Source of the DNA: Sulfitobacter pontiacus
GTDB lineage: Bacteria; Pseudomonadota; Alphaproteobacteria; Rhodobacterales; Rhodobacteraceae
Assembly (NCBI RefSeq): GCF_040790665.1
Contig: NZ_CP160849.1
Coordinates: forward strand, 2,815,501 to 2,879,500
Direction of reading: 5' to 3'
Length of the DNA: 64,000 bases
Translations under genes and position numbers: made by a program
In this document: positions 1-64,000 of the stretch, piece by piece
Layout: every line of letters begins with the position of its first letter
Position numbering within the stretch: position 1 is the stretch's first letter
The notes under the pieces: model-generated
Database searches by the model: none
Seen by the model: only the letters and a program-made list of their open reading frames with translations
Told to the model about the DNA's origin: nothing

Positions 1-714
1 CGACAGCGCGGCCCCTGTGACAAGGTAATCATAAGCCCAGATCTCCGCGTGCTGGCAGGCAAGGTCCAACTCCGCCTTGCCCTGATCGGCCACCAGGATC
101 GTCGTCTTGGCGCAGCCCGCAATCGCCTTGCGCGCCAGCACCTCGTCCGAGTTATAGTCCATCACCGCGCCCGACCCCGACAGCCCGCCACAGCTGAACA
201 CCGCGTAATCCATGCGGTAACCCGCGAAAAACGCCAGCGCTGCAGCGCCGATCAGATCCAGATCGCGCATCCGTACATTGCCGCCCGCCAGCTCCACCAT
301 CACGCCCGCGGCATTCTGCAGGGCGCACACCGCGTGGATGCTATTGGTCGCGACGAATAGGTCTTTGTGCGACGACAGAAACCGCGCGCAATGCTCAACC
401 GTCGTCCCCGTCCCAAGCGCCACCCGTGCGCCATCGGGGATCAGGTTCTTGACCGCCAAGGCGATGCGCTGCTTTTCCTGTCGCGCGATGGTTTCACGGG
501 GCAGGTAGCCGATATTCTCGCTTTGCTGGCGCAGCTGCACTTTACCCTTCCGCCGTTGCACCAGTGCCGCATCATCAAGCTCGCGCAGGTCGGCGCGGAT
601 GGTCTGCACCGAAACGTCCAGACGCTGCGATAGTTCGGCAGCGGACAAAGCGTCGTTCTGCGACAGCAGCGCAATGATCCTGTCGCGCCGGTCGGTCAGA
701 GTAGGTCGCGCCAT
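1..714 (-). CDS. DeoR/GlpR-family transcriptional regulator (C-terminus cut by window edge)
   Basis: The reverse strand opens with MARPTLTDRRDRIIALLSQN and continues through a DeoR-type winged helix (SAAELSQRLDVSVQTIRADL, about residues 23-42) into a DeoR sensor domain with the family motif GTGTTVEHCA and, near the window edge, AKTTILVADQGK. DeoR proteins bind DNA as repressors and are usually released by a phosphorylated sugar or related metabolite. The 238 codons visible have no stop, so the last part lies outside the window. The gene diverges from the ABC/phosphatase operon that starts at 884, so it probably controls that operon. The effector cannot be read from the sequence. Confidence 0.9.
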   Translation of the reverse strand, partial: MARPTLTDRRDRIIALLSQNDALSAAELSQRLDVSVQTIRADLRELDDAALVQRRKGKVQLRQQSENIGYLPRETIARQEKQRIALAVKNLIPDGARVALGTGTTVEHCARFLSSHKDLFVATNSIHAVCALQNAAGVMVELAGGNVRMRDLDLIGAAALAFFAGYRMDYAVFSCGGLSGSGAVMDYNSDEVLARKAIAGCAKTTILVADQGKAELDLACQHAEIWAYDYLVTGAALS

Positions 715-789
715 CTATTTTCCTTCGAAAACAACTCAAGGTTAGCCGGACCCTAGAGTGACCCCGTCCACGGCGCAATATAATTAAAT

Positions 790-822
790 CTGTTACGTAA
801 ATGTCATAAATCTGTAGCGTAA
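790..822 (+). promoter_or_regulatory. Putative triple Pho box (PhoB site)
   Basis: Three consecutive 11-bp units, CTGTTACGTAA, ATGTCATAAAT and CTGTAGCGTAA, stand head to tail. The middle and third units together come close to the PhoB consensus CTGTCATAAAT-CTGTCAT. The unit length and number match the clear Pho box before pstS in this window (29792-29824). A possible -10 element (GAATAA, about 827-832) follows at the spacing expected of PhoB-activated promoters. It lies about 60 bp before the ABC-transporter start at 884. Confidence 0.6.
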
Positions 823-847
823 GATGGGAATAAGGCGAGCGTGAAAT

Positions 848-863
848 GCTTTCGTACGAAAGC
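848..863. promoter_or_regulatory. Perfect 16-bp palindrome, candidate DeoR operator
   Basis: GCTTTCGTACGAAAGC reads the same on both strands. TTTCG half sites are typical of DeoR-family operators. It sits just downstream of the predicted transcription start and 20 bp before the start codon at 884, where a bound repressor would block transcription. The divergent DeoR gene is the natural candidate to bind it. TTCGAA-type half sites also occur just before that gene's own start, near 721-731. Confidence 0.55.
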
Positions 864-883
864 TACCTTTTCAGGAGAGCCCC

Positions 884-1852
884 ATGAAAACCATCCTCAC
901 CACCACCGCTTTTGCCCTGATGGCCAGCACGGCCCTTGCAGATACAATCACACTTTACACCTCGCAGCCCAATGCAGATGCACAGCAGACTGTGGACGCC
1001 TTCAAAGCCGCCAACCCCGACACCGATGTCGAATGGGTCCGCGACGGCACGACCAAACTGATGGCCCGTCTGCGCGCCGAGATCGAGGCAGGCAACCCGC
1101 AGCCCGACGTGCTGCTGATTGCTGACACCGTAACACTGGAAGGTATGGCCCAAGACGGTCTGCTCACCGCCTACCAATCGCCCGAAGCTGCCAACTATGA
1201 CAGCGCGCTTTATTCTGCCGACGGCTTCTATCACTCGACCAAGCTGATCACGACAGGCATCGTCTATAACACCGGCGTCGAGACAGCTCCGACCTCGTGG
1301 AACGACCTGAGCGATGCGGCCCTGAAAGGGCAGGTGGCCATGCCATCCCCGCTGTATTCCGGCGCGGCTCTGATCCATCTGGCAACCCTGACCGGCGATG
1401 ACAGCCTTGGCTGGGGCTATTACGAACAATTGGCGGAAAACGACGCCCGCGCCCAAGGCGGCAACGGCGGCACGTTCAAGGCCGTGGCCTCGGGCGAGAA
1501 ACCTTATGGCATGGTCGTCGACTTCCTCGCGATCCGCAACAAGGCCGAAGGGTCGCCTGTCGAATTCGTCTTCCCCACCGAAGGCGTATCCTATGTGACC
1601 GAGCCTGTGGCGATCATGTCGACCGCCAAGAACGTCGAAGGCGCACAGAAGTTCGTCGATTTCCTGCTCAGCGCGGAAGGTCAGGATGTGGTGCTTGAGA
1701 TGGGCTATATCCCCGCACGCGACGGCATGGGCGTGCCCGCCGGTTTCCCTGCGCGCGAAGACATCAAACTGATGGATTTCGATCCCGCGACCGCGTTGAA
1801 GGACGCCGAAGCCAACAAGGCCAAATTCACAGAGCTGTTTGGCGCCGAGTAA
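884..1852 (+). CDS. ABC transporter substrate-binding protein (iron/AEP/polyamine type)
   Basis: A 322-aa periplasmic binding protein. The first about 19 residues form a signal peptide ending in STALA, followed by mature DTITLYTSQPNADAQQTVDA, the typical opening of the SBP_bac_6/FbpA-like fold. AGGAGA stands 6 bases before the ATG. It heads an operon with a fused permease and an ATPase. Binding proteins of this group carry ferric iron, thiamine, 2-aminoethylphosphonate or other organophosphates. The ligand cannot be settled here, but the Pho box upstream and the phosphatase genes downstream favour a phosphorus compound over iron. Confidence 0.85.
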   Translation: MKTILTTTAFALMASTALADTITLYTSQPNADAQQTVDAFKAANPDTDVEWVRDGTTKLMARLRAEIEAGNPQPDVLLIADTVTLEGMAQDGLLTAYQSPEAANYDSALYSADGFYHSTKLITTGIVYNTGVETAPTSWNDLSDAALKGQVAMPSPLYSGAALIHLATLTGDDSLGWGYYEQLAENDARAQGGNGGTFKAVASGEKPYGMVVDFLAIRNKAEGSPVEFVFPTEGVSYVTEPVAIMSTAKNVEGAQKFVDFLLSAEGQDVVLEMGYIPARDGMGVPAGFPAREDIKLMDFDPATALKDAEANKAKFTELFGAE

Positions 1853-3555
1853 TGGGCGTTCTGACAAAAAACGGGGGCAGCCGGTCCGAGGGGTGGCTGC
1901 TCTCTACCATTTTGATTGTGGCGATCAGCCTGACCCTTGCGCCGGTGCTGCGCCTGTTTGTGGAAGGGGTGACGGATCAGGGCGCGGTTGGCCTGTCGCT
2001 CGCGGGCGAGGTGCTGCGCCAGCCATCGACGCTGAGCGCGCTGAAGCATTCGCTGGTGACCGCAGGGTTTGGCACCCTGGTCTCGGTGGTTCTGGGGGCT
2101 GCCTTTGCGTTTCTGGTAGCGCTGACCGATCTGCGCGCCAAGGCGGCGCTGGTCTTCTGCCTGATGATCCCGATGATGATCCCGCCCCAGATCACCGCGC
2201 TGTCGTGGACCCAGATTATGGGGCCGTCGTCTGTGTTGCTCAAGACCTTGGGGATGGCCCCGCCACTGGGCTCACCGCAGCCGCTTTATTCGGCGCAAGG
2301 TATCATTTTGTTGCTGGGCATCCAGCATATGTCGATCATTTTCCTGACCCTGCGTGCAGGTCTGCGCGCCATCCCGCAAGAGGTGGTAGAGGCGGCGCGC
2401 ATCAGTGGCGCGCGGGGGCTGCGCACGTGGTGGCAGGTGGTCATGCCCCTGACCCTGCCCAGTTTGGCCGCGGGAACGGCAATCACCTTTGTCACCGCTC
2501 TTGGCAACTTTGGCATCCCCGCGATGCTGGGTATTCCGGCGGGCTACGGAACCCTGCCGACACTGGTTTACCAAAAGCTGGCGGGCATGGGCACCAGCGT
2601 GCTGGCCGAGGTATCGATCCTTGCCATGCTGATCGGTGCGGTAGCTGTAACGGGCATCCTGACGCAACGGTTCTTCCAATCGCGCCAACGGGTCTATCTG
2701 GTGGGGGCCACGTCGCGCCCCTTGGCGATCCCGCTCGGGGCGGCGCGTCTGCCGGTCGAGGTGTTGCTATGGGCCGTGGTCTGCACGATCCTTGTGCTGC
2801 CCATGTTCGGCCTGTTGGCGACGTCGCTGGTGCCTGCCTATGGCGTGCCACTGCGGCTTGACACCGTAACCCTTCAGGCGTGGACCGAGGTCCTGCTGCG
2901 CCAACCGGTCACGACGCGGGCCTTTGCGAACTCCTTTGGTCTGGCGATCGGCGCGGCGGTTGTGCTCATGCTGCTCTGCCTGCCGCTGGCGTGGCTGATG
3001 GAGCGGAACCCGACGCGGCTGTCGCGGCTGTTCGACAGCCTGCTGGATCTGCCCTATGCCCTGCCCGGAGTGGTGCTGTCGATTGCGATGATCCTGCTGC
3101 TGATCAAGCTGCCGTTCACCGATGCGACGCTTTACGGCACGATCTGGATCATCTTCCTGGCCTATCTGGCGCGGTTCTTTGCGGTGATGTTCCGCCCCGT
3201 GCAAGCGAGCCTCGAGCAGTTAGATCCTGCCATGGGCGAAGCCGCGCAATCGGTGGGAGCATCGCTGTTCCAGCGGCTGCGCGATGTGATCGTGCCGCTC
3301 TCGGCACCGGCGGCGGCGGCAGGGGCGATCCTTGTGTTTCTCACCGCGTTTAACGAGCTCACGGTTTCCGCGCTGCTCTGGTCCTCGGGGACCGAGACGT
3401 TGGGCGTGGTCATTTTCAATCTGGACGACAGCGGCGAGACCGCAATGGCCAGCGCGCTGGCGATGACCATCGTACTGGTGGTTATGGCGCTGATGGTGCT
3501 GGTGCAGCTGATGTCCCGACGTTTCCCCAAAGGAGTAGTCCCATGGCAGACATAA
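1852..3555 (+). CDS. ABC transporter permease, two fused membrane domains
   Basis: A 567-aa inner-membrane protein built like FbpB: two homologous halves of about six transmembrane helices, each with an EAA-loop motif (VVEAARISGARGLRTWWQVV near residue 180 and MGEAAQSVGASLFQRLRDVI near residue 463) that docks on the ATPase. Its start overlaps the binding-protein stop (TAATG), which indicates translational coupling. It forms the channel of the importer. Substrate specificity lies with the binding protein and is not visible here. Confidence 0.88.
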   Translation: MGVLTKNGGSRSEGWLLSTILIVAISLTLAPVLRLFVEGVTDQGAVGLSLAGEVLRQPSTLSALKHSLVTAGFGTLVSVVLGAAFAFLVALTDLRAKAALVFCLMIPMMIPPQITALSWTQIMGPSSVLLKTLGMAPPLGSPQPLYSAQGIILLLGIQHMSIIFLTLRAGLRAIPQEVVEAARISGARGLRTWWQVVMPLTLPSLAAGTAITFVTALGNFGIPAMLGIPAGYGTLPTLVYQKLAGMGTSVLAEVSILAMLIGAVAVTGILTQRFFQSRQRVYLVGATSRPLAIPLGAARLPVEVLLWAVVCTILVLPMFGLLATSLVPAYGVPLRLDTVTLQAWTEVLLRQPVTTRAFANSFGLAIGAAVVLMLLCLPLAWLMERNPTRLSRLFDSLLDLPYALPGVVLSIAMILLLIKLPFTDATLYGTIWIIFLAYLARFFAVMFRPVQASLEQLDPAMGEAAQSVGASLFQRLRDVIVPLSAPAAAAGAILVFLTAFNELTVSALLWSSGTETLGVVIFNLDDSGETAMASALAMTIVLVVMALMVLVQLMSRRFPKGVVPWQT

Positions 3556-4586
3556 GCCTGTCCGCGCTTGGCAAATCATTCGCCGGAGCCCCCGCGCTGC
3601 ATGACATCACCACCACGTTCAAGGATGGCGAATTCGTCGCCCTGTTGGGGCCGTCGGGCTGCGGCAAGACCACGCTGCTGCGCCTGCTTGCGGGGTTCGA
3701 GATGCCGACGACGGGGCAGATTTCCATCGGCCCGCGCGAGGTCGCGCATGTGGCCGGCAACCGCATGGTCCCGCCCGAGGATCGTAACATCGGTTTCGTG
3801 TTCCAGTCCTACGCGCTTTGGCCCCATATGAACGTGCGGCGCAATGTGTCCTATCCGCTGGAGATCCGGCGTTTTTCCAAGGTCGAGATCACCGCGCAGA
3901 CCGATCAGGCGTTACAGGCGACGGGGCTGACGGACTATGCCGACCGGATGCCCTCCGACCTGTCGGGCGGGCAGCGTCAGCGGGTCGCTTTGGCGCGCTG
4001 TCTGGTGTCGCACCCCGATGCGGTGCTGCTGGACGAACCGCTGGCCAACCTTGATGTGGCGCTGCGGGCATCAATGCAAACGGTGTTCACCGACTTTCAC
4101 AAGCGCACCGGCGCGACGATGGTCTATGTCACCCACGATCAGTCAGAGGCGATGGCCATGGCCGACCGGATCGCCGTGATGGACAAGGGCCGCATCCAGC
4201 AGTTCGACACGCCCCAAACGCTGTATGAACGCCCCAAGAACCGCTTTGTCGCCGAATTCGTCGGGCGCGGCACGGTGGTGCCCATGCGCGGGTTCGAAAA
4301 GAGCGATAGCGCCCTGCACGGCCATGTTCTGGGGACGCGGATCGCCGTGCAAAGCGGGGATGACCTGCCAAGCCATGTCTGCCTGCGCCCCGAAAACCTG
4401 ACCATCAGCGAAACCGGCGACCTGCGCGCCAAAGTGGCGCGGGTGACCTATCTGGGCGGCAAATACCTTCTGGAAACCGTCGCGGACTGCGGCACGCGTC
4501 TGCTGGCTGAAACACGGGCACGGTTTGATGTCGGCATGCAGCTTGGCCTGACGATCACCACCCCATGGGCATTCTCCGAGGATTAA
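3543..4586 (+). CDS. ABC transporter ATP-binding protein (FbpC/PotA type)
   Basis: A 347-aa ATPase with Walker A GPSGCGKTT (residues 36-44), the signature LSGGQRQR, Walker B AVLLDEP and the switch histidine in VYVTHD, followed by a C-terminal TOBE-like regulatory domain from about residue 240. It overlaps the permease by 13 bases, with AAGGAG just before the ATG. It powers the importer encoded by the two genes before it. Confidence 0.9.
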   Translation: MADISLSALGKSFAGAPALHDITTTFKDGEFVALLGPSGCGKTTLLRLLAGFEMPTTGQISIGPREVAHVAGNRMVPPEDRNIGFVFQSYALWPHMNVRRNVSYPLEIRRFSKVEITAQTDQALQATGLTDYADRMPSDLSGGQRQRVALARCLVSHPDAVLLDEPLANLDVALRASMQTVFTDFHKRTGATMVYVTHDQSEAMAMADRIAVMDKGRIQQFDTPQTLYERPKNRFVAEFVGRGTVVPMRGFEKSDSALHGHVLGTRIAVQSGDDLPSHVCLRPENLTISETGDLRAKVARVTYLGGKYLLETVADCGTRLLAETRARFDVGMQLGLTITTPWAFSED

Positions 4587-5654
4587 ATGCAAAGCGTAAG
4601 AGTACTTTCCGGCATCGGGGACAAAGGCCCCGCATGCATGCAATTGAACACGGGCAATCGGCGCTGGCTGCTGGACTGCGGCTTTGGCCCCGAGGCCCAC
4701 GCCCATTTTGACCCGCGCTGGCTGAAGGGCGCGGATGCGGTCTTTATCACCCACGACCATATCGACCACATCGGCGGGGCGATTTATGCGGTAGAGGCGG
4801 GGCTGCCGATCTATGCCACCGCGCAAACCGCCAAGGCGCTGCCCCCTGCCGCCAAGGTCAACCTGCTGCCCGAACAGGGGGTATCCGTGATCGACGGCGT
4901 GCAGCTGACCACGGGGCGCAACGGGCACGCCATGGGCGGTGTCTGGATGCATTTCGCCTTGGGCGAGGGGCTGTTCTATTCGGGCGATTGGTCCGAGGAA
5001 TCCGACTGGTTCCCGCTGGATCTTCCGCCCCCCGCGGCAACGGCGATCCTGGACTGTTCCTACCAGCTTGACGATGTGCCCCAGACCGAAAGATTTGCAG
5101 CACTTGACGCCTTGCTGGACAGGCTTGAAGGGCAGGTGCTTTTGCCGGTGCCGCCATCGGGCAGGGCGGGCGAAATGGCCTTGCACCTGATCCGGCGCTA
5201 TGGTCACGCCAGCGTCATGCTGGACCCTGAATGTCAGGCGGTGCTGGCGACGGGTCTGCGCAGCGGCACGCTTGGCGTGGATGCGGCAGAGATCGCCCCG
5301 CTGCTGGCGCGCGGCCCGCTGGACGAGGCGCGTTTTCTGGTCTGCGACACCCCCAATGCCGATGGCGGTTCCGCCTGGGGCTATGTGCGCGCCTGGCATG
5401 AAAGCGGCCGTTTGGGGCGCGACGCGCATGTGGTCTTTACCGGCCATATGACCGCCCATGCCCGCGGGATCTGCAGCGTGCCGGGGGGATATTTCCAACG
5501 CTGGAACGTACATCCGCCGCTGCGTGATCAGGTGCGTATGCTGGAACGGCTTGGCGCGAAACGCTTTGCGCCAGCCTTCTGCACACAGCCAGAAGACTAT
5601 TTGATCGAGGATCTGGGCGTCGAGGTTTTCATGCATGATCCGGTGCGCCTGTGA
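4587..5654 (+). CDS. Metallo-beta-lactamase-fold hydrolase, beta-CASP-like
   Basis: A 355-aa protein with the zinc-binding motif THDHIDHIGG (His56, His58, Asp60, His61), a downstream His in NGHAMGG and the metal-bridging Asp in SGDWSEESD. The C-terminal third has TGHMTAHARG and RWNVHPPLRDQVRMLERL, which resemble the late motifs of beta-CASP nucleases (CPSF/RNase J/Artemis group). A phosphodiesterase or nuclease activity is therefore likely. The start codon directly follows the ATPase stop with no gap. Followed by two phosphatase genes, it probably breaks down the imported compound. PhnP-like cyclic phosphodiesterase is an alternative reading. Confidence 0.75.
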   Translation: MQSVRVLSGIGDKGPACMQLNTGNRRWLLDCGFGPEAHAHFDPRWLKGADAVFITHDHIDHIGGAIYAVEAGLPIYATAQTAKALPPAAKVNLLPEQGVSVIDGVQLTTGRNGHAMGGVWMHFALGEGLFYSGDWSEESDWFPLDLPPPAATAILDCSYQLDDVPQTERFAALDALLDRLEGQVLLPVPPSGRAGEMALHLIRRYGHASVMLDPECQAVLATGLRSGTLGVDAAEIAPLLARGPLDEARFLVCDTPNADGGSAWGYVRAWHESGRLGRDAHVVFTGHMTAHARGICSVPGGYFQRWNVHPPLRDQVRMLERLGAKRFAPAFCTQPEDYLIEDLGVEVFMHDPVRL

Positions 5655-6199
5655 GGGTGGCCGCGCTTCCGCCCTCGGACTTTTGCCTGATCCGCCACGG
5701 GGAGACGACCGCCAATGCGCAAAGCATCATCGCAGGGGTGACCGATGTAGCGCTGACCGCCCGCGGCCGCGATCAGGCGCGCGCGCTGGCCCGTCGTCGC
5801 TGGCCGCAGCCGGTCACGCTTTTCGCCAGCCCCGCCGCACGGGCGCGAGAAACCTGCAAGCTCGCCTTTCCGCAGCGCGGTTTTACCGTGATTTCCGCGT
5901 TGCGCGAACGCGACTGGGGGGCGTTCGAGGGGCAGCCGCTGTCGCAGCAACCCATACGCGAAGACACCCCCGACGGCGGCGAAAGCTGGCCCGCCATGCT
6001 TGATCGTGTCGCAGGCGCGATCCACGCGGCCTGTGCCGCCACACCCGCCGGCCACCTGCCGGTGCTGGTCTGCCATTCCGGTATCATCCGCGCCGCGCGC
6101 GTGCTGTGGACACCCCATGACGCGGGCACACGCCCGCCAAACGCCATCCCGATCCTGTTTCAGCGGTCGGGCACACTTCTTGAGGAGAAAGAGCTATGA
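5651..6199 (+). CDS. Histidine phosphatase family protein
   Basis: A 182-aa protein with the phosphohistidine motif LIRHGET (Arg15-His16-Gly17), the second arginine in SPAARARET and the late histidine in VLVCHSGIIRA, all expected of the phosphoglycerate mutase/acid phosphatase superfamily. It begins with GTG and overlaps the previous stop by four bases (GTGA). The family includes phosphatases of sugar phosphates, nucleotides and cofactors (CobC). No cobalamin gene is nearby, so removal of phosphate from the imported substrate fits the context better. Confidence 0.82.
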   Translation: MRVAALPPSDFCLIRHGETTANAQSIIAGVTDVALTARGRDQARALARRRWPQPVTLFASPAARARETCKLAFPQRGFTVISALRERDWGAFEGQPLSQQPIREDTPDGGESWPAMLDRVAGAIHAACAATPAGHLPVLVCHSGIIRAARVLWTPHDAGTRPPNAIPILFQRSGTLLEEKEL

Positions 6200-6660
6200 C
6201 ATCCGCCCCCCTGACACCTTGCGTGGTATTCGACGTCGACGGCACTCTGGCCGAGTTCGACGCGGCAAAGCTGGGTCATCTGGTGCATGGCGTCGAGAAG
6301 CAATGGGATGCCTTCCACATGGCGATGGCCGACGCCCCGCTGATTGCACCCATCGCCAAACTGATGCGCCGCCTGAAGCAAAGCGGCGAGACGATCGTCA
6401 TCTGCTCGGGCCGCCCTGACGGTTGGGCGGAACACACGATCGCATGGCTGCACAAACACGATCTGCCCTTCGACGGCGTTTACCTGCGCGCCAAGGATCA
6501 GGACGCCGCGAGCGATCCCGACGTCAAACGCCAAGCGCTGGCGCAAATGCAAGCGGACGGGCTGGCCCCCTGGCTGGTCATCGATGATCGCAGTTCGGTC
6601 GTTGACGCATGGCGTGCCGAGGGGCTTGCCTGCCTGCAATGCGCGCCGGGGGATTTTTAA
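6196..6660 (+). CDS. HAD-superfamily phosphatase, PNKP 3'-phosphatase-like
   Basis: A 154-aa HAD protein: motif I VVFDVDGTL (nucleophile Asp13, acid Asp15), motif II in VICSGRP and motif IV in LVIDDRSSVVDAW. The small size and the arrangement resemble the phosphatase domain of T4-type polynucleotide kinase. It overlaps the preceding gene (ATGA) and is the last gene of the operon. Together with the MBL-fold hydrolase this would allow stepwise removal of phosphate from a phosphodiester, perhaps a nucleotide-type compound. The substrate is inferred, not shown. Confidence 0.78.
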   Translation: MTSAPLTPCVVFDVDGTLAEFDAAKLGHLVHGVEKQWDAFHMAMADAPLIAPIAKLMRRLKQSGETIVICSGRPDGWAEHTIAWLHKHDLPFDGVYLRAKDQDAASDPDVKRQALAQMQADGLAPWLVIDDRSSVVDAWRAEGLACLQCAPGDF

Positions 6661-6782
6661 CGCGGGCGGGTGCAGCATCACGACCCTGATCGCGGATTTT
6701 GACAGCGCACCGCCCCACAGGGGCGTGCGACCAAGACGATGGTTTGTCCCGCAAGAGGTGGGCCTAAACTGTCAGGGTGAAA

Positions 6783-6872
6783 TGGCGGAGAGACAGGGAT
6801 TCGAACCCTGGGAACCCGTGAAGGCTCAACGGTTTTCGAGACCGCCCCGTTCGACCACTCCGGCACCTCTCC
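6783..6872 (-). tRNA. tRNA-Ser (anticodon CGA)
   Basis: The reverse strand folds as a class II tRNA: acceptor GGAGAGG with TCTCTCC, anticodon loop CTCGAAA giving CGA (reads UCG), a long variable arm, T arm CAGGG-TTCGAAT-CCCTG, discriminator G and an encoded CCA end. Confidence 0.95.
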
Positions 6873-7019
6873 GCATCGGTGTGGTGCGTCCGTTTAGGAT
6901 GGATTTTGCGGGGTGGCAAGGGGGGCTAGGCCAGTTTTCGCGGACACGGGGAATTTCATTGCTGACAGATGGATTTCGCCTAAGCTCTTGGGGTGGATCA
7001 ACTTGAAAGGAATGCCCTG

Positions 7020-7862
7020 ATGCGCCGACTGTCCCGTTTGCCGTTAACTTTATGTTTTGGATTGGCGGTCATGGTATCGCTGATTGCACCGATGGCACGG
7101 GCCGCCGACAGGGAAAGGGTCGATGCATTTCTGGAAGTCACAGGGTTTGATGTCGCCCTTGAAAGCATCCGGCTGTCTGCTGATTCCGCGCCGCAAATGC
7201 TGGGGATTGATGCGGATGCCTTCGGCTCTGAATGGTCGCGTCTAGTGCGCGAGGTATTCGAGACGGATTTGATGCTGGACATGGGCGCCGGTATTCTGGC
7301 GCAGGCGCTCAGCGATGATGCGCTGGAACATGCCTCGGATTTCTACGCCAGTGATCTGGGCCAACGCCTGGTGGCCGCCGAAAACGCGTCGCATATGGAG
7401 GAAGACGATGCCGCGAAAGCAGAGGCGGGCGATGCGATCCTGAACGGGCTGCGCGGGATCGATTCTCCGCGTGTGGATCTGTTGGCGCGTCTGAACGGGG
7501 CGAGCGATGTCGAGGAGAGCTCGATCAAGGCGCTGCAAGAGGTGCAGATCCGGTTCCTGATGGCAGCGGCGGGCGCGGGCGTGATCGAATTACAGATGGA
7601 AGAACCCGACCTGCGCGAAGCGATGCGCGCGCAAGAGCCCGAGATGCGCGCCTCTATCAAAGAGAATGCGCTGGCGGGGGCGGCCTATACCTATCAGGCG
7701 TTTTCCGATGAAGAGGTGCTGGTCTATGCCAAGGCGCTGGAAGATCCGCAGATGCAGGAGGTCTACGCGCTGATGAACGCCGTGCAGTTCGAGATCATGG
7801 CGAACCGGTTTGAAGAGGTCGCACAGCGGCTTGGCACCATGCAACCCAGTCAGGACCTGTAA
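7020..7862 (+). CDS. DUF2059-like secreted protein, first copy
   Basis: A 280-aa protein. The ATG at 7020 is preferred over an in-frame GTG 27 bases upstream because it begins a proper signal peptide (MRRLSRLPLTLCFGLAVMVS, cleaved near ARA-AD) and has AAAGGA before it. The mature part is helical and contains FYASDLGQRLVAAENAS, a pattern typical of DUF2059, here apparently occurring as diverged repeats. The protein should be periplasmic. Function is unknown. It is followed after two bases by a gene of the same kind, so the pair is probably co-translated. Confidence 0.75.
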   Translation: MRRLSRLPLTLCFGLAVMVSLIAPMARAADRERVDAFLEVTGFDVALESIRLSADSAPQMLGIDADAFGSEWSRLVREVFETDLMLDMGAGILAQALSDDALEHASDFYASDLGQRLVAAENASHMEEDDAAKAEAGDAILNGLRGIDSPRVDLLARLNGASDVEESSIKALQEVQIRFLMAAAGAGVIELQMEEPDLREAMRAQEPEMRASIKENALAGAAYTYQAFSDEEVLVYAKALEDPQMQEVYALMNAVQFEIMANRFEEVAQRLGTMQPSQDL

Positions 7863-7864
7863 CC

Positions 7865-8674
7865 ATGCGCGCCTTTGTTCTTGCTGCTGGCCTGTGGATG
7901 CTGGCGCTGCCGCTTTGGGCCGACGCGCGGTCAACCGTGCTGGTGGATGTCCTGCGTCTTGGCGAACTGGCCGAAATTTTGCAGCGCGAGGGGTTGGAGA
8001 ACGCGGAAACGCTTGATCGCGATATGCTCGGCGGGCAGGGCGGCGCGGGGTGGGCGCTGCAGGTGCGTGCCATCTACAACCCCGAACGGATCGTCGAAAC
8101 CCTGCGCGGGGCATTGGATGCGGGGTTGCAAGGGCAGACCCGCGAGGATGTCATTGCCTTTTTCGCGCAAGGCACCGGCGCAAGGATCATCACGCTCGAG
8201 AACGAGGCACGCGCCGCCATCACCGACCCCGAGGTGGAAGACGCCGCCCGCGCAGGGTTCCATGACCTTGAGGGCAGCGACGACCCACGTCTGGCGCAGA
8301 TCGCCACATTGATCGACAGTGGCGATATGATCGATCGCAATGTCACCGCCGCGATGAATTCCAACTTTCAATTCATGCGCGGGATGGCAGATGGCAACGC
8401 GCTGCAGATGACAGAGGCCGAGATGCTGGCCGACGTGGCGCAACAGCAAGAAGAAATCGCGCAAGACACGCGCGGCTGGCTTTATGGCTATCTGCTGCTG
8501 GCGTATTCTCCGCTGGAGGATGCAGAGCTTGACCGCTATATCGTCTTTGCGCAAAGCGATGCGGGGCGCAGCCTGAATACAGCGCTGTTCGAGGGCTTTG
8601 GCACCGCATACGAAGACGTGTCCTATGCCCTTGGTCGCGCAGTTGCGTTGAACATGGTGGCCGAGGAATTATAG
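7865..8674 (+). CDS. DUF2059-like secreted protein, second copy
   Basis: A 269-aa protein with signal peptide MRAFVLAAGLWMLALPLWA and a mature region related to its upstream neighbour (DVIAFFAQGTGARIITLENEA parallels the FYASDLGQRLVAAENA stretch). The start lies two bases after the previous stop. The pair looks like an old tandem duplication. The product is periplasmic and of unknown function. The next gene, rplU, has its own promoter, so this pair is probably a separate unit. Confidence 0.72.
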   Translation: MRAFVLAAGLWMLALPLWADARSTVLVDVLRLGELAEILQREGLENAETLDRDMLGGQGGAGWALQVRAIYNPERIVETLRGALDAGLQGQTREDVIAFFAQGTGARIITLENEARAAITDPEVEDAARAGFHDLEGSDDPRLAQIATLIDSGDMIDRNVTAAMNSNFQFMRGMADGNALQMTEAEMLADVAQQQEEIAQDTRGWLYGYLLLAYSPLEDAELDRYIVFAQSDAGRSLNTALFEGFGTAYEDVSYALGRAVALNMVAEEL

Positions 8675-8722
8675 CCAGCCGCACCGCCTTTGCGATAAGT
8701 CCTGCGTGGCCCGTGCTGGCCC

Positions 8723-8751
8723 TTGACATCAGGGGGGCGGTGCATCATACG
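8723..8751 (+). promoter_or_regulatory. Sigma-70-type promoter of rplU-rpmA
   Basis: TTGACA at 8723-8728 and CATACG at 8746-8751 are separated by 17 bp. Transcription would start near 8758 and leave a leader of about 140 nt before rplU. Confidence 0.6.
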
Positions 8752-8803
8752 GCAAGCCTCAACCTAAGGGTGCCCGTTTCGGGTGCCTTTGTTATTTCAT
8801 GAA

Positions 8804-8820
8804 CATCCCGAAACGGGATG
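8804..8820 (+). promoter_or_regulatory. Hairpin in the rplU leader
   Basis: CATCCCG-AAA-CGGGATG is a perfect 7-bp stem with a 3-nt loop inside the untranslated leader of rplU. The related string CCCGTTTCGGG lies about 25 bases before it and could pair alternatively. A ribosomal-protein autoregulatory leader is possible but unproven. Confidence 0.4.
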
Positions 8821-8897
8821 CGCTGTCCGAGGTGGGCCAAGGCCCGACAAACTCCCGAACGGGGACCACAGGATGCGGAAACAGTAAAGGAAGACGC

Positions 8898-9611
8898 ATG
8901 TTTGCGGTCATCAAGACAGGCGGCAAGCAGTACAAAGTTCAATCCGGCGATATGCTGCGGGTAGAACGTTTGGCTGCTGACGCGGGCGAAACAGTCCAAT
9001 TCAACGAAGTTCTCATGCTGGGCGGCGATTCCCCCAAGCTGGGTGCTCCTTTGGTCGCAGGGGCCGGCGTTCAAGCCGAGGTCGTCGATCAGATCAAGGG
9101 CGAGAAAGTCATTCACTTCGTCAAGCGCCGCCGGAAGCACTCTTCCAAGCGCACCAAAGGCCACCGTCAAAAGCTGACACTGGTCAAGATCGGCGAGATC
9201 CTGTCGTCCGGCGCGGATAAATCCGACGTCAAAGCGGCCATCGGCACCGGTTCCGTCAGCGCTGCTGCCGTGACAGCCATGGAAGAGCGTTATGCGCTGA
9301 ACAAAACCGATCAGGCCGAAATGGCCAAGCGCGTGAAGAACAACCAGGCCGAAGAGAAATCGGCCAAGCCTGCCAAGGCGAAGAAGGCTAAAGCTGCACC
9401 CGCAGCCGAAGGTGCCGACGATCTGAGCAAGATCTCCGGTGTTGGCCCCGTCATCGTTGGCAAGCTGAACGGTGAAGGCATCACAACCTTCGCACAGATC
9501 GCTGCTTGGACAGACGCTGACGTCGAAGCTATCGAAGAGAAACTGTCGTTCAAAGGTCGCGTCGGTCGTGAAGACTGGATCGCACAGGCCAAAGAACTCG
9601 CAAAAGGCTAA
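8898..9611 (+). CDS. rplU: 50S ribosomal protein L21 with C-terminal extension
   Basis: Begins [20 protein letters not shown], the classic L21 N-terminus; KAGE-type RNA-binding features end at [10 protein letters not shown] near residue 97. About 140 further residues follow: a Lys/Ala-rich linker and a helix-hairpin-helix-like segment ([20 protein letters not shown]) typical of alphaproteobacterial L21. AAAGGAAG precedes the ATG. It is the first gene of the rplU-rpmA pair. Confidence 0.97.
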
Positions 9612-9623
9612 GGAGAGACACCA

Positions 9624-9893
9624 ATGGCACATAAAAAAGCAGGCGGCTCATCCCGTAACGGCCGCGACTCAGCAGGTCGTCGTCTTGGCGTGAAAAAATA
9701 TGGCGGCGAAGCTGTCATTCCCGGCAACATTCTGGTGCGTCAGCGCGGTACAAAGTACTGGCCCGCTGAAGGCGTTGGCATGGGCAAGGATCACACGATC
9801 TTCGCAACCGTTGACGGCAAGGTCCAGTTCCACAAGGGGCTGAAGAACCGTACGTTTATCTCGGTCCTGCCAGCGGCAGAAGCCGCAGAATAA
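9624..9893 (+). CDS. rpmA: 50S ribosomal protein L27
   Basis: An 89-aa protein beginning [20 protein letters not shown] and with the L27 signature [11 protein letters not shown]. It sits 12 bases after rplU with GGAGAG before the start and ends before a strong terminator. L27 contacts tRNA at the peptidyl-transferase centre. Confidence 0.98.
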
Positions 9894-9920
9894 GCCGCAC
9901 CCGAGAGGTTTGAAAATTTA

Positions 9921-9948
9921 GGGATCGGCGGAAACGCCGGTCCCTTTT
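9921..9948 (+). terminator. Intrinsic terminator of rplU-rpmA
   Basis: GGGATCGGCG-GAAA-CGCCGGTCCC forms a 10-bp stem (one G-T pair) with a GAAA tetraloop, followed by TTTT. Confidence 0.85.
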
Positions 9949-9991
9949 CCATTTTATCGCCCAGTGTTCACCCAGGAAGGGAGGGGCCGTT

Positions 9992-10588
9992 ATGTCACGA
10001 TCAAACCGCCCCGAGCTGAGCGATGGCATCATCCGTCTGCGCGCGCCCGAACACCGTGACATCGACGCCCGGTTCAAGCTCGGAAACACGCCCGAAATCC
10101 ACCACATGTTCGGGGTAGAGCTGAACGCCGTGCCGGTGATGACCAAGGCGCTGGCCGAACGTTGGTATGAAACGCAGCTGGTTGAACCGCTGGCCTGGGT
10201 CATCGAACATCGCGGCAAGATGATCGGTGCGCTGCGCCTGCACAGTCTGCGTCCGTGGGACGCCAGCGCCGATGTCGCGATCGGCATTCTCGCCCCCAAG
10301 AAACTGGGCAAGGGGTTGGGGACACGCGCGCTGCATCTGCTTGCGGCCCACGCCTTTGGCCCGCTGGCGCTGCACCGCCTCTCTGCCCGTGTGCTCGACA
10401 TCAACGAACGCGCTGCGGCCTGTTTCACCAAAGTCGGCTTTGCCCCCGAAGGGCGCGCGCGGCAGTCGTCTTTTCTGGGGGGCGAATGGCACGACAACCT
10501 GTTGTTCGGGCTGATCAAACCCGATTACGTTCCGCCCGTCTATGACGCCAAGCCGCGGCAAAAGCGCAAAAAGAAGAGCCAGTCATGA
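9992..10588 (+). CDS. GNAT acetyltransferase, RimJ/RimL type
   Basis: A 198-aa protein with the GNAT fold: IIRLRAPEHRDID at the start, the acetyl-CoA loop in VAIGILAPKKLGKGLGTRAL (about residues 90-109) and LDINERAAACFTKVGFAPEG, typical of the RimL-like subgroup that acetylates protein N-termini or small amines. The C-terminus is a basic tail (KPRQKRKKKSQS). GGAAGGGAGG precedes the start. It overlaps the LysE gene by four bases. The substrate is unknown. Confidence 0.82.
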   Translation: MSRSNRPELSDGIIRLRAPEHRDIDARFKLGNTPEIHHMFGVELNAVPVMTKALAERWYETQLVEPLAWVIEHRGKMIGALRLHSLRPWDASADVAIGILAPKKLGKGLGTRALHLLAAHAFGPLALHRLSARVLDINERAAACFTKVGFAPEGRARQSSFLGGEWHDNLLFGLIKPDYVPPVYDAKPRQKRKKKSQS

Positions 10589-11187
10589 GCGTCGCCCTGA
10601 CATCCTTTATCGTCTTCGCGGCAAGCCAGATCGGCACACCCGGACCGGCGAATATGGCGCTGATGGCCACGGGCGCGCGCTTCGGCTTTCGCGCGGCAGT
10701 GCCTTTTGTCGCGGGCGTGGCCCTTGGCAAACAGCTGGTGATCTGGCCAGTGGGTTTCGGGTTGATGCAACTGGCCGACCGCGCGCCGGCGGTTTTCGTC
10801 GCGCTGAAATTCGCCTCTGCCGCCTATATCATCTGGCTGGCGTGGAAGGTTGCGAACCTGCGGTTGGGGCAGGGCGCACGAACCGAGGCTGCGCCGGGCT
10901 TTCTGGCCGGGCTGATCGTCCACCCGCTGAACCCCAAGGCTTGGGCGATGATCGTGGGCAGCTTCACGGCCTTCATCGCGCCTGGGACGCCTGCGCTGGC
11001 GGCGACGGCCACGGTGGCCGCCGTGCTGCTGGGATGCCAGATCGTGCTGCACCCCTTGTGGACGCTGGCCGGTGCGGGGATCGCAAAGACGGTCGCCGGC
11101 ACCGTTTGGGAGAAGTATTTGATGTGGACCTTGGCCGCTTTGACGGTGGCCTCTGTCTTGTTCGTGCTGTTCGGAGGAGGGACATAA
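10585..11187 (+). CDS. LysE/RhtB-family exporter
   Basis: A 200-aa membrane protein with about six hydrophobic helices and the family's early motif QIGTPGPANMALMATGARFG (residues 12-31), as well as HPLNPKAW (LNPKA motif). LysE/RhtB proteins expel amino acids or related metabolites. The start overlaps the GNAT gene (ATGA). The context of two acetyltransferases does not settle what is exported. Confidence 0.85.
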   Translation: MSVALTSFIVFAASQIGTPGPANMALMATGARFGFRAAVPFVAGVALGKQLVIWPVGFGLMQLADRAPAVFVALKFASAAYIIWLAWKVANLRLGQGARTEAAPGFLAGLIVHPLNPKAWAMIVGSFTAFIAPGTPALAATATVAAVLLGCQIVLHPLWTLAGAGIAKTVAGTVWEKYLMWTLAALTVASVLFVLFGGGT

Positions 11188-11189
11188 CG

Positions 11190-11726
11190 ATGGAAGATTT
11201 AACAGTGTCGCAACAGCAAGTGATTGAAACAGAACGGTTTGATCTGCGCCCTGTGCGCATGTCAGATCGTGGGATGATCGAACATTATGCCAGCGATCCA
11301 CGGGTTGCGATGCGCACCGCATCCATCCCGCACCCGCTACCGCCCGGCGTGATCGAAAGCTTCATCACCCGCGCCACCAGCACCCCCCGGACAGAAGATG
11401 TATGGGTCATGGATGGGCTGAAAACCGGCGGCTCCGAGGTGATGGGCGTGATTTCCCTGATCCGGATGGACCGCGATCAATCCGAAGTCGGCTATTGGGT
11501 CGCTCCTGCGTTCTGGAACACGCATCTCGCGTCCGAGGCCGTGCAGGCGCTGGTGCAGGCCAACCCGCTGCGCAACAAAAATATGTTCGCCTCGGTGTTT
11601 CGCGACAACCCTGCCTCTGCCAAAGTGTTGACAAATGCGGGCTTCCGCTATCTTGGCAATGCGGAAACCTATTGTCTGGCGCGCGAGACCTGCGTACCAA
11701 CCTGGACGTATAGCCATAAACTATGA
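11190..11726 (+). CDS. GNAT acetyltransferase
   Basis: A 178-aa GNAT protein (FDLRPVRMSDRGMIEHYA; acetyl-CoA region VGYWVAPAFWNTHLASEAVQ; VFRDNPASAKVLTNAGFRYL). The ATG at 11190 follows GGAGGAGGG and lies two bases after the LysE stop, so it is the last gene of a three-gene unit. A longer in-frame extension to 10542 runs out of frame over lysE and is spurious. Substrate unknown. Confidence 0.85.
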   Translation: MEDLTVSQQQVIETERFDLRPVRMSDRGMIEHYASDPRVAMRTASIPHPLPPGVIESFITRATSTPRTEDVWVMDGLKTGGSEVMGVISLIRMDRDQSEVGYWVAPAFWNTHLASEAVQALVQANPLRNKNMFASVFRDNPASAKVLTNAGFRYLGNAETYCLARETCVPTWTYSHKL

Positions 11727-13888
<2,162 letters not shown>

Positions 13889-13890
13889 CC

Positions 13891-13921
13891 TCCAAATGGT
13901 TTAAAATCCTCGCCGAAGGCT
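13891..13921 (+). repeat. 31-bp repeat, copy 1 (behind proB)
   Basis: TCCAAATGG, four variable bases, then AAATCCTCGCCGAAGGCT, starting three bases after the proB stop. A second copy, identical except for the four variable bases, lies on the other strand at 44047-44077, just after another stop codon. Confidence 0.7.
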
Positions 13922-13967
13922 TTAGGTAGAGGGCAACCCGAAATGACAAAAAAGCAGTAATTAGGTT

Positions 13968-15245
13968 ATGACCTTGGATATGACACAGACAGACGACATT
14001 CCCGCGTTGATGGCGGATATTGGCGCGCGCGCCAAAGCCGCCGCCGCGACATTGGGCTTTGCCAGTGCCGACCAAAAGCAGACCGCGCTTGAAAAAGCCG
14101 CCGACGCGCTGATGGCCAGCAGCGCCGATATTCTGGACGCGAACGCCAAAGATCTGGAGTTTGGCCGCGACAAGGGTCTCTCTGACGCGATGATGGATCG
14201 GCTCTTGCTGGATGATGCGCGCATCAGCGCCATCGCCGACAGCCTCCGCAGCATCGCCGCACAGGATGATCCCGTGGGGCAGGTGCTGACCGAATGGGAT
14301 CAGCCGACGGGGCTGAACATCCAGCGCGTGCGCACGCCTTTGGGTGTTATCGGCGTGATCTATGAATCGCGCCCGAATGTGACCGCGGATGCCGGTGCTC
14401 TTTGCCTCAAGGCGGGTAATGCCGTGATCCTGCGGGGCGGCTCCGAAAGCTTCCATTCCTCGCGCGCGATCCATGCCGCCTTGCAACAGGGGCTCAAAGC
14501 CGCTGATCTGCCTGCGGATTCAATCCAGCTGGTGCCCACGCGCGACCGCGCCGCGGTGAGCGAGATGCTGACCATGACCGACACGATTGATGTGATCGTC
14601 CCGCGCGGCGGCAAGGGGCTGGTCGGTCTGGTGCAGCGCGAAGCGCGGGTGCCGGTCTTTGCGCACCTCGAAGGCATCGTGCACATCTATATCGATGAAA
14701 ACGCCGACCCCGAGAAAGTGTTGAAGGTTGTTCTGAACGCCAAGACCCGCCGCACCGGCATCTGCGGCTCGGCTGAATGTCTGCTGATCCATGAAAAAGT
14801 GGCGCGGACGATTGGCAAGGGCGTGATCAAGGCGCTGCTGGACGCTGGCGTCGAAGTGCGCGCCGACGGCGAGCTAACCGAGATTGAAGGCACCGTGCCG
14901 GCCACGGCGGATGATTGGGGTCACGAATACCTTGATATGATCATCGCGGCGAAAACCGTGGGCAGCATCGACGATGCGATCACCCATATTCGCACCTACG
15001 GCTCGAACCACACCGATTGCATCATCACCGAAGACGATGCGGCGGCGACCAAATTCATGACGCGGCTGGATTCTGCGATCCTGATGCACAATGCTTCCAC
15101 CCAATTCGCCGATGGTGGAGAGTTTGGGATGGGTGCCGAAATCGGGATCGCCACCGGCAAAATGCACGCGCGCGGGCCTGTCGGTGCCGAGCAGCTGACC
15201 AGCTTCAAATATCTGGTGCGTGGCGATGGGGCCGTGCGCAGCTAA
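13968..15245 (+). CDS. proA: Gamma-glutamyl phosphate reductase
   Basis: A 425-aa enzyme of the aldehyde-dehydrogenase fold with [20 protein letters not shown] and the catalytic cysteine in [13 protein letters not shown]. It performs the second step of proline synthesis after ProB. The start chosen is ATG at 13968; an ATG four codons later is also possible. The last four bases overlap the convergent chpT gene. Confidence 0.96.
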
Positions 15246-15844
15246 GCCGTGATCCCAAGGGTGATGGTCGTTTCTGTCACGATGGATGTTAACTGTTGCC
15301 CGCTGTCTTTCACGATGGCGGGCAACAGCCCGAACTGGACCTGCGAAGCAGTTAAACGCTCTGCCCGAGACTGCCCCGCCAACACGCCCCAAAGCGCGGC
15401 GTAGATGCTTAGCCGGTCGGCCGTGCCGGTTATGTCCCAGCCCCCGTCGCGGTGATCTATGGTGATCTGCCCACCGTAGGGCATCCCCGTTTCCAGACAT
15501 AGCAGGCCCAGGAACACCATCCGCAGCGCGTTGCGCGGCGCGGCAACGCCGTCGGGCCAGGATACCTGCCATTTGGACTGAGCATATAGATCACGCAGGA
15601 TACCGCTTGTTTCTTGGGCAGGGACAGGCTGCGCGTCGCCCGCGCCGAAAGCCACGCGAAAGAACCGCAGCCGCGCACTGGCGTTGCGCACGCTTTCATC
15701 GATCAGCGCGACTTCGGGGCTCATATTCATGCCCGACATCAAAAGCAGCTCAAGCCCATTGTTGATTGCGCCCACCGGCGATATCAAGTCATGGTAGATG
15801 CGGCTGCCGATCAAGGCGGCAAGATCAGTGTCGGTTTCTACCAT
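15242..15844 (-). CDS. chpT: Histidine phosphotransferase ChpT
   Basis: A 200-aa protein opening with a DHp-like motif, [18 protein letters not shown] (phospho-acceptor His18), followed by a degenerate ATPase-like domain without N/G boxes, as in Caulobacter ChpT. ChpT carries phosphate from CckA to CtrA and CpdR. In roseobacters this relay controls motility and related traits rather than being essential. A perfect CtrA box occurs elsewhere in the window (33062). It is convergent with proA and divergent from the DUF3553 gene. Confidence 0.88.
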
Positions 15845-15860
15845 GGGACACCCCCCAATT

Positions 15861-15893
15861 AGCTGGCCCTAAATAGCTGGCCCTAAATAGCTG
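15861..15893. repeat. 14-bp tandem repeat between chpT and the DUF3553 gene
   Basis: AGCTGGCCCTAAAT occurs twice in direct succession and is followed by a partial third unit (AGCTG). The array begins 16 bp upstream of the chpT start, in the divergent promoter region. Confidence 0.75.
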
Positions 15894-15926
15894 CCCCCCA
15901 CACCGCGCCGCAGAAAGGACGCACGC

Positions 15927-16130
15927 TTGGAAGACCTGAATGCGATACTGACACCCGGAATGCTTGTACGCCACCCCGCACATCCCGATTGGGGCGTGGG
16001 GCAGGTGCAAAGCAATATCAGCGGCAAGGTCACGGTAAACTTCCGCAGCGAGGGCAAGATCGTGGTCGATAGTCATCGGGTGATGCTCACCCCCGTCTTT
16101 GATGAAGGCTCTTCGTTAGCAAATCGTTAA
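15927..16130 (+). CDS. DUF3553 small protein
   Basis: A 67-aa protein with TPGMLVRHPAHPDWGVGQVQ and GKVTVNFRSEGKIVVDSHRV, the compact beta-rich pattern of DUF3553, which resembles a CarD/UvrD-tail type Tudor fold. The start is TTG at 15927, preceded by AAAGGA; no ATG or GTG is in frame. It diverges from chpT. Function is unknown; similar folds bind RNA polymerase or DNA-repair partners. Confidence 0.8.
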   Translation: MEDLNAILTPGMLVRHPAHPDWGVGQVQSNISGKVTVNFRSEGKIVVDSHRVMLTPVFDEGSSLANR

Positions 16131-16229
16131 TTTTTCGCCGAAAACCACCGCGACGTGGGGCAAGCATTGCGCAACGGGCGGCAACTGCCTATTTATCCGC
16201 GTGATTGCGACCGGAGACGAAACCAGCCC

Positions 16230-16994
16230 ATGATCATTGCAAAAGCGGCAGAGTTCGAAGTCCGTCTGGCGCGCACCCAAGCGGATCTTCATGCGGCGCA
16301 GCGGCTGCGGTATGACGTTTTTGTCACCGAGCTGGGGGCGGGCGGGCCTTTGGTGGATCACGAAAACCGGCGAGAGGTCGATCAATACGACGATTTCGTG
16401 GACCATCTGCTGCTTATTGATCGCAAAACCCAGCAAACCGTTGGCGTGTACCGGCTGATCCGCCGCGATATGGCGGATCGGGCAGGCGGGTTCTATTCGG
16501 AAAACGAATATGATCTGACCGCGCTCAAATCCTCCGGCCGCGAGATACTCGAGCTGGGGCGGTCCTGTCTGCATCCGTCCTATCGCGGCGGCATCGCGAT
16601 GCACCAGCTTTGGGCGGGGCTTGCCTCTTACGTGGCGGAACACGGGATTGAGATCCTTTTTGGCGTCGCGAGCTTTCATGGCACCCAGGCCGAGGCATTG
16701 GCGCAGCCCCTGTCGCTGCTGCATCACACCTACCTCGCGCCGCCCGATCTGCGCGTCACCGCCTTGCCAAAGGCACGCCAGGAGATGAACCTGATCCCCG
16801 CCGACATCTTGAACCGGCGTCAGGCGATGGTGCAGATGCCCAGCCTGATCAAAGCCTATCTGCGGCTTGGCGGATGTGTGGGCGAGGGGGCCTTTATCGA
16901 TCATGACTTCAACACGACGGATGTGCTTTTGATGCTCGACACCGCCCGGCTCAGCGAACGGCAGGCCAAGATCTACAGCGGACAGCAAGGATGA
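16230..16994 (+). CDS. olsB: Ornithine-acyl-ACP N-acyltransferase (ornithine lipid step 1)
   Basis: A 254-aa GNAT-like acyltransferase: RLRYDVFVTELGA, DHLLLIDRKTQQTVGVYRLI, ILELGRSCLHPSYRGG and LFGVASFHG, features of the OlsB/hemolysin-like family that transfers 3-hydroxyacyl groups to ornithine. ATG at 16230 begins the conserved part; a frame reaching back to 16155 has no support. It overlaps olsA (ATGA). Ornithine lipids are phosphorus-free membrane lipids. No Pho box was seen before this gene. Confidence 0.88.
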   Translation: MIIAKAAEFEVRLARTQADLHAAQRLRYDVFVTELGAGGPLVDHENRREVDQYDDFVDHLLLIDRKTQQTVGVYRLIRRDMADRAGGFYSENEYDLTALKSSGREILELGRSCLHPSYRGGIAMHQLWAGLASYVAEHGIEILFGVASFHGTQAEALAQPLSLLHHTYLAPPDLRVTALPKARQEMNLIPADILNRRQAMVQMPSLIKAYLRLGGCVGEGAFIDHDFNTTDVLLMLDTARLSERQAKIYSGQQG

Positions 16995-17845
16995 GCGCGG
17001 CCTGGGACAGCGCCGACCACCCGACACCGGTATCCGTCGGGCCGCTTGGCTGGGTGCTGATGCTGCTGCGTGGCATGACGCTGGCGACGGTGGTTCTTGT
17101 GGGGCTGGTGATCCTGCTCGCGATCCGCTTGATAGAGCGCCCGCTATATGGGCAGGGCCGCCCCGTGACCCCGCATATCACCCAGATTGTCTGCAAAATC
17201 GCATTCTGGATCATGGGGTTACGCCGCGCGGTTATCGGCACCCCGATGCGCCACAGGGGCGCTGTCGTCGCCAATCACACCAGCTGGCTTGATATCTTCA
17301 GCTTGAACGCGGCGCAGCGGATATACTTTGTGTCCAAGTCCGAAGTCGCCAGCTGGCCCGGCATTGGCTGGCTCGCCAAGGCGACCGGCACGTTGTTCAT
17401 CGAACGCAATCCGAAACACGCGCGCAAACAGACCGAGGTGTTCCAACGTCGCTTGCTCGACAACCACCGGCTGTTGTTCTTCCCCGAAGGCACCAGCACC
17501 GATGGCCTGCAAGTCTTGCCGTTCAAAACCACGCTGTTCCAGTCCTTCTTCGCCCCCGAACTGCGCGACGTGATCTGGGTGCAGCCTGTGACGGTGCTCT
17601 ATACCGCTCCCGATGGGACCGACCCACGGTTTTATGGTTGGTGGGGCGATATGAGCTTTGGCGGGCATCTGCTGCGCACCTTGGCGTCCCTGCGGCAGGG
17701 GCAGGTGACAACGATCTATCACACGCCTCTGGCCGTCGCCGATTTCGAGAACCGCAAAGCCTTGGCCCAAGCCTGTGAAGCGCAGGTGCGCGCGGCCCAT
17801 CCCTCGGCGGGGCTTGCAGCCCCAAACCCCACTGAATTGCGCTGA
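16991..17845 (+). CDS. olsA: Lyso-ornithine-lipid/1-acylglycerol-phosphate acyltransferase (ornithine lipid step 2)
   Basis: A 284-aa PlsC-family protein with an N-terminal membrane helix (GMTLATVVLVGLVILLAI), the catalytic NHTSWLD (HX4D), FIERNPKHARKQ and FFPEGTST. Coupled to olsB by a four-base overlap, it should add the second acyl chain to lyso-ornithine lipid. It may also act on lysophosphatidate, as reported for some OlsA proteins. Confidence 0.88.
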   Translation: MSAAWDSADHPTPVSVGPLGWVLMLLRGMTLATVVLVGLVILLAIRLIERPLYGQGRPVTPHITQIVCKIAFWIMGLRRAVIGTPMRHRGAVVANHTSWLDIFSLNAAQRIYFVSKSEVASWPGIGWLAKATGTLFIERNPKHARKQTEVFQRRLLDNHRLLFFPEGTSTDGLQVLPFKTTLFQSFFAPELRDVIWVQPVTVLYTAPDGTDPRFYGWWGDMSFGGHLLRTLASLRQGQVTTIYHTPLAVADFENRKALAQACEAQVRAAHPSAGLAAPNPTELR

Positions 17846-17882
17846 TATAAGGCCCCAATGGCTAAAACATGCGCCTTGGACC

Positions 17883-17911
17883 TTGCGAAGCGTGAAAATC
17901 CGGACTATACG
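17883..17911 (+). promoter_or_regulatory. Promoter of rpsB with long leader
   Basis: TTGCGA (17883-17888) and TATACG (17906-17911) with a 17-bp spacer. Transcription from here gives a leader of about 115 nt before rpsB that contains G/C-rich segments able to fold. Autoregulation by S2 through such a leader is known in other bacteria; here it is only possible. Confidence 0.5.
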
Positions 17912-18033
17912 CGCGTCACTTAAACCCGCAGTCGGGGTTGGGCCTTTGAGGGAGAAATCCTTGAACGTCCGCCGGTTGGTCCCATTCCGGGATCGAGACC
18001 CCCGACGAGGCAAAACCGGAAAGGTATAAAGAC

Positions 18034-18903
18034 ATGGCTCTTCCTGAGTTCTCCATGCGCCAACTGCTTGAAGCAGGCGTACACTTTGGTCACCAAACAC
18101 AGCGCTGGAACCCCCGCATGGGTCCGTTCATCTATGGCGCGCGTAACGGCATCCACATCATGGACCTGACACAGACTGTTCCAATGCTGGACCAGGCACT
18201 GCAAGTCATCCGTGACACCGTCGCCAAAGGCGGCAGCATTCTTTTCGTTGGCACCAAGCGTCAGGCTGCACAGCCGATCGCCGAAGCCGCAGAGAAATGC
18301 GCACAGTACTACATGAACCACCGTTGGTTGGGCGGCACGCTGACAAACTGGCAGACCGTTTCCAAATCCATCCAGCGCCTGAAGTCCATCGACGAACAGT
18401 CCGAGCGCGGCTTTTCCGGTCTGACCAAGAAAGAGCGTCTTGGCATGGAACGTGACCAAGCGAAGCTGGAAGCATCGCTGGGTGGGATCCGTGAAATGGG
18501 CGGTCGCCCTGACCTGATCTTCGTCATCGACGTGAAAAAGGAAGCACTGGCCGTGGCCGAAGCGAACAAACTGGGCATCCCGGTTATCGCTGTTGTCGAC
18601 ACCAACTGCTCCCCCGACGGGATCGACTACATCATCCCGGGCAACGACGACGCCGCCCGCGCGATCCACATGTATTGCGATCTGGCCGCACGTGCCGCAC
18701 TTGACGGTATGTCCGCGCAGCTGGGTGCCGCAGGTGTTGATATCGGTGCGATGGAAGAAGCGCCCGAAGAAGAAGCCCTGATCGACGGTGGTGTCGAAGT
18801 TGGCAACGCTTCGGAAGAAACAGTTTCGAACGACGCAATGGCAAAAGACGCACCTCTGGATATCGAATCCAAGAAGGAAACGCTGGCCGACGCCAAGTCG
18901 TAA
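18034..18903 (+). CDS. rpsB: 30S ribosomal protein S2
   Basis: A 289-aa protein with the S2 signatures [33 protein letters not shown] and [20 protein letters not shown]. An acidic tail of about 60 residues ([13 protein letters not shown] onward) is longer than in E. coli and common in alphaproteobacteria. It is normally directly followed by tsf; here an insertion sequence separates them by 1.6 kb. Confidence 0.98.
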
Positions 18904-18916
18904 GCGACGCGAAAGA

Positions 18917-18949
18917 GACGGGCAGGGGGCATGTTACCCTCTGCCTGTC
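18917..18949 (+). terminator. Hairpin after rpsB
   Basis: GACGGGCAG pairs with CTGCCTGTC (one G-T pair) around an inner GGG/CCC pairing. There is no T-run, so it may be an attenuator or processing hairpin between rpsB and the original downstream tsf rather than a full terminator. Confidence 0.45.
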
Positions 18950-19074
18950 ACAAAACATGGGGTAATCGCTCTGTCACTCCGCGTTTCGTCATGGCATCGA
19001 AATGTTTTTTCTCCGGTATGATCCAGAGCGTGATCCGAAAGGGTCTTGTTCGAAGCAACAGATGGAGATTGAGC

Positions 19075-20106
19075 ATGGGCCAGTACATAGGGCTTGACGT
19101 TTCGTTGAAGGATACCGCGATCTCAATCCGAGAAGACGGCAAAAGAATATGGCGCGGGAAATGTCCCTCCGACCCGGGAATTATTGCGCAGGCGGTTCGG
19201 AAGCATGCGGACGACCCCCTGAGCGTCGTTTTCGAAACTGGCCCACTCGCCACTTGGTTCTTTCATGCCTTAACGGGGGAAGGACTCCGGGCGATCTGCA
19301 TTGAGGCGCGGCATGCTCAGAAAATTCTGGGTGAGACGCTGAACAAGACCGATGCAAACGATGCTGAGGGATTGGCCAAACTTGCCGAAACCGGCTTCTA
19401 TAAGGCTGTCAGGGTCAAGTCGTTCGAAGCGATGCTGATCCGGTCATTGGTTGCAGCCCGCACCCAACTCTTGGCCATCACGACACAATTGACCAATCAG
19501 ATCCGTGGTTTGATGAAGACTTTCGGTCTTGTCGTGCCCAAGAGCAAAGGCCGGGTGTTCATAGAAAAGGTTAACGATCTACTGGACGGACACGTCGAGT
19601 TGAAAGGGATCATCTATCCGCTGCTTGAAGCTTGGCAAGCTGTCAGGGAGCGGGCGTCTACGCTCAGCCGCCAGCTCTTGTTGGCGGCGCGACAGTGCCA
19701 AAGCACGCGTTTGCTCATGACGATACCAGGCGTTGGGGCGATCACAGCAGTTTCCTATGTGGCCGCTATCGAAGACCCGAAGAACTTTCCGAAGTCCCGA
19801 TCTGTCGGCGCATGGCTTGGCCTCACTACACGCCGATACCAATCGGGAGAGATGGATTTTAACGGCCACATCTCTCGAAGGGGGGATCAACGATTGCGTG
19901 GGCTCCTCTACGAGGCTGCGACCTCGTTGCTTACGAGGACACGAGCCGAAACGGTCAGTGATCTAAAAACCTGGGGGCTTCAATTGCGCGAACGCCTTGG
20001 CTTCAAGCGGGCGGCGGTCGCCGTTGCTCGCAAACTCGCCGTCATCATGCATTCCATGCTGAAGACCGGTCAAACCTTTATTCCAACGCGCGAGGAACTC
20101 GCCTAA
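19075..20106 (+). CDS. IS110-family transposase
   Basis: A 343-aa DEDD recombinase. The N-terminal RuvC-like domain starts GQYIGLDVSLKDTAISI with later acidic residues in VVFETGPLA and TDANDAEGLAKLA; the C-terminal Transposase_20 domain has LLMTIPGVGAITAVSYVAAI and the serine-region motif HISRRGDQRLRGLLYEAATS. The ATG at 19075 begins the conserved domain and follows GGAGATTGAGC; upstream in-frame codons are not conserved-looking. The gene is intact and oriented with rpsB and tsf. Confidence 0.95.
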   Translation: MGQYIGLDVSLKDTAISIREDGKRIWRGKCPSDPGIIAQAVRKHADDPLSVVFETGPLATWFFHALTGEGLRAICIEARHAQKILGETLNKTDANDAEGLAKLAETGFYKAVRVKSFEAMLIRSLVAARTQLLAITTQLTNQIRGLMKTFGLVVPKSKGRVFIEKVNDLLDGHVELKGIIYPLLEAWQAVRERASTLSRQLLLAARQCQSTRLLMTIPGVGAITAVSYVAAIEDPKNFPKSRSVGAWLGLTTRRYQSGEMDFNGHISRRGDQRLRGLLYEAATSLLTRTRAETVSDLKTWGLQLRERLGFKRAAVAVARKLAVIMHSMLKTGQTFIPTREELA

Positions 20107-20381
20107 TGCATTGTCCCTCGCACACCGAGCTCAGCGCATCATAACTTGATGCGAGGAGGCGTCCCTGTCGTGGACGGAGGTCAGGCCAATCCGAAAGACG
20201 TGGCAGCAGCTATTACAGACTGCGTGCAAAACAATGGAAGGCTTCACCTGCGGAACCCAAAATGCGGCAGCCAAGTGCTGACCGCGGAGACAACCATGCC
20301 CCGGACACACGCATGACCTCGATAACATAAACGTGCTGAGAGCGAACTGAGCAAGAACCGGAGGCCGAAATGCTCTAAAGG
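20107..20381 (+). ncRNA. Candidate guide (bridge/seeker) RNA region of the IS
   Basis: The 3' non-coding end of the element has two successive hairpins, CGCATCA-TAACT-TGATGCG (20135-20153) and CGTCC-CTGTCGT-GGACG (20160-20176), with no coding frame. IS1111-type elements encode their target-guiding RNA downstream of the transposase, so this is where it would lie. The RNA's ends and its target-pairing loops were not resolved. Confidence 0.5.
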
Positions 20382-20513
20382 CATTTCGATAGGCCGTGCT
20401 TTTGCATCAAGGCTTGACTGCGGCCTTGCGATTAGACAACCATTACATGATTGAGACAGTGGTGCAGAACGCTCTGCCCCTCAATTTATCCCAATTCAAG
20501 GAGAACCAAAGCG

Positions 20514-21389
20514 ATGGCAATCACAGCATCCATGGTCAAAGAACTGCGCGACACAACCGGTGCCGGCATGATGGACGCGAAAAAAGCGTTGACTGAAACA
20601 GATGGCGACATGGAAGCAGCCGTTGACTGGCTGCGCACCAAGGGTCTGGCGAAAGCAGCCAAGAAATCCGGCCGCACCGCAGCCGAGGGCCTTGTTGCCG
20701 TTAAAGTCGAAGGCGGCCACGGTGTTGCTGTCGAAGTGAACTCCGAAACCGACTTCGTTGGCAAAAACGCCGACTTCCAGAAAATGGTTTCCGGCATCGC
20801 AGATGTTGCTACCGGTGTGTCCGACGTTGACGCGCTGAACGCGGCTGACATGGGCGGCAAGCCCGTTTCCACCGTGATCACCGATGCCATTGCGAAAATC
20901 GGCGAGAACATGTCGGTGCGCCGCATGCAGTCCATCGATGGGGATCAGGTCGTGTCCTATGTGCACAACGCTGTAGCACCCGGCATGGGCAAAATCGGTG
21001 TTCTGGTCGCAATGACCGGCGGCAACGAAGAGCTGGGCAAACAGATCGCGATGCACATCGCCGCTGTGAACCCTGCGTCCTTGTCCGAAGCGGATCTGGA
21101 CCCGGCAGTTGTTGAAAAAGAAAAGCAGGTTCAAATGGACATCGCACGCGAGTCCGGCAAGCCGGAAGCTGTGATCGAGAAAATGATCACCGGCCGCATG
21201 CAGAAATACATGTCCGAAGTGACACTGCTGAACCAGGCATTCGTTGTGAACCCTGACCTGACCGTCGGCAAAGCCGCAGAAGAAGCTGGCGCGACCATCA
21301 CCGGTTTCGTCCGTCTTGAAGTTGGCGAAGGCATCGAAGTCGTTAAAGAAGACTTCGCAGCAGAAGTTGCAAAAGCCGCCAAAGGCTAA
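20514..21389 (+). CDS. tsf: Elongation factor Ts
   Basis: A 291-aa protein beginning [20 protein letters not shown], with [20 protein letters not shown] and the EF-Tu contact region [11 protein letters not shown]. It exchanges GDP for GTP on EF-Tu. AAGGAGA lies nine bases before the ATG. After IS insertion, it is 124 bases from the right IS repeat; a TTGACT at 20414-20419 could serve as -35, but no convincing -10 is seen, so read-through from rpsB or a promoter in the IS may be needed. Confidence 0.98.
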
Positions 21390-21411
21390 GCTGTCACACA
21401 GCAGATGAGAG

Positions 21412-21448
21412 AAAGGGCGAGGGCGCATCGGCACCTTCGCCCTTTTTT
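21412..21448 (+). terminator. Intrinsic terminator of tsf
   Basis: AAAGGGCGA pairs with TTCGCCCTTT around a G/C-rich loop that can itself fold, followed by TTTTTT. Confidence 0.88.
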
Positions 21449-21477
21449 ATTATAAATCAGATACTAAGCGATAAAAC

Positions 21478-21915
21478 CTAATCCTTTAGGTGAGCTTTCA
21501 GCGCATCCAGGGCCATCAGATAACCCTGCGCGCCAAACCCGCAGATCTGACCCAGAGCCACAGGCGCGATGTAAGACCGGTGCCGGAATTCCTCGCGCGC
21601 GTGGATGTTGCTCAGGTGCACCTCGACAACCGGCAGCTCGACTGAAGCGATCGCATCCATCAACGCAATCGACGTATGGGTATAGGCACCGGCATTCAGC
21701 ACGATCCCGGCATGTTTGCCTTTGGCCGCGTGGATCAGATCGATCAGCGCGCCTTCGTGGTTGGACTGTTCAAACGCCACATCAAACCCAAGCGTCTTCG
21801 CTTTCTCGCGGCACAGCGCCTCGACATCGGCCAAAGTCGTCTTACCATAGACCTCGGGCTGGCGCGTGCCCAGCAGGTTCAGGTTCGGACCGTTCAGGAT
21901 CAGAATGGATGTCAT
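21478..21915 (-). CDS. aroQ: 3-dehydroquinate dehydratase, type II
   Basis: A 145-aa protein with the type II pattern [19 protein letters not shown] (active-site Tyr), [26 protein letters not shown] and [18 protein letters not shown]. It is the third step of the shikimate pathway. The window also has the first step (class II DAHP synthase, 33951-35324) on the same strand but not in an operon with it. Confidence 0.97.
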
Positions 21916-21975
21916 AGCGATGGCCTTGTTGTTACGATGTGGTGGCGCAGACGTAGCACAGGCACCACGGCGTCG

Positions 21976-22374
21976 TTAGTCTTTCTTTTCAGGGTATTCG
22001 ACCGGACCACCGTGCTTTTCCCATGTCGAAAAGCCTTCGCGCAGATGCGCCGCGTCAAAGCCCATGTCTTGCAGCGTCGCCGTGGTGATCGCCGATCGCC
22101 AGCCAGAGGCGCAGTGAAAGACAAAGGTCTTGTCCTGACCGAAGATCTCTTTGAAGTACGGGCTGTCAGGGTCGACCCAGAATTCGATCATGCCGCGCGG
22201 TGCGTGAAAGCTGCCGGGGATATAGCCGCTGCGCTGGCGTTCACGGATATCGCGCAGGTCAACGACAACAACATCCGGATCCTTCAGCATGGCCATCAAA
22301 TCAGGCGTTTCGATCTCGCGGATACGTGCACGGGCAGCGGCGACCATATCCGCCGAAGACATCTTGAGCGTCAT
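21976..22374 (-). CDS. Single-domain rhodanese-like protein
   Basis: A 132-aa protein with VVVVDLRDIRERQRSGYIPG, SFHAPRGMIEFW and the active-site loop FHCASGWRS (Cys88). Such proteins carry a persulfide on the cysteine and move sulfur from thiosulfate or other donors. The loop CASGWRS is a full-length rhodanese active loop, so activity is expected. It lies 60 bases upstream of aroQ on the same strand; no functional link to that pathway is apparent. Confidence 0.9.
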   Translation of the reverse strand: MTLKMSSADMVAAARARIREIETPDLMAMLKDPDVVVVDLRDIRERQRSGYIPGSFHAPRGMIEFWVDPDSPYFKEIFGQDKTFVFHCASGWRSAITTATLQDMGFDAAHLREGFSTWEKHGGPVEYPEKKD

Positions 22375-22603
22375 ATTCTTCCTTTCGTTCAGCAGCCGCC
22401 AAAGCGCCGATCGCTTACAGTTGCATCGGCTTGGCGCATGTGGATTATGGCACGCAGAACAACGGGGTAAAGCAAGAAGCCACGCGGATGGGAGAATGGA
22501 TAAACTGGATGAAGAAGCGTCTTTTTATACTACTTTTCAGTGCTTTATGACGCACTTTAACAGTAAATCATCGCCCAAAGCGTACCAATTATTTACATAA
22601 TAC

Positions 22604-22618
22604 TGATTATGAGAATCA
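22604..22618. promoter_or_regulatory. Imperfect palindrome before the FAH-family gene
   Basis: TGATT-ATGAG-AATCA is a 15-bp inverted repeat in an A/T-rich patch, 42 bp before the start at 22661. It resembles Fur-superfamily operator halves in shape but matches no consensus exactly. Confidence 0.35.
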
Positions 22619-22660
22619 AATCAGGCGCATGCGCACCCCTCACAAACACAGGATTAGCTA

Positions 22661-23500
22661 ATGAAACTCTGCCGTATCGAAACCCCTGACGGGATAAAAC
22701 CTGCGATGATTGACGCAGATGGTGCCGCGCGCGATCTGACGCAGCATCTGACGGATATCGAGCTTGCCACAATGGCACCCGCAGCGCTGGACCAGCTGCG
22801 CGATGTGGACGTTACGGCCTTGCCTGTCATCACGGGCCGGTTTGCGCCTGTGATCAATGACATACGTCGTATTCTGTGTATCGGGCTGAATTACTCAGAC
22901 CACGCGGCAGAAGCTGGCATGGAAGTGCCCGATCACCCGATCCTGTTTAGCAAACTCTGCGCGGCCACCGGTGCCAACGATCCGATCATCATCCCCAAGG
23001 ATTCCGAGAAAACCGATTGGGAAGTTGAACTTGCGGTCGTGATCGGTACCAAGGCACAGCATGTGTCCGAGGCCGACGCGCTGTCCCATGTGGCGGGTTA
23101 TGCGACTTTCAACGACGTGTCAGAGCGCGCTTTTCAGATCGAATTCGGCGGTCAGTGGGTCAAGGGCAAGTCCTGCGACAGCTTCGCGCCCATCGGCCCG
23201 TATCTGGTGACCGCAGACGAGGTGCCGGACCCGCAGAACCTTGATCTATGGCTTGATGTGAACGGCACCCGTCGCCAGACGGGCAATACCCGCACGATGG
23301 TCTTCTCGGTGGCCGAGATTATCTCTTTTCTCAGCCGTTTCATGACCTTACTGCCCGGAGACGTGATCGCCACCGGCACACCGCCCGGCGTTGGCATGGG
23401 CTTTAAGCCGCCGGTGTACCTGCAACCGGGCGATGTCGTTGAACTGGGCATCGAAGGCTTAGGAGATCAACGCCAAGAAGTCATTAAATTCAACGGGTAA
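22661..23500 (+). CDS. Fumarylacetoacetate hydrolase family protein
   Basis: A 279-aa protein with the FAH catalytic core: RILCIGLNYSDHAAEAGMEV, the metal-binding acidic residues in DWEVELAVVIG, FNDVSERAFQIE and LPGDVIATGTPPGVGMG. Proteins of this type are acylpyruvases, 2-oxo-hept-3-ene-dioate hydratases/isomerases or, by annotation habit, ureidoglycolate lyases. Nothing in the neighbourhood points to one substrate. It is convergent with phoB, whose stop lies six bases away. Confidence 0.88.
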   Translation: MKLCRIETPDGIKPAMIDADGAARDLTQHLTDIELATMAPAALDQLRDVDVTALPVITGRFAPVINDIRRILCIGLNYSDHAAEAGMEVPDHPILFSKLCAATGANDPIIIPKDSEKTDWEVELAVVIGTKAQHVSEADALSHVAGYATFNDVSERAFQIEFGGQWVKGKSCDSFAPIGPYLVTADEVPDPQNLDLWLDVNGTRRQTGNTRTMVFSVAEIISFLSRFMTLLPGDVIATGTPPGVGMGFKPPVYLQPGDVVELGIEGLGDQRQEVIKFNG

Positions 23501-23505
23501 GCGCC

Positions 23506-24195
23506 CTACCCTAATGCATAACCTGCACCGCGCACCGTGCGGATTGGGTCATCGCCACCGTGAGATGTCAGCGCCTTGCGCAGCCGCGCGATGTGCACAT
23601 CCACGGTGCGCGTGTCGACATAAATATCGCGGCCCCAGACGTGATCCAGCAGCTGATCGCGGCTAAACACACGGCCCGGACGCTCTAACAGGGTGACCAG
23701 CAGCCGGTATTCTGTCGGGCCCAGTTTCAGCTCGTTCGCGGCGCGGTTCACGCGGTGGCGTTCCGTGTCCAGCGTGATATCGGCATAGCTAAGCGCCGCG
23801 CCCGAGGATGCCGGGCGCACACGGCGCAATTGGGTGCGCACACGGGCCATGAGCTCGCGCATGGAATAGGGTTTGACGACGTAATCATCCGCCCCCGTCT
23901 CTAGCCCGCGCACGGTGTCCACCTCTTCTGACCGCGCCGAGAGCATGATCACGGGGATATTACGCGTATCTTCGCGGGTCTTGAGCTGCCGGCACACCTC
24001 GATGCCGCTGAGCAGCGGCATCATCCAATCCAGAATAATCAGGTCCGGCAGCGCCTCTGCCACCAGCAGGATCGCTTCTTCACCATTCTCGGCCCGCCTT
24101 ACGTCAAACCCTTCGGATTCAAGGTTATACGCCAGAATTTCGCGCTGTGCGGGTTCGTCTTCCACCAACAGGATCTGGGGCTGCGCCGCCGACAT
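23506..24195 (-). CDS. phoB: Phosphate regulon response regulator PhoB
   Basis: A 229-aa OmpR-type regulator: receiver with phospho-acceptor Asp56 in LIILDWMMP, switch residues in MLSARSEEVD and GADDYVVKPYS, and a winged-helix domain (LGPTEYRLLVTLLERPGRVF, VDVHIARLRKAL). It is the last gene of the pst-pho unit. Its likely targets in this window are the Pho boxes at 29792-29824 and 790-822. Confidence 0.96.
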   Translation of the reverse strand: MSAAQPQILLVEDEPAQREILAYNLESEGFDVRRAENGEEAILLVAEALPDLIILDWMMPLLSGIEVCRQLKTREDTRNIPVIMLSARSEEVDTVRGLETGADDYVVKPYSMRELMARVRTQLRRVRPASSGAALSYADITLDTERHRVNRAANELKLGPTEYRLLVTLLERPGRVFSRDQLLDHVWGRDIYVDTRTVDVHIARLRKALTSHGGDDPIRTVRGAGYALG

Positions 24196-24199
24196 GGTT

Positions 24200-24907
24200 C
24201 TACCCCTTCAGCTTGGTGGAGGTGTTATCCGCCTTTGGGCGGTCCTCGTCCGGGTGGGTGCCGGTCACCAGATAGACGACCTGTTCCGCGATCGATGTGA
24301 CCAGATCGCCCATGCGTTCCACGTTTTTCGCGATGAAATGCAGGTGCATACACGATGTAATGTTGCGCGGGTCTTCCATCATGAAGGTGAGGAATTCACG
24401 GAACAGCGCGTTATACATCTGATCGACGTCTTCATCGCGTGCGATCACGTCCCTCGCCAGTTCTGCGTCGCGCTGCACATAGGAATCCAGCGCGTCCTTG
24501 AGCATGGATTCAACGGTTTTACACATGCGGCGGATGGCACCGGCGCTATCGGCAACTGCAGGAAGCTGCGCGAGCACTGAATTACGCTTGGCCATGTTTT
24601 TCGCATAGTCGCCAATACGTTCCAGGCTGGCGCTGATCTTGATCACGCTCAGGATCAGACGCAGGTCCACGGCTGTGGGTGCGCGCAGGGCGATGATGCG
24701 GGCGGCGCGTTCGTTGATCAGCTCTTCGAGCGCGTCAATCGCCTTGTCCCCGCCGCGGACCTGATCGGCCAGCTCTTCGTCGCGGGTTTCAAGCGATTGT
24801 GCGGCAAGGCGAATGGCATCTTCGACCATGCCACCCATTTTCATGATCTGTGCCTGAACGCTTTCGAGGTCACGGTCAAAGGCAGAGACAATGTGTTGAT
24901 CTTGCAT
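24200..24907 (-). CDS. phoU: Phosphate transport accessory protein PhoU
   Basis: A 235-aa helical protein made of two three-helix PhoU repeats with the metal-binding patterns EELINERAARIIALRAPTAV / DLRLILSVIKISASLERIGD and the second copy HLHFIAKNVERMGD. PhoU links PstSCAB to PhoR and keeps the regulon off when phosphate is plentiful. It lies between pstB and phoB with gaps of five and four bases, so it is co-transcribed. Confidence 0.96.
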   Translation of the reverse strand: MQDQHIVSAFDRDLESVQAQIMKMGGMVEDAIRLAAQSLETRDEELADQVRGGDKAIDALEELINERAARIIALRAPTAVDLRLILSVIKISASLERIGDYAKNMAKRNSVLAQLPAVADSAGAIRRMCKTVESMLKDALDSYVQRDAELARDVIARDEDVDQMYNALFREFLTFMMEDPRNITSCMHLHFIAKNVERMGDLVTSIAEQVVYLVTGTHPDEDRPKADNTSTKLKG

Positions 24908-24912
24908 GATAC

Positions 24913-25725
24913 TTATCCAATCCGGCCAGTGATGTAGCTTTCCGTCCGAGGGTCTTCGGGCGACGTGAAAATCTTGTCGGTCTCGCCGAACTCCACCAGA
25001 TTGCCAAGGTGGAAGAACGCTGTTTTCTGGCTCACCCGTGCGGCCTGCTGCATGGAGTGTGTGACGATCACGACCGAATAGTCCTGACGCAGCTCGTCGA
25101 TCAGCTCTTCGACCTGCGCGGTGGCGATCGGGTCAAGCGCGGAACAGGGTTCGTCCATTAGCAGCACTTCGGGTTCGGTCGCAACGGCACGGGCGATGCA
25201 CAGACGCTGCTGCTGCCCGCCAGAAAGGCCGGTGCCGGGCGCGTGCAGACGGTCCTTGACCTCGTTCCAGATGGCACCGCGTTTCAGGGCGCGTTCAACG
25301 ATATCGTCAAGCTCGGACTTGTTGCGGGCCAGACCGTGGATGCGGGGGCCGTAGGCGACATTGTCGTAGATCGATTTGGGGAACGGGTTCGGCTTCTGGA
25401 ACACCATGCCGACCTTGGCGCGCAGCTGCACCGGATCGACCGCGCTGTCATAGATGTCTTCGCCATCGATCAGGATATCGCCTTTGACGGTGCAGATATC
25501 AATCGTGTCGTTCATCCGGTTGATACACCGCAGGAAAGTCGATTTCCCACAGCCCGATGGTCCGATAAAGGCGGTGACGGTTTTGTCTTGGATATCGACA
25601 GAGACATCCTTGATCGCGTGGGTGTCCCCGTAGAAAACCTGCACGTTGCGGGCGGCGATTTTTGTTTGGTTCGTTGTCACGTCCGTCTCCGAAATTACGT
25701 TGTCTTTCATAGCCTTGCCTTTCAT
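24913..25725 (-). CDS. pstB: Phosphate import ATP-binding protein PstB
   Basis: A 270-aa ABC ATPase with Walker [11 protein letters not shown], the PstB-specific RCINRMND, signature [14 protein letters not shown] and Walker [17 protein letters not shown] at 25725 is used; an in-frame ATG five codons later (MKDNVIS) is also possible. It energises the PstCA channel. It starts two bases after the pstA stop. Confidence 0.97.
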
Positions 25726-25727
25726 TC

Positions 25728-27068
25728 TTACCAGCGCCGCTCGAACCGGCGCCGCAGCATTACGGCGATGGCATTCATGGTGATCAAAAAGACCAGCAAG
25801 ATGATGATACCGCCCCAGGCGCGTTCATAGAACGCGGGATCGGCGCGTTTGGCCCATTCGTAGATCTGCGCCGGCATGGCGGAGTTCGGATCCATCAGCC
25901 CCGATGCGATGCCGTCGGGCGGGTTCGAGGCGATGAAGCCGACCATCCCGATCAACAACAGCGGGGCCGTTTCACCAAGTGCCTGCGCCAGACCGATGAT
26001 TGTGCCAGTGAGGATACCCGGAGCAGCCAAGGGCAGCACGTGGTGGAACACCGATTGCATCTTCGACGCCCCTACCCCCAGTGCCGCGTCACGGATGCTG
26101 GGCGGGACAGATTTCAGCGAGGCGCGGGTCGAGATGATGATCGTCGGAAGCGTCATCAGCGTCAGCACCAGCCCGCCCACCAGCGGGGCCGAGTTTGGCA
26201 GGTGCATATAGTTGATGAAAACCGCGAGACCCAGAATACCAAAGACAATCGAGGGCACCGCCGCGAGGTTAGAAATGTTCACCTCGATGATATCGGTGAG
26301 CAGGTTCTTGGGGGCGAATTCTTCAAGGTAGATCGACGCGGCGACCCCGATGGGCAGCGCCAGCGCCAGCACCACCAGCATCATAAAGAGCGAGCCAAGC
26401 ATCGAGACCCCCATGCCCGCCGCCTCGGGTCGTGCGTCAGACGCATCGGCACCTGTGATGAAATCGAGGTTAAAGCGTTTTTCCAGCGCCCCATCTGCGA
26501 CAAGGGCGTCCACCAGATCAAGCTGCTCTGCGCTGATGCTTTTGTCGTTGGCGATGCTGTCGCGCGTGACGCGGCCTTTCATATAGCCATCAACGCGGCT
26601 GTTGGTCAGGAATTTGAATTCAACCGCGGTGCCAATGAGCTCGGGGTTATCCAGCACAAAGTCACGCAGCTGTGCCGCCGCATCCTTGGACAGGATGCCC
26701 GCCATATCCTTGGGCTTTAGGTCCGTGGTAATCCCGGTCTCGGCCACCTTGGCCTCAAGCGCGGCGGCCATCAGCGGCGCGTAGCCGAAGGTCGATACCT
26801 TCTTGATCTCGTCCAGATTCCGGTTGCCGTTCTTGTCCAGCTTTTCCTCAAGCAGTTGCACGTTCAGCGTCAGGAACGTCTGCTGAAAGGCCCCTACGCC
26901 GCGTCCGATAATCGTGGTCAGCAAGATCGCCAGCATCAGCAGGCCCACGGCGATGGCTGCGATACCGTAGGATTTGAAACGGGCCTCTGCACGGTTGCGT
27001 TTGACGGTGCGCGCGTCGGGCTTCAGCAGCGAATGGCGCGGCGTTGCGGTGTTGGGCATGTCGGTCAT
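25728..27068 (-). CDS. pstA: Phosphate ABC transporter permease PstA, long form
   Basis: A 446-aa permease. The C-terminal half has the usual transport domain ([23 protein letters not shown]-like loop [20 protein letters not shown]). Between the first helix and this domain is a large periplasmic segment of about 170 residues, the DUF3333-type insertion seen in alphaproteobacterial PstA and absent from E. coli PstA. It overlaps pstC by four bases. Confidence 0.95.
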
Positions 27069-28564
27069 TCGTACTGCTCCCGGTATTTGCGCACGATATA
27101 AAGCGCCAGAACGTTCAGCCCCAGGGTCAGCACGAACAGCGTCAGACCAAGGGCAAAGGCGACCAGCGTTTCAGGGCTGGCAAAGTCGGTATCCCCGGTC
27201 AGCTGGCTGACGATACGGGTGGTGATGGTAGTCATCGCTTCCAGCGGGTTGCCCGAGATGCGGGCGATGGCACCTGCCCCCAGAACAACGATCATCGTCT
27301 CGCCGATGGCCCGGCTCGCGGCGAGAAGCACAGCCCCCACGATCCCCGGCAAAGCGGCAGGCAGCACGACCTGGCGGATGGTTTCGGAATGGGTCGCGCC
27401 CAGGCCAAATGACCCGTCGCGCATCGATTGCGGCACAGCGTTGATGATATCGTCGCTCAGCGACGAAACGAAGGGGATCAGCATGATGCCCATGACCAGC
27501 CCCGCCGTCAGGACCGATGTCGCCCCGCTCATCCAGTCGACGCCCAGCAGACCATTCTCGCCGCGGCCAAAGACGTTCACAAGAAACGGACCCACTGTCA
27601 GCAAGGCAAACAGACCGTAAACAATCGTCGGGATACCGGCGAGGATCTCCAGCAAAGGCTTGGCGAAAGAGCGTACTTTGTTGTTGGCGTATTCCGACAG
27701 GTAGATCGCGGCAAAGAGGCCGATGGGCACGGCCACCAGCAGCGCGATGATCGAGATATAGAGCGTCCCCCAGAGCAGCGGCAGGATCGACAGATCACTA
27801 TCCCCGCGGAAGTTCGGGGCCCATGTGGTGCCCAGAAAGAAATCCTGCCACGGATGCAGGCGGAAGAAATTCAGCGTCTCGAACAGCATCGACAGGACGA
27901 TCCCCACGGTGGTCAGGATCGCCAGCGACGCAGCGAGCACCAGCAACCCCAGCAGAAAACGTTCCACCGTATTGCGCGCGCGAAAATCGGCCCGTGCGGT
28001 GCGCATCGCGATGAACAGACCGGCCAGCGCCAACACAGAGATCACCGCGATCATCAGCCAGCGGCCGGTGTATTCCATTGACCGGTAGCGCTGCGCGGCG
28101 GCCAGCACCTCTGGCGTCACGTCAGACCCAAGCGCCACGCCCGTGCCCGCCAGCAGCGCGCGCACGTCGGTGCCGGTCACGTCCAGATCACGGGCGCTTT
28201 GCGCATCCAGCGCGCCTGATTGCACGGCCGCGTCCAGCCCGTTGGCCACACGGCGCACGTCGCTCATCACGAGATTGACCGAAGAGCCTTCGTTCACGGC
28301 GCTTTGCGGGATCATGTCGACAACTGCGTTCTGGATCAGCATCGGCTGCACCAGCATCCAGATCGCCAGCACAAACAGCGCCGGAATGGCGGTGAGCATG
28401 GCGGCGTTATAGCCGTAGTAGTTCGGAAGGGAGTGCAGCTTGCGCGCATCGCCCGAGACGGACGACATGGCCCGGCTGCGCACCAGACCATAGGCAAGGA
28501 CTGTTAATATCAAAACAACGGCAACTAAGAGCGTGGTAGATCCCACATTGAAAATATCGCGCAT
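27065..28564 (-). CDS. pstC: Phosphate ABC transporter permease PstC
   Basis: A 499-aa membrane protein. The C-terminal transport domain contains AAIYLSEYANNKVRSFAKPL, PTIVYGLFALLTVGPFLV and the EAA-like loop RDGSFGLGATHSETIRQVVL. The N-terminal about 200 residues hold further helices and a periplasmic stretch, longer than in E. coli. It pairs with PstA as the phosphate channel. Confidence 0.95.
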   Translation of the reverse strand: MRDIFNVGSTTLLVAVVLILTVLAYGLVRSRAMSSVSGDARKLHSLPNYYGYNAAMLTAIPALFVLAIWMLVQPMLIQNAVVDMIPQSAVNEGSSVNLVMSDVRRVANGLDAAVQSGALDAQSARDLDVTGTDVRALLAGTGVALGSDVTPEVLAAAQRYRSMEYTGRWLMIAVISVLALAGLFIAMRTARADFRARNTVERFLLGLLVLAASLAILTTVGIVLSMLFETLNFFRLHPWQDFFLGTTWAPNFRGDSDLSILPLLWGTLYISIIALLVAVPIGLFAAIYLSEYANNKVRSFAKPLLEILAGIPTIVYGLFALLTVGPFLVNVFGRGENGLLGVDWMSGATSVLTAGLVMGIMLIPFVSSLSDDIINAVPQSMRDGSFGLGATHSETIRQVVLPAALPGIVGAVLLAASRAIGETMIVVLGAGAIARISGNPLEAMTTITTRIVSQLTGDTDFASPETLVAFALGLTLFVLTLGLNVLALYIVRKYREQYE

Positions 28565-28672
28565 GGTGGCCCCCGGTTGCAGCCTGTTTCAGGCTATCAT
28601 TGTTTGGAAAGTATCAGTCGGCAGCAAAAATCCGGAGGCACCTCGCAGCGCCTCCGGATCGTCAGACAGGTT

Positions 28673-29713
28673 TTAGGAACCGCTGCCCATTACAGTTTCT
28701 TCAGCAACAACCGACTGTGTTTTCGCCAGTTCTGGGTCGGAGACCAGACCGTATTCAGCCAAAGGACCGTCGGGACCGGCAATCTCGTCTGCCACGAAGA
28801 ACTCGGCATATTCTTTCAAGCCAGGGATCACGCCGATGTGCGCTTTCTTGACGTAGAAGAACAGCGGGCGGGATACGGGGTAGTCGCCACTCGAGATGGT
28901 TTCAACGGTGGGCTCAACGCCGCTCATGTTGGCGACGGTCAGCTTGTCGGTGTTGTTCTCGTAGAATGCCAGACCGAAGACGCCGATGCCGTCTTTGTTG
29001 CTTTCGATGCGCGCCAGCGTTTCGGTGTAGTCACCGTCGATGTCCACGGAAACACCATCGGTGCGCAGCGCGATACATGCTTTTTCAGCGGCTTTCTTGT
29101 CGTCGCCATTCGCGGCCTTAAAAGCTTCGAAGTCGCCGGTGGCTTCACAGCCTGCCAGGATCACTTTTTCTTCGAAAACTTCGCGTGTGCCGTGCTTGGT
29201 GCCGGGGATGTAGGCCTGGATCGGCTGCTCGGGGAAGCTGGCGTTCACGTCGGACCACATTTTGTTGGGGTTCGCCACGATCTCGCCGTCGACAACGACT
29301 TCGGCGGACAGGGCTTTGTACCAGTCTTCGGGGGTGAATTCGAATGTGTTGCCATTGATGTCAGACGCAAACACGATGCCGTCATAGCCGATCTGGACTT
29401 CGATGATGTCGGTCACACCGTTGGCGGCGCAGGCTTCGACTTCGGAGCTCTTGATCTGGCGCGAGGCGTTTGCCACGTCGATTGTGTTCTCGCCAACACC
29501 TTCACAAAAACGCTTCAGACCCGCCGAGGAGCCACCGGATTCAACAACAGGTGTCGGGAAATCGAAGTTTTCGCCAAAGGCTTCGGCTACGATGGACGCA
29601 TAGGGCAAAACAGTGGAGGAACCGGCAACCTGTACCTGATCACGCGCGGCAGCGGCGGTTGCGGATACGGCGGCAATGGCCAGCGCGGAAGTGGTGAGTT
29701 TAACGAGCGACAT
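28673..29713 (-). CDS. pstS: Phosphate-binding periplasmic protein PstS
   Basis: A 346-aa protein. ATG at 29713 starts a signal peptide (MSLVKLTTSALAIAAVSA, cleaved near AAA-RD) and has AGGAGA before it. The mature start VQVAGSSTVLPYASIVAEAF and VVESGGSSAGLKRFCEGVGE carry the phosphate-binding serines of the PstS family; GTREVFEEKV follows. It captures phosphate for PstCAB. It is separated from pstC by 108 bases and has its own Pho-box promoter. Confidence 0.97.
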   Translation of the reverse strand: MSLVKLTTSALAIAAVSATAAAARDQVQVAGSSTVLPYASIVAEAFGENFDFPTPVVESGGSSAGLKRFCEGVGENTIDVANASRQIKSSEVEACAANGVTDIIEVQIGYDGIVFASDINGNTFEFTPEDWYKALSAEVVVDGEIVANPNKMWSDVNASFPEQPIQAYIPGTKHGTREVFEEKVILAGCEATGDFEAFKAANGDDKKAAEKACIALRTDGVSVDIDGDYTETLARIESNKDGIGVFGLAFYENNTDKLTVANMSGVEPTVETISSGDYPVSRPLFFYVKKAHIGVIPGLKEYAEFFVADEIAGPDGPLAEYGLVSDPELAKTQSVVAEETVMGSGS

Positions 29714-29791
29714 GATGTCTCCTGTCAGCTTAGATTTGTCTGACCACCCCCATGGTGATCTTGCCGCACCAATAGGCGGGCGACACTGAGC

Positions 29792-29824
29792 TTTTGTGAC
29801 AGTCATGTTACAGTTTTATGACAC
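29792..29824 (-). promoter_or_regulatory. Triple Pho box of pstS
   Basis: On the reverse strand three 11-bp units follow one another: GTGTCATAAAA, CTGTAACATGA, CTGTCACAAAA. The outer two match the PhoB half-site consensus closely. It lies about 80 bp before the pstS start. Confidence 0.85.
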
Positions 29825-29865
29825 GGACGGAAATTGTAATTTCTTTTTGACCAAAATGCGCCCGA

Positions 29866-30909
29866 TCACGCCAGATCCATGGGCAAGATCACCGTGAATC
29901 GCGCCCCATCCCCCAGATCAGAGGTGATTTTCAACCGTCCGCGGTGCCGGTTCAGGATATGTTTTACAATCGCCAGCCCCAGCCCCGTCCCGCCAAGGGC
30001 GCGGCTGCGGTGGCTGTCGGCGCGGTAGAAGCGTTCGGTCAGGCGCGGCAGGTGCACAGGGTCGATCCCCGGCCCGTGGTCGCGGATGGTGACCCGCACC
30101 GCAGGCCCGCGCAAGGAAGGGTCACGCAAGGTCGTCTCGACCGAAATTTCAACGTCTTTACCCACGCCACCATATTTGATGCCGTTTTCAATAAGGTTCG
30201 TGAACACCTGCAACAGCTGGTCCGTATCCCCCATCAGGGGCAGCGGATCGTCCCCCATAGTCGCGACCAACGTCACATTCGCCTCTACGGCCAAGGGGTT
30301 GAGGTTGCGCATGGTCGATTGCAGCACATAGCGCAGATCGACCTTATCTGTCGGGCGCACCCGTTCGTCCGATTCGACGCGTGACAGCGACAGCAGATCG
30401 CCCACCAGCCGGTTCATGCGCTCGGCCTCTCCGGTCATGATCCCCAAAAACCGGTCCCGTGCGGGGGCGTCGTCACGCGCAGGACCGCGTAAGGTTTCAA
30501 TGAACCCCATCATCGCCGTCAGCGGGGTGCGCAATTCGTGGCTGACGTTGGCGACGAAATCGCGTCTCATCTGGCTGGCGTTGGTGACCTGTGTGATGTC
30601 TTGAAAGCTCAGCAAGACGTAATCCATGCCGGTCACCTTTCGGACGTGCACCCGAAAGGTTGTGTCATTGCCATTGTCGCTGGCCAGATATTGCGCCTCG
30701 CGCGGGGTATCATCCTGTTGGCATTGTTCGACCGCATCGACCACCGCAGGCTGGCGCAACACGTTGATGTAATGGCGGTCCAGCGCGCCACGGCCCAGCA
30801 GAACTTGGGCCGGCGCATTCATCGCGACGATACGTTCGGCCCGATCAACAGCAAGCGTAGGCAAAGGCAGCGCTGCCAGCAGATCCGGCAGATGCGGGCG
30901 CAGCACCAT
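29866..30909 (-). CDS. phoR: Phosphate regulon sensor histidine kinase PhoR
   Basis: A 347-aa kinase: an N-terminal PAS domain (about residues 10-105), HisKA with NVSHELRTPLTAM (His124) and HATPase with NLIENGIKYGG (N box), RDHGPGIDP and GGTGLGLAIVKHIL. No transmembrane helix is seen, unlike E. coli PhoR, so it should be soluble or peripherally bound. It ends about 150 bases before pstS and begins two bases after the carbonic anhydrase stop. Together with phoB in the same locus the identity is secure. Confidence 0.92.
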   Translation of the reverse strand: MVLRPHLPDLLAALPLPTLAVDRAERIVAMNAPAQVLLGRGALDRHYINVLRQPAVVDAVEQCQQDDTPREAQYLASDNGNDTTFRVHVRKVTGMDYVLLSFQDITQVTNASQMRRDFVANVSHELRTPLTAMMGFIETLRGPARDDAPARDRFLGIMTGEAERMNRLVGDLLSLSRVESDERVRPTDKVDLRYVLQSTMRNLNPLAVEANVTLVATMGDDPLPLMGDTDQLLQVFTNLIENGIKYGGVGKDVEISVETTLRDPSLRGPAVRVTIRDHGPGIDPVHLPRLTERFYRADSHRSRALGGTGLGLAIVKHILNRHRGRLKITSDLGDGARFTVILPMDLA

Positions 30910-30911
30910 GC

Positions 30912-31433
30912 TCAGACGGGTTTAAGCTGGTTGGCAAAGCGCCGCGCGTTGTCTTGGTAGTGTTTCGCGCTGGCCGTCAGCCCCGCAATCGCCGCCGCGT
31001 CCAGCTCGCGCACGACCTTCCCCGGTGCGCCCATCACAAGCGACCCGTCGGGGATCACCTTGTTTTCAGTGATCAACGCCCCTGCCCCGATCAGACAATT
31101 CTTGCCGATCTTGGCCCCGTTCAGGATCGTCGCCCCCATCCCGACCAGCGAGTTATCCCCGATGGTGCAGCCGTGCAACATGACCTTGTGACCGATCGTA
31201 CAGTTTTCCCCCACGGTCAACGGGCATCCCGGGTCCGTATGAAAGACGCAGTTTTCCTGCACATTACTGCCCTTGCCCACGAGGATCAGCTCGTTATCGC
31301 CGCGCAGCGTACAGCCGAACCAGACAGAGGCATCTGCCTCGAGCGTCACATTCCCGATGACATTGGCATCGGGGGCAACCCATGCATCCGCGTGAACCTG
31401 CGGGGTGATATCGGCCAGAGCGTAAAGCGTCAT
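30912..31433 (-). CDS. Gamma-class carbonic anhydrase family protein
   Basis: A 173-aa left-handed beta-helix protein with hexapeptide repeats ([40 protein letters not shown]) and the zinc-site histidines in [10 protein letters not shown] and [11 protein letters not shown]. Proteins like this (YrdA/PaaY) bind zinc; carbonic anhydrase activity is variable. It overlaps gmk by four bases and precedes phoR by two, so it is part of the yicC-gmk-phoR unit. Confidence 0.9.
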
Positions 31434-32071
31434 TTCGTGTCCTCGAATTCTGATTGCAGCGCGCGCACATGATCCACCAGTTTCGGCTGCTGCGAAAGGC
31501 GCAATCTTTCGGCGGTGATGATCGACTTCAGCTTGGCCTCTGTTTCGGTCAGGTCGTCATTGACCAGCACGTAGTCGTAGCCGTCCCAATGGCTGATCTC
31601 GTCCCAGCTTTTCTCCATTCGAAGCGCGATGGTATCGGGGGCGTCCTGACCACGGGTTTCCAGACGCCGCCGCAGCTCTTTGATCGAGGGCGGCAGGATG
31701 AAGATCGACAGCACGTGCTGCTTGAGCGTCGAGTTGCTGATTTGCTGCGCGCCCTGCCAATCCACGTCGAACAGCACATCGCGGCCACTGTCGATCGCCT
31801 TTTGCACCGGTCCCTTGGGCGAGCCGTAATAGTTGTTGAAGACGCGGGCGTGCTCCAGCATATCGCCATCGTTCACCATGGCGCGGAAATCATCTTCGGC
31901 GGTGAAAAAATAGTCCTTGCCGTCTTCCTCGCCGACACGCGGTGCGCGGGTGGTGGCCGAGACAGAGAATTCAAGCGAGGTATCCCAATCGCGCAGCTTG
32001 CGGGCCAGCGTCGATTTACCCGCCCCCGAGGGCGAGCTGAGGATGATCAATAGGCCGCGTCTGTCGCTCAT
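31430..32071 (-). CDS. gmk: Guanylate kinase
   Basis: A 213-aa enzyme: P-loop [50 protein letters not shown] and the lid region. It converts GMP to GDP. It lies three bases after yicC, a widespread gene order, and overlaps the gamma carbonic anhydrase gene. Confidence 0.97.
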
Positions 32072-32074
32072 GTC

Positions 32075-32965
32075 TTACTCCACATTTTGCACTTGTTCGC
32101 GCATCTGATCTATCACCGCCTTCAAGGCCAGCCCGATCTGGGTCAGCGCGGTGTTTTGTGCCTTGGCGCACAGTGTATTGGCCTCGCGGTTGAACTCCTG
32201 CATCAGGAAATCCAGCTTGCGCCCCACGGCCCCGTCCTGCGCCAGCAAGGCGCGGGCCGCATCCACATGGGCGTGCAGGCGGTCGATCTCTTCGGTGATG
32301 TCGGATTTGACGGCGATCAGCGCCAGTTCCTGCGCCAGTCGGTCAGCGTCCACGCCTTCGGCATTGTCCAGCACCCGCGAAAGATTGCGTTGCAGCGTCT
32401 GTGCCATCTCGTCCTTGCGCGTCTCGGCCAGCGCGGCGGCCTGTGTTGTCAACTCTGCCACCTGCGCCAACTGCGCCTCAAGAACCTGCGCCAAGGCAGC
32501 CCCTTCGCGGGCGCGCATGTCGTTGAAATCGGCAAGCACCGTGGGGAATTCCGCCAGCAGTGTCGCGCAAAGGGCGGCCACATCATCCACCGTCGTCGCC
32601 TGTTCAAGCACGCCGCGCATGGTGACGATATCGGTCGCCTTGGAGGGCGCAAGCGAGATCCCCGCATCCATCGCGCGCGCTTCGATCTGGTGCAGCGCGT
32701 CCAGCACGACATCAAGCTGATCCGCGTTCACCGTCAATGCGCCAGAGCCATCCTCGCGGGTGATCCGTAGATTGCAGGTGACATTGCCGCGGGCGATGGC
32801 GGCGCTTAGCGTCTTGCGCAGGCCCGCCTCCAGCCCGTCGATCCAGTCGGGCACACGCAGGCGCAGGTCGAGCCCCTTGCCATTAACCGATCGCAATTCC
32901 CACCCCCAACTGTGCGGGCCGGACGCACCACTGGCCGAGGCGAAACCCGTCATTGAACGTATCAT
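32075..32965 (-). CDS. YicC-family endoribonuclease
   Basis: A 296-aa protein. ATG at 32965 gives the invariant start MIRSMTGFASASG; the frame extends upstream to 33040 but without conservation signs. The middle holds ELRSVNGKGLDLRLRVPDWI and the C-terminus DITEEIDRLHAHVDAARALL plus GRKLDFLMQEFNREANTLCA, the DUF1732 signature. E. coli YicC is an RNase that trims small RNAs. It heads the yicC-gmk unit. Confidence 0.93.
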   Translation of the reverse strand: MIRSMTGFASASGASGPHSWGWELRSVNGKGLDLRLRVPDWIDGLEAGLRKTLSAAIARGNVTCNLRITREDGSGALTVNADQLDVVLDALHQIEARAMDAGISLAPSKATDIVTMRGVLEQATTVDDVAALCATLLAEFPTVLADFNDMRAREGAALAQVLEAQLAQVAELTTQAAALAETRKDEMAQTLQRNLSRVLDNAEGVDADRLAQELALIAVKSDITEEIDRLHAHVDAARALLAQDGAVGRKLDFLMQEFNREANTLCAKAQNTALTQIGLALKAVIDQMREQVQNVE

Positions 32966-33061
32966 GGCATGGTCCTTGTCGATTGCGATTGTTGCGCGCC
33001 TTAAAAGGGAAAGTCGCAAATGGGGCAAGTAAAAAGCCATTCTGCCGCACGAGGTCTCCCC

Positions 33062-33076
33062 TTAACGGTCTGTTAA
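33062..33076. promoter_or_regulatory. Perfect CtrA box
   Basis: TTAA-CGGTCTG-TTAA matches the full CtrA consensus TTAA-N7-TTAA and is followed by CC. It lies 118 bp before the PAS gene at 33194 and 97 bp before the divergent yicC start. Confidence 0.65.
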
Positions 33077-33193
33077 CCAAGTTTGCTGTTATATCTACAA
33101 ATTACCGCTGATTTGACTAAACTCAGGCAATACATCGCGGCCCTGCTGCCGCCCCCCGTCCTGCTCTTGTCCCGACCGCAATAAGGCTGCCCG

Positions 33194-33853
33194 ATGAAAC
33201 ATCTTCCCCCTCTGGATGATATGCCCCAGACCGGCTCTCGCCGCGTGATGCCGCCCCCGACACCCGCGATGGTTGACGTGCGGGCCTATTGGCAGGGGCT
33301 TTGCCGTGGTCAGCCGGTTCCGTTCCGGTCACAGATCGACCCTGCACAGATCACCTCCGTGCTGGATCGCGCCTTTGTTCTGGAACGCAGGCGGTCTGAA
33401 CTGGCGCGGTTTCGCGTCGCCGGATCGCAGCTGTGCACTGCCATGGGGATGGATCTGCGCGGGATGCCGATGATCTCTCTGTTCGACCCGTCCGAGCGTC
33501 GCCGCTGCAGTGATTGGCTGGATCACATTCTGTCACAGCCCGCCACCGGAGAGATGACGCTCACCGCGGGGGATGCGGCCGTTCAGGCGCGTATGCTGGT
33601 GCTGCCGTTGCGCAGTGACATGGGGCAGATCGACCGGATGCTTGGCTGTCTGGAGATCACATCCAATGCCATCGAGCATCCGGGCTTGTATCGGATCGGC
33701 GATCTTGCCACGACACCGATCCCGCGCCCGCCACGGGCCGATGTGGCAGAGGAAACGCGCGCGCCCTGCCCCGAAGGTTTCGCCGATCCCGCCGCGCGTT
33801 TTGCCGCGCGGTCCGGTCGCAACCGGCCAGCCTATCTACGGGTCGTGAAGTAA
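33194..33853 (+). CDS. PAS-domain protein (PAS_5/DUF1369 type)
   Basis: A 219-aa protein. After a proline-rich N-terminus comes VDVRAYWQGLCRGQPVPFRS, then RFRVAGSQLCTAMGMDLRGM and LEITSNAIEHPGLYRI, the layout of the alphaproteobacterial PAS_5 family. No output domain is attached. Members of this family often occur in the CtrA regulon or in motility/cell-cycle contexts; the CtrA box in front of this gene agrees. The ligand and partner are unknown. Confidence 0.8.
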   Translation: MKHLPPLDDMPQTGSRRVMPPPTPAMVDVRAYWQGLCRGQPVPFRSQIDPAQITSVLDRAFVLERRRSELARFRVAGSQLCTAMGMDLRGMPMISLFDPSERRRCSDWLDHILSQPATGEMTLTAGDAAVQARMLVLPLRSDMGQIDRMLGCLEITSNAIEHPGLYRIGDLATTPIPRPPRADVAEETRAPCPEGFADPAARFAARSGRNRPAYLRVVK

Positions 33854-33896
33854 ACGGGGTAACCCCGATGGGACGCCCCCCGATGCCGCAAAAGAA

Positions 33897-33928
33897 AAAG
33901 GCCGCGCATGACGATATGCGCGGCCTTT
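33897..33928. terminator. Bidirectional terminator
   Basis: AAAGGCCGCGCAT and ATGCGCGGCCTTT form a perfect 13-bp stem around GACGAT, with T-rich flanks on both strands. It separates the convergent PAS and DAHP-synthase genes. Confidence 0.88.
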
Positions 33929-33950
33929 CTTATTGCATGAGCTGCGGCAG

Positions 33951-35324
33951 TTAGCCGACGGCTTTGACCTGTTGGTTCGCCCGGCGTGCCGACAGTTCCT
34001 CGGCCACGAGGAAGGCAAGCTCCAGCGACTGGCTGGCGTTCAAACGCGGGTCGCAGGCAGTGTGGTAGCGGTCAGACAGGTCTTCGTCCTGAACGGCGCG
34101 GACACCACCAGTACATTCTGTCACATCCTGACCGGTCATCTCAAAGTGGACACCACCGGGCACGGTGCCCTCGGCCCCATGTACCGCAAAGAATTCACGC
34201 ACTTCGCGCAGCACGGAATCAAAGGGCCGCGTCTTATAGCCGCTTGAGGATTTGATCGTGTTGCCATGCATGGGGTCACAGGTCCAGACGACATTCGCGC
34301 CCTCTTCCTGCACGGTCTTGATCAGACGCGGCAGGTGTTCACCGACATTGCCGGCCCCGAAACGCGCGATCAGGGTCAGGCGACCCTCTTCGTTTTCGGG
34401 GTTCAGCTTGTGCATCAACAGCTTGAGGTCATCGCTGGTCATCGTCGGGCCACACTTCAGGCCGATGGGGTTCTGAACGCCGCGGGCAAATTCCACATGC
34501 GCGCCATCGGGCTGACGTGTCCGGTCGCCGATCCAGATCATGTGACCCGAGCCCGCCAGCCATTTCCCGGTCTGGCTGTCCTGACGGCACAGTGCCTCTT
34601 CGTATTCCAGCAGCAGCGATTCGTGGCTGGTATAATATTCCACCGATTGCAGGGTATGCGCCGTCTCGGACGTGACACCCGCCGCCGCCATGAAATCAAG
34701 CGTGTCTGAAATGCGGTTCGCGATCTCGCGGTATTTTTCCGCCTTTTCGCTTTCGGTAAAGCCCAAAGTCCAGCCGTGCACCTGATGCACATCGGCATAG
34801 CCGCCGGTCGAGAATGCGCGGATCAGGTTCAGGGTCGCGGCGGCCTGTGTGTAGGCGCGCAGCATCTTTTTAGGATCGGGAATACGGGCGTCGGCGGTAA
34901 AGGCGAGCTCGTTGATGATGTCACCGCGGTAGCTTGGCAGTTCCACCCCATCCACGGTTTCAGTCGGCGCTGAACGCGGCTTGGCGAACTGACCCGCCAT
35001 GCGGCCCAGCTTGATCACCGGCACTTTGGCACCGTGGGTCAGCACGATGGCCATCTGCAACATCACCTTGAAGGTGTCGCGGATCATATCGCTGCTGAAT
35101 TGTTCGAAGCTTTCGGCGCAATCGCCGCCCTGAAGCAAGAACGCCTCGCCACGGCCCGCCGCCGCCAGATGCTTTTTCAGCCGCCGCGCTTCACCCGCAA
35201 AGACCAACAATGGATAACGGGACAATTCAGCTTCGACCGCGCGCAGCGCGTCCTGATCAGGATAGTCGGGCATCTGGATCCGCGGTTTGTCGCGCCAGCT
35301 TGATTTTGTCCAATCGGTCATCAT
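33951..35324 (-). CDS. 3-deoxy-7-phosphoheptulonate synthase, class II
   Basis: A 457-aa enzyme of the plant/actinobacterial (class II) DAHP synthase family: [62 protein letters not shown] and [18 protein letters not shown] with metal-binding residues. It starts the shikimate pathway by joining PEP and erythrose-4-phosphate. ATG at 35324 and the next codon (ATG at 35321) are both possible starts. It diverges from the GlxA-type regulator. Confidence 0.95.
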
Positions 35325-35525
35325 TTTTCTCCGAAGTCCGCAGCGCCCGAAGTGTCAGGCGCAAACATTGTGAAATTGTGGTATATAAAGGTCTGGCCCA
35401 AGTGACCAGAACCGAAATTCAACCTATTGACCTTCGCCCCCGCCCGTGGGCAAGGTTTTCGGCAGGTTTTTGAGGGCAGCGCCCACTTTGCCCCAACGTA
35501 TAACGCAAACCTGAAAGGCGACGTG

Positions 35526-36530
35526 ATGAGTGACACCCGTCTGGCCAACCGCATTCTTCCTGACGCTGAAAAGACACGGCGCTTTGTCTTTGTGCTGCTG
35601 GAAAACTTTACCATGCTCAGCTTTGCCTCGGCGGTGGAATGTCTGCGCATCGCCAACCGCATGGCGGGTCGTCCGGCCTATGACTGGCGTCTGATCGGCG
35701 AGGATGGCGGGCGCGTGCGCTGTTCGGCTGGGGCGGAATTTACGCTGGATGGCGATCTGGACGATCTGGGCCGCGACGACACGCTGGTGGTGTGCAGCGG
35801 CATCGACGTGCAGGCGGCGACGACCAAGAAGCTGCTGGGATGGCTGCGCCGGGAGGCCCGCAAGGGCATGATGGTCGGCGGTCTGTGCACGGCCGCCTTC
35901 ACGCTGGCCAAGGCCGGATTGCTGGACGGGAAGAAAGCCACGATCCACTGGGAAAATCAGGATAGTTTCAGCGAAGACTTCGAGGATGTCACCCTGACAA
36001 AATCGGTCTTTGTGGTGGACGGCAACCGGATGACGACAGCGGGCGGGACATCCTCGATCGATCTGATGCTCAAGCTGATTGCCGACGATCTGGGCGAGGA
36101 TCTGGCAAATGCCGTTGCCGACCAGCTGATCTATAGCTCCATCCGCACGGACCAGGACACGCAGCGTCTGTCGGTGCCCACCCGTATCGGCGTGCGGCAT
36201 CCCAAGCTGGGTCAGGTCATCCAGATGATGGAGGCCAATATCGAAGAGCCGATCAGCCCGTCCTCATTGGCGCGCGATGTCGGCATGTCCACGCGGCAGC
36301 TTGAACGGCTGTTCCGCCGCTACCTCAACCGCAGCCCCAAACGCTATTACATGGAACTGCGCCTGCAAAAGGCGCGTAACCTGCTGATGCAAACGGATAT
36401 GAGCGTGATCAACGTGGCGCTGGCCTGTGGCTTTGCCTCGCCGTCGCATTTTTCCAAATGCTACCGTGCGCATTATAACACGACACCTTACCGCGAACGC
36501 GGGTCGCATGCGGCCAAGCCCGTCGCCTAA
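35526..36530 (+). CDS. GlxA-type transcriptional regulator (DJ-1/PfpI + AraC)
   Basis: A 334-aa protein. Residues about 20-190 are a DJ-1/PfpI-like domain with the nucleophile-elbow stretch VGGLCTAAFTLAKAGLLDGK; the C-terminus is an AraC-type double helix-turn-helix (SSLARDVGMSTRQLERLFRR; INVALACGFASPSHFSKCYR). Relatives (GbdR, CdhR, ArgR) respond to betaine, carnitine or arginine. ATG at 35526 follows AAAGGCGACGTG; a longer frame to 35427 is not supported. The target genes are not evident here. Confidence 0.9.
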   Translation: MSDTRLANRILPDAEKTRRFVFVLLENFTMLSFASAVECLRIANRMAGRPAYDWRLIGEDGGRVRCSAGAEFTLDGDLDDLGRDDTLVVCSGIDVQAATTKKLLGWLRREARKGMMVGGLCTAAFTLAKAGLLDGKKATIHWENQDSFSEDFEDVTLTKSVFVVDGNRMTTAGGTSSIDLMLKLIADDLGEDLANAVADQLIYSSIRTDQDTQRLSVPTRIGVRHPKLGQVIQMMEANIEEPISPSSLARDVGMSTRQLERLFRRYLNRSPKRYYMELRLQKARNLLMQTDMSVINVALACGFASPSHFSKCYRAHYNTTPYRERGSHAAKPVA

Positions 36531-37636
36531 TCGTTACTGATCCGGTACACCGCACCGTTCCCGACCGAGATAAACCAGATCGCGCCGTCCGGTGCCTCTA
36601 TGATGTCGCGCACCCGTGCCGTGGCGGGGGTAGAGATTTGCGCCACCTCGGCCAGCGGATCGCCCTGTAGCCGCGCGATATAATTGAACTTGAGCGAGCC
36701 AACGAAGATATCGCCCCGCCACTCGGGAAACATCTTGCCCGAATAGACCAGCAACCCCGAGGGCGCGATAGACGGGTCCCAGTAGAAGGCGGGCTGCTCC
36801 ATCCCCTTCTTCGCGGTGCCTTCGCCGATCTTGGCACCGGAGTAGTGACGCCCGTAGGATATCACCGGCCATCCGTAATTCGCGCCCTTGCGGACCGCGT
36901 TAACCTCGTCTCCGCCGCGCGCCCCATGTTCTGACACCCAAAGATTGCCCTCCAGATCAAGCGCTGCCCCTTGCGGGTTGCGATGCCCGTAGGACCAGAT
37001 TTCCGGCAGCACGTCGTCGCGCCCGACAAACGGGTTATCGGCGGGCACAGTACCGTCACGGTTCACCCGCACGACAGAGCCGTTGTGCTGCCCCAGATCC
37101 TGCGCCGCCGGACGGTCGCCGCGCTCTCCGACGGTGACGAAAAGCGTGCCATCGCGCGCCTCGACCACGCGGCTGCCAAAGTGCTGACCGGCGGCAGACC
37201 CGCGTGACATGGTAAAGAGATCGCGTAGATTTTCGAGCCGCGCACCATCCTGCGACAGCTCTGCCGCGGCAAGCGCGGTACCGGCCCCACCCTCAAGCGC
37301 CTTGGCATAGGTCAGGAATACAGTGCGCGATCTGTCAAAATCCCGTGCCAGCGTGATATCCAGCAAGCCGCCCTGCCCTGCGTCAACGACCTGCGGTGCG
37401 CCGGTAACCTCTTGGCTGGTGCCCTCGCGGACCCGCAGCAAGCGGCCGTCGCGTTCGGTGACCAGCACGTCCCCATTTGGCAAAATCGCCAGCGCCCAAG
37501 GCGTCTCCAGCCCTGACACCTGCTGGGTGATCCGCAGCTCTTGCGCGCCAAGGCCCGACGGGCCCATGACCGATCCGGCTATGACCAACGCCCCGATGGC
37601 CCGTGCGGCCTGATGTATCATCCCCCCGCGAAACAT
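36527..37636 (-). CDS. Secreted PQQ-dependent sugar dehydrogenase family protein
   Basis: A 369-aa protein of the glucose/sorbosone dehydrogenase (GSDH) fold, a six-bladed propeller: VSGLETPWALAILPNGDVLV, GDRPAAQDLGQHNGSVVRVN, WSYGHRNPQGAALDLEGNLW and EHGARGGDEVNAV, where family members bind PQQ and calcium. A signal peptide (GALVIAGSVMGPSGLGA) sends it to the periplasm. It overlaps the end of the convergent regulator by four bases. The substrate cannot be told. ATG at 37621 is an alternative start. Confidence 0.88.
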   Translation of the reverse strand: MFRGGMIHQAARAIGALVIAGSVMGPSGLGAQELRITQQVSGLETPWALAILPNGDVLVTERDGRLLRVREGTSQEVTGAPQVVDAGQGGLLDITLARDFDRSRTVFLTYAKALEGGAGTALAAAELSQDGARLENLRDLFTMSRGSAAGQHFGSRVVEARDGTLFVTVGERGDRPAAQDLGQHNGSVVRVNRDGTVPADNPFVGRDDVLPEIWSYGHRNPQGAALDLEGNLWVSEHGARGGDEVNAVRKGANYGWPVISYGRHYSGAKIGEGTAKKGMEQPAFYWDPSIAPSGLLVYSGKMFPEWRGDIFVGSLKFNYIARLQGDPLAEVAQISTPATARVRDIIEAPDGAIWFISVGNGAVYRISND

Positions 37637-37795
37637 GGCTTTCCCTCTTCATACAACCTATCCCTGCAAACCTAGCGCAGACAAAGCGTCGATCCACATC
37701 ATCTTGCGCCACTTTACCTAGGGATAACGCTTTTCTTTTCCAAAATCGCCGCATAGGCTCTGGCGCAGAACACCATGTTCAACAGGGAGAGAAAC

Positions 37796-38986
37796 ATGAA
37801 AAAGATGCTTATGGCCACAACGGCTGCAGCATTGCTGGCCACCAATGCCTATGCTGACGCGCATAGCAAGGACGTGAAGCTTGGCGTGATCTTTGGCTAC
37901 ACCGGCCCGATTGAATCGCTGACCGGCATCATGGCATCCAGCGCCGAGCTGGCCATGAAAGAAGTCACCGACAGCGGCATGCTGATGGACGGGGCAACAG
38001 TCACCCCCTCGCGCGCTGACACGGGCTGCGTCGATAACGCGCTTGCGGTATCCAGTGCGGAACGCCTGATCGCCGAAGGGATCAACGGCATCGTGGGCGC
38101 GGCCTGCTCTGGCGTGACCGGCGCGATCTTGCAAAACGCGGCGCTGCCCAACGGGATGGTGATGATCTCGCCCTCCGCCACATCCCCCGGCTTGACATCG
38201 ATGGAAGACGACGGTCTGTTCTTCCGCACCGCCCCCTCCGACGCCCGTCAGGGCGAGGTCATGGCAGAGGTGCTGATGGAAGAAGGCATCAAGGAAGTCG
38301 CGGTCACCTATACAAACAATGACTACGGCAAGGGTTTGGCCGACGCGTTCCAGCAGGCCTATGAAGCTGCGGGTGGGACAATTACCATCTCTGCCGCACA
38401 TGAAGACGGCAAGGCCGATTACTCTGCCGAGGTTGGCGCGCTGGCCTCTGCCGGTGGCGACCGTCTGGTGGTTGCGGGCTACGTCGATCAGGGTGGATCG
38501 GGCGTTGTGCGTGCAGCGATTGATTCAGGCGCGTTCGACACGTTCCACTTCCCCGACGGGATGATCGCGGCGAACCTTGAAAACAACTTCGGTTCCGAGT
38601 TGGACGGCTCCACCGGCCAGCACCCCGGCACCGATAGCCCCGGCGCTGACAAATTCACCGCGCTGGTCGACGGTGCCTTCGACACCACATCGCCCTTCGC
38701 ACCGGAAAGCTATGACGCGGCAGCTCTGCTGATGCTGGCGATGCAGGCCGCAGGGTCTTCCGATCCGCAGGTCTATAAGGATCAGGTCATGTCGGTTGCG
38801 AATGCCCCCGGCGAAAAGATCTATCCGGGTGAGCTGGCCAAAGCGCTGCAAATCCTCAAGGACGGCGGCGAAGTCGATTATGAAGGCGCAACCGCGGTTG
38901 AACTGATCGGCCCCGGTGAATCCGCTGGCAGCTACCGTCAGATCAAGATCGAAGACGGCAAGATCACGACGGTTCAATACCGCTAA
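37796..38986 (+). CDS. Branched-chain amino-acid-type ABC transporter binding protein
   Basis: A 396-aa periplasmic protein. ATG at 37796 starts the signal peptide [32 protein letters not shown] precedes it. The mature part has VKLGVIFGYTGPIESLTGIM, VGAACSGVTGAILQNAA and ISPSATSPGLTS, the LivK/LivJ (Peripla_BP_6) pattern. It heads the livG-F-H-M operon and sets its specificity. LivK-type systems also carry amides, urea or aromatic acids, so the ligand is open. Confidence 0.9.
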   Translation: MKKMLMATTAAALLATNAYADAHSKDVKLGVIFGYTGPIESLTGIMASSAELAMKEVTDSGMLMDGATVTPSRADTGCVDNALAVSSAERLIAEGINGIVGAACSGVTGAILQNAALPNGMVMISPSATSPGLTSMEDDGLFFRTAPSDARQGEVMAEVLMEEGIKEVAVTYTNNDYGKGLADAFQQAYEAAGGTITISAAHEDGKADYSAEVGALASAGGDRLVVAGYVDQGGSGVVRAAIDSGAFDTFHFPDGMIAANLENNFGSELDGSTGQHPGTDSPGADKFTALVDGAFDTTSPFAPESYDAAALLMLAMQAAGSSDPQVYKDQVMSVANAPGEKIYPGELAKALQILKDGGEVDYEGATAVELIGPGESAGSYRQIKIEDGKITTVQYR

Positions 38987-39005
38987 CATCACATGACGTG
39001 ACAGA

Positions 39006-39039
39006 AAACAGCCCGGTGCATTGCGACCGGGCTGTTTTT
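39006..39039 (+). terminator. Terminator/attenuator after the binding-protein gene
   Basis: AAACAGCCCGGT and ACCGGGCTGTTT form a perfect 12-bp stem with TTTTT, only 38 bases before livG. Partial read-through would give more binding protein than membrane parts. Confidence 0.8.
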
Positions 39040-39076
39040 GCAACGGGGCTTCGGCACCGCACGGGGAGACTACAAA

Positions 39077-39856
39077 ATGATCGTCGTAGACGACATCCAT
39101 AAACATTTCGGCGGGTTCCACGCCGTGGACGGGGCCAATCTGACCATTGGCAAAGGCACGATCACCGGTTTGATCGGCCCGAACGGTGCTGGCAAAACGA
39201 CGCTGTTCAACGTGATCGCGGGGGTGTTGAAACCGACCTCGGGGCGCGTGACGATGGACGGCGAGGATATCACCGGCCTGCCCCCCCATACGCTGTTTCA
39301 CAAAGGGCTGCTGCGGACCTTCCAGATCGCGCATGAATTTTCGTCGATGACCTGCCGCGAGAACCTGATGATGGTGCCCGGCGATCAGGCGGGCGAGACG
39401 CTATGGAACACGTGGTTCGGGCGCAAGCGCATCGCCGATCAGGAACGCGCCTTGCGCGCCAAAGCCGACGAAGTGCTTGAGTTTCTGACGGTGGAACATC
39501 TGGCCGAGCAGAAAGCGGGTCAGATCTCCGGCGGTCAGAAAAAGCTGCTGGAACTGGGGCGCACCATGATGGTCGACGCCAAGATCGTGTTCCTTGACGA
39601 GGTCGGGGCCGGTGTGAACCGCACGCTGCTCAATACCATCGGTGACGCGATCATCCGTCTGAACAAGGAACGCGGCTATACCTTTGTTGTGATCGAACAC
39701 GACATGGATTTCATCGGCCGTCTGTGTGATCCGGTGATCTGTATGGCCGAGGGCAAGGTTCTCGCTCAAGGCACCCTGCCCGAGATCAAGGCCAACGAAC
39801 AGGTGATCGAAGCCTATCTGGGCACCGGGCTCAAGAACAAGGCCGTGTCTGCATGA
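39077..39856 (+). CDS. livG: ABC transporter ATP-binding protein, LivG type
   Basis: A 259-aa ATPase: Walker A GLIGPNGAGKTTLFNVIAG, Q-loop FQIAHEFSSMTCRENLM, signature ISGGQKKLLELGRTMM, switch VIEHDM. Walker B reads IVFLDEVGAGVN with Val in place of the usual Pro after DE, a mild oddity. ATG at 39077 follows GGGGAGA; the frame reaches back to 39038 over the terminator and is not used. It overlaps the next gene by four bases. Confidence 0.93.
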   Translation: MIVVDDIHKHFGGFHAVDGANLTIGKGTITGLIGPNGAGKTTLFNVIAGVLKPTSGRVTMDGEDITGLPPHTLFHKGLLRTFQIAHEFSSMTCRENLMMVPGDQAGETLWNTWFGRKRIADQERALRAKADEVLEFLTVEHLAEQKAGQISGGQKKLLELGRTMMVDAKIVFLDEVGAGVNRTLLNTIGDAIIRLNKERGYTFVVIEHDMDFIGRLCDPVICMAEGKVLAQGTLPEIKANEQVIEAYLGTGLKNKAVSA

Positions 39857-40419
39857 GACGGATGGCCACCGCATTGACGCTCTGCGCGGGATTTGCCCTG
39901 CCGCAGGCCGCTGCGGCCTGTGCGCAGCTGTCGGCGCAGGTCTGGATGTGCGATCGGGGCACCCCGTGGGAAGAAGCAACCTGGGACACGGTCGGCGACG
40001 GCTCTACCCGCTATCTGGGCGAGGTGATCCTGAACTTCACCGAAGAATGGCCCGGGTACGACATCGCCGACGGCACCTCGACGCTGGAAGAGCAATACGA
40101 GACCTATAGCGCCTGGATCGCGGCGGATGGCGGCCCTGCCCCGGACGTGCTGAAGGTCGACCGGATCGACACCCCGATGGGCACGACCCTGCGGCACATG
40201 CAATATGACGAGATCGAAGGCGACCGCACCATGAGCGCGGTCATGTTGTCGGATGTCGGATCAGCGCGGATTATGCTGTATCTCGATACCACCGACACAA
40301 TGCCTTTGGATGAAATGGACAAGATGTCCTTTGAGGTGGCCATGATGCTGCGCGACACATGTGCGGATGAGATATCCTGCGCCGCGCCCATCCCCGCGGC
40401 AGCCCTGGACACCGAATGA
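39853..40419 (+). CDS. Small secreted protein inside the liv operon (first)
   Basis: A 188-aa protein with a signal peptide (MATALTLCAGFALPQAAA) and a mature part with paired cysteines (CAQLSAQVWMC; DTCADEISC) that may form disulfides. It is acidic and not recognised as a known family. It overlaps livG (ATGA) at the front and livF (ATGA) at the back, so it is firmly part of the transporter operon and probably works in the periplasm. Confidence 0.8.
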   Translation: MRRMATALTLCAGFALPQAAAACAQLSAQVWMCDRGTPWEEATWDTVGDGSTRYLGEVILNFTEEWPGYDIADGTSTLEEQYETYSAWIAADGGPAPDVLKVDRIDTPMGTTLRHMQYDEIEGDRTMSAVMLSDVGSARIMLYLDTTDTMPLDEMDKMSFEVAMMLRDTCADEISCAAPIPAAALDTE

Positions 40420-41252
40420 AAGAGACTGACATGAGCAACCCATACGGCGACCGGGGCAATAAGGACCTGTCGATCGCGAACCCCAAAGGGCAAGGCACCG
40501 CGCAGCCGGTCAAAGGGGGCGGCAAAAGCCACCCCGCGCCGGCGGGCCCCTTCCTGATCGGCGACACGATGACGGGCGGCTATGGCAAGGGCCCCGATAT
40601 CCTGCACGGCTGCACCATCGCCGTCGAAAAGGGTGAGATCGCCGTCATCGTCGGTCCCAATGGCGCGGGTAAATCCACGGCGATGAAGGCGGTCTTTGGC
40701 ATGCTCGACGTGCGGCAGGGCCATGTGCGGCTGGACGGCGAAGACATCACCTCGCTGTCGCCGCAAGACCGTGTGGCCAAAGGCATGGGGTTCGTGCCGC
40801 AGACCTCGAACATCTTTACCTCGATGACGGTGGAAGAAAACCTCGAGATGGGGGCGTTCATCCGCCGCGATGATTTCCGTGATACGATGGCGCAGGTCTA
40901 TGACCTTTTTCCGATCCTCAAGGAAAAGCGCTATCAGGCCGCGGGCGAGCTGTCGGGCGGGCAACGCCAGCAGGTCGCTGTGGGCCGCGCGTTGATGACG
41001 CAGCCGAAGGTGCTGATGCTGGACGAACCCACCGCTGGCGTATCCCCCATCGTGATGGACGAACTGTTCGACCGCATCATCGAGGTCGCGCGGACTGGTA
41101 TCCCGATCCTGATGGTGGAACAGAACGCCCGCCAAGCGCTGGAGATTGCGGATAAGGGCTATGTTCTGGTGCAAGGGGCCAATGCCTTTACCGGCACGGG
41201 CAAAGAGCTTTTGGAAGACCCCGAAGTTCGCAAATCCTTTCTGGGGGGTTAA
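40416..41252 (+). CDS. livF: ABC transporter ATP-binding protein, LivF type
   Basis: A 278-aa ATPase: Walker A VIVGPNGAGKSTAMKAVFG, signature LSGGQRQQVAVGRALM, Walker B VLMLDEPTAGVSP, switch LMVEQNARQAL. It has an unusual N-terminal extension of about 45 polar residues (NPYGDRGNKDLSIANPKGQG and on) before the ATPase domain; LivF proteins normally lack it. ATG at 40416 overlaps the preceding gene; 40431 is an alternative. Confidence 0.92.
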   Translation: MKETDMSNPYGDRGNKDLSIANPKGQGTAQPVKGGGKSHPAPAGPFLIGDTMTGGYGKGPDILHGCTIAVEKGEIAVIVGPNGAGKSTAMKAVFGMLDVRQGHVRLDGEDITSLSPQDRVAKGMGFVPQTSNIFTSMTVEENLEMGAFIRRDDFRDTMAQVYDLFPILKEKRYQAAGELSGGQRQQVAVGRALMTQPKVLMLDEPTAGVSPIVMDELFDRIIEVARTGIPILMVEQNARQALEIADKGYVLVQGANAFTGTGKELLEDPEVRKSFLGG

Positions 41253-41255
41253 GCG

Positions 41256-41702
41256 ATGCGATGGACCCTTCCGATGGCCCTATTGGCAACCACGGCGCCA
41301 GCCTTGGCGCAAGACAGCGTTGCCACGACCGCAGCAACAGCCCCGACCGCCGCAGCCGCTACGGCCCCCGCAGAGCCGTTCCAGCAGACGATTGCGATCG
41401 CCTGCCGCTTTACTTGGGAATGTGTGGAGAACGAACCCTGCACCGAGACAGAGTTCACCCCCGACATCACCGGCAACGCAGGCGGAGCCTCTGCCGATGC
41501 GCTGACGGTTCAATCACAAATGGTCAGCGACGCCGAAACCGTCGACATGACTGGCACGAAACAGGTCAAGGCGCTGTCCCTGACGGGGGGTGGGTTTGAT
41601 GCTCGCCACCTGCTGAGCATCGCCGCCGACGGGGCCTCCCGTTATACCGTGCATTACGCTGATGGGCCGATTGTCATCAGCTATCTAGGGACATGCAAAT
41701 AA
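41256..41702 (+). CDS. Small secreted protein inside the liv operon (second)
   Basis: A 148-aa protein with a signal peptide (MRWTLPMALLATTAPALA), an Ala/Thr/Pro linker and a cysteine-containing core (IACRFTWECVENEPCTETEF; final YLGTCK). No family is recognised. It lies three bases after livF and its stop overlaps the start of livH (TAATG), so it is translated with the transporter. Like the first small protein it should act in the periplasm. Confidence 0.78.
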   Translation: MRWTLPMALLATTAPALAQDSVATTAATAPTAAAATAPAEPFQQTIAIACRFTWECVENEPCTETEFTPDITGNAGGASADALTVQSQMVSDAETVDMTGTKQVKALSLTGGGFDARHLLSIAADGASRYTVHYADGPIVISYLGTCK

Positions 41703-42712
41703 TGGATTTACTCAACGCTTTCATCGCCTTGGCCAACTATGTGCTGGTTCCGGGCATCGCCTATGGGTCGCAACTGGCGCTTGGTGCGCTTGGGGTGACC
41801 CTGGTCTATGGGATCTTGCGGTTCTCGAACTTTGCCCATGGCGACACAATGGCGCTTGGCGCGATGTCCGCCGTGCTGATCACCTGGGGTTTCCAGTCGC
41901 TAGGGCTGAGCCTGGGGGTCCTGCCGACTGCCCTGCTGGCGCTGCCATTCGCGATCATCATCACCATCGGGTTGCTGCTTGGCACGGACAAGCTTGTCTA
42001 TAGTTTCTACCGCGAAAAGAAGGCCAAGCCGGTGATCTTTGTCATCGTCTCGCTGGGGGTGACATTCGTCTACAACGGCATCACCCGCTTTATCATCGGC
42101 GCAGAGGATCAACGGTTTCTGGATGGTGAACGCTTCATCATCTCGGCCCGCGACTTCAAAGAGATGACGGGGCTTGAGGAAGGTCTGGCGATCAAAACGA
42201 CCCAAGGGCTGACCGTGGTGACGGCTGTCATCGTGGTTGCCGCATTGTTCTGGTTCCTGAACAAGACACGCTCGGGCAAATCCATGCGCGCCTACTCTGA
42301 CAACGAGGATCTGGCGCTGCTGTCGGGCATTAACCCTGAACGCGTGGTCATGATCACCTGGATCATTGTGGCCTGTCTGGCGACCACCGCCGGCGTGCTG
42401 TACGGCTTGGACAAGTCCTTTAAACCCTTCACCTATTTCCAACTGCTGCTGCCGATCTTTGCCGCCGCGATCGTGGGCGGTCTTGGCAGCCCGATCGGGG
42501 CCATCGCGGGGGGCTTTGTTATCGCATTCTCCGAGGTGACGATCACCTATGCGTGGAAAAAGGTCTTTGGCTACCTCGCACCCGAGGGGATGGCCCCCGA
42601 CGGCTTGGTGCAGCTTTTGTCCACCGACTATAAATTCGCCGTCAGCTTCGTGATCTTGTTGATCGTGCTGCTGTTCAAACCCACAGGTCTGTTCAAGGGG
42701 CAATCGGTATGA
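41702..42712 (+). CDS. livH: ABC transporter permease, LivH type
   Basis: A 336-aa membrane protein with eight or so helices: LVPGIAYGSQLALGALGVTL, LRFSNFAHGDTMALGA, SDNEDLALLSGINPERVVMI and AAAIVGGLGSPIGAIAGGFV, all typical of LivH. ATG at 41702 (MDLLNAFIAL) overlaps the previous stop; an in-frame ATG three codons earlier is less likely. It overlaps livM by four bases. Confidence 0.93.
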   Translation: MDLLNAFIALANYVLVPGIAYGSQLALGALGVTLVYGILRFSNFAHGDTMALGAMSAVLITWGFQSLGLSLGVLPTALLALPFAIIITIGLLLGTDKLVYSFYREKKAKPVIFVIVSLGVTFVYNGITRFIIGAEDQRFLDGERFIISARDFKEMTGLEEGLAIKTTQGLTVVTAVIVVAALFWFLNKTRSGKSMRAYSDNEDLALLSGINPERVVMITWIIVACLATTAGVLYGLDKSFKPFTYFQLLLPIFAAAIVGGLGSPIGAIAGGFVIAFSEVTITYAWKKVFGYLAPEGMAPDGLVQLLSTDYKFAVSFVILLIVLLFKPTGLFKGQSV

Positions 42713-44013
42713 ACGAGACACTGAAAAACACCGCTCTTTTCGCCATTGTCGCGCTGCTGATCGTACTGACCGGGCTTGCGCAAAGCTGGAACGCGGCGCT
42801 GCTGATCATCGCGATGGGGCTGATCTCCAGCATCATGGCACTTGGCGTGAACCTGCAATGGGGCTTTGCGGGGCTGTTCAACGTGGGCATCATGGGGTTT
42901 GTCGCCCTTGGCGGTCTGGCCGCTGTGCTGATCGGCATGCCCCCCACGCAAGGCGCATGGTCCGCGGGGGGCTGGGGAATCCTCACCGCCCTGCTGATGG
43001 GGGCCGCGACGATCATTCTGGCGGTTCAGGTGATGAAACGCATGGCCAAGGGATGGCTGCGCACGCTGGTTGTTCTGGTGGTGCTGGTGGCAGGGTTCTT
43101 TATCTTCCGCGCCCTGCTCGACCCGTCTGTAAGCGCGGTCGAGGCCGTGAACCCCGCGACCACCGGCTATCTTGGCGGGCTTGGCCTGCCGGTGATCATC
43201 GCCTGGCCCGTGGGCGGGCTGTTTGCAGCCGGAGCGGCCTGGCTGATCGGGAAAACCGCGCTTGGGCTGCGGTCGGATTACCTAGCGATCGCGACCCTGG
43301 GCATCGCCGAGATCATCATCGCCGTGCTCAAGAACGAAGACTGGCTGTCGCGGGGCGTCAAGAACGTCATTGGCATCCCGCGTCCCGTCCCCTATGAGAT
43401 CGACCTGCAAAATAACGCGGGCTTTGTCGAACAGGCGGCCGGCTTCGGACTGAACCCGGTAGAGGCATCGACGCTTTGGGTGAAATTCCTGTATGTGTGT
43501 CTGTTCGCCGTGGTGCTCTTGGTGCTGATGTGGCTAAGCCAGCGGGCGCTGAATTCGCCCTGGGGCCGCATGCTGCGCGCGATCCGCGACAACGAGGTCG
43601 CGGCCGAAGCCATGGGCAAGGACGTGACCGCACGGCATTTACAGGTGTTCATCCTCGGCTCTGCCATCTGCGGGATTGCCGGCGCGATGATGACCACGCT
43701 GGACAGCCAGTTGACGCCCGGATCCTACCAGCCGCTGCGCTTCACCTTCCTGATCTGGGTCATGGTGATCGTTGGCGGGTCCGGCAACAATCTGGGGGCC
43801 GTGCTGGGGGGCTTTTTGATGTGGTACCTTTGGGTGATGGTTGAACCCATGGGGCTGTGGCTGATGCAATTGGTCACCGCAGGCATGTCCGACGGCTATT
43901 GGCTGAAAGACCACCTGATCGAATCCGCGGCCCATATGCGGTTGATGACGATGGGGGCGGTCTTGCTGCTGGTATTGCGGTTCAGCCCGCGCGGGTTGAT
44001 CCCCGAGAAGTAA
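42709..44013 (+). CDS. livM: ABC transporter permease, LivM type
   Basis: A 434-aa membrane protein containing LQWGFAGLFNVGIMGFVALG, RSDYLAIATLGIAEIIIAVL, RAIRDNEVAAEAMGKDVTAR and VIVGGSGNNLGAVLGGFLMW, the LivM pattern. It is longer than usual because of an extra hydrophobic segment between about residues 95 and 180. It is the last gene of the operon. Confidence 0.93.
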   Translation: MNETLKNTALFAIVALLIVLTGLAQSWNAALLIIAMGLISSIMALGVNLQWGFAGLFNVGIMGFVALGGLAAVLIGMPPTQGAWSAGGWGILTALLMGAATIILAVQVMKRMAKGWLRTLVVLVVLVAGFFIFRALLDPSVSAVEAVNPATTGYLGGLGLPVIIAWPVGGLFAAGAAWLIGKTALGLRSDYLAIATLGIAEIIIAVLKNEDWLSRGVKNVIGIPRPVPYEIDLQNNAGFVEQAAGFGLNPVEASTLWVKFLYVCLFAVVLLVLMWLSQRALNSPWGRMLRAIRDNEVAAEAMGKDVTARHLQVFILGSAICGIAGAMMTTLDSQLTPGSYQPLRFTFLIWVMVIVGGSGNNLGAVLGGFLMWYLWVMVEPMGLWLMQLVTAGMSDGYWLKDHLIESAAHMRLMTMGAVLLLVLRFSPRGLIPEK

Positions 44014-44020
44014 AAGAAAA

Positions 44021-44046
44021 GGCCTTATCCCTTGCGGGATAAGGCC
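44021..44046 (-). terminator. Terminator of the HerA-like gene
   Basis: GGCCTTATCCC and GGGATAAGGCC form a perfect 11-bp stem with a 4-base loop. The T-run (TTTTCTTTT) is on the reverse strand, so it ends the reverse-strand gene 44085-45635; on the forward strand it may still slow livM transcription. Confidence 0.82.
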
Positions 44047-44077
44047 AGCCTTCGGCGAGGATTTATTGCCATTTGGA
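44047..44077 (-). repeat. 31-bp repeat, copy 2 (behind the HerA-like gene)
   Basis: On the reverse strand: TCCAAATGG, CAAT, AAATCCTCGCCGAAGGCT, starting seven bases after the stop of the HerA-like gene and running up to its terminator. Copy 1 is at 13891-13921 behind proB in the same orientation relative to its gene. Confidence 0.7.
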
Positions 44078-44084
44078 AGCGCGT

Positions 44085-45635
44085 TCAGCGTCCTTTGAAC
44101 AACCCGCCCAAGATTCCGCGCACGATGCGCCGGCCGGTTGTGCCTTTCAACTCCTTGATCACCACACTCGCGATGGCACCGCCAAAGCTGTCGTCGCTTT
44201 TGGTCGTGCGTTTCGAGGTCGAGCGCGTGACCCGTTTGCCCGCATAGCGCCGCGCTGCATTGAATTCGCGCAAGGCGGGGGATGTGTCTTCGGCCTCGGC
44301 TTGTTCCTCGGCCTGTGCTGCCTCTTTCGCGGCGTCTTCGGCGCGTTTGGCCAGCATTTCGAACGCGGAGGCGCGATCAAGGCGGGTGTCGTATTTCCCC
44401 GCCATCGGGCTTTGCGCCATCAGGGCGGCGCGGGTGGCCGGATCGATCGGACCAAGCTGCGAGGATGGGGGTCGGATCAGGGTGCGTTCCACGATGCCGG
44501 GGATCCCTTTTTTCTGCAGCATGGAGGTCACCGCCTCGCCCACGCCCACATCGCGGATCGCGTCTTCGGTCTCAAAACGCGGGTTCTCGCGGTAGGTTTC
44601 GGCGGCAAGGCGCAGCGCCTTGCGATCACGCGCGGTGAAGGCGCGCAAGGCGTGCTGGATGCGGTTGCCCAATTGGCCAAGGATATCTTCGGGCACGTCT
44701 GCGGGGTTCTGTGTGATGAAATACACGCCCACGCCCTTGGAGCGGATCAGCCGCGCCACCTGTTCAACCTTGTCGACCAGCGCTTTGGGGGCGTCGTCAA
44801 ACAGCAGATGCGCCTCGTCGAAGAAGAACACCAGTTTGGGTTTATCGGGGTCGCCGACCTCGGGCAGTTCCTCGAAGAGTTCTGACAGCAACCACAGCAG
44901 GAAGGTCGCGTAGAGCTTGGGCGACTGCATCAGTTGGTCGGCCGCGAGGATATTGATAAAACCGCGCCCGTCCGTGTCTGTGCGCATCAGGTCGGTGAGC
45001 GCCAGCGCAGGTTCTCCGAAGAGATCCGCCGCGCCTTGGTTTTCCAGCACCAGCAAGCGCCGCTGGATCGCGCCGACCGACGCCGACGACACATTGCCGT
45101 AGCGCAGTGCCAGGGTTGAAGCGTTTTCCCCGATCCAGACCAGCAGCGCCTGCAGATCCTTGAGGTCCAGCAGCGGAAGCCCGTCTTCGTCAGCGACGCG
45201 GAAGGCGATGTTAAGGATACCTTCCTGGGCCTCCGTCAGATCGAGAAGCTGCGCCAGCAGCAAGGGCCCCATTTCCGAGATTGTCGTCCGCACCGGATGC
45301 CCCTGTTTGCCGAACATATCCCAGAAGGTGACCGGAAAGGCGCTGTAGTCGAAATCGTCAAAGCCGATGGTCTGGGCGCGCTCTGAAAAAGGGGTGTGCA
45401 GCTTGTGGCTGGTAGAGCCTGCCTGCGCCAGACCTGACAGATCGCCTTTGACGTCGGACAGAAATACCGGAACCCCTGCGGCGGAAAACCCTTCGGCCAG
45501 GATTTGCAGCGTGACGGTTTTGCCTGTGCCTGTGGCCCCCGCGACCAATCCATGACGGTTGGCATAGCCGATGTTGAGAAACTGTTTCGTCGCGTAGTCT
45601 TCGCCACCGCCGCCGATGAAGATATCATTTGTCAC
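44085..45635 (-). CDS. HerA-like ATPase (DUF853/YjgR family)
   Basis: A 516-aa protein: [20 protein letters not shown], Walker [37 protein letters not shown], Walker [20 protein letters not shown] and [20 protein letters not shown]. These are FtsK/HerA-type motor ATPases; E. coli YjgR is of unknown role. GTG at 45635 is chosen because AAAAGGA precedes it and family members begin just here; a frame to 45758 is less likely. The C-terminal tail is Glu/Ala- then basic-rich. Confidence 0.9.
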
Positions 45636-45776
45636 GTATTTAATTCCTTTTGGGCCAATAACCTGCAGCCAAAGTGCAGGGCGAGCATACAAACTTAACC
45701 TTTTCACACCATAGTGATTTTGTCGCCGGTCGTGATGTCCTTTTCGTGCTGGCGGCACTTCCTCCCTGTCAGACTT

Positions 45777-45804
45777 GGCCGCGCCTTCGGGTGCGGCCCT
45801 TTTT
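45777..45804 (+). terminator. Forward intrinsic terminator in the 45.6-46.1 kb gap
   Basis: GGCCGCGCC-TTCG-GGTGCGGCC with TTTTT. No forward-strand gene lies directly upstream (45636-45776), so it may end a small RNA whose body includes CACTTCCTCCCTG, a C/U-rich stretch like the anti-Shine-Dalgarno motifs of some alphaproteobacterial sRNAs. No clear promoter for it was found. Confidence 0.6.
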
Positions 45805-45852
45805 ACATTTGAGGTCGGATTTACGCGCTTGAAACCGCTGTAATATTTTCTG

Positions 45853-45881
45853 TTGACGGTTCACGAATGCTTTCGTAACGT
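45853..45881 (+). promoter_or_regulatory. Promoter of candidate sRNA
   Basis: TTGACG (45853-45858) and TAACGT (45876-45881) with a 17-bp spacer. The spacer contains AATGCTTTCGTA, a 12-mer also found at the start of the DeoR palindrome near 845-857. Confidence 0.55.
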
Positions 45882-45887
45882 GCTTTC

Positions 45888-45953
45888 AATAAGTCGGCCA
45901 AGTCCGACGGGGAGAACGAAGAACAGGGAAAAGGACGCTTGGCGTCCTTTTTT
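45888..45953 (+). ncRNA. Candidate small RNA, about 66 nt
   Basis: Between the promoter above and a strong terminator (AAAAGGACGC-TTG-GCGTCCTTTT, 45929-45951, then TT) lies a short transcript with a first hairpin GTCGG-CCAAGT-CCGAC (45893-45908) and a purine-rich single-stranded middle (GGGGAGAACGAAGAACAGGG). There is no start codon with a reading frame of useful length. Hairpin, linker and terminator are the usual build of a trans-acting sRNA. Function unknown. Confidence 0.55.
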
Positions 45954-46108
45954 CTATTTACGGCTTCGTCTTTTACCAAAAGTTGCTCATATCCATGTTC
46001 CAATTAGGCGAAATTTTGCCTTAAATCACGACAGTTTCAGCGCTATCGTCCTGACATTCGCTTTGGCGCATGGTAGATGGCGTCGAATTTAACTGATTTG
46101 GAACGAGC

Positions 46109-46798
46109 ATGAAAAAGTATATCACACTTCTCCCTCTCTGCGCGGCGATGGCTCTGACTATGCCCGTTTCCGGTTACGCACAGACTGCAGCCACGGAAAC
46201 ACCCGCAGCAACAGACGCCCCGGAAACGGCGGAGCCGACCGCTGAAGCGGCACCCGCGACGGAAGAAAACACCACCACCGGCAGCAGCACCGACGTACAG
46301 TCGCAGCTGAGCCTTGGTGAAGATGCCGACGGGGAGCCGACCCTGGGCAAGCCCTACACCAAAGAGGTGATCGGTGCCTGGGAGATGCGCTGCATCAAGA
46401 CCGAAGAAGAGGTCGACCCCTGCCAGATGTACCAGCTGATGGATGATGGCCAAGGCGCGCCTGTCGCCGAATTCTCGTTGTTCCGCCTGCCAGCGGGCGG
46501 TAAGGCGACAGCCGGTGCCACTGTGGTTGTGCCCTTGGAAACGGCCCTGCCCTCGCAGCTGACGCTGACCGTCGATGGTGGCAAAGCGCGCCGCTATCCT
46601 TTCGCTTTCTGTAACCCCGTTGGTTGCTACGTCCGCATGGGCCTGACCGAAGCCGATGTCGCCGCGTTCAAACGCGGGAAAGAGGCCGTGATCACCATCG
46701 TGCCCGCGCTGGCGCCTGACCAGAAGGTAGAACTGTCGCTGTCGCTGGACGGGTTCACCGCAAGCTTCGACAAATCTTCGGTTGTTGAAGACCGGTAA
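46109..46798 (+). CDS. IalB-like secreted protein
   Basis: A 229-aa protein with a signal peptide (MKKYITLLPLCAAMALTMPV, cleaved near YAQ), a low-complexity Ala/Thr/Glu/Pro linker (residues about 26-70) and a domain with WEMRCIKTEEEVDPCQMYQL and YPFAFCNPVGCYVRMGLTEA, the paired-cysteine pattern of the invasion-associated locus B family. In non-pathogens the role is unknown; a periplasmic or envelope protein is expected. It ends before a strong terminator. Confidence 0.85.
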   Translation: MKKYITLLPLCAAMALTMPVSGYAQTAATETPAATDAPETAEPTAEAAPATEENTTTGSSTDVQSQLSLGEDADGEPTLGKPYTKEVIGAWEMRCIKTEEEVDPCQMYQLMDDGQGAPVAEFSLFRLPAGGKATAGATVVVPLETALPSQLTLTVDGGKARRYPFAFCNPVGCYVRMGLTEADVAAFKRGKEAVITIVPALAPDQKVELSLSLDGFTASFDKSSVVEDR

Positions 46799-46831
46799 GC
46801 AAATGTTTGGCCCTCGGGCCGTTGAGACAAC

Positions 46832-46863
46832 AAAGCCGCCCCGTTTGACGTGGGCGGCTTTTT
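46832..46863 (+). terminator. Intrinsic terminator after the IalB-like gene
   Basis: AAAGCCGCCC and GGGCGGCTTT form a 10-bp stem around CGTTTGACGT, followed by TT. The complementary strand also has a T-run (TTTGTTG), so it may serve the convergent KAS gene as well. Confidence 0.82.
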
Positions 46864-46883
46864 CATGGGCGGTATCGCAGCCG

Positions 46884-48092
46884 TCAGATCGCGCGCAGCG
46901 CCAGTACCGCGTTCATGCCGCCAAAGGCAAAGGCGTTGGACAGCGCCACCGTAACCCGCGCATCGCGGGCCACATTGGGCACAACATCCAAGGCGCAGTC
47001 GGGGTCGGGCTCTTCGTAGCCGATGGTGGGGGCGATCACCCCGTCGCGCAGGGCCATGATGCAGGCCAAAAGCTCTACCGCGCCGGTGCCGCCGATCAGA
47101 TGCCCATGCATCGATTTGGTCGAGCTGATCATCAGCCTGTCTGCATGGGTGCCGAACACATCCGCCACCGCCGCACATTCGGTTTTATCATTGGCTGCCG
47201 TGCCCGTGCCATGGGCGTTGATATAGCCCACCTCCTCCGGATTGATCCGGGCGTCGTCCAAGGCGCCTTTGATCGCGCGAGCAGCACCCGCCTTGGACGG
47301 CATCACAATGTCCGACGCGTCAGAGGACATGGCAAAGCCCGATACTTCGCACAGGATATCGGCCCCGCGGGCGCGGGCGTGGTCATACTCTTCGAACACG
47401 AAAATGCCTGCGCCTTCGCCCTGCACCATCCCATTGCGATTGGCCGAGAACGGGCGGCAGGCGTCGCGCGACATCACGCGCAGCCCTTCCCACGCCTTGA
47501 CCCCGCCAAAGCACATCATGGATTCAGATCCGCCCGTGACCATCGCCGGTGCCATCCCGCTGCGGATCATCGAAAATGCCTGCGCCATCGCGTGGTTCGA
47601 GGACGCGCAGGCGGTTGAAACGGTGAAGGATGGCCCCTTGAGGTGATGTTCCATGCTCACATGGCTGGCGGCGGCGTTGTTCATCAGGCGCGGCACCACA
47701 AAGGGATGCACGCGGTTCTTCCCTTCGGCATAGACCGCACGGTAGTTATCGTCCCATGTGCTGACCCCGCCGCCCGCCGTGCCAAGCACCACGCCGGATT
47801 TCGCCGAGAGCTCTCCTTTGAACTCTAGCCCCGATTGGCGGATCGCCTCCGCCGCGGCGGCAAGGGTGAACTGGGTGAACCGGTCATAAAGCGCGATCTT
47901 CTGGCGGTTATACTGGCTTTCGCCGTCAAACCCGTGGACCTGACCGCCGATCTTGATCGACAGCCGATCCACGTCGCGGAAATCAAGCGGCCCGATTCCA
48001 CACACTCCGTTGCGCATGGCCGCAAGCGTTTCGGGCACGTTCAATCCCAGCGGATTGACCGTGCCCGCCCCCGTAATCACGACACGTTTCAC
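46884..48092 (-). CDS. Beta-ketoacyl-ACP synthase, FabF/NodE-like
   Basis: A 402-aa condensing enzyme with the full triad: Cys162 in VSTACASSNHAM, His294 in INAHGTGTAAND and His331 in KSMHGHLIGGTGA. It starts three bases after an acyl carrier protein gene and lies downstream of lpxD. A dedicated ACP with its own KAS resembles NodF/NodE or the AcpXL clusters that build special acyl chains. Primary fabF would normally sit near fabD/fabG/acpP, which are absent here, so a specialised role is likely. Confidence 0.9.
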   Translation of the reverse strand: MKRVVITGAGTVNPLGLNVPETLAAMRNGVCGIGPLDFRDVDRLSIKIGGQVHGFDGESQYNRQKIALYDRFTQFTLAAAAEAIRQSGLEFKGELSAKSGVVLGTAGGGVSTWDDNYRAVYAEGKNRVHPFVVPRLMNNAAASHVSMEHHLKGPSFTVSTACASSNHAMAQAFSMIRSGMAPAMVTGGSESMMCFGGVKAWEGLRVMSRDACRPFSANRNGMVQGEGAGIFVFEEYDHARARGADILCEVSGFAMSSDASDIVMPSKAGAARAIKGALDDARINPEEVGYINAHGTGTAANDKTECAAVADVFGTHADRLMISSTKSMHGHLIGGTGAVELLACIMALRDGVIAPTIGYEEPDPDCALDVVPNVARDARVTVALSNAFAFGGMNAVLALRAI

Positions 48093-48095
48093 GCG

Positions 48096-48353
48096 TCAGG
48101 CCTGCTCGGCGCGCAGCCGTTCCACCCCTGCGACAATGCTGGCCACGCTAGAGATATCGAACCCCGTAGCATCCGGCTGGTTCGCGTTGAACGGCACCGA
48201 TACGTCGAATGTCTCTTCAATCGCGAAGATGCTTTCGACGATGCCCATGCTGTCGATGCCAAGGCTTTCGAGCGTGCTGTTCATGGTGACATCCGATGGC
48301 GTCAGAAACGCTTGATCGGCGATAATGCTGATGACCTGATCTTTGATGTTCAT
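48096..48353 (-). CDS. Acyl carrier protein, accessory type
   Basis: An 85-aa protein with the phosphopantetheine site LGIDSMGIVE (Ser35). The sequence MNIKDQVISIIADQAFLTPS differs from housekeeping AcpP, which is strongly acidic and reads DSLD at the site. It sits between lpxD and the KAS gene and should present the acyl chain to one or both of them. Confidence 0.9.
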   Translation of the reverse strand: MNIKDQVISIIADQAFLTPSDVTMNSTLESLGIDSMGIVESIFAIEETFDVSVPFNANQPDATGFDISSVASIVAGVERLRAEQA

Positions 48354-48388
48354 CCTAAGTCTCCGTCAGAACGGGCCATGGATCGGCC

Positions 48389-49486
48389 CTAGCTTGTCTC
48401 ACTGTCTTTGGAGGTGCCCATCTGGGATTTTAACGCCGCCACATCGCGAAGCAAGCGCGGCAAACGGCGCAGCGCTTTGTAGCCTTCGATCTGCTTGCCC
48501 ATTTCCGTCGCGGGATAGCCCAGCAACGAACGGCCCGCGGGCGCGTTGGACAGGATCTTGGTGCCGCCGCCTGCGATCACTCCGTCGCCGATGGTGATAT
48601 TGTCGCTGACGCCCACCTGTCCCCCCAGCACCACGTTGTCGCCGATGGTCACGGAACCGGCGATACCGACCTGCCCGCACAGCAGACAGTTTTTGCCGAC
48701 CACAACGTTATGCCCCAGATGCACGAGGTTATCGAGCTTGCTGCCGTCGCCAATCACGGTGTTGCGAATGGTGCCGCTGTCAACCGTGCAGTTCATACCG
48801 CATTCCACGTCGTTCCCGATGGTCACACTTCCAAGGGTGTGAATACGGGTCCATTGTTGCGCTTTTGTGTCGCCGCGATCACCAAGGGTCTTGCGTGTCT
48901 GTTCCACTGTGCTGGGCTCGGCCGTCACGAACGAAAACCCGTCGCCACCGATCCGCGCGCCCGGTTGTGCGATGAAATCATCGCCGATGCGCACCCGCGC
49001 GCCGATGCTGACGTGATCGCGCAGATAGGCGTTCTTACCCAGAACCGCGCCTGTCCCAATGTAGCACTGCGGCCCGATGACAGAACCAGCGCCGATTTTC
49101 GCGCCCGCCGCCACAATCGCCAATGGCCCGACAGAGACGTGCTCGGCCAGTTCGGCAGTCTCATCAATAACGGCGGAGGGGTGGATGCCAGCCCCGAACC
49201 CCTGCCCCGGATCCATCATGCGGGTCAGTCCCGACATGGCAAAGCGCGGACGGTCCGGCAAGATGGCGGCGTTCAACCCCATCTCTTGCCAATCGGCATC
49301 GGGCCAGAGCATGGCCGCGCGGGCCGATCCGTCAGACAGCGATTGTGCGTATTTGGGGCTCATGGCGAGCGCGAGATCGTCGGGGCCCGCGTCTGCCGGC
49401 TCTGCCAGTTTGGCAATCGAAATGGAGGTATCGCCGACCGCTGGCAAGCCAAGCGCGTCGGCGATCTGTTGGATGGTGTAGGTCAT
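48389..49486 (-). CDS. lpxD: UDP-3-O-(3-hydroxyacyl)glucosamine N-acyltransferase
   Basis: A 365-aa left-handed beta-helix acyltransferase with an N-terminal uridine-binding domain (DDLALAMSPKYAQSLSDGSA), hexapeptide repeats (GAKIGAGSVIGPQCYIGTGA), the catalytic-histidine region LVHLGHNVVVGKNCLL and IAGSVTIGDNVVLGGQVGVS. It adds the second hydroxyacyl chain in lipid A synthesis. Usual partners fabZ, lpxA and lpxB are not present; instead it precedes an ACP and a KAS gene. Confidence 0.93.
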   Translation of the reverse strand: MTYTIQQIADALGLPAVGDTSISIAKLAEPADAGPDDLALAMSPKYAQSLSDGSARAAMLWPDADWQEMGLNAAILPDRPRFAMSGLTRMMDPGQGFGAGIHPSAVIDETAELAEHVSVGPLAIVAAGAKIGAGSVIGPQCYIGTGAVLGKNAYLRDHVSIGARVRIGDDFIAQPGARIGGDGFSFVTAEPSTVEQTRKTLGDRGDTKAQQWTRIHTLGSVTIGNDVECGMNCTVDSGTIRNTVIGDGSKLDNLVHLGHNVVVGKNCLLCGQVGIAGSVTIGDNVVLGGQVGVSDNITIGDGVIAGGGTKILSNAPAGRSLLGYPATEMGKQIEGYKALRRLPRLLRDVAALKSQMGTSKDSETS

Positions 49487-49513
49487 GTGCGGTCTCCCCT
49501 TGTCAGGGACGAG

Positions 49514-51142
49514 TTAACCCTGAACCGCGCCCAATGCCACCCCCGCCTTGCTTAGCGCATCCCAGATACGGCCATCGCGACCATAGATGTCGGCGCGATA
49601 CTGCGTATGGCCGCGCGGTGTGGTGAAGGCGGTGCGGTAGATGATGTGGACCGGCACTTCGGTATCCAGATGGACGAAAGTCTCGCGGCCTGTGGCCAGT
49701 TGCCGTTTGAAATAGGCGACAGGATCAGCCGCTTGCGGGGCCAGCAGCGTATAGGCGAAATCAAACGGATCGGCGAGCCGCACGCAGCCGTGGCTAAAGG
49801 CACGAACGTCGCGGTCAAACAGGCTCTTGGAGGGCGTGTCGTGCAGGTAGATGTTGTATTTGTTGGGGAAAATGAACTTCACCAACCCAAGCGCATTGGT
49901 CCGCCCCGGCTTTTGGCGCATGCCATAGGGGAAGGTGCGCGCTGTATAACGGCTAAAGTTCACAGACCCACGGCTGATGATCCGGCCACGATTATCGATC
50001 AGATCAATATGACCCGCGGCATTGGGGTTGCGCTGCATTGAGGGCAGATATTCCTTGGTCACGATCGACCGCGGCACCGTCCACGTCGGGTTGATGACGA
50101 TATATTCCATCACATCCGAGAATTCAGGCGTCAGACGGTCCGATTGGTTCGCCCCCACGACCGAGCGTGTCTCGAAGGTGACCTGCCCGTTGTCGACAAC
50201 GGACGTGGTGAAGGCGGGGATATTGACCAGCACGTGACGTGCGCCGCGTTCCTTGTTCAGCCAGCGTTCACGCTCCATCGCGACGATGACGGATTGCAGC
50301 CGCGTCTCGACGCTCTTGTTGATCTCGGCCATGGTGCCGGAGCCGGCAACGCCGTCCTCATTCAGACCGTGATCTTTTTGAAAGCTGCGCACCGCCTCTT
50401 GCAAAGTGGCGTCATAGGTCATCACGTTGGACCGTTTCAGATACCCCATCGACATCAACCGGTTGCGCAGCGCGACCACTTGCGTGCCTTGCGCCCCAGG
50501 CTTGAGCGAGGATGCAGGCACCGCGGGGCCCCAACCGCCTTGGGTCAGCAAATGCTCCATCCGCAGCTTTTCACGCATAAGGGCGTTATACTCCATCGTC
50601 CGCGGGCGCAGATTGCGCAGGAACGGTGTGGGATCGGAGGAGATGAAATCGGTGATATAGGTCTGACGGTCGCGGTATGGCACTTCGCGCACGATGGACG
50701 GATCAATGCGCGACGGCACCAGCACACCGGTTTGCAGATCACGGGCGTATTGCAGGAAAACGCGCGTCATCTCGACCTCGGCCAGCCCGCGATCCCGCGG
50801 GGTCTGCGCGTTTTTGAGCTTTTCCATCAGCCCTTGAGGGTCATAGCGTGCGACGGGCAGCCCGTGCAAATCAGCCGCGCGGATCGCTGACATAAGTGCG
50901 GCACGTCGGGCGCGCTGTGTCTCTGTCGCTTCGGTCCAGATCGGTGCATAGCCGTGGGTCCGGTAGTAGGCGGCGATATCCTCATCCCGCGCGGCGGCTT
51001 CGGCAACGGCCTGTTTGAACGCGGTCACCTGCGCAAAAGCGGGCTGCGGCGCGGTAAAGAGTGTCAGAGCGGTGGCAGCCGCCCCCAGAAAACCTGCCAT
51101 GCGGCGAAATTTCCGCGATTGAATGCTTAAAATACGAGTCAT
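49514..51142 (-). CDS. L,D-transpeptidase, YcbB/LdtD type
   Basis: A 542-aa secreted enzyme: signal region (MAGFLGAAATALTLFTAPQP, AFA), a peptidoglycan-binding domain (LKPGAQGTQVVALRNRLMSM through LNEDGVAGSGT, about residues 215-280) and a YkuD catalytic domain with FSHGCVRLADP (His451, Cys453). It makes 3-3 cross-links in peptidoglycan or attaches proteins to it. It diverges from the M15-like peptidase gene, another murein enzyme. Confidence 0.93.
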   Translation of the reverse strand: MTRILSIQSRKFRRMAGFLGAAATALTLFTAPQPAFAQVTAFKQAVAEAAARDEDIAAYYRTHGYAPIWTEATETQRARRAALMSAIRAADLHGLPVARYDPQGLMEKLKNAQTPRDRGLAEVEMTRVFLQYARDLQTGVLVPSRIDPSIVREVPYRDRQTYITDFISSDPTPFLRNLRPRTMEYNALMREKLRMEHLLTQGGWGPAVPASSLKPGAQGTQVVALRNRLMSMGYLKRSNVMTYDATLQEAVRSFQKDHGLNEDGVAGSGTMAEINKSVETRLQSVIVAMERERWLNKERGARHVLVNIPAFTTSVVDNGQVTFETRSVVGANQSDRLTPEFSDVMEYIVINPTWTVPRSIVTKEYLPSMQRNPNAAGHIDLIDNRGRIISRGSVNFSRYTARTFPYGMRQKPGRTNALGLVKFIFPNKYNIYLHDTPSKSLFDRDVRAFSHGCVRLADPFDFAYTLLAPQAADPVAYFKRQLATGRETFVHLDTEVPVHIIYRTAFTTPRGHTQYRADIYGRDGRIWDALSKAGVALGAVQG

Positions 51143-51455
51143 TGATTCCCCCGAAATCGGTGAGCTTTGGATTTCCTAGATAGGCAGGGAACCCTATGCT
51201 CTTGTCCAATAACAATGCCCGTGAACTGAAAACTAAGGATAAATTGATGCTTATCGGCATCGCCCCTGTGGCAAATATGAACAACCAACTAAGGGTTGCG
51301 CAAAAATTCGCCTAAATTTGTTGATGGATGGAACCTTTTCGATTCAGCACTTGGTTCAAGAATCGCGCTATGCCATAAATTGTTGCATCTGGGGATCGAT
51401 GGAAAACTCCGTGTAACATCATGGAACCAAAGGCAGAAGACGGGACATACAATCA
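51143..51455. other. Divergent non-coding region between the L,D-transpeptidase and M15-like genes
   Basis: About 310 bp, lower in G+C than its surroundings, without a credible gene. A possible forward promoter is TTGGTT (51351-51356) with CATAAA (51374-51379), 17 bp apart. No clear operator or RNA structure was recognised. Confidence 0.5.
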
Positions 51456-52025
51456 ATGACTGGTAAGAGCACTTCGGGCATGACCCGGCGCTCCGTATTG
51501 GGCGCATTCGCAGCGACAGCCGTAGCAGCGGCACCGACCTTCGCAAACGCAGCAGGATTTTTGCGTGGGGCCGGCGATATTCGTCGCATCAAGATGTATT
51601 CCGGCCGGACCGGCGAACGCATCGACATGATCTATTGGATCGAAGGCAACTACATCAAAGATGCCGTATCCGAGCTGAACTATTTCATGCGTGACTGGCG
51701 TACCGATGGCGTCAAATCGATGGACCTGCGCACCGTGGACATTATGGCCGCGTCGCATAACCTTCTGGATGTGTCCGAGCCCTATATGCTTCTATCCGGC
51801 TACCGCAGCCCGCAGACCAACGCGATGCTGCGTTCCAGATCGCGCGGTGTGGCCAAGAACTCCCTCCATATGCGTGGTCAGGCGGCTGACCTGCGTCTGG
51901 CATCGCGTTCGGTGAACCAGATGGCACGTGCGGCGATTGCCTGTAACGGTGGCGGTGTTGGTCGCTATTCCGGCTCTAACTTCGTGCATATGGATTGCGG
52001 TCAGGTGCGTAACTGGGGCGGCTAA
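51456..52025 (+). CDS. Tat-exported DUF882/M15-like peptidase
   Basis: A 189-aa protein with a twin-arginine signal (TRRSVLGAFAATAVAAAPTF) and a peptidase-M15A-like domain: LLSGYRSPQTNAMLRSRSRG, KNSLHMRGQAADLRL and GSNFVHMDCGQVRNW, giving the zinc ligands His-Asp-His. E. coli YcbK, of the same family, trims peptidoglycan. The divergent pairing with an L,D-transpeptidase repeats the E. coli ycbB-ycbK association and supports a joint role in the cell wall. Confidence 0.9.
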   Translation: MTGKSTSGMTRRSVLGAFAATAVAAAPTFANAAGFLRGAGDIRRIKMYSGRTGERIDMIYWIEGNYIKDAVSELNYFMRDWRTDGVKSMDLRTVDIMAASHNLLDVSEPYMLLSGYRSPQTNAMLRSRSRGVAKNSLHMRGQAADLRLASRSVNQMARAAIACNGGGVGRYSGSNFVHMDCGQVRNWGG

Positions 52026-52049
52026 GCGCCAGAGGACGACCACGGAAAC

Positions 52050-52072
52050 AAAGCGCCCTCGGGCGCTTTTTT
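52050..52072 (+). terminator. Intrinsic terminator after the M15-like gene
   Basis: AAAGCGCC-CTCG-GGCGCTTT followed by TTT. Confidence 0.85.
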
Positions 52073-52107
52073 CGTTTCAAGACAACGCGCTATTCGGTCT
52101 CTTTCGC

Positions 52108-52539
52108 TCAGCCGATCCACACGAGCGTTACCCAGGCCAGCACCCCATAGCGCAATGCTTTGCCGATGCCGACGATTGCGACGAAGGACCAAAGCGGCTC
52201 TCTTAGCACCCCTGCGGTGACGGTCAGCGCATCGCCAACAACCGGAAACCAGCTGACCAGCAGCGACCAGCGGCCATAGCGCGCATACCACATCTCGGCC
52301 CGCGCCATTTGCGACGGGGATGCAGGAAACCAGCGCTTGTGCTGGAACCGCAGCACCGCGTGCCCCAGCCCCCAATTCACCACCGACCCCAAGACATTGC
52401 CCACCGTGGCAACCGCCAGCAACCCCAGAACCCCGTGCTGGCCATGGATCATCAGCCCGACCAGCACCGCTTCGGATTGCATCGGTAGAATCGTCGCTGC
52501 AAGAAAGGCGACCGCGAAAAGGCTCAGGTAACCGGTCAT
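52108..52539 (-). CDS. YqaA-family membrane protein (DedA/SNARE-associated type)
   Basis: A 143-aa membrane protein (LSLFAVAFLAATILPMQSEA, VGNVLGSVVNWGLGHAVLRF, WSLLVSWFPVVGDALTVTAG, RYGVLAWVTLVWIG) with the glycine/proline pattern of the small YqaA branch of the DedA superfamily. ATG at 52539 begins the first helix; upstream in-frame codons overlap the tRNA flank. DedA-like proteins act in lipid scrambling and membrane homeostasis; YqaA's own role is unknown. Confidence 0.85.
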   Translation of the reverse strand: MTGYLSLFAVAFLAATILPMQSEAVLVGLMIHGQHGVLGLLAVATVGNVLGSVVNWGLGHAVLRFQHKRWFPASPSQMARAEMWYARYGRWSLLVSWFPVVGDALTVTAGVLREPLWSFVAIVGIGKALRYGVLAWVTLVWIG

Positions 52540-52628
52540 TGACGCGCCCGAACCAACGGGCATCTGACGACCCGTTCGGGGCATCGAAACCGATCACCGT
52601 AGAGGCGGAATATATCGTAAGGGGGGTA

Positions 52629-52718
52629 TGGCGGACAGACAGGGATTCGAACCCTGGAGACGGTCTCCCGCCTACACACTTTCCAGGCGTGCGCCTTCGA
52701 CCACTCGGCCACCTGTCC
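52629..52718 (-). tRNA. tRNA-Ser (anticodon GGA)
   Basis: The reverse strand folds as a class II tRNA: GGACAGG acceptor with CTGTCC, anticodon loop CTGGAAA giving GGA (reads UCC/UCU), long variable arm, T arm CAGGG-TTCGAAT-CCCTG, discriminator G and encoded CCA. Confidence 0.95.
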
Positions 52719-52800
52719 ATTGAGGGGGTGTTTAACGTGACCTGCAGGCGGGGTGCAAGGGGTAAAACGCGCGAATTTCAACAAGATTTCAATGCGCCGT

Positions 52801-53520
52801 TCAGCTGTCGAGATGGACGTAGATCCGGCGGGTGCCGCGCCCCTTTTTCTCAATCTTGCCAAGGCGTACCGCGCCAATCTCTCCGGTGCGGGCAACGTGG
52901 GTACCGCCGCAGGGCTGCAGGTCGATCCATGCGTCACCCTCTCCGATTTGCACCAGACGTACGTTGGCCGCCGTGACCGGTGGTGCGACAGATAACGTCT
53001 TGACCAGTTCAGGCGCGGCTTGGAGTTCCTCTTGGGTGATCCAGTGATCCGTAATCGGCAAATCCTGCGCGATATAGGACGCCAACGCGTCCTCGATGCC
53101 GTCGCGATCCTCTGGCGCATCGGCAAGGTCAAAGTCGAGCCGCCCATGCGTGGCAGAGATTTGCCCTCCCACCACGGGGAACGGCACGACCACGGACAAC
53201 AGATGCAGCAGGCTGTGCACCCGCATATGCCGGTGCCGGCGGTCCCAATCCAGCTTCTGCGTGACATGGGTGCCCGGCTGGGGGATTTCCTCGGGTTCGG
53301 CCGGAACCAGAATGATGGATCCGTCCAGCCCCTTGACCGTTGTCGCGATCGGCATGCGCTGCTTGTCCCAGTTCAGCCAACCGCTGTCCCCCGGTTGCCC
53401 GCCGCCCGTGGGATAGAACACCGTCTGGTCCAGCACGATCCCGCCCTCGTCGGTGATGGCGATGACTTTGGCGGCGCTGTCGCGGGCATAGGCGTTGGTG
53501 AGGTAGATCGGCTCGTTCAA
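52801..53520 (-). CDS. Alanyl-tRNA editing protein AlaX
   Basis: A 239-aa stand-alone editing domain: tRNA-contact region FYPTGGGQPGDSGW, zinc site HMRVHSLLH (His98, His102) and PCGGTHVARTGEIG (Cys204, His208). AlaX removes serine or glycine wrongly attached to tRNA-Ala. It overlaps the mechanosensitive-channel gene by four bases, a chance-looking operon partner. Confidence 0.94.
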   Translation of the reverse strand: MNEPIYLTNAYARDSAAKVIAITDEGGIVLDQTVFYPTGGGQPGDSGWLNWDKQRMPIATTVKGLDGSIILVPAEPEEIPQPGTHVTQKLDWDRRHRHMRVHSLLHLLSVVVPFPVVGGQISATHGRLDFDLADAPEDRDGIEDALASYIAQDLPITDHWITQEELQAAPELVKTLSVAPPVTAANVRLVQIGEGDAWIDLQPCGGTHVARTGEIGAVRLGKIEKKGRGTRRIYVHLDS

Positions 53521-55859
53521 CTGTCCACTCCATCCTGCTTAGAGGGTTTTTCGCCCGCGCGGGTGCGCAGCCATACGTCCCGCTGGGGAAAGGGCACCTC
53601 GATGTTTTCGGCGGCAAAGCGTTCGACGATGGCGTGGTTGATATCGCTTTTGACCGACATCATCCAATTCACGTCCCGCAGGAAGGCCCGGATCTCGAAC
53701 TCCAGCGCGTCGGCCCCGAAACGCACCAGCAGCACATTAGGCGCGGGGTTCGCAAGCACCAGCGGCTGGTCCTCCGCGATCTCGCGCAGGATCGCTTCGA
53801 CACGGCGGGTATCGGTGCCATAGGCCACCCCGACCGAAATGATGACCCGCCCCACGGTATTGCCACGGGTAAAGTTGGTCACCGTACCGCTGACCAGATC
53901 GGCGTTCGGGACAATGACATCGGTGCGGTCAAAGGTTTCGATCCGCGTGGACCGTACCGAAATATCGCGTACATATCCGGACTTGCCACCGACCTCGATC
54001 CAGTCACCTTCGGAAATAGGGCGTTCGATCAGCAGGATGATCCCTGAGACGAAGTTGCTGACGATGTTCTGCAGACCGAAACCGATACCGACCGACAGCG
54101 CACCGGCAACGATGGCAAGAGAGCTAAGGTCAATGCCCGCCCCCGTAATCGCGGCCAGCGCGGCCAGAAAGATCCCGACATAGCCCAGCCCCGACAGCAG
54201 CGCGTTCTGCCCGCCGATGTCGATCTTGGTCTTGGGCAGGACATTGCTGCGCAGCGCCCCTTGCAGCAGCCGCGTGAGCAGATAGCCGATCGCAAAAATC
54301 ACCGCGAAGGCCAGCAGGTTCGACGGCGAGATCTGGCTTTCCCCGATGGTGAACCCGCGCGAGAATGCGGCCCATAACTCGGTCAGGTCCGCGACCCGTG
54401 CGCCCCAGACCAGCGCAAGCACAGGCATCGCCAACAACAGCAAAATCAGACCGAAGAACAGCGGCATCAGCGCTTCGCGTGCGGCAATGCCCTGCCCCGT
54501 GATCGCGCCATAGACATCCGCAGAAAAGCGTTGCAGCGCCATGACCAGCCCCAGCACCGCCAGTGTCGTCACATAGGGACGCAGGATCGCATCCGACAGA
54601 TCCTGATAGCCAAAGGCATACAGCAGCGGTGCCACCACAGAGACCGCAATAGCCCCCAGCCCGGCACTGCGTACAACCCGCGCATGGGACGACGCTTTGG
54701 TCATGCCATCGGCGTCTGGCGTATCCTCTTCGGGTTCACGGTAGCTGCGCAGGATACGACCGATCTGGAACAGCGCGAGGCTGGTCAGCACCGCCAGCGG
54801 GAATTGCACCACCGCGCGTGTTGCCAAGCTGGGGTCGCCGATTTCAAGCACCGTCAGCGCGACGATCGACAGGATCATCACGAAGGTGATCGCGTTCACG
54901 TAGAGCCGTGCGGATTTACGTTGCTGTGCAGACAGCGGCAAAAGCGCTTCGTCTTCTTCGCGGGCAAAGACCCGTTCGGACACCCAGCGGAACCCGAAGA
55001 TAAGCAGGCCAATCAGCGGCAGCAATTCAACGACCTGTGTCGCGCGTGCGCCCAGAAAACCCGATTGCCGTGCCGCGATGGTCAGCAGGTAGAGCCCCAC
55101 CAGCGGGAACAGGATGCGCAACAGGGAAACGACAAAGCGCCAGATCCCCATGCCGCGCGCCTGATGAACGCGCAGGGTATGCGCAATCTTCATCGCCCAG
55201 ACACGGCCGCGGAACAGCAACAGCAAGCCTGCAATACCCGCGAAGAAAACGGTCGGCAGGTTGTTTTCCAACGTATTCAGCGCGCTGTCCGTATCCTGTT
55301 CAGCACTTTCCTGCCAGAAAGCGGCAAACGCATCCTGCATCTCGACCAGCGCGGGGCCCCAATAGGCGGGGTTCAGCGGCGACGGCGTGGTGCGTAACAG
55401 CCGTTCGGTCTGGCGTTCGCGAATGATCTTGTCGATCTCGCGCACCAGCCCGTCTGCGCGCAGAAACTCGCGCTCTGCGATCTGCACGGGGGCCAGCAGG
55501 GTGTTCAGCTGCTGGTTGATGTCGGCGCGGGTCTTGGCCACCTCTGGCGCTTCGGGTTCGGCATTTTCGCCCTCGGGCGCTGTGCCCAAGGCGGCAAGCT
55601 GGTCGCGCAGCGCGGCGATACGTTCAGCGTTCAGCGAGCGCGCGGCCTCGAACTCGGACCGGTAGTTGACGATACGCCCGCGCAAGCTGTCGAGTTCGGA
55701 AGTCGGTGTGTCGGCCTCTTCAACCGATTGTTCCGCCTTGACCGCAACACTATCCCATTGCTCCGCCGTTTCTTCGACGTCGGTCTGCGCGAAAGCCGCG
55801 GTCGTCAGGCAAAGCGCCAGAAGACCGCAGGCCAGAAGCCCCCTGAGCGTCGCGATCAT
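53517..55859 (-). CDS. Large MscS-family mechanosensitive channel (DUF3772 type)
   Basis: A 780-aa protein: signal peptide (GLLACGLLALCLTTAAFAQT), a periplasmic coiled-coil region (about residues 30-190), then some eleven membrane helices and an MscS core (GALSVGIGFGLQNIVSNFVS, GILLLIERPISEGDWIEVGG, VIVPNADLVSGTVTNFTRGN). It should open on membrane tension and release solutes. ATG at 55859 starts the signal peptide; a frame reaching to 56075 overlaps cysK and is rejected. Its start overlaps the cysK stop by four bases. Confidence 0.92.
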   Translation of the reverse strand: MIATLRGLLACGLLALCLTTAAFAQTDVEETAEQWDSVAVKAEQSVEEADTPTSELDSLRGRIVNYRSEFEAARSLNAERIAALRDQLAALGTAPEGENAEPEAPEVAKTRADINQQLNTLLAPVQIAEREFLRADGLVREIDKIIRERQTERLLRTTPSPLNPAYWGPALVEMQDAFAAFWQESAEQDTDSALNTLENNLPTVFFAGIAGLLLLFRGRVWAMKIAHTLRVHQARGMGIWRFVVSLLRILFPLVGLYLLTIAARQSGFLGARATQVVELLPLIGLLIFGFRWVSERVFAREEDEALLPLSAQQRKSARLYVNAITFVMILSIVALTVLEIGDPSLATRAVVQFPLAVLTSLALFQIGRILRSYREPEEDTPDADGMTKASSHARVVRSAGLGAIAVSVVAPLLYAFGYQDLSDAILRPYVTTLAVLGLVMALQRFSADVYGAITGQGIAAREALMPLFFGLILLLLAMPVLALVWGARVADLTELWAAFSRGFTIGESQISPSNLLAFAVIFAIGYLLTRLLQGALRSNVLPKTKIDIGGQNALLSGLGYVGIFLAALAAITGAGIDLSSLAIVAGALSVGIGFGLQNIVSNFVSGIILLIERPISEGDWIEVGGKSGYVRDISVRSTRIETFDRTDVIVPNADLVSGTVTNFTRGNTVGRVIISVGVAYGTDTRRVEAILREIAEDQPLVLANPAPNVLLVRFGADALEFEIRAFLRDVNWMMSVKSDINHAIVERFAAENIEVPFPQRDVWLRTRAGEKPSKQDGVDS

Positions 55860-56890
55860 TGGTCTTCGAAGACGCCAGGAATGGATTGTGGGGCGCGGTC
55901 CAGCCAAGCGGGCACGGGCAGATCTTTTTCGCGCAGGAAGTCGGGGTTGAACAGTTTCGACTGATAGCGCGTGCCAAAGTCGCACAGGATCGTCACGATG
56001 GTATGCCCCGGCCCCATATCCTTGGCCAGACGCACCGCACCGGCGACGTTCACACCCGACGACGCCCCAAGGCAAAGCCCTTCGTGTTGCAGCAGGTCAA
56101 AGACATAGGGCAGCGCCTCTGCGTCCGAGACGTTGTAGCTGAAATCGGGCGTGAACCCTTCGAGGTTCTTGGTGATGCGGACCTGACCGATACCTTCTGC
56201 GATTGATCCGCCTTCGGCGACCAGTTCGCCCTTGGTGTAATAGTTATGCAGCGCGGCCCCGTCCGGGTCGGCAATCGCGATTTTCACGCCTTTGGGCTGC
56301 AACGCCATGCCGATCCCGGCCAGCGTGCCGCCGGATCCTACCGCACAGCAGAACCCGTCAACCTTGCCGCCGGTCTGCTCCCAAATCTCGGGGCCGGTGG
56401 TTTCGATATGCGCCTGACGGTTGGCGACGTTGTCGAACTGGTTGGCCCAGATCACACCTTCATTCGTGGTGCGCGCCAGTTCATTCGCGAGCCGTTCCGA
56501 GTAGCGCACAAAGTTGTTGGGGTTGCGGTAGGGTGCCGCGGGCACCTGCACCAGCTCGGCCCCGGCAAGGCGCAGCATGTCTTTCTTTTCCTGACTTTGC
56601 GTTTCAGGAATGACGATCACGGTTTTGAACCCCATCGATGCGCCGACCAGTGCCAACCCGATACCGGTGTTGCCTGCCGTGCCTTCGACAATCGTGCCGC
56701 CGGGTTTCAGCGTGCCCTTCGCGATGGCATCCTGAATGATGAACAGCGCAGCACGGTCCTTGACCGACTGGCCGGGGTTCATGAATTCTGCCTTGCCGTA
56801 TATCTCGCAGCCGGTTTCCTCGCTCGCCTTGCGCAGACGAATAAGAGGGGTGTTGCCAATGGCCTGCGCCAGATCAGATGCGACGTGCAT
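55856..56890 (-). CDS. cysK: Cysteine synthase (O-acetylserine sulfhydrylase)
   Basis: A 344-aa PLP enzyme with IGNTPLIRLRKASEETGCEI, Lys44 in NPGQSVKDRAA (Schiff base), EGTAGNTGIGLALVGA and the phosphate loop AVGSGGTLAGIG. It makes cysteine from O-acetylserine and sulfide. In Rhodobacter sphaeroides cysK is linked to trgAB and contributes to high tellurite resistance; the same three genes stand together here, so this is the matching locus. Confidence 0.92.
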   Translation of the reverse strand: MHVASDLAQAIGNTPLIRLRKASEETGCEIYGKAEFMNPGQSVKDRAALFIIQDAIAKGTLKPGGTIVEGTAGNTGIGLALVGASMGFKTVIVIPETQSQEKKDMLRLAGAELVQVPAAPYRNPNNFVRYSERLANELARTTNEGVIWANQFDNVANRQAHIETTGPEIWEQTGGKVDGFCCAVGSGGTLAGIGMALQPKGVKIAIADPDGAALHNYYTKGELVAEGGSIAEGIGQVRITKNLEGFTPDFSYNVSDAEALPYVFDLLQHEGLCLGASSGVNVAGAVRLAKDMGPGHTIVTILCDFGTRYQSKLFNPDFLREKDLPVPAWLDRAPQSIPGVFEDQ

Positions 56891-56904
56891 GGGATGCTCC
56901 TAAA

Positions 56905-58038
56905 TCAAGTTACATCCGGTGTAGCGGCGGGCGCTTCCAACCTCAAGCGTTCCCGATGCCGCGCAAGCCAGTAAGCGGCAATCACCAGCGGCGCATTGGC
57001 AGCTTCAAGCTGGTCTACCATCGTCATCAGCGCATCAAAGCCGATGAGATGGGACCGGATATCCTCGTTTTCGGCCTCAAGCCCGTTCACGCCGGTGCTA
57101 TCATCGGGCAAATCGGCAAGGCCCAGATAGATATAGAAAAATTCCGTAGAATCCCCCGGAGAGGCATAGACTTCCGCGATTTTTTCAAGCTTGCGCAGGG
57201 TCAGACCCGCTTCTTCCTGCGCTTCGCGGTGCGCGGCGTCTTCGGGGCTTTCGCCCGGATCAACACGGCCCGCGATGGGTTCAAGCTGCCACTGCGCGCG
57301 ATCCCCCCGCGCCACCGGCCCCATGCGCAGCTGCTCTACCAGCATCACCCGATCCCGCACCGGATCATAGGGCAGCACCAAGGCGGCATCGGTCGCGACG
57401 AAGACCGCACGCTCCAGCACATCGGTCATCGTGCCGTCGAAACGCTCGTGCGCGAGGTGATATTCGTTCAGCGCGAAATAATTGGTATAGGCGCGGTCAA
57501 TCCGGTCGATCCGGACCTTGCCGTCCAGCGTCCCTGCCCCGTGTTTCGACCGAAGCGCATTCACCTGCGCCGCTGCCCGCGACCGGATCATCGGGAACAT
57601 CTGCGCCACGCGGTCGGCGGTGTAGACGCCGAAATAATCCATCACCTCGCGCGCGGCAAAGCAGCTAAGCGCACCCCAATCTGCCTGCCACTGCGTCAGC
57701 GACCACGGGTCACGTGTTGTCCATTGATCGGGCCGCGCGAAATAGCCCAAAGCCTTTGCGCCGCTTTCCAACGTGATTTCTTGCAGGTCGTAGGCAAAGC
57801 TGCCCTCGTAGAAATTCAACCGGTCCAGATCGTTCTGCCCCAGCCCGCGCAGCAACACCCCTTCGGTGGATTGGCCCGGCGCTGGCACGATGCAGGGGAA
57901 CGGCCCCTCGACCACGGACAAGGCGATGTGATCCGGCAAACGGTCCGGCGAGATGTCAAGCCGGTCCGCCGCGCGCCCCATCACGATTTCAAGAAGCGGC
58001 ACATGGCGCAACGACCCATAGAGGAAAAGATCTGTCAT
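56905..58038 (-). CDS. trgB: TrgB-like GGCT-NUDIX fusion protein
   Basis: A 377-aa two-domain protein. Residues 1-110 are a gamma-glutamylcyclotransferase/AIG2-like domain (FLYGSLRHVPLLEIVMGR; LNFYEGSFAYDLQEITLE). Residues about 195-360 are a NUDIX hydrolase of the ADP-ribose pyrophosphatase type (GRVDPGESPEDAAHREAQEE AGL, i.e. a GX5EX7REXXEE box). TrgB was defined by tellurite resistance in Rhodobacter sphaeroides. The biochemical basis is not established. It lies between trgA and cysK. Confidence 0.88.
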   Translation of the reverse strand: MTDLFLYGSLRHVPLLEIVMGRAADRLDISPDRLPDHIALSVVEGPFPCIVPAPGQSTEGVLLRGLGQNDLDRLNFYEGSFAYDLQEITLESGAKALGYFARPDQWTTRDPWSLTQWQADWGALSCFAAREVMDYFGVYTADRVAQMFPMIRSRAAAQVNALRSKHGAGTLDGKVRIDRIDRAYTNYFALNEYHLAHERFDGTMTDVLERAVFVATDAALVLPYDPVRDRVMLVEQLRMGPVARGDRAQWQLEPIAGRVDPGESPEDAAHREAQEEAGLTLRKLEKIAEVYASPGDSTEFFYIYLGLADLPDDSTGVNGLEAENEDIRSHLIGFDALMTMVDQLEAANAPLVIAAYWLARHRERLRLEAPAATPDVT

Positions 58039-58042
58039 CGGC

Positions 58043-58483
58043 TCAAGGGAACTTGCTGTCGATAAGGTTTGTGATCACGCCACTGACGGCACCGCCAATC
58101 AACACGACCGCGATGATCGGCACCGTCGCCATGATCAGGAAGTATTCGGCACCGATACCGATCATGCCCACCAGCGCCTCTCCGACACCGCCATAGCGGT
58201 GCATCATCGCATTCTCGATCATCTCGCGGCCTGCCTGGATGAACAGCCCCCAGAACACCAGAACCACGGCACCGGTCAGCCCGATGGTGATCCCTTCGGA
58301 AACGCCACCGCCCGCACGGGCCCCCATGACTCGCCACCCGACCGCGAGCCCGAGGGCAATATTGGTGGGAATGAAATACCCGAACTGGGTGGATTCAGGC
58401 ATCAGGGGCATGATCATGCGCGAAAGGGCAAAGCCCATCAGCGCCAGGCAGAAAGCGGCTGTCAGGCGGGCAGCGGTCGGCAT
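58043..58483 (-). CDS. trgA: TrgA-family membrane protein
   Basis: A 146-aa protein with four predicted membrane helices (LTAAFCLALMGFALSRMIMP, FGYFIPTNIALGLAVGWRVM, GLTGAVVLVFWGLFIQAG, FLIMATVPIIAVVLIGGAVS). It stands four bases before trgB, in the order trgA-trgB-cysK known from the tellurite-resistance locus. The molecular role of TrgA is unknown. Confidence 0.85.
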   Translation of the reverse strand: MPTAARLTAAFCLALMGFALSRMIMPLMPESTQFGYFIPTNIALGLAVGWRVMGARAGGGVSEGITIGLTGAVVLVFWGLFIQAGREMIENAMMHRYGGVGEALVGMIGIGAEYFLIMATVPIIAVVLIGGAVSGVITNLIDSKFP

Positions 58484-58515
58484 CGGGATTTCCTTAGACT
58501 ACAAGCAATGCGCCC

Positions 58516-59724
58516 TCAGGCCGGACGCTTCACGGTAATCTGTGTCACATCGCAATTGCCGCTGTCAAAGGTAGACGCGCAAGAGGTGAGGTAGAAATCC
58601 CACATCCGCTTGAAGCGTTCGTCAAAGCCCATGCGCGCGATCTCTTCCCACTTCTCATTGAAGGTCGTATGCCAGCGGCGCAGCGTGACGTCGTAACTTT
58701 TCCCGAATTCGATAGACTTTTCAACGGCTAGTCCGGCATTCTCAACCTGTTGCTTCAACACCGTGGGGCTTGGCAGCATCCCCCCTGGGAAGATATATTT
58801 CTGAATGAAATCAACGCCTCGCTTGTAAACCTTCCAGCGACGATCCGGCACGGTGATGATCTGCAAGGTTGCTTGACATCCAGGTTTAAGACAGGCGTGC
58901 AACGTATTGAAATAAGACGGCCAGTACTGCTCCCCAACGGCTTCGAACATCTCGATGCTGGCAATACCATCGTAGGTGCCACGCTCGTCACGGTAATCTT
59001 GAAGCTTGAACTGAACAACATCGGCCAAGCCCGCGTTTTCAATACGTTCTTTGGCGTAGTTAAACTGCTCTTTGCTGATCGTGAGGCAGGTGACCTTGAG
59101 CCCGCGTTCCTTCGCTGCATATTCAGCGAAACCGCCCCAGCCGCAGCCGATTTCCAGCACATGGTCCCCAGCCGAGACCCCCATTTGATCCACCATAGAG
59201 GCATATTTCGCAGTCTGCGCCGCCTCTAGCGATTGTTGAAAGCCGTCCTCGAAAAGCGCGCTTGAATAGGTCATCGTGTCATCAAGCCACAATTTGTAGA
59301 AATCATTCCCCAAATCATAGTGATAGCTGATGTTCTTACGCGCTTGCTTCTTGCTGTTGCGCTGCAACCAGAAGCGCAGGGATTCAAATTTGCGGATCAA
59401 CCCCATGCCGGGGAATGAATCGTAGATATCCTCATTCGCATGGGCCACGTCCATAAAGGCCTGCAGGTCCGGTGTGCTCCACCATTCGTCAAGGTAGGCA
59501 TCGCTGAAACCAAGATCACCCTCCCTGATAAGACGCGCAAACAAGTCATTGTTATGGATACGAATTTCCGCAATGGGCAACGGGTTCTTTCCGGTTGCGC
59601 GAAAGCACCGCCCGTCGGGCAAAACAAAGTCGACCTGCCCGTTTTGCATTTCCTGCGCCATCGCAAAAACACGCGAGAAATATCGTGGAAGGGCAGTCTG
59701 CCCCTCGGTGCTGGTCAAAATCAT
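58516..59724 (-). CDS. cfa: Cyclopropane-fatty-acyl-phospholipid synthase
   Basis: A 402-aa SAM-dependent enzyme: ISYHYDLGNDFYKLWLDDTM, the SAM loop LEIGCGWGGFAEYAAKERG and IASIEMFEAVGEQYWPSYFN, all hallmarks of CFA synthase. It methylates double bonds of membrane phospholipid chains, which stiffens membranes under stress. Its neighbour is a photolyase; in Rhodobacter sphaeroides both kinds of gene belong to the RpoE-ChrR singlet-oxygen response, but no clear sigma-E promoter was recognised here. Confidence 0.93.
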   Translation of the reverse strand: MILTSTEGQTALPRYFSRVFAMAQEMQNGQVDFVLPDGRCFRATGKNPLPIAEIRIHNNDLFARLIREGDLGFSDAYLDEWWSTPDLQAFMDVAHANEDIYDSFPGMGLIRKFESLRFWLQRNSKKQARKNISYHYDLGNDFYKLWLDDTMTYSSALFEDGFQQSLEAAQTAKYASMVDQMGVSAGDHVLEIGCGWGGFAEYAAKERGLKVTCLTISKEQFNYAKERIENAGLADVVQFKLQDYRDERGTYDGIASIEMFEAVGEQYWPSYFNTLHACLKPGCQATLQIITVPDRRWKVYKRGVDFIQKYIFPGGMLPSPTVLKQQVENAGLAVEKSIEFGKSYDVTLRRWHTTFNEKWEEIARMGFDERFKRMWDFYLTSCASTFDSGNCDVTQITVKRPA

Positions 59725-59801
59725 TCGCTCTCCTGTATGCGCTCGGACGCGTATCTTATTGGTTTATGGGTGTTACGTGGGAGATCCACGTTTCATAAAG
59801 G

Positions 59802-61223
59802 TTAAAAGTTTCGCCCCTTATAGGCTTCAAGGGCTCGTTCGCGCCCTTCGTCCAGCGCGATGATCTTTTCGGGATAGTCATCATCCGCCGACAGGGGCCA
59901 ACTGCGCGGGATCGCATCAAAGAATGCAAGCGCGTCCTTATGCGGATTGGCACGCCCTTCGGCGATCCAGCGACTGGCGTAGTCTCTATTCTTATCAAAT
60001 TTATCCAGCTGTGTCTCGGGGTTGAACACGCGGAAATACGGGGACGCGTCCGGCCCCGACCCCGCCGCCCATTGCCACCCCATCGCATTGCTCGCGGGGT
60101 CCCAGTCGATTAGGCAATGTTCAAACCACTTTTGCCCGATGCGCCAGTGACACATCAAATGTTTCGTCAGATAGCTCGCGACGATCATGCGGCCCCGGTT
60201 ATGCATGCGGCCGGTGACATAGAGCTCGCGCATGGCGGCATCGACAAAGGGTTCGCCCGTGCGCCCCTGTTTCCAGGCTTTCACCTCGGCACGGCGTTCA
60301 TCCTCGTTCCAGGGGAAGGCATCCCATTCCTCGCGCCAGTTATCGGTCAGCATCCGTGGCGTGTGATGCATCAGGTGATAGGCAAACTCGCGCCACACCA
60401 GCTCTTTCAGAAAGGTCTCCGCCCCCTGTTTGCCGTCGTGCAGCGCGCGCTGTGCAGCGTGCCAGCATTGATGCGGACTAATCTCACCCAGCGACAGGTT
60501 CTCGGAAAGGTTCGACGTGCCATCGGTGCCGGGAATGTCACGGGTCTGCTTATAGTCGGCCACCCCATGCGCCATGAAGGCCCCCAGCCGCGACTGCGCG
60601 GCTTTTTCACCCAGACAGACAAACCGGCGTACCACATCGGCACCACGGTCCATCGCAGCCCCCAAGCCCCACCCGTCCAGCGCATCACTGTCGGGCCAGC
60701 TTTCCGGCGCGGGCAGGTCTGAAGGCGCGGACAGCGGCGGTTCAACATCGCGGGTTTTGACGTTGTTCCAGAACGGCGTATAGACCTTATAGCAGTCGCC
60801 CGCCTTGGTCTCGACCGTCCAGGGTTCGAACATAACGTGCCCCCCAAAGGATTTCGCCTCTATCCCGTCGTTGCACAGGGTCTCTTTGATCTTGCTGTCG
60901 CGCTGCACGCTGTCCGGATCATAAAGCCGCGACCAATAGACGGCACCCGCGCCCGTCTCCTTGATCAGAGCCTGTAATACCTCAAGCGCATCGCCTTCAC
61001 GCAAGATCAGCCTGCTCGACACCCCCTCAAGACTGTCCGCCAGCGCCCCGATCCCCAAACCCAGACGCCATTTCGGTGCCGCGCCAAGGGCGTCGACACT
61101 CTTGTCCTTGATAAAGACGGGTATCACGGGCCGCCCCGCGTTTGCAGCGGCAGATAGGGCCGGATGATCGCTAAGCCGCAGATCGCGGCGATACCAAAGA
61201 AGGATGGGACTTTTATCGGACAT
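59802..61223 (-). CDS. phrB: Deoxyribodipyrimidine photolyase
   Basis: A 473-aa flavoprotein: N-terminal antenna-binding domain (ILLWYRRDLRLSDHPALSAA), FAD-binding domain with ELVWREFAYHLMHH, TGEPFVDAAMRELYVTGRMH NRGRM and the tryptophan region NAMGWQWAAGSGPDASPYFR. It repairs UV-induced pyrimidine dimers using blue light. ATG at 61223 (MSDKSPILLW) is used; a frame to 61334 is not supported. It runs toward cfa on the same strand, 77 bases away. Confidence 0.94.
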   Translation of the reverse strand: MSDKSPILLWYRRDLRLSDHPALSAAANAGRPVIPVFIKDKSVDALGAAPKWRLGLGIGALADSLEGVSSRLILREGDALEVLQALIKETGAGAVYWSRLYDPDSVQRDSKIKETLCNDGIEAKSFGGHVMFEPWTVETKAGDCYKVYTPFWNNVKTRDVEPPLSAPSDLPAPESWPDSDALDGWGLGAAMDRGADVVRRFVCLGEKAAQSRLGAFMAHGVADYKQTRDIPGTDGTSNLSENLSLGEISPHQCWHAAQRALHDGKQGAETFLKELVWREFAYHLMHHTPRMLTDNWREEWDAFPWNEDERRAEVKAWKQGRTGEPFVDAAMRELYVTGRMHNRGRMIVASYLTKHLMCHWRIGQKWFEHCLIDWDPASNAMGWQWAAGSGPDASPYFRVFNPETQLDKFDKNRDYASRWIAEGRANPHKDALAFFDAIPRSWPLSADDDYPEKIIALDEGRERALEAYKGRNF

Positions 61224-61357
61224 GTCACACTTTGCGTTAAGGTGATGCAAAGCTAGTGCTGCCCCCGCAAGGTCAAGGCCGTACCTGTCCCTAAATACGC
61301 CAAACGGCGACCCCAAGGGGCCGCCGCCAGACAAATCGTAGCCGTCGTGCCGGTGGT

Positions 61358-62353
61358 TTAGCCGTTCACATCAACCACAACACGGCCCCGCACCTGACCG
61401 TTCAGGATGTCTGCCCCCAGCTTGGGCAGATCGCTCAGCGTTGCAGGCACGACCATATCCTCAAGCTTGGACAGTGGCAGGTCTTTCCCGATCCGTTGCC
61501 ATGCGCGCAGACGGTTGTCATAGGGTTGCATGACGGAATCGATCCCCAGCAGGTTCACACCGCGCAGCAGGAAGGGGATCACCGTGGCCGGCAACCCTGC
61601 CCCACCCGCGAGCCCGACAGCTGCGACCGAACCGCCGTATTTCATCTGCCCCAAGACCCGCGCCAGCATCTCGCCGCCCACGGCATCAATGCAACCGGCC
61701 CAGGTTTCGGATTCCAGCGGACGTTTAACGGTTTCATTCAACTCTTCCCGTGCGACGATCTGCGTGGCACCGAGCGATTTTAGATAATCCGCCGTATCCG
61801 GGCGGCCCGTCACACCGGCGACCTCGTGACCCAATGCAGCAAGGATGGCGACCGCGACCGACCCCACGCCACCGGCGGCACCCGTCACCAGTACAGGCCC
61901 GTTGCCTGGCACCAGCCCGTGATCCTCCAGCGCCATGACAGACAGCATCGCGGTAAAGCCCGCCGTGCCCACGGCCATGGCTTGGCGGGTATCCAGCCCC
62001 TCGGGCAGCGGCACCAGCCAGTCTGCCTTCACACGCGCCTTTTGCGCATAACCGCCCCAATGGGCCTCGCCCACACGCCAGCCGGTCAGCACGACCTTGT
62101 CACCGGGTTTGTAGCGATCATCGTCCGATGCCTCCACGGTGCCTGCGAAATCGATACCGGGAATATGGGGATACTTGCGCACCAAGCCGCCGCCCGGCCC
62201 GATGCACAGCCCGTCCTTGTAGTTCACGGTCGAATATTCGACAGCAACGGTCACATCCCCCTCGGGCAAACGGTCAAGGTCGATCTGGGTGACCTCGGCA
62301 TGGGTCTTGCCGGTGTCCTCATCCTTATTCACCATCAACGCATCAAACATCAT
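61358..62353 (-). CDS. acuI: Acrylyl-CoA reductase (NADPH)
   Basis: A 331-aa zinc-free MDR protein of the YhdH/AcuI group: FDALMVNKDEDTGKTHAEVT, STVNYKDGLCIGPGGGLVRK, PGIDFAGTVEASDDD and the NADPH site VLVTGAAGGVGSVAVAILAA. AcuI reduces toxic acryloyl-CoA to propionyl-CoA during DMSP and acrylate breakdown and is widespread in roseobacters. dmdA, often next to acuI, is not in the window. It diverges from a GntR regulator. Confidence 0.9.
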   Translation of the reverse strand: MMFDALMVNKDEDTGKTHAEVTQIDLDRLPEGDVTVAVEYSTVNYKDGLCIGPGGGLVRKYPHIPGIDFAGTVEASDDDRYKPGDKVVLTGWRVGEAHWGGYAQKARVKADWLVPLPEGLDTRQAMAVGTAGFTAMLSVMALEDHGLVPGNGPVLVTGAAGGVGSVAVAILAALGHEVAGVTGRPDTADYLKSLGATQIVAREELNETVKRPLESETWAGCIDAVGGEMLARVLGQMKYGGSVAAVGLAGGAGLPATVIPFLLRGVNLLGIDSVMQPYDNRLRAWQRIGKDLPLSKLEDMVVPATLSDLPKLGADILNGQVRGRVVVDVNG

Positions 62354-62496
62354 TCCTCCTGTCTCGGACCGCTATTCAGGGCCCGCTTCATTTTGCCAGT
62401 AAACTCCGGGGAGCCCGAGGGGCTGGCCCCTCGGTTCCATGGGTTCAAGCTGCGCGCCAGTGGGGGTGCCCGCCGACTCACATCTTGCAAAATTAA

Positions 62497-62538
62497 TGTC
62501 AGACAATTAAAGTTTTTCCAAACCATAAATGTAAGACA
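62497..62538. promoter_or_regulatory. Paired FadR/GntR-type operators between acuI and gntR
   Basis: TGTCAGACA (62497-62505) and TGTAAGACA (62530-62538) are two TGT-NAG-ACA sites exactly 33 bp, or three helical turns, apart. The second abuts the GntR start codon. FadR-subfamily operators have the shape TNGTNNNACNA, so the divergent regulator could bind both and control itself and acuI. Confidence 0.5.
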
Positions 62539-62539
62539 T

Positions 62540-63283
62540 ATGAATTCCACGCCAGAAACCGCCTCTGATCTGTCCAGCCATATTGCCGCGAACATCCGTG
62601 ATGCCATCATCAAGGGCGTGCTGATCGTGGACGAACGCCTCCCCTCCGAGGCGGAGCTGTCGGCGCAGTTCAACGTCTCGCGCGCGACGGTGCGCGAGGC
62701 ACTCAAGCGGTTGGCGGCACAATCTTTGATCCGCACGCAACGGGGGGCAACGGGCGGCGCTTTCGTCAATCGCATCAGCTTTGAAGCCGCCCAAGCGCAG
62801 CAGATCACCACCTCTACCCTGCTTTTGTCGATGAACGACGTAAGCTTCGAGACCGCCTGCGAGGCCCGCTTCGCGCTAGAGCGCGCCTGCGCGCCCCTGT
62901 CGGCGGCACGCAGGCAGGATCATCATTTGGACGCGATGCAAAACGCGCTTGCCGCGCAATCCGCCCCCGATCTGTCGGACGCGGGCTTTTGCGCGGCGGA
63001 TGTCGCGTTTCACCGCGCGCTGGTCGATGGCGCGTGCAATCCGGTGCTGTCCTATCAACTCGCCGGTGCGGTCGAAGCGATGCAACCGCTGATGAACATG
63101 ATCACCTTCACCGCATGGTCCCGCGACGCCATCGTCGCGCGCCATCGTGACATCGCCACCGCCATCGCCGCCCGCGACGCCGGTGCCGCCGCCCAAGGGC
63201 TGACCCTGCTTGAGGAAGAGACCCAGGCCCTCGCCCGCACCGTCTTTGCCCGCCGCAGCAAACAGATTGACGCGGCCCGATAG
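62540..63283 (+). CDS. GntR-family regulator, FadR subfamily
   Basis: A 247-aa protein. Residues about 10-75 form the GntR winged helix (IIKGVLIVDERLPSEAELSA, FNVSRATVREALKRLAAQSL); the rest is an all-helical FCD domain with the metal/ligand residues in ADVAFHRALVDGACNPVLSY and VARHRDIATAIAARDAGAAA. ATG at 62540 overlaps the second operator; longer upstream frames cross the acuI promoter and are rejected. In Ruegeria a GntR gene borders dmdA-acuI, so control of DMSP/acrylate genes is a reasonable inference. Confidence 0.9.
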   Translation: MNSTPETASDLSSHIAANIRDAIIKGVLIVDERLPSEAELSAQFNVSRATVREALKRLAAQSLIRTQRGATGGAFVNRISFEAAQAQQITTSTLLLSMNDVSFETACEARFALERACAPLSAARRQDHHLDAMQNALAAQSAPDLSDAGFCAADVAFHRALVDGACNPVLSYQLAGAVEAMQPLMNMITFTAWSRDAIVARHRDIATAIAARDAGAAAQGLTLLEEETQALARTVFARRSKQIDAAR

Positions 63284-63317
63284 CCGCGGGTCACCTTTCG
63301 TTTTCAAAGCTTTCCCC

Positions 63318-63345
63318 TTGCAAAGCAAATCATGCCCCTTATATC
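63318..63345 (+). promoter_or_regulatory. Promoter of ssrA
   Basis: TTGCAA (63318-63323) and TATATC (63340-63345) with a 16-bp spacer, placed just before the tmRNA acceptor piece. Confidence 0.55.
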
Positions 63346-63350
63346 TGGGG

Positions 63351-63668
63351 TGTCCTTCGGGACTATGGGTATAAACGCGCATGTAATAAGCGGTTCGGAC
63401 CCGGGGGCGGTACCCGGCGACTCCACCAAACATCCGTCATTTGCGGATCATGGGGTCGAAATAGGATCGACGAACGTCTAAAGATGTTGCTTTATCTCGG
63501 CTGACTGCCACCGTTATCGGCGTAAAATGTACAATTGCAAATGACAATCGTGCTCCAATGGCGATGGCCGCGTAAGCGACCGGAACTATTGAAACTTAAG
63601 TCCTTACGTTTAGCGACCTAAGGCGGGGTTCGCAGGTACCTGGCAACAGAAACCTGCACTTAGCTCTC
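63351..63668 (+). ncRNA. ssrA: tmRNA, circularly permuted two-piece form
   Basis: The acceptor piece comes first and ends CGACTCCACCA (CCA at 63426-63428). A short linker with hairpin ATCCG-TCATTTG-CGGAT follows and is removed in maturation. The coding piece starts GGGGTCG at 63452, which pairs with CGACTCC to rebuild the acceptor stem. The tag frame (63537-63575) encodes ANDNRAPMAMAA then TAA. The pseudoknot GCAGGT/ACCTGC lies near 63632-63657. tmRNA with SmpB rescues stalled ribosomes. Both outer ends are approximate. Confidence 0.9.
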
Positions 63669-63849
63669 CCCCCGTAATTCCCCACCTTCAAGCGCATGAT
63701 ATGCAGTTTTCGCCTGCTTATGATCAGGCGGGTCATCGCCTGTGCTGCAATCAATCGGCAGCTTGCATAAGCACTTCGTCCGCTTCAGAATGAAGGGCAG
63801 AACACCCAAGCCCCTTGCCCCTGACTTTCAACGCGCACTTCGGGTTTGT

Positions 63850-63878
63850 TTGACTTGCAGTCAAAAAGTCCATAATTT
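63850..63878 (+). promoter_or_regulatory. Promoter of the last, partial gene, with overlapping palindrome
   Basis: TTGACT (63850-63855) and TAATTT (63873-63878) with a 17-bp spacer. A perfect inverted repeat TTTGACT-TGC-AGTCAAA (63849-63865) covers the -35 element. Between ssrA and this promoter (63669-63848) nothing else was recognised. Confidence 0.55.
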
Positions 63879-63922
63879 TTAATAAGATACATTAACCGCC
63901 CACAACGCAGAGAAGCCGCTCA

Positions 63923-64000
63923 ATGTCCCAATCGACTGAAATCCTTGTCTCAACTCGGTTCTCGTTTCTAGGGGCGTCAGGATGGCAAAGCGACTTCTCC
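63923..64000 (+). CDS. Start of an unidentified protein (cut by window edge)
   Basis: Twenty-six codons are visible, beginning MSQSTEILVSTRFSFLGASG, then WQSDFS. The short TRFSFLGASGW stretch resembles the opening of putative rhamnosyltransferase/glycosyltransferase proteins in roseobacters, but this is too little to name it. A good promoter lies 45 bp upstream; the ribosome-binding site (GCAGAGAAG) is modest. Confidence 0.45.
   Translation, partial: MSQSTEILVSTRFSFLGASGWQSDFS

Follow-up and report, generated by a model that had tools for sequence, protein, structure and literature searches.

Which nutrient does the six-gene operon at 884–6660 of this stretch bring into the cell, and which signals switch it on? 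Organic phosphorus is used by marine bacteria and phytoplankton when phosphate limits growth, and extracellular cleavage has been described for two lipid headgroups (PMC10132767). The cassette is conserved and seems to take up an ester whole and to cut it inside the cell, which would be another route to organic phosphorus, probably one masked by the annotation 'iron ABC transporter'. It would also link a beta-CASP enzyme to nutrient import. Among the best-ranked matches in open-access texts we noticed no account of the gene set. In our preferred reading, which we consider probable with some reservation, the cassette imports a small phosphate ester and frees its phosphate inside the cell, activated by PhoB and repressed by a DeoR-type protein.

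Organization and conservation of the cassette

The ORF list of the window, that is, the whole stretch of 64,000 nucleotides that was analysed, places all six genes where the first-pass annotation had put them, behind the three 11-bp repeats that it had also reported, and its observation as a whole is confirmed. On the forward strand, a substrate-binding protein resembling AfuA and P5PA (SBP, 884–1852; ORF, Pfam, and sequence and fold comparison), whose N terminus looks like a signal peptide by eye, is followed by a fused ABC permease with two BPD_transp_1 domains (1852–3555) and an ABC ATPase with a TOBE domain recognized by Pfam (3543–4586). Three hydrolases complete the operon: a compact, 355-aa metallo-beta-lactamase-fold protein of beta-CASP type (MBL, 4587–5654), a branch 1 histidine phosphatase with a GTG start that is CobC/alpha-ribazole-phosphatase-like while scoring below that model's cut-off (5651–6199), and a 154-aa PNKP-type HAD phosphatase (PF25109, 6196–6660). 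Overlaps of 1–13 bases had been claimed throughout; four junctions do overlap, by 1 (SBP/permease), 13 (permease/ATPase), 4 (MBL/histidine phosphatase) and 4 bases (histidine phosphatase/HAD), whereas the ATPase and MBL genes abut without overlap (4586/4587). Divergently, on the reverse strand, a gene for a 255-aa DeoR/GlpR-family repressor (deoR; Pfam HTH_DeoR plus DeoRC) occupies 1–714 and continues beyond the window to G000:C1:2815447. A tRNA-Ser(CGA) lies directly after the HAD gene, and nucleotide synteny with a congener (G055) ends at the tRNA end, where the inserted side could be either. Insertion of the cassette through this tRNA was considered and set aside, as a repeat of the tRNA end sought left of the cassette was not found, the best chance match being 15 bases inside the permease gene.

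Conservation of the gene set, proposed earlier as a check, holds for the four core genes: SBP, permease, ATPase and MBL are colinear in 48/48 relatives, which were themselves selected by MBL, and DeoR accompanies them in 45 of the 48, with a deoR ORF also in L086. Another 29 loci chosen by MBL, from Alpha- and other Pseudomonadota, all carry SBP and permease (29/29; the ATPase of L075 is doubtful), and 26 of them have at least one phosphatase beside MBL. The accessory phosphatases interchange between histidine phosphatase, PNKP-type HAD, SurE and DSP-like proteins while MBL stays, which points to release of Pi as the common end. Sister importers, with SBPs mostly 55–65% identical, show no match to MBL or phosphatase in any of 18 stretches, one of which is a close relative (L153, SBP 76–77%). 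Since several of these importers have Pho-like sites nonetheless, the hydrolases are not obligatory.

Proposed upstream control by phosphate and a DeoR-type repressor

The three 11-bp direct repeats, CTGTTACGTAA (790–800), ATGTCATAAAT (801–811) and CTGTAGCGTAA (812–822), are present on the forward strand as had been noted, and their assignment as a Pho box is supported by a mismatch search, by shuffles and by conservation in 43 aligned upstream regions. As a yardstick for mismatch counts we use CTGTCATAAATCTGTCAC, which we take to be the E. coli Pho box consensus. Among all 18-mers of the 64-kb window, read in both directions, only two lie within three mismatches of it, one at 801 (+), which is the best in the Pho box (801–818, 3 mismatches), and one at 29807 (−), which fronts the genome's own pstS-like gene; none has exactly four mismatches, and when the window is dinucleotide-shuffled 100 times, sites with ≤3 mismatches average 0.03 and never exceed 1. 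A strict degenerate Pho pattern, run over the organism's whole genome, returned 7 matches against 6 for a reversed control and did not match the 801 site; lacking an excess over the control, it was replaced by the mismatch counts. The comparison with relatives uses 170 bases, both strands, upstream of the window's own operon and of 63 others, which are not independent; L016 (SBP on the other strand) and L001–L011 and L017 (short stretches with no SBP) were left out. The best site has ≤5 mismatches in 23/64 and ≤6 in 41/64 of these regions, compared with 0.8% and 6.7% of shuffled ones, and a few of the best sites sit elsewhere (L064, for example, at −163) or on the other strand.

Across the 43 aligned regions the Pho core and a −10-like block leave a conserved footprint, with a mean commonest-base frequency of 0.80 for repeat 2, 0.55 and 0.58 for repeats 1 and 3, and 0.86 for the block AATAAGG within the putative −10 element GAATAAG (828–834, forward strand). 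The same window encodes PhoB (23506–24195; 342.5 bits, curated cut-off 296.2), and PhoU, PstB, PstA and PstC likewise score above their curated cut-offs, while the PstS-like and PhoR-like genes score below theirs.

Conservation within the intergenic region peaks, at a mean frequency of 0.93, in the palindrome CTTTCGTACGAAAG (849–862), which lies between the promoter and the SBP start codon and is the sole TTTCGWWCGAAA in the 64-kb window. It is probably the operator for the DeoR-type repressor. A second, imperfect site of this type, TTTTCCTTCGAAAA (718–731; conserved TTTCcTTcGAAA), stands beside the deoR start codon, with a mean frequency of 0.80 over 717–731 in the aligned regions. The closest NCBIfam model for DeoR is GlpR (PRK10906, 140.1 bits, below the cut-off of 331), and in one clade a SorC regulator takes its place; known relatives of both regulator types sense phosphorylated sugars. 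Given this repressor and its conserved operator, the operon probably responds to more than a shortage of phosphate.

Data from a relative bear on the same point. Phaeobacter MED193 carries the operon, with the permease at 0.171–0.172 Mb, as does Phaeobacter inhibens 2.10. By locus tags estimated by hand, around 0342x, the operon proteins are absent from Table 1 of the MED193 −P proteome (PMC10132767), so starvation alone may not suffice. This hand calibration, at about 0.187 kb per tag unit, takes one permease pair (288.6–290.7 kb) as pst and another (1431–1432 kb) as phnE, rests on permease size and assumes linear tags. MED193_11419/11424 (PotA/PotD) and 11439 (GlpR) of the same paper were considered as this operon and rejected, 11419 mapping near 1.67 Mb.

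Binding protein and hydrolases

By sequence, the nearest solved relatives of the SBP are AfuA, VcA0625 and P5PA, which score above every iron protein listed; by fold, AfuA is first and the iron protein HitA second, for a structure model of only moderate quality (pLDDT 77), and the rank of HitA and the quality of the model both count against our preferred reading. The sequence ranking supports a binding protein of phosphate-ester type, whereas the earlier label 'FbpABC' suggests iron. The phosphate-loop positions are kept, AfuA S37, S148 and G149 corresponding to T56, S159 and G160, all invariant in 33 sequences, with A161 in place of AfuA T150. The sugar-binding residues H205, D206 and E229 of AfuA are not kept, F214, L215 and V238 standing at the aligned positions in an alignment counted by hand, in which a shift of 1–2 residues is possible (D213 and E240 are near). 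A pocket like that of AfuA is better suited to small ligands than to oligonucleotides. The iron site of FbpA, which we take to be a Tyr-Tyr pair, was positioned through the AfuA alignment and not from FbpA itself; a YY in the corresponding columns 208–221 occurs in 0/33 aligned sequences, and the only two YY within residues 180–250, both W-x-Y-Y-E, lie upstream of this presumed site. As claimed before, the enzyme set does not resemble phn, ugp or aep systems, falling below the cut-off of every such model listed (for permease and ATPase, among the best 25 models); the Ugp scores are 302.9 against 432 (UgpC), 36.2 against 297 (UgpE) and 33.4 against 335 (UgpA).

Catalytic motifs are present in all three hydrolases. 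In MBL, HxHxDH, H114, D134 and D156-x-S-Y are invariant in 32 aligned rows, HxHxDH and DxSY recur in 48/48 relatives, and 2ycb is matched both by profile (1.2e-34) and by fold (TMq 0.79). Motifs 1–4, motif A and the modelled fold identify MBL as a compact beta-CASP, or nuclease-fold, protein. We take a motif B His and a motif C His/Val as further beta-CASP marks; H309 is invariant and probably motif B, and F331/C332 lie at motif C spacing, judged by eye. The histidine phosphatase has RHG[EQ] in 46/47 relatives. The HAD protein scores 84.2 bits with PF25109 (cut-off 27.6), has Pnkp1 and polynucleotide kinases as nearest solved relatives and keeps DxDGT in 41/41 relatives. Family score and DxDGT place it as a PNKP-type phosphatase, for which 3′-phosphatase activity is predicted.

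Proposed mechanism, substrate and related systems

We propose that PhoB, when phosphate runs short, would bind 790–822 and activate a promoter with its −10 near 828–834. Downstream of the start site, a DeoR/GlpR-type repressor would occupy the palindrome at 849–862 and would let go once a phosphorylated compound derived from the substrate appears. A small organic molecule that carries phosphate would be captured by the SBP and brought in whole by the fused permease with its ATPase. Inside the cell, the beta-CASP-type metallohydrolase would open a phosphodiester bond; the resulting phosphomonoester would then be removed by the histidine phosphatase, the PNKP-type HAD or both, to leave Pi and an ordinary metabolite. 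The first-pass interpretation is partly supported: the Pho box, the phosphate-ester type of SBP, the catalytic motifs of the three hydrolases and the low scores with the listed phn, aep and ugp models bear it out, and it had missed the beta-CASP and PNKP identities and the second control by a divergent DeoR/GlpR-type repressor with a conserved operator.

Our leading, still tentative, guess at the substrate is a nucleotide-like phosphodiester, for example a nucleotide that is cyclic or 3′-phosphorylated, as suggested by the beta-CASP fold, the PNKP-type HAD, the SurE nucleotidase and PTP-SAK/HAD_SAK matches that fall below cut-off. More speculatively, the cassette could be mobile and, under the control of PhoB and DeoR, could bring in whole the products of RNA breakdown (cyclic or 3′-phosphorylated nucleotides, or dinucleotides) to supply phosphorus. 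Its beta-CASP enzyme would then have turned from a ribonuclease into a phosphodiesterase for small molecules and would act first, ahead of exchangeable 3′/5′ phosphatases (PNKP-type HAD, histidine phosphatase, SurE, DSP-like). Nearly as likely as the nucleotide-like ligand is a glycerol- or sugar-based phosphodiester. Here a glycerol-, polyol- or sugar-based diester or a sugar phosphate would be imported, and the GlpR-like repressor would sense glycerol-3-phosphate or an MBL-released sugar phosphate. In its favour, glucose-6-phosphate is the ligand of the two nearest solved binding proteins, GlpR is the repressor's closest named model and SorC takes the repressor's place in one clade; against it, the three AfuA sugar-binding residues are replaced, the enzymes are related to beta-CASP and PNKP proteins and not to the GlpQ type, and histidine phosphatases are generic.

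It is rather unlikely that the cassette serves mainly the DeoR-controlled catabolism of a phosphorylated compound as an inducible carbon source, with PhoB exerting a modest influence. Conservation of the DeoR-type operator above that of every Pho repeat is consistent with such a role, as is the operon's absence, by estimated tags, from Table 1 of the MED193 −P proteome. Pho sites are uneven across relatives, which counts against our preferred explanation: they are weak in most SorC/SurE loci (best sites in L071, L072, L076, L108, L122, L168 and L169 with 7, 4, 7, 6, 9, 7 and 7 mismatches), and loci L104–L122 have a site with ≤6 mismatches in only 8/19. Yet Pho-like sites recur in the distant clades of Enterobacter (L067, 4 mismatches) and Azospirillum (L068, 6), and no extra gene recurs downstream of the cassette or behind deoR across 51 loci, whose neighbours form only clusters of two to four members. 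This argues against carbon catabolism, and the lack of a recurrent gene for the organic part also counts against PhoB-activated ester import.

Import of a 2-aminoethylphosphonate-like phosphonate is improbable. The SBP and the permease have TIGR03261 and TIGR03262 as their best NCBIfam matches, and the ATPase has TIGR03265 in fourth place, but all score far below cut-off (137 against 392.75, 184.1 against 593.25 and 299.8 against 457.7 bits), no C-P lyase or phosphonatase family occurs in the six genes, and the hydrolases by family act on esters. Least probable is a ferric-iron importer of FbpABC type with an incidental Pho box or iron–phosphate crosstalk, for although the folds are similar and the permease is auto-annotated 'iron ABC transporter permease' in 8/10 annotated plasmid stretches listing genes, the tyrosine pair is absent from the aligned position in 33/33 sequences, three phosphate-ester binding proteins outscore every iron protein listed and the linkage to phosphohydrolases is fixed.

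The PhoB-activated, DeoR-repressed ester importer that we favour has relatives among known systems. With the Actinobacillus importers AfuABC (hexose phosphate) and P5PAB (pyridoxal phosphate) it shares the binding-protein fold and phosphate loops, and AfuA too was formerly taken for an iron transporter; the ring-binding residues differ, and the cassette adds MBL, phosphatases, a Pho box and DeoR-type control. The Pho regulon importers ugp, phnCDE and aepXVW/phnSTUV resemble it in their Pho-box control and in the phosphorus compound that it is predicted to take up, whereas the six genes include a beta-CASP enzyme and a PNKP-type HAD instead of GlpQ, C-P lyase or phosphonatase. MBL has the fold, motifs 1–4, motif A and P-x-x-x-GR segment of the beta-CASP ribonucleases aCPSF1, CPSF-73, TTHA0252 and RNase J, but is shorter (355 aa), carries Phe-Cys where, by spacing and by eye, the motif C His is expected and is genetically tied to an importer. 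Similarly, the HAD protein shares its HAD_PNKP family, DxDGT and SGR motifs with the phosphatase domain of T4 PNK and Pnkp1, but is a stand-alone, kinase-free protein of 154 aa within an import operon.

Operon architecture, conservation and mobility

The operon is real, conserved and located behind a Pho box (790-822). Its six plus-strand genes encode a binding protein (SBP, 884-1852), a fused permease, an ATPase, an MBL-fold hydrolase (MBL), a histidine phosphatase (HP) and a HAD phosphatase (HAD, ending at 6660), with the near-zero spacing noted in the first-pass annotation, except that the ATPase and MBL ORFs abut rather than overlap. A DeoR/GlpR-family gene (deoR, 1-714, minus strand), absent from the first-pass annotation, lies upstream, its 3′ end outside the window (G000:C1:2815501-2879500, within a genome of 3.55 Mb). 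Directly past the operon end lies tRNA-Ser(CGA) (6783-6872, minus strand). Because nucleotide synteny with the congener G055 (stretch L175) stops at the tRNA end, this appears to be a variable site; a flanking repeat was looked for here and not found. A DUF2059 gene (6993-7862), 69% identical in G055, is followed by an ORF (7865-8674) with no Pfam or NCBIfam match.

Each of the 48 genome_contigs loci taken from named genomes carries SBP, permease, ATPase and MBL in colinear order. HP is found in 47, HAD in 41 and DeoR in 45, all counts using matches >100 bits, and the permease ORF is shortened in two (L029, L036); as all of these loci were reached through MBL, the counts measure linkage and not prevalence. 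The motifs HxHxDH of MBL (48/48), RHG[EQ] of HP (46/47) and DxDGT (41/41) and SGR (39/41) of HAD are retained, while the second His of HP (38/47) and the DD of HAD (36/41), scored with patterns of our own making, are less complete. A threshold of E <= 1e-20 recovers MBL from 17 of the 295 genomes of the family and misses at least two SurE-type loci (G183, G010); the phylum set yields 17 of its 398 genomes. A search of G055, the one same-genus genome listed, gave no MBL match. Among 72,556 plasmid records, 72 match MBL at E <= 1e-5, with >=80% of the query covered in 60. The distribution of the cassette is patchy and includes both chromosomes and plasmids. An Enterobacter hormaechei conjugative plasmid (L067) carries an importer-MBL-histidine phosphatase set (4204-9607) with a Pho-like site preceding the binding protein gene, an IS5-like transposase (2883-3863) 0.3 kb upstream and an IS1 transposase downstream at 16863.

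A further 29 loci (10 plasmid and 19 genome stretches), picked for carrying MBL, all contain SBP, permease and MBL, and the ATPase clusters in all 29 (doubtful in L075). Their phosphatases vary: HP in 15, HAD in 8, SurE in 5, a DSP-like protein in 4 (a weak assignment, below the Pfam cut-off) and none in 3. The SurE loci form one supported clade in a tree of 49 MBL sequences (these 29 loci, L018 and 19 of the 48 genome_contigs loci), and all five carry a SorC-type regulator. Na/Pi cotransporter genes adjoin SurE-type versions in L071 (10156-11820) and L076 (9972-11636), by annotation, and in L168 (7319-8986), by Pfam Na_Pi_cotrans; these might carry excess phosphate out of the cell. Also nearby in L168 is an inositol-monophosphatase-family gene (6442-7239).

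Promoter organization and phosphate control

The genome's own phoB-phoU-pstBACS-phoR cluster (23506-30909, minus strand) shares the window with the operon. Curated cut-offs are exceeded by phoB (23506-24195), phoU, pstB, pstA and pstC, with the PstS-like (140.5 vs 206.6 bits) and PhoR-like (309 vs 334.2 bits) proteins falling below theirs. When every 18-mer on both strands of the 64-kb window was compared with the E. coli Pho box, only two sites had <=3 mismatches, against an average of 0.03 in the shuffled window, which upholds the Pho-like repeats proposed earlier. One fronts the operon and the other the pstS-like gene, where three 11-bp repeats are again visible by eye (~29785-29824). Across 170-base upstream regions from the window and 63 relatives, which are related by descent and hence not 64 independent tests, a site with <=5 mismatches occurs in 23/64 (0.8% in shuffles) and with <=6 in 41/64 (6.7% in shuffles).

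Separate conserved islands remain when the 43 regions whose SBP is >=78% identical are aligned: TTTCcTTcGAAA (718-731), adjoining deoR; an AT-rich block (~775-789); the Pho core tGTcAcAAAAcngTtnc; an AATAAGG block resembling a -10 element; and CTTTCGtnCGAAAG (849-862), where conservation is highest. In Pho repeats 1 and 3 conservation does not exceed that of spacer. The order of these islands suggests a layout in which PhoB would activate the operon promoter and a DeoR-type repressor would block it downstream of the start site, both proteins being predicted to bind. A minus-strand promoter-like match (807-780; region total 3 vs 1.5 expected from shuffles) is a weak candidate for a deoR promoter that would overlap the Pho box.

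Proteome data for Phaeobacter sp. MED193 under phosphate starvation and in a phoB deletion (PMC10132767) bear on this model. The MED193 genome carries the operon (L026) with no HAD match, and position calibration places its expected tags at about MED193_0342x. Table 1 of that study has no protein between tags 03127 and 04037, an absence that is suggestive, as the table only highlights proteins. Either weak PhoB control or a repressor that stays on the DNA when ligand is missing would account for this absence.

Ligand and hydrolases

Phosphate-ester-binding proteins VcA0625, AfuA and P5PA rank ahead of all iron proteins by SBP sequence; by fold, AfuA ranks first and the iron protein HitA second (predicted model, pLDDT 77). 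The phosphate-loop residues described for solved relatives align with T56, S159 and G160 of SBP, and the residues described there as binding the ring in AfuA, H205, D206 and E229, correspond in an alignment counted by hand to F214, L215 and V238 (PMC4546632, PMC8427247). In the SBP family alignment K120 and D81 are invariant and D213 and E240 nearly so, making these four candidate contacts to a ligand other than that of AfuA.

The metal ligands of MBL motifs 1-4 and motif A are invariant in 32 aligned rows. Its model (pLDDT 88.6) resembles the beta-CASP RNases 2ycb, Ysh1 and CPSF3 (TMq 0.75-0.79), and the family profile finds 2ycb at 1.2e-34. HAD is of the PNKP type, and HP comes nearest to alpha-ribazole phosphatases, with a score of 67.9 bits that falls short of the 162.9-bit cut-off of that model. 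The logic common to the versions would be to take up a phosphate ester and then, in the cytoplasm, to carry out diester and monoester hydrolysis. We lean slightly towards a nucleotide-like substrate, which fits the beta-CASP, PNKP and SurE relatives; a sugar or glycerol type, nearly as likely, fits the GlpR-like regulator and the proteins related to SBP.

Sister importers and known systems

SBP is found in 44/295 family genomes at E <= 1e-40 and, set against MBL counts in the same genomes, therefore lacks MBL in up to 25. Two of 20 fetched SBP regions (L168, L169) combine SurE and MBL with a SorC gene; the remaining 18 (L153-L167, L170-L172), two of which end at contig ends, have no MBL, HP, HAD, SurE or DSP match over the entire stretch. 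In these 18, the ATPase is convergent with SBP-permease in 13 and on the same strand in two, and a neighbouring ATPase was not found in three. This argues against an essential role for the hydrolases. In 200-base regions, Pho-like sites with <=6 and <=7 mismatches occur in 6/20 and 16/20 of the fetched SBP regions and in 8/19 and 12/19 of the MBL-linked L104-L122, with shuffle rates of ~7% and ~28% taken from 170-base regions. The sister-region sites lend modest support to Pho control across the wider family of importers, and the sister importers probably belong to a wider, uncharacterised family of Pho importers.

The operon itself is apparently undescribed in the literature searched. Compared with known systems, its sequence points to a variant of the Pho-regulated organophosphate importers, with a predicted function.
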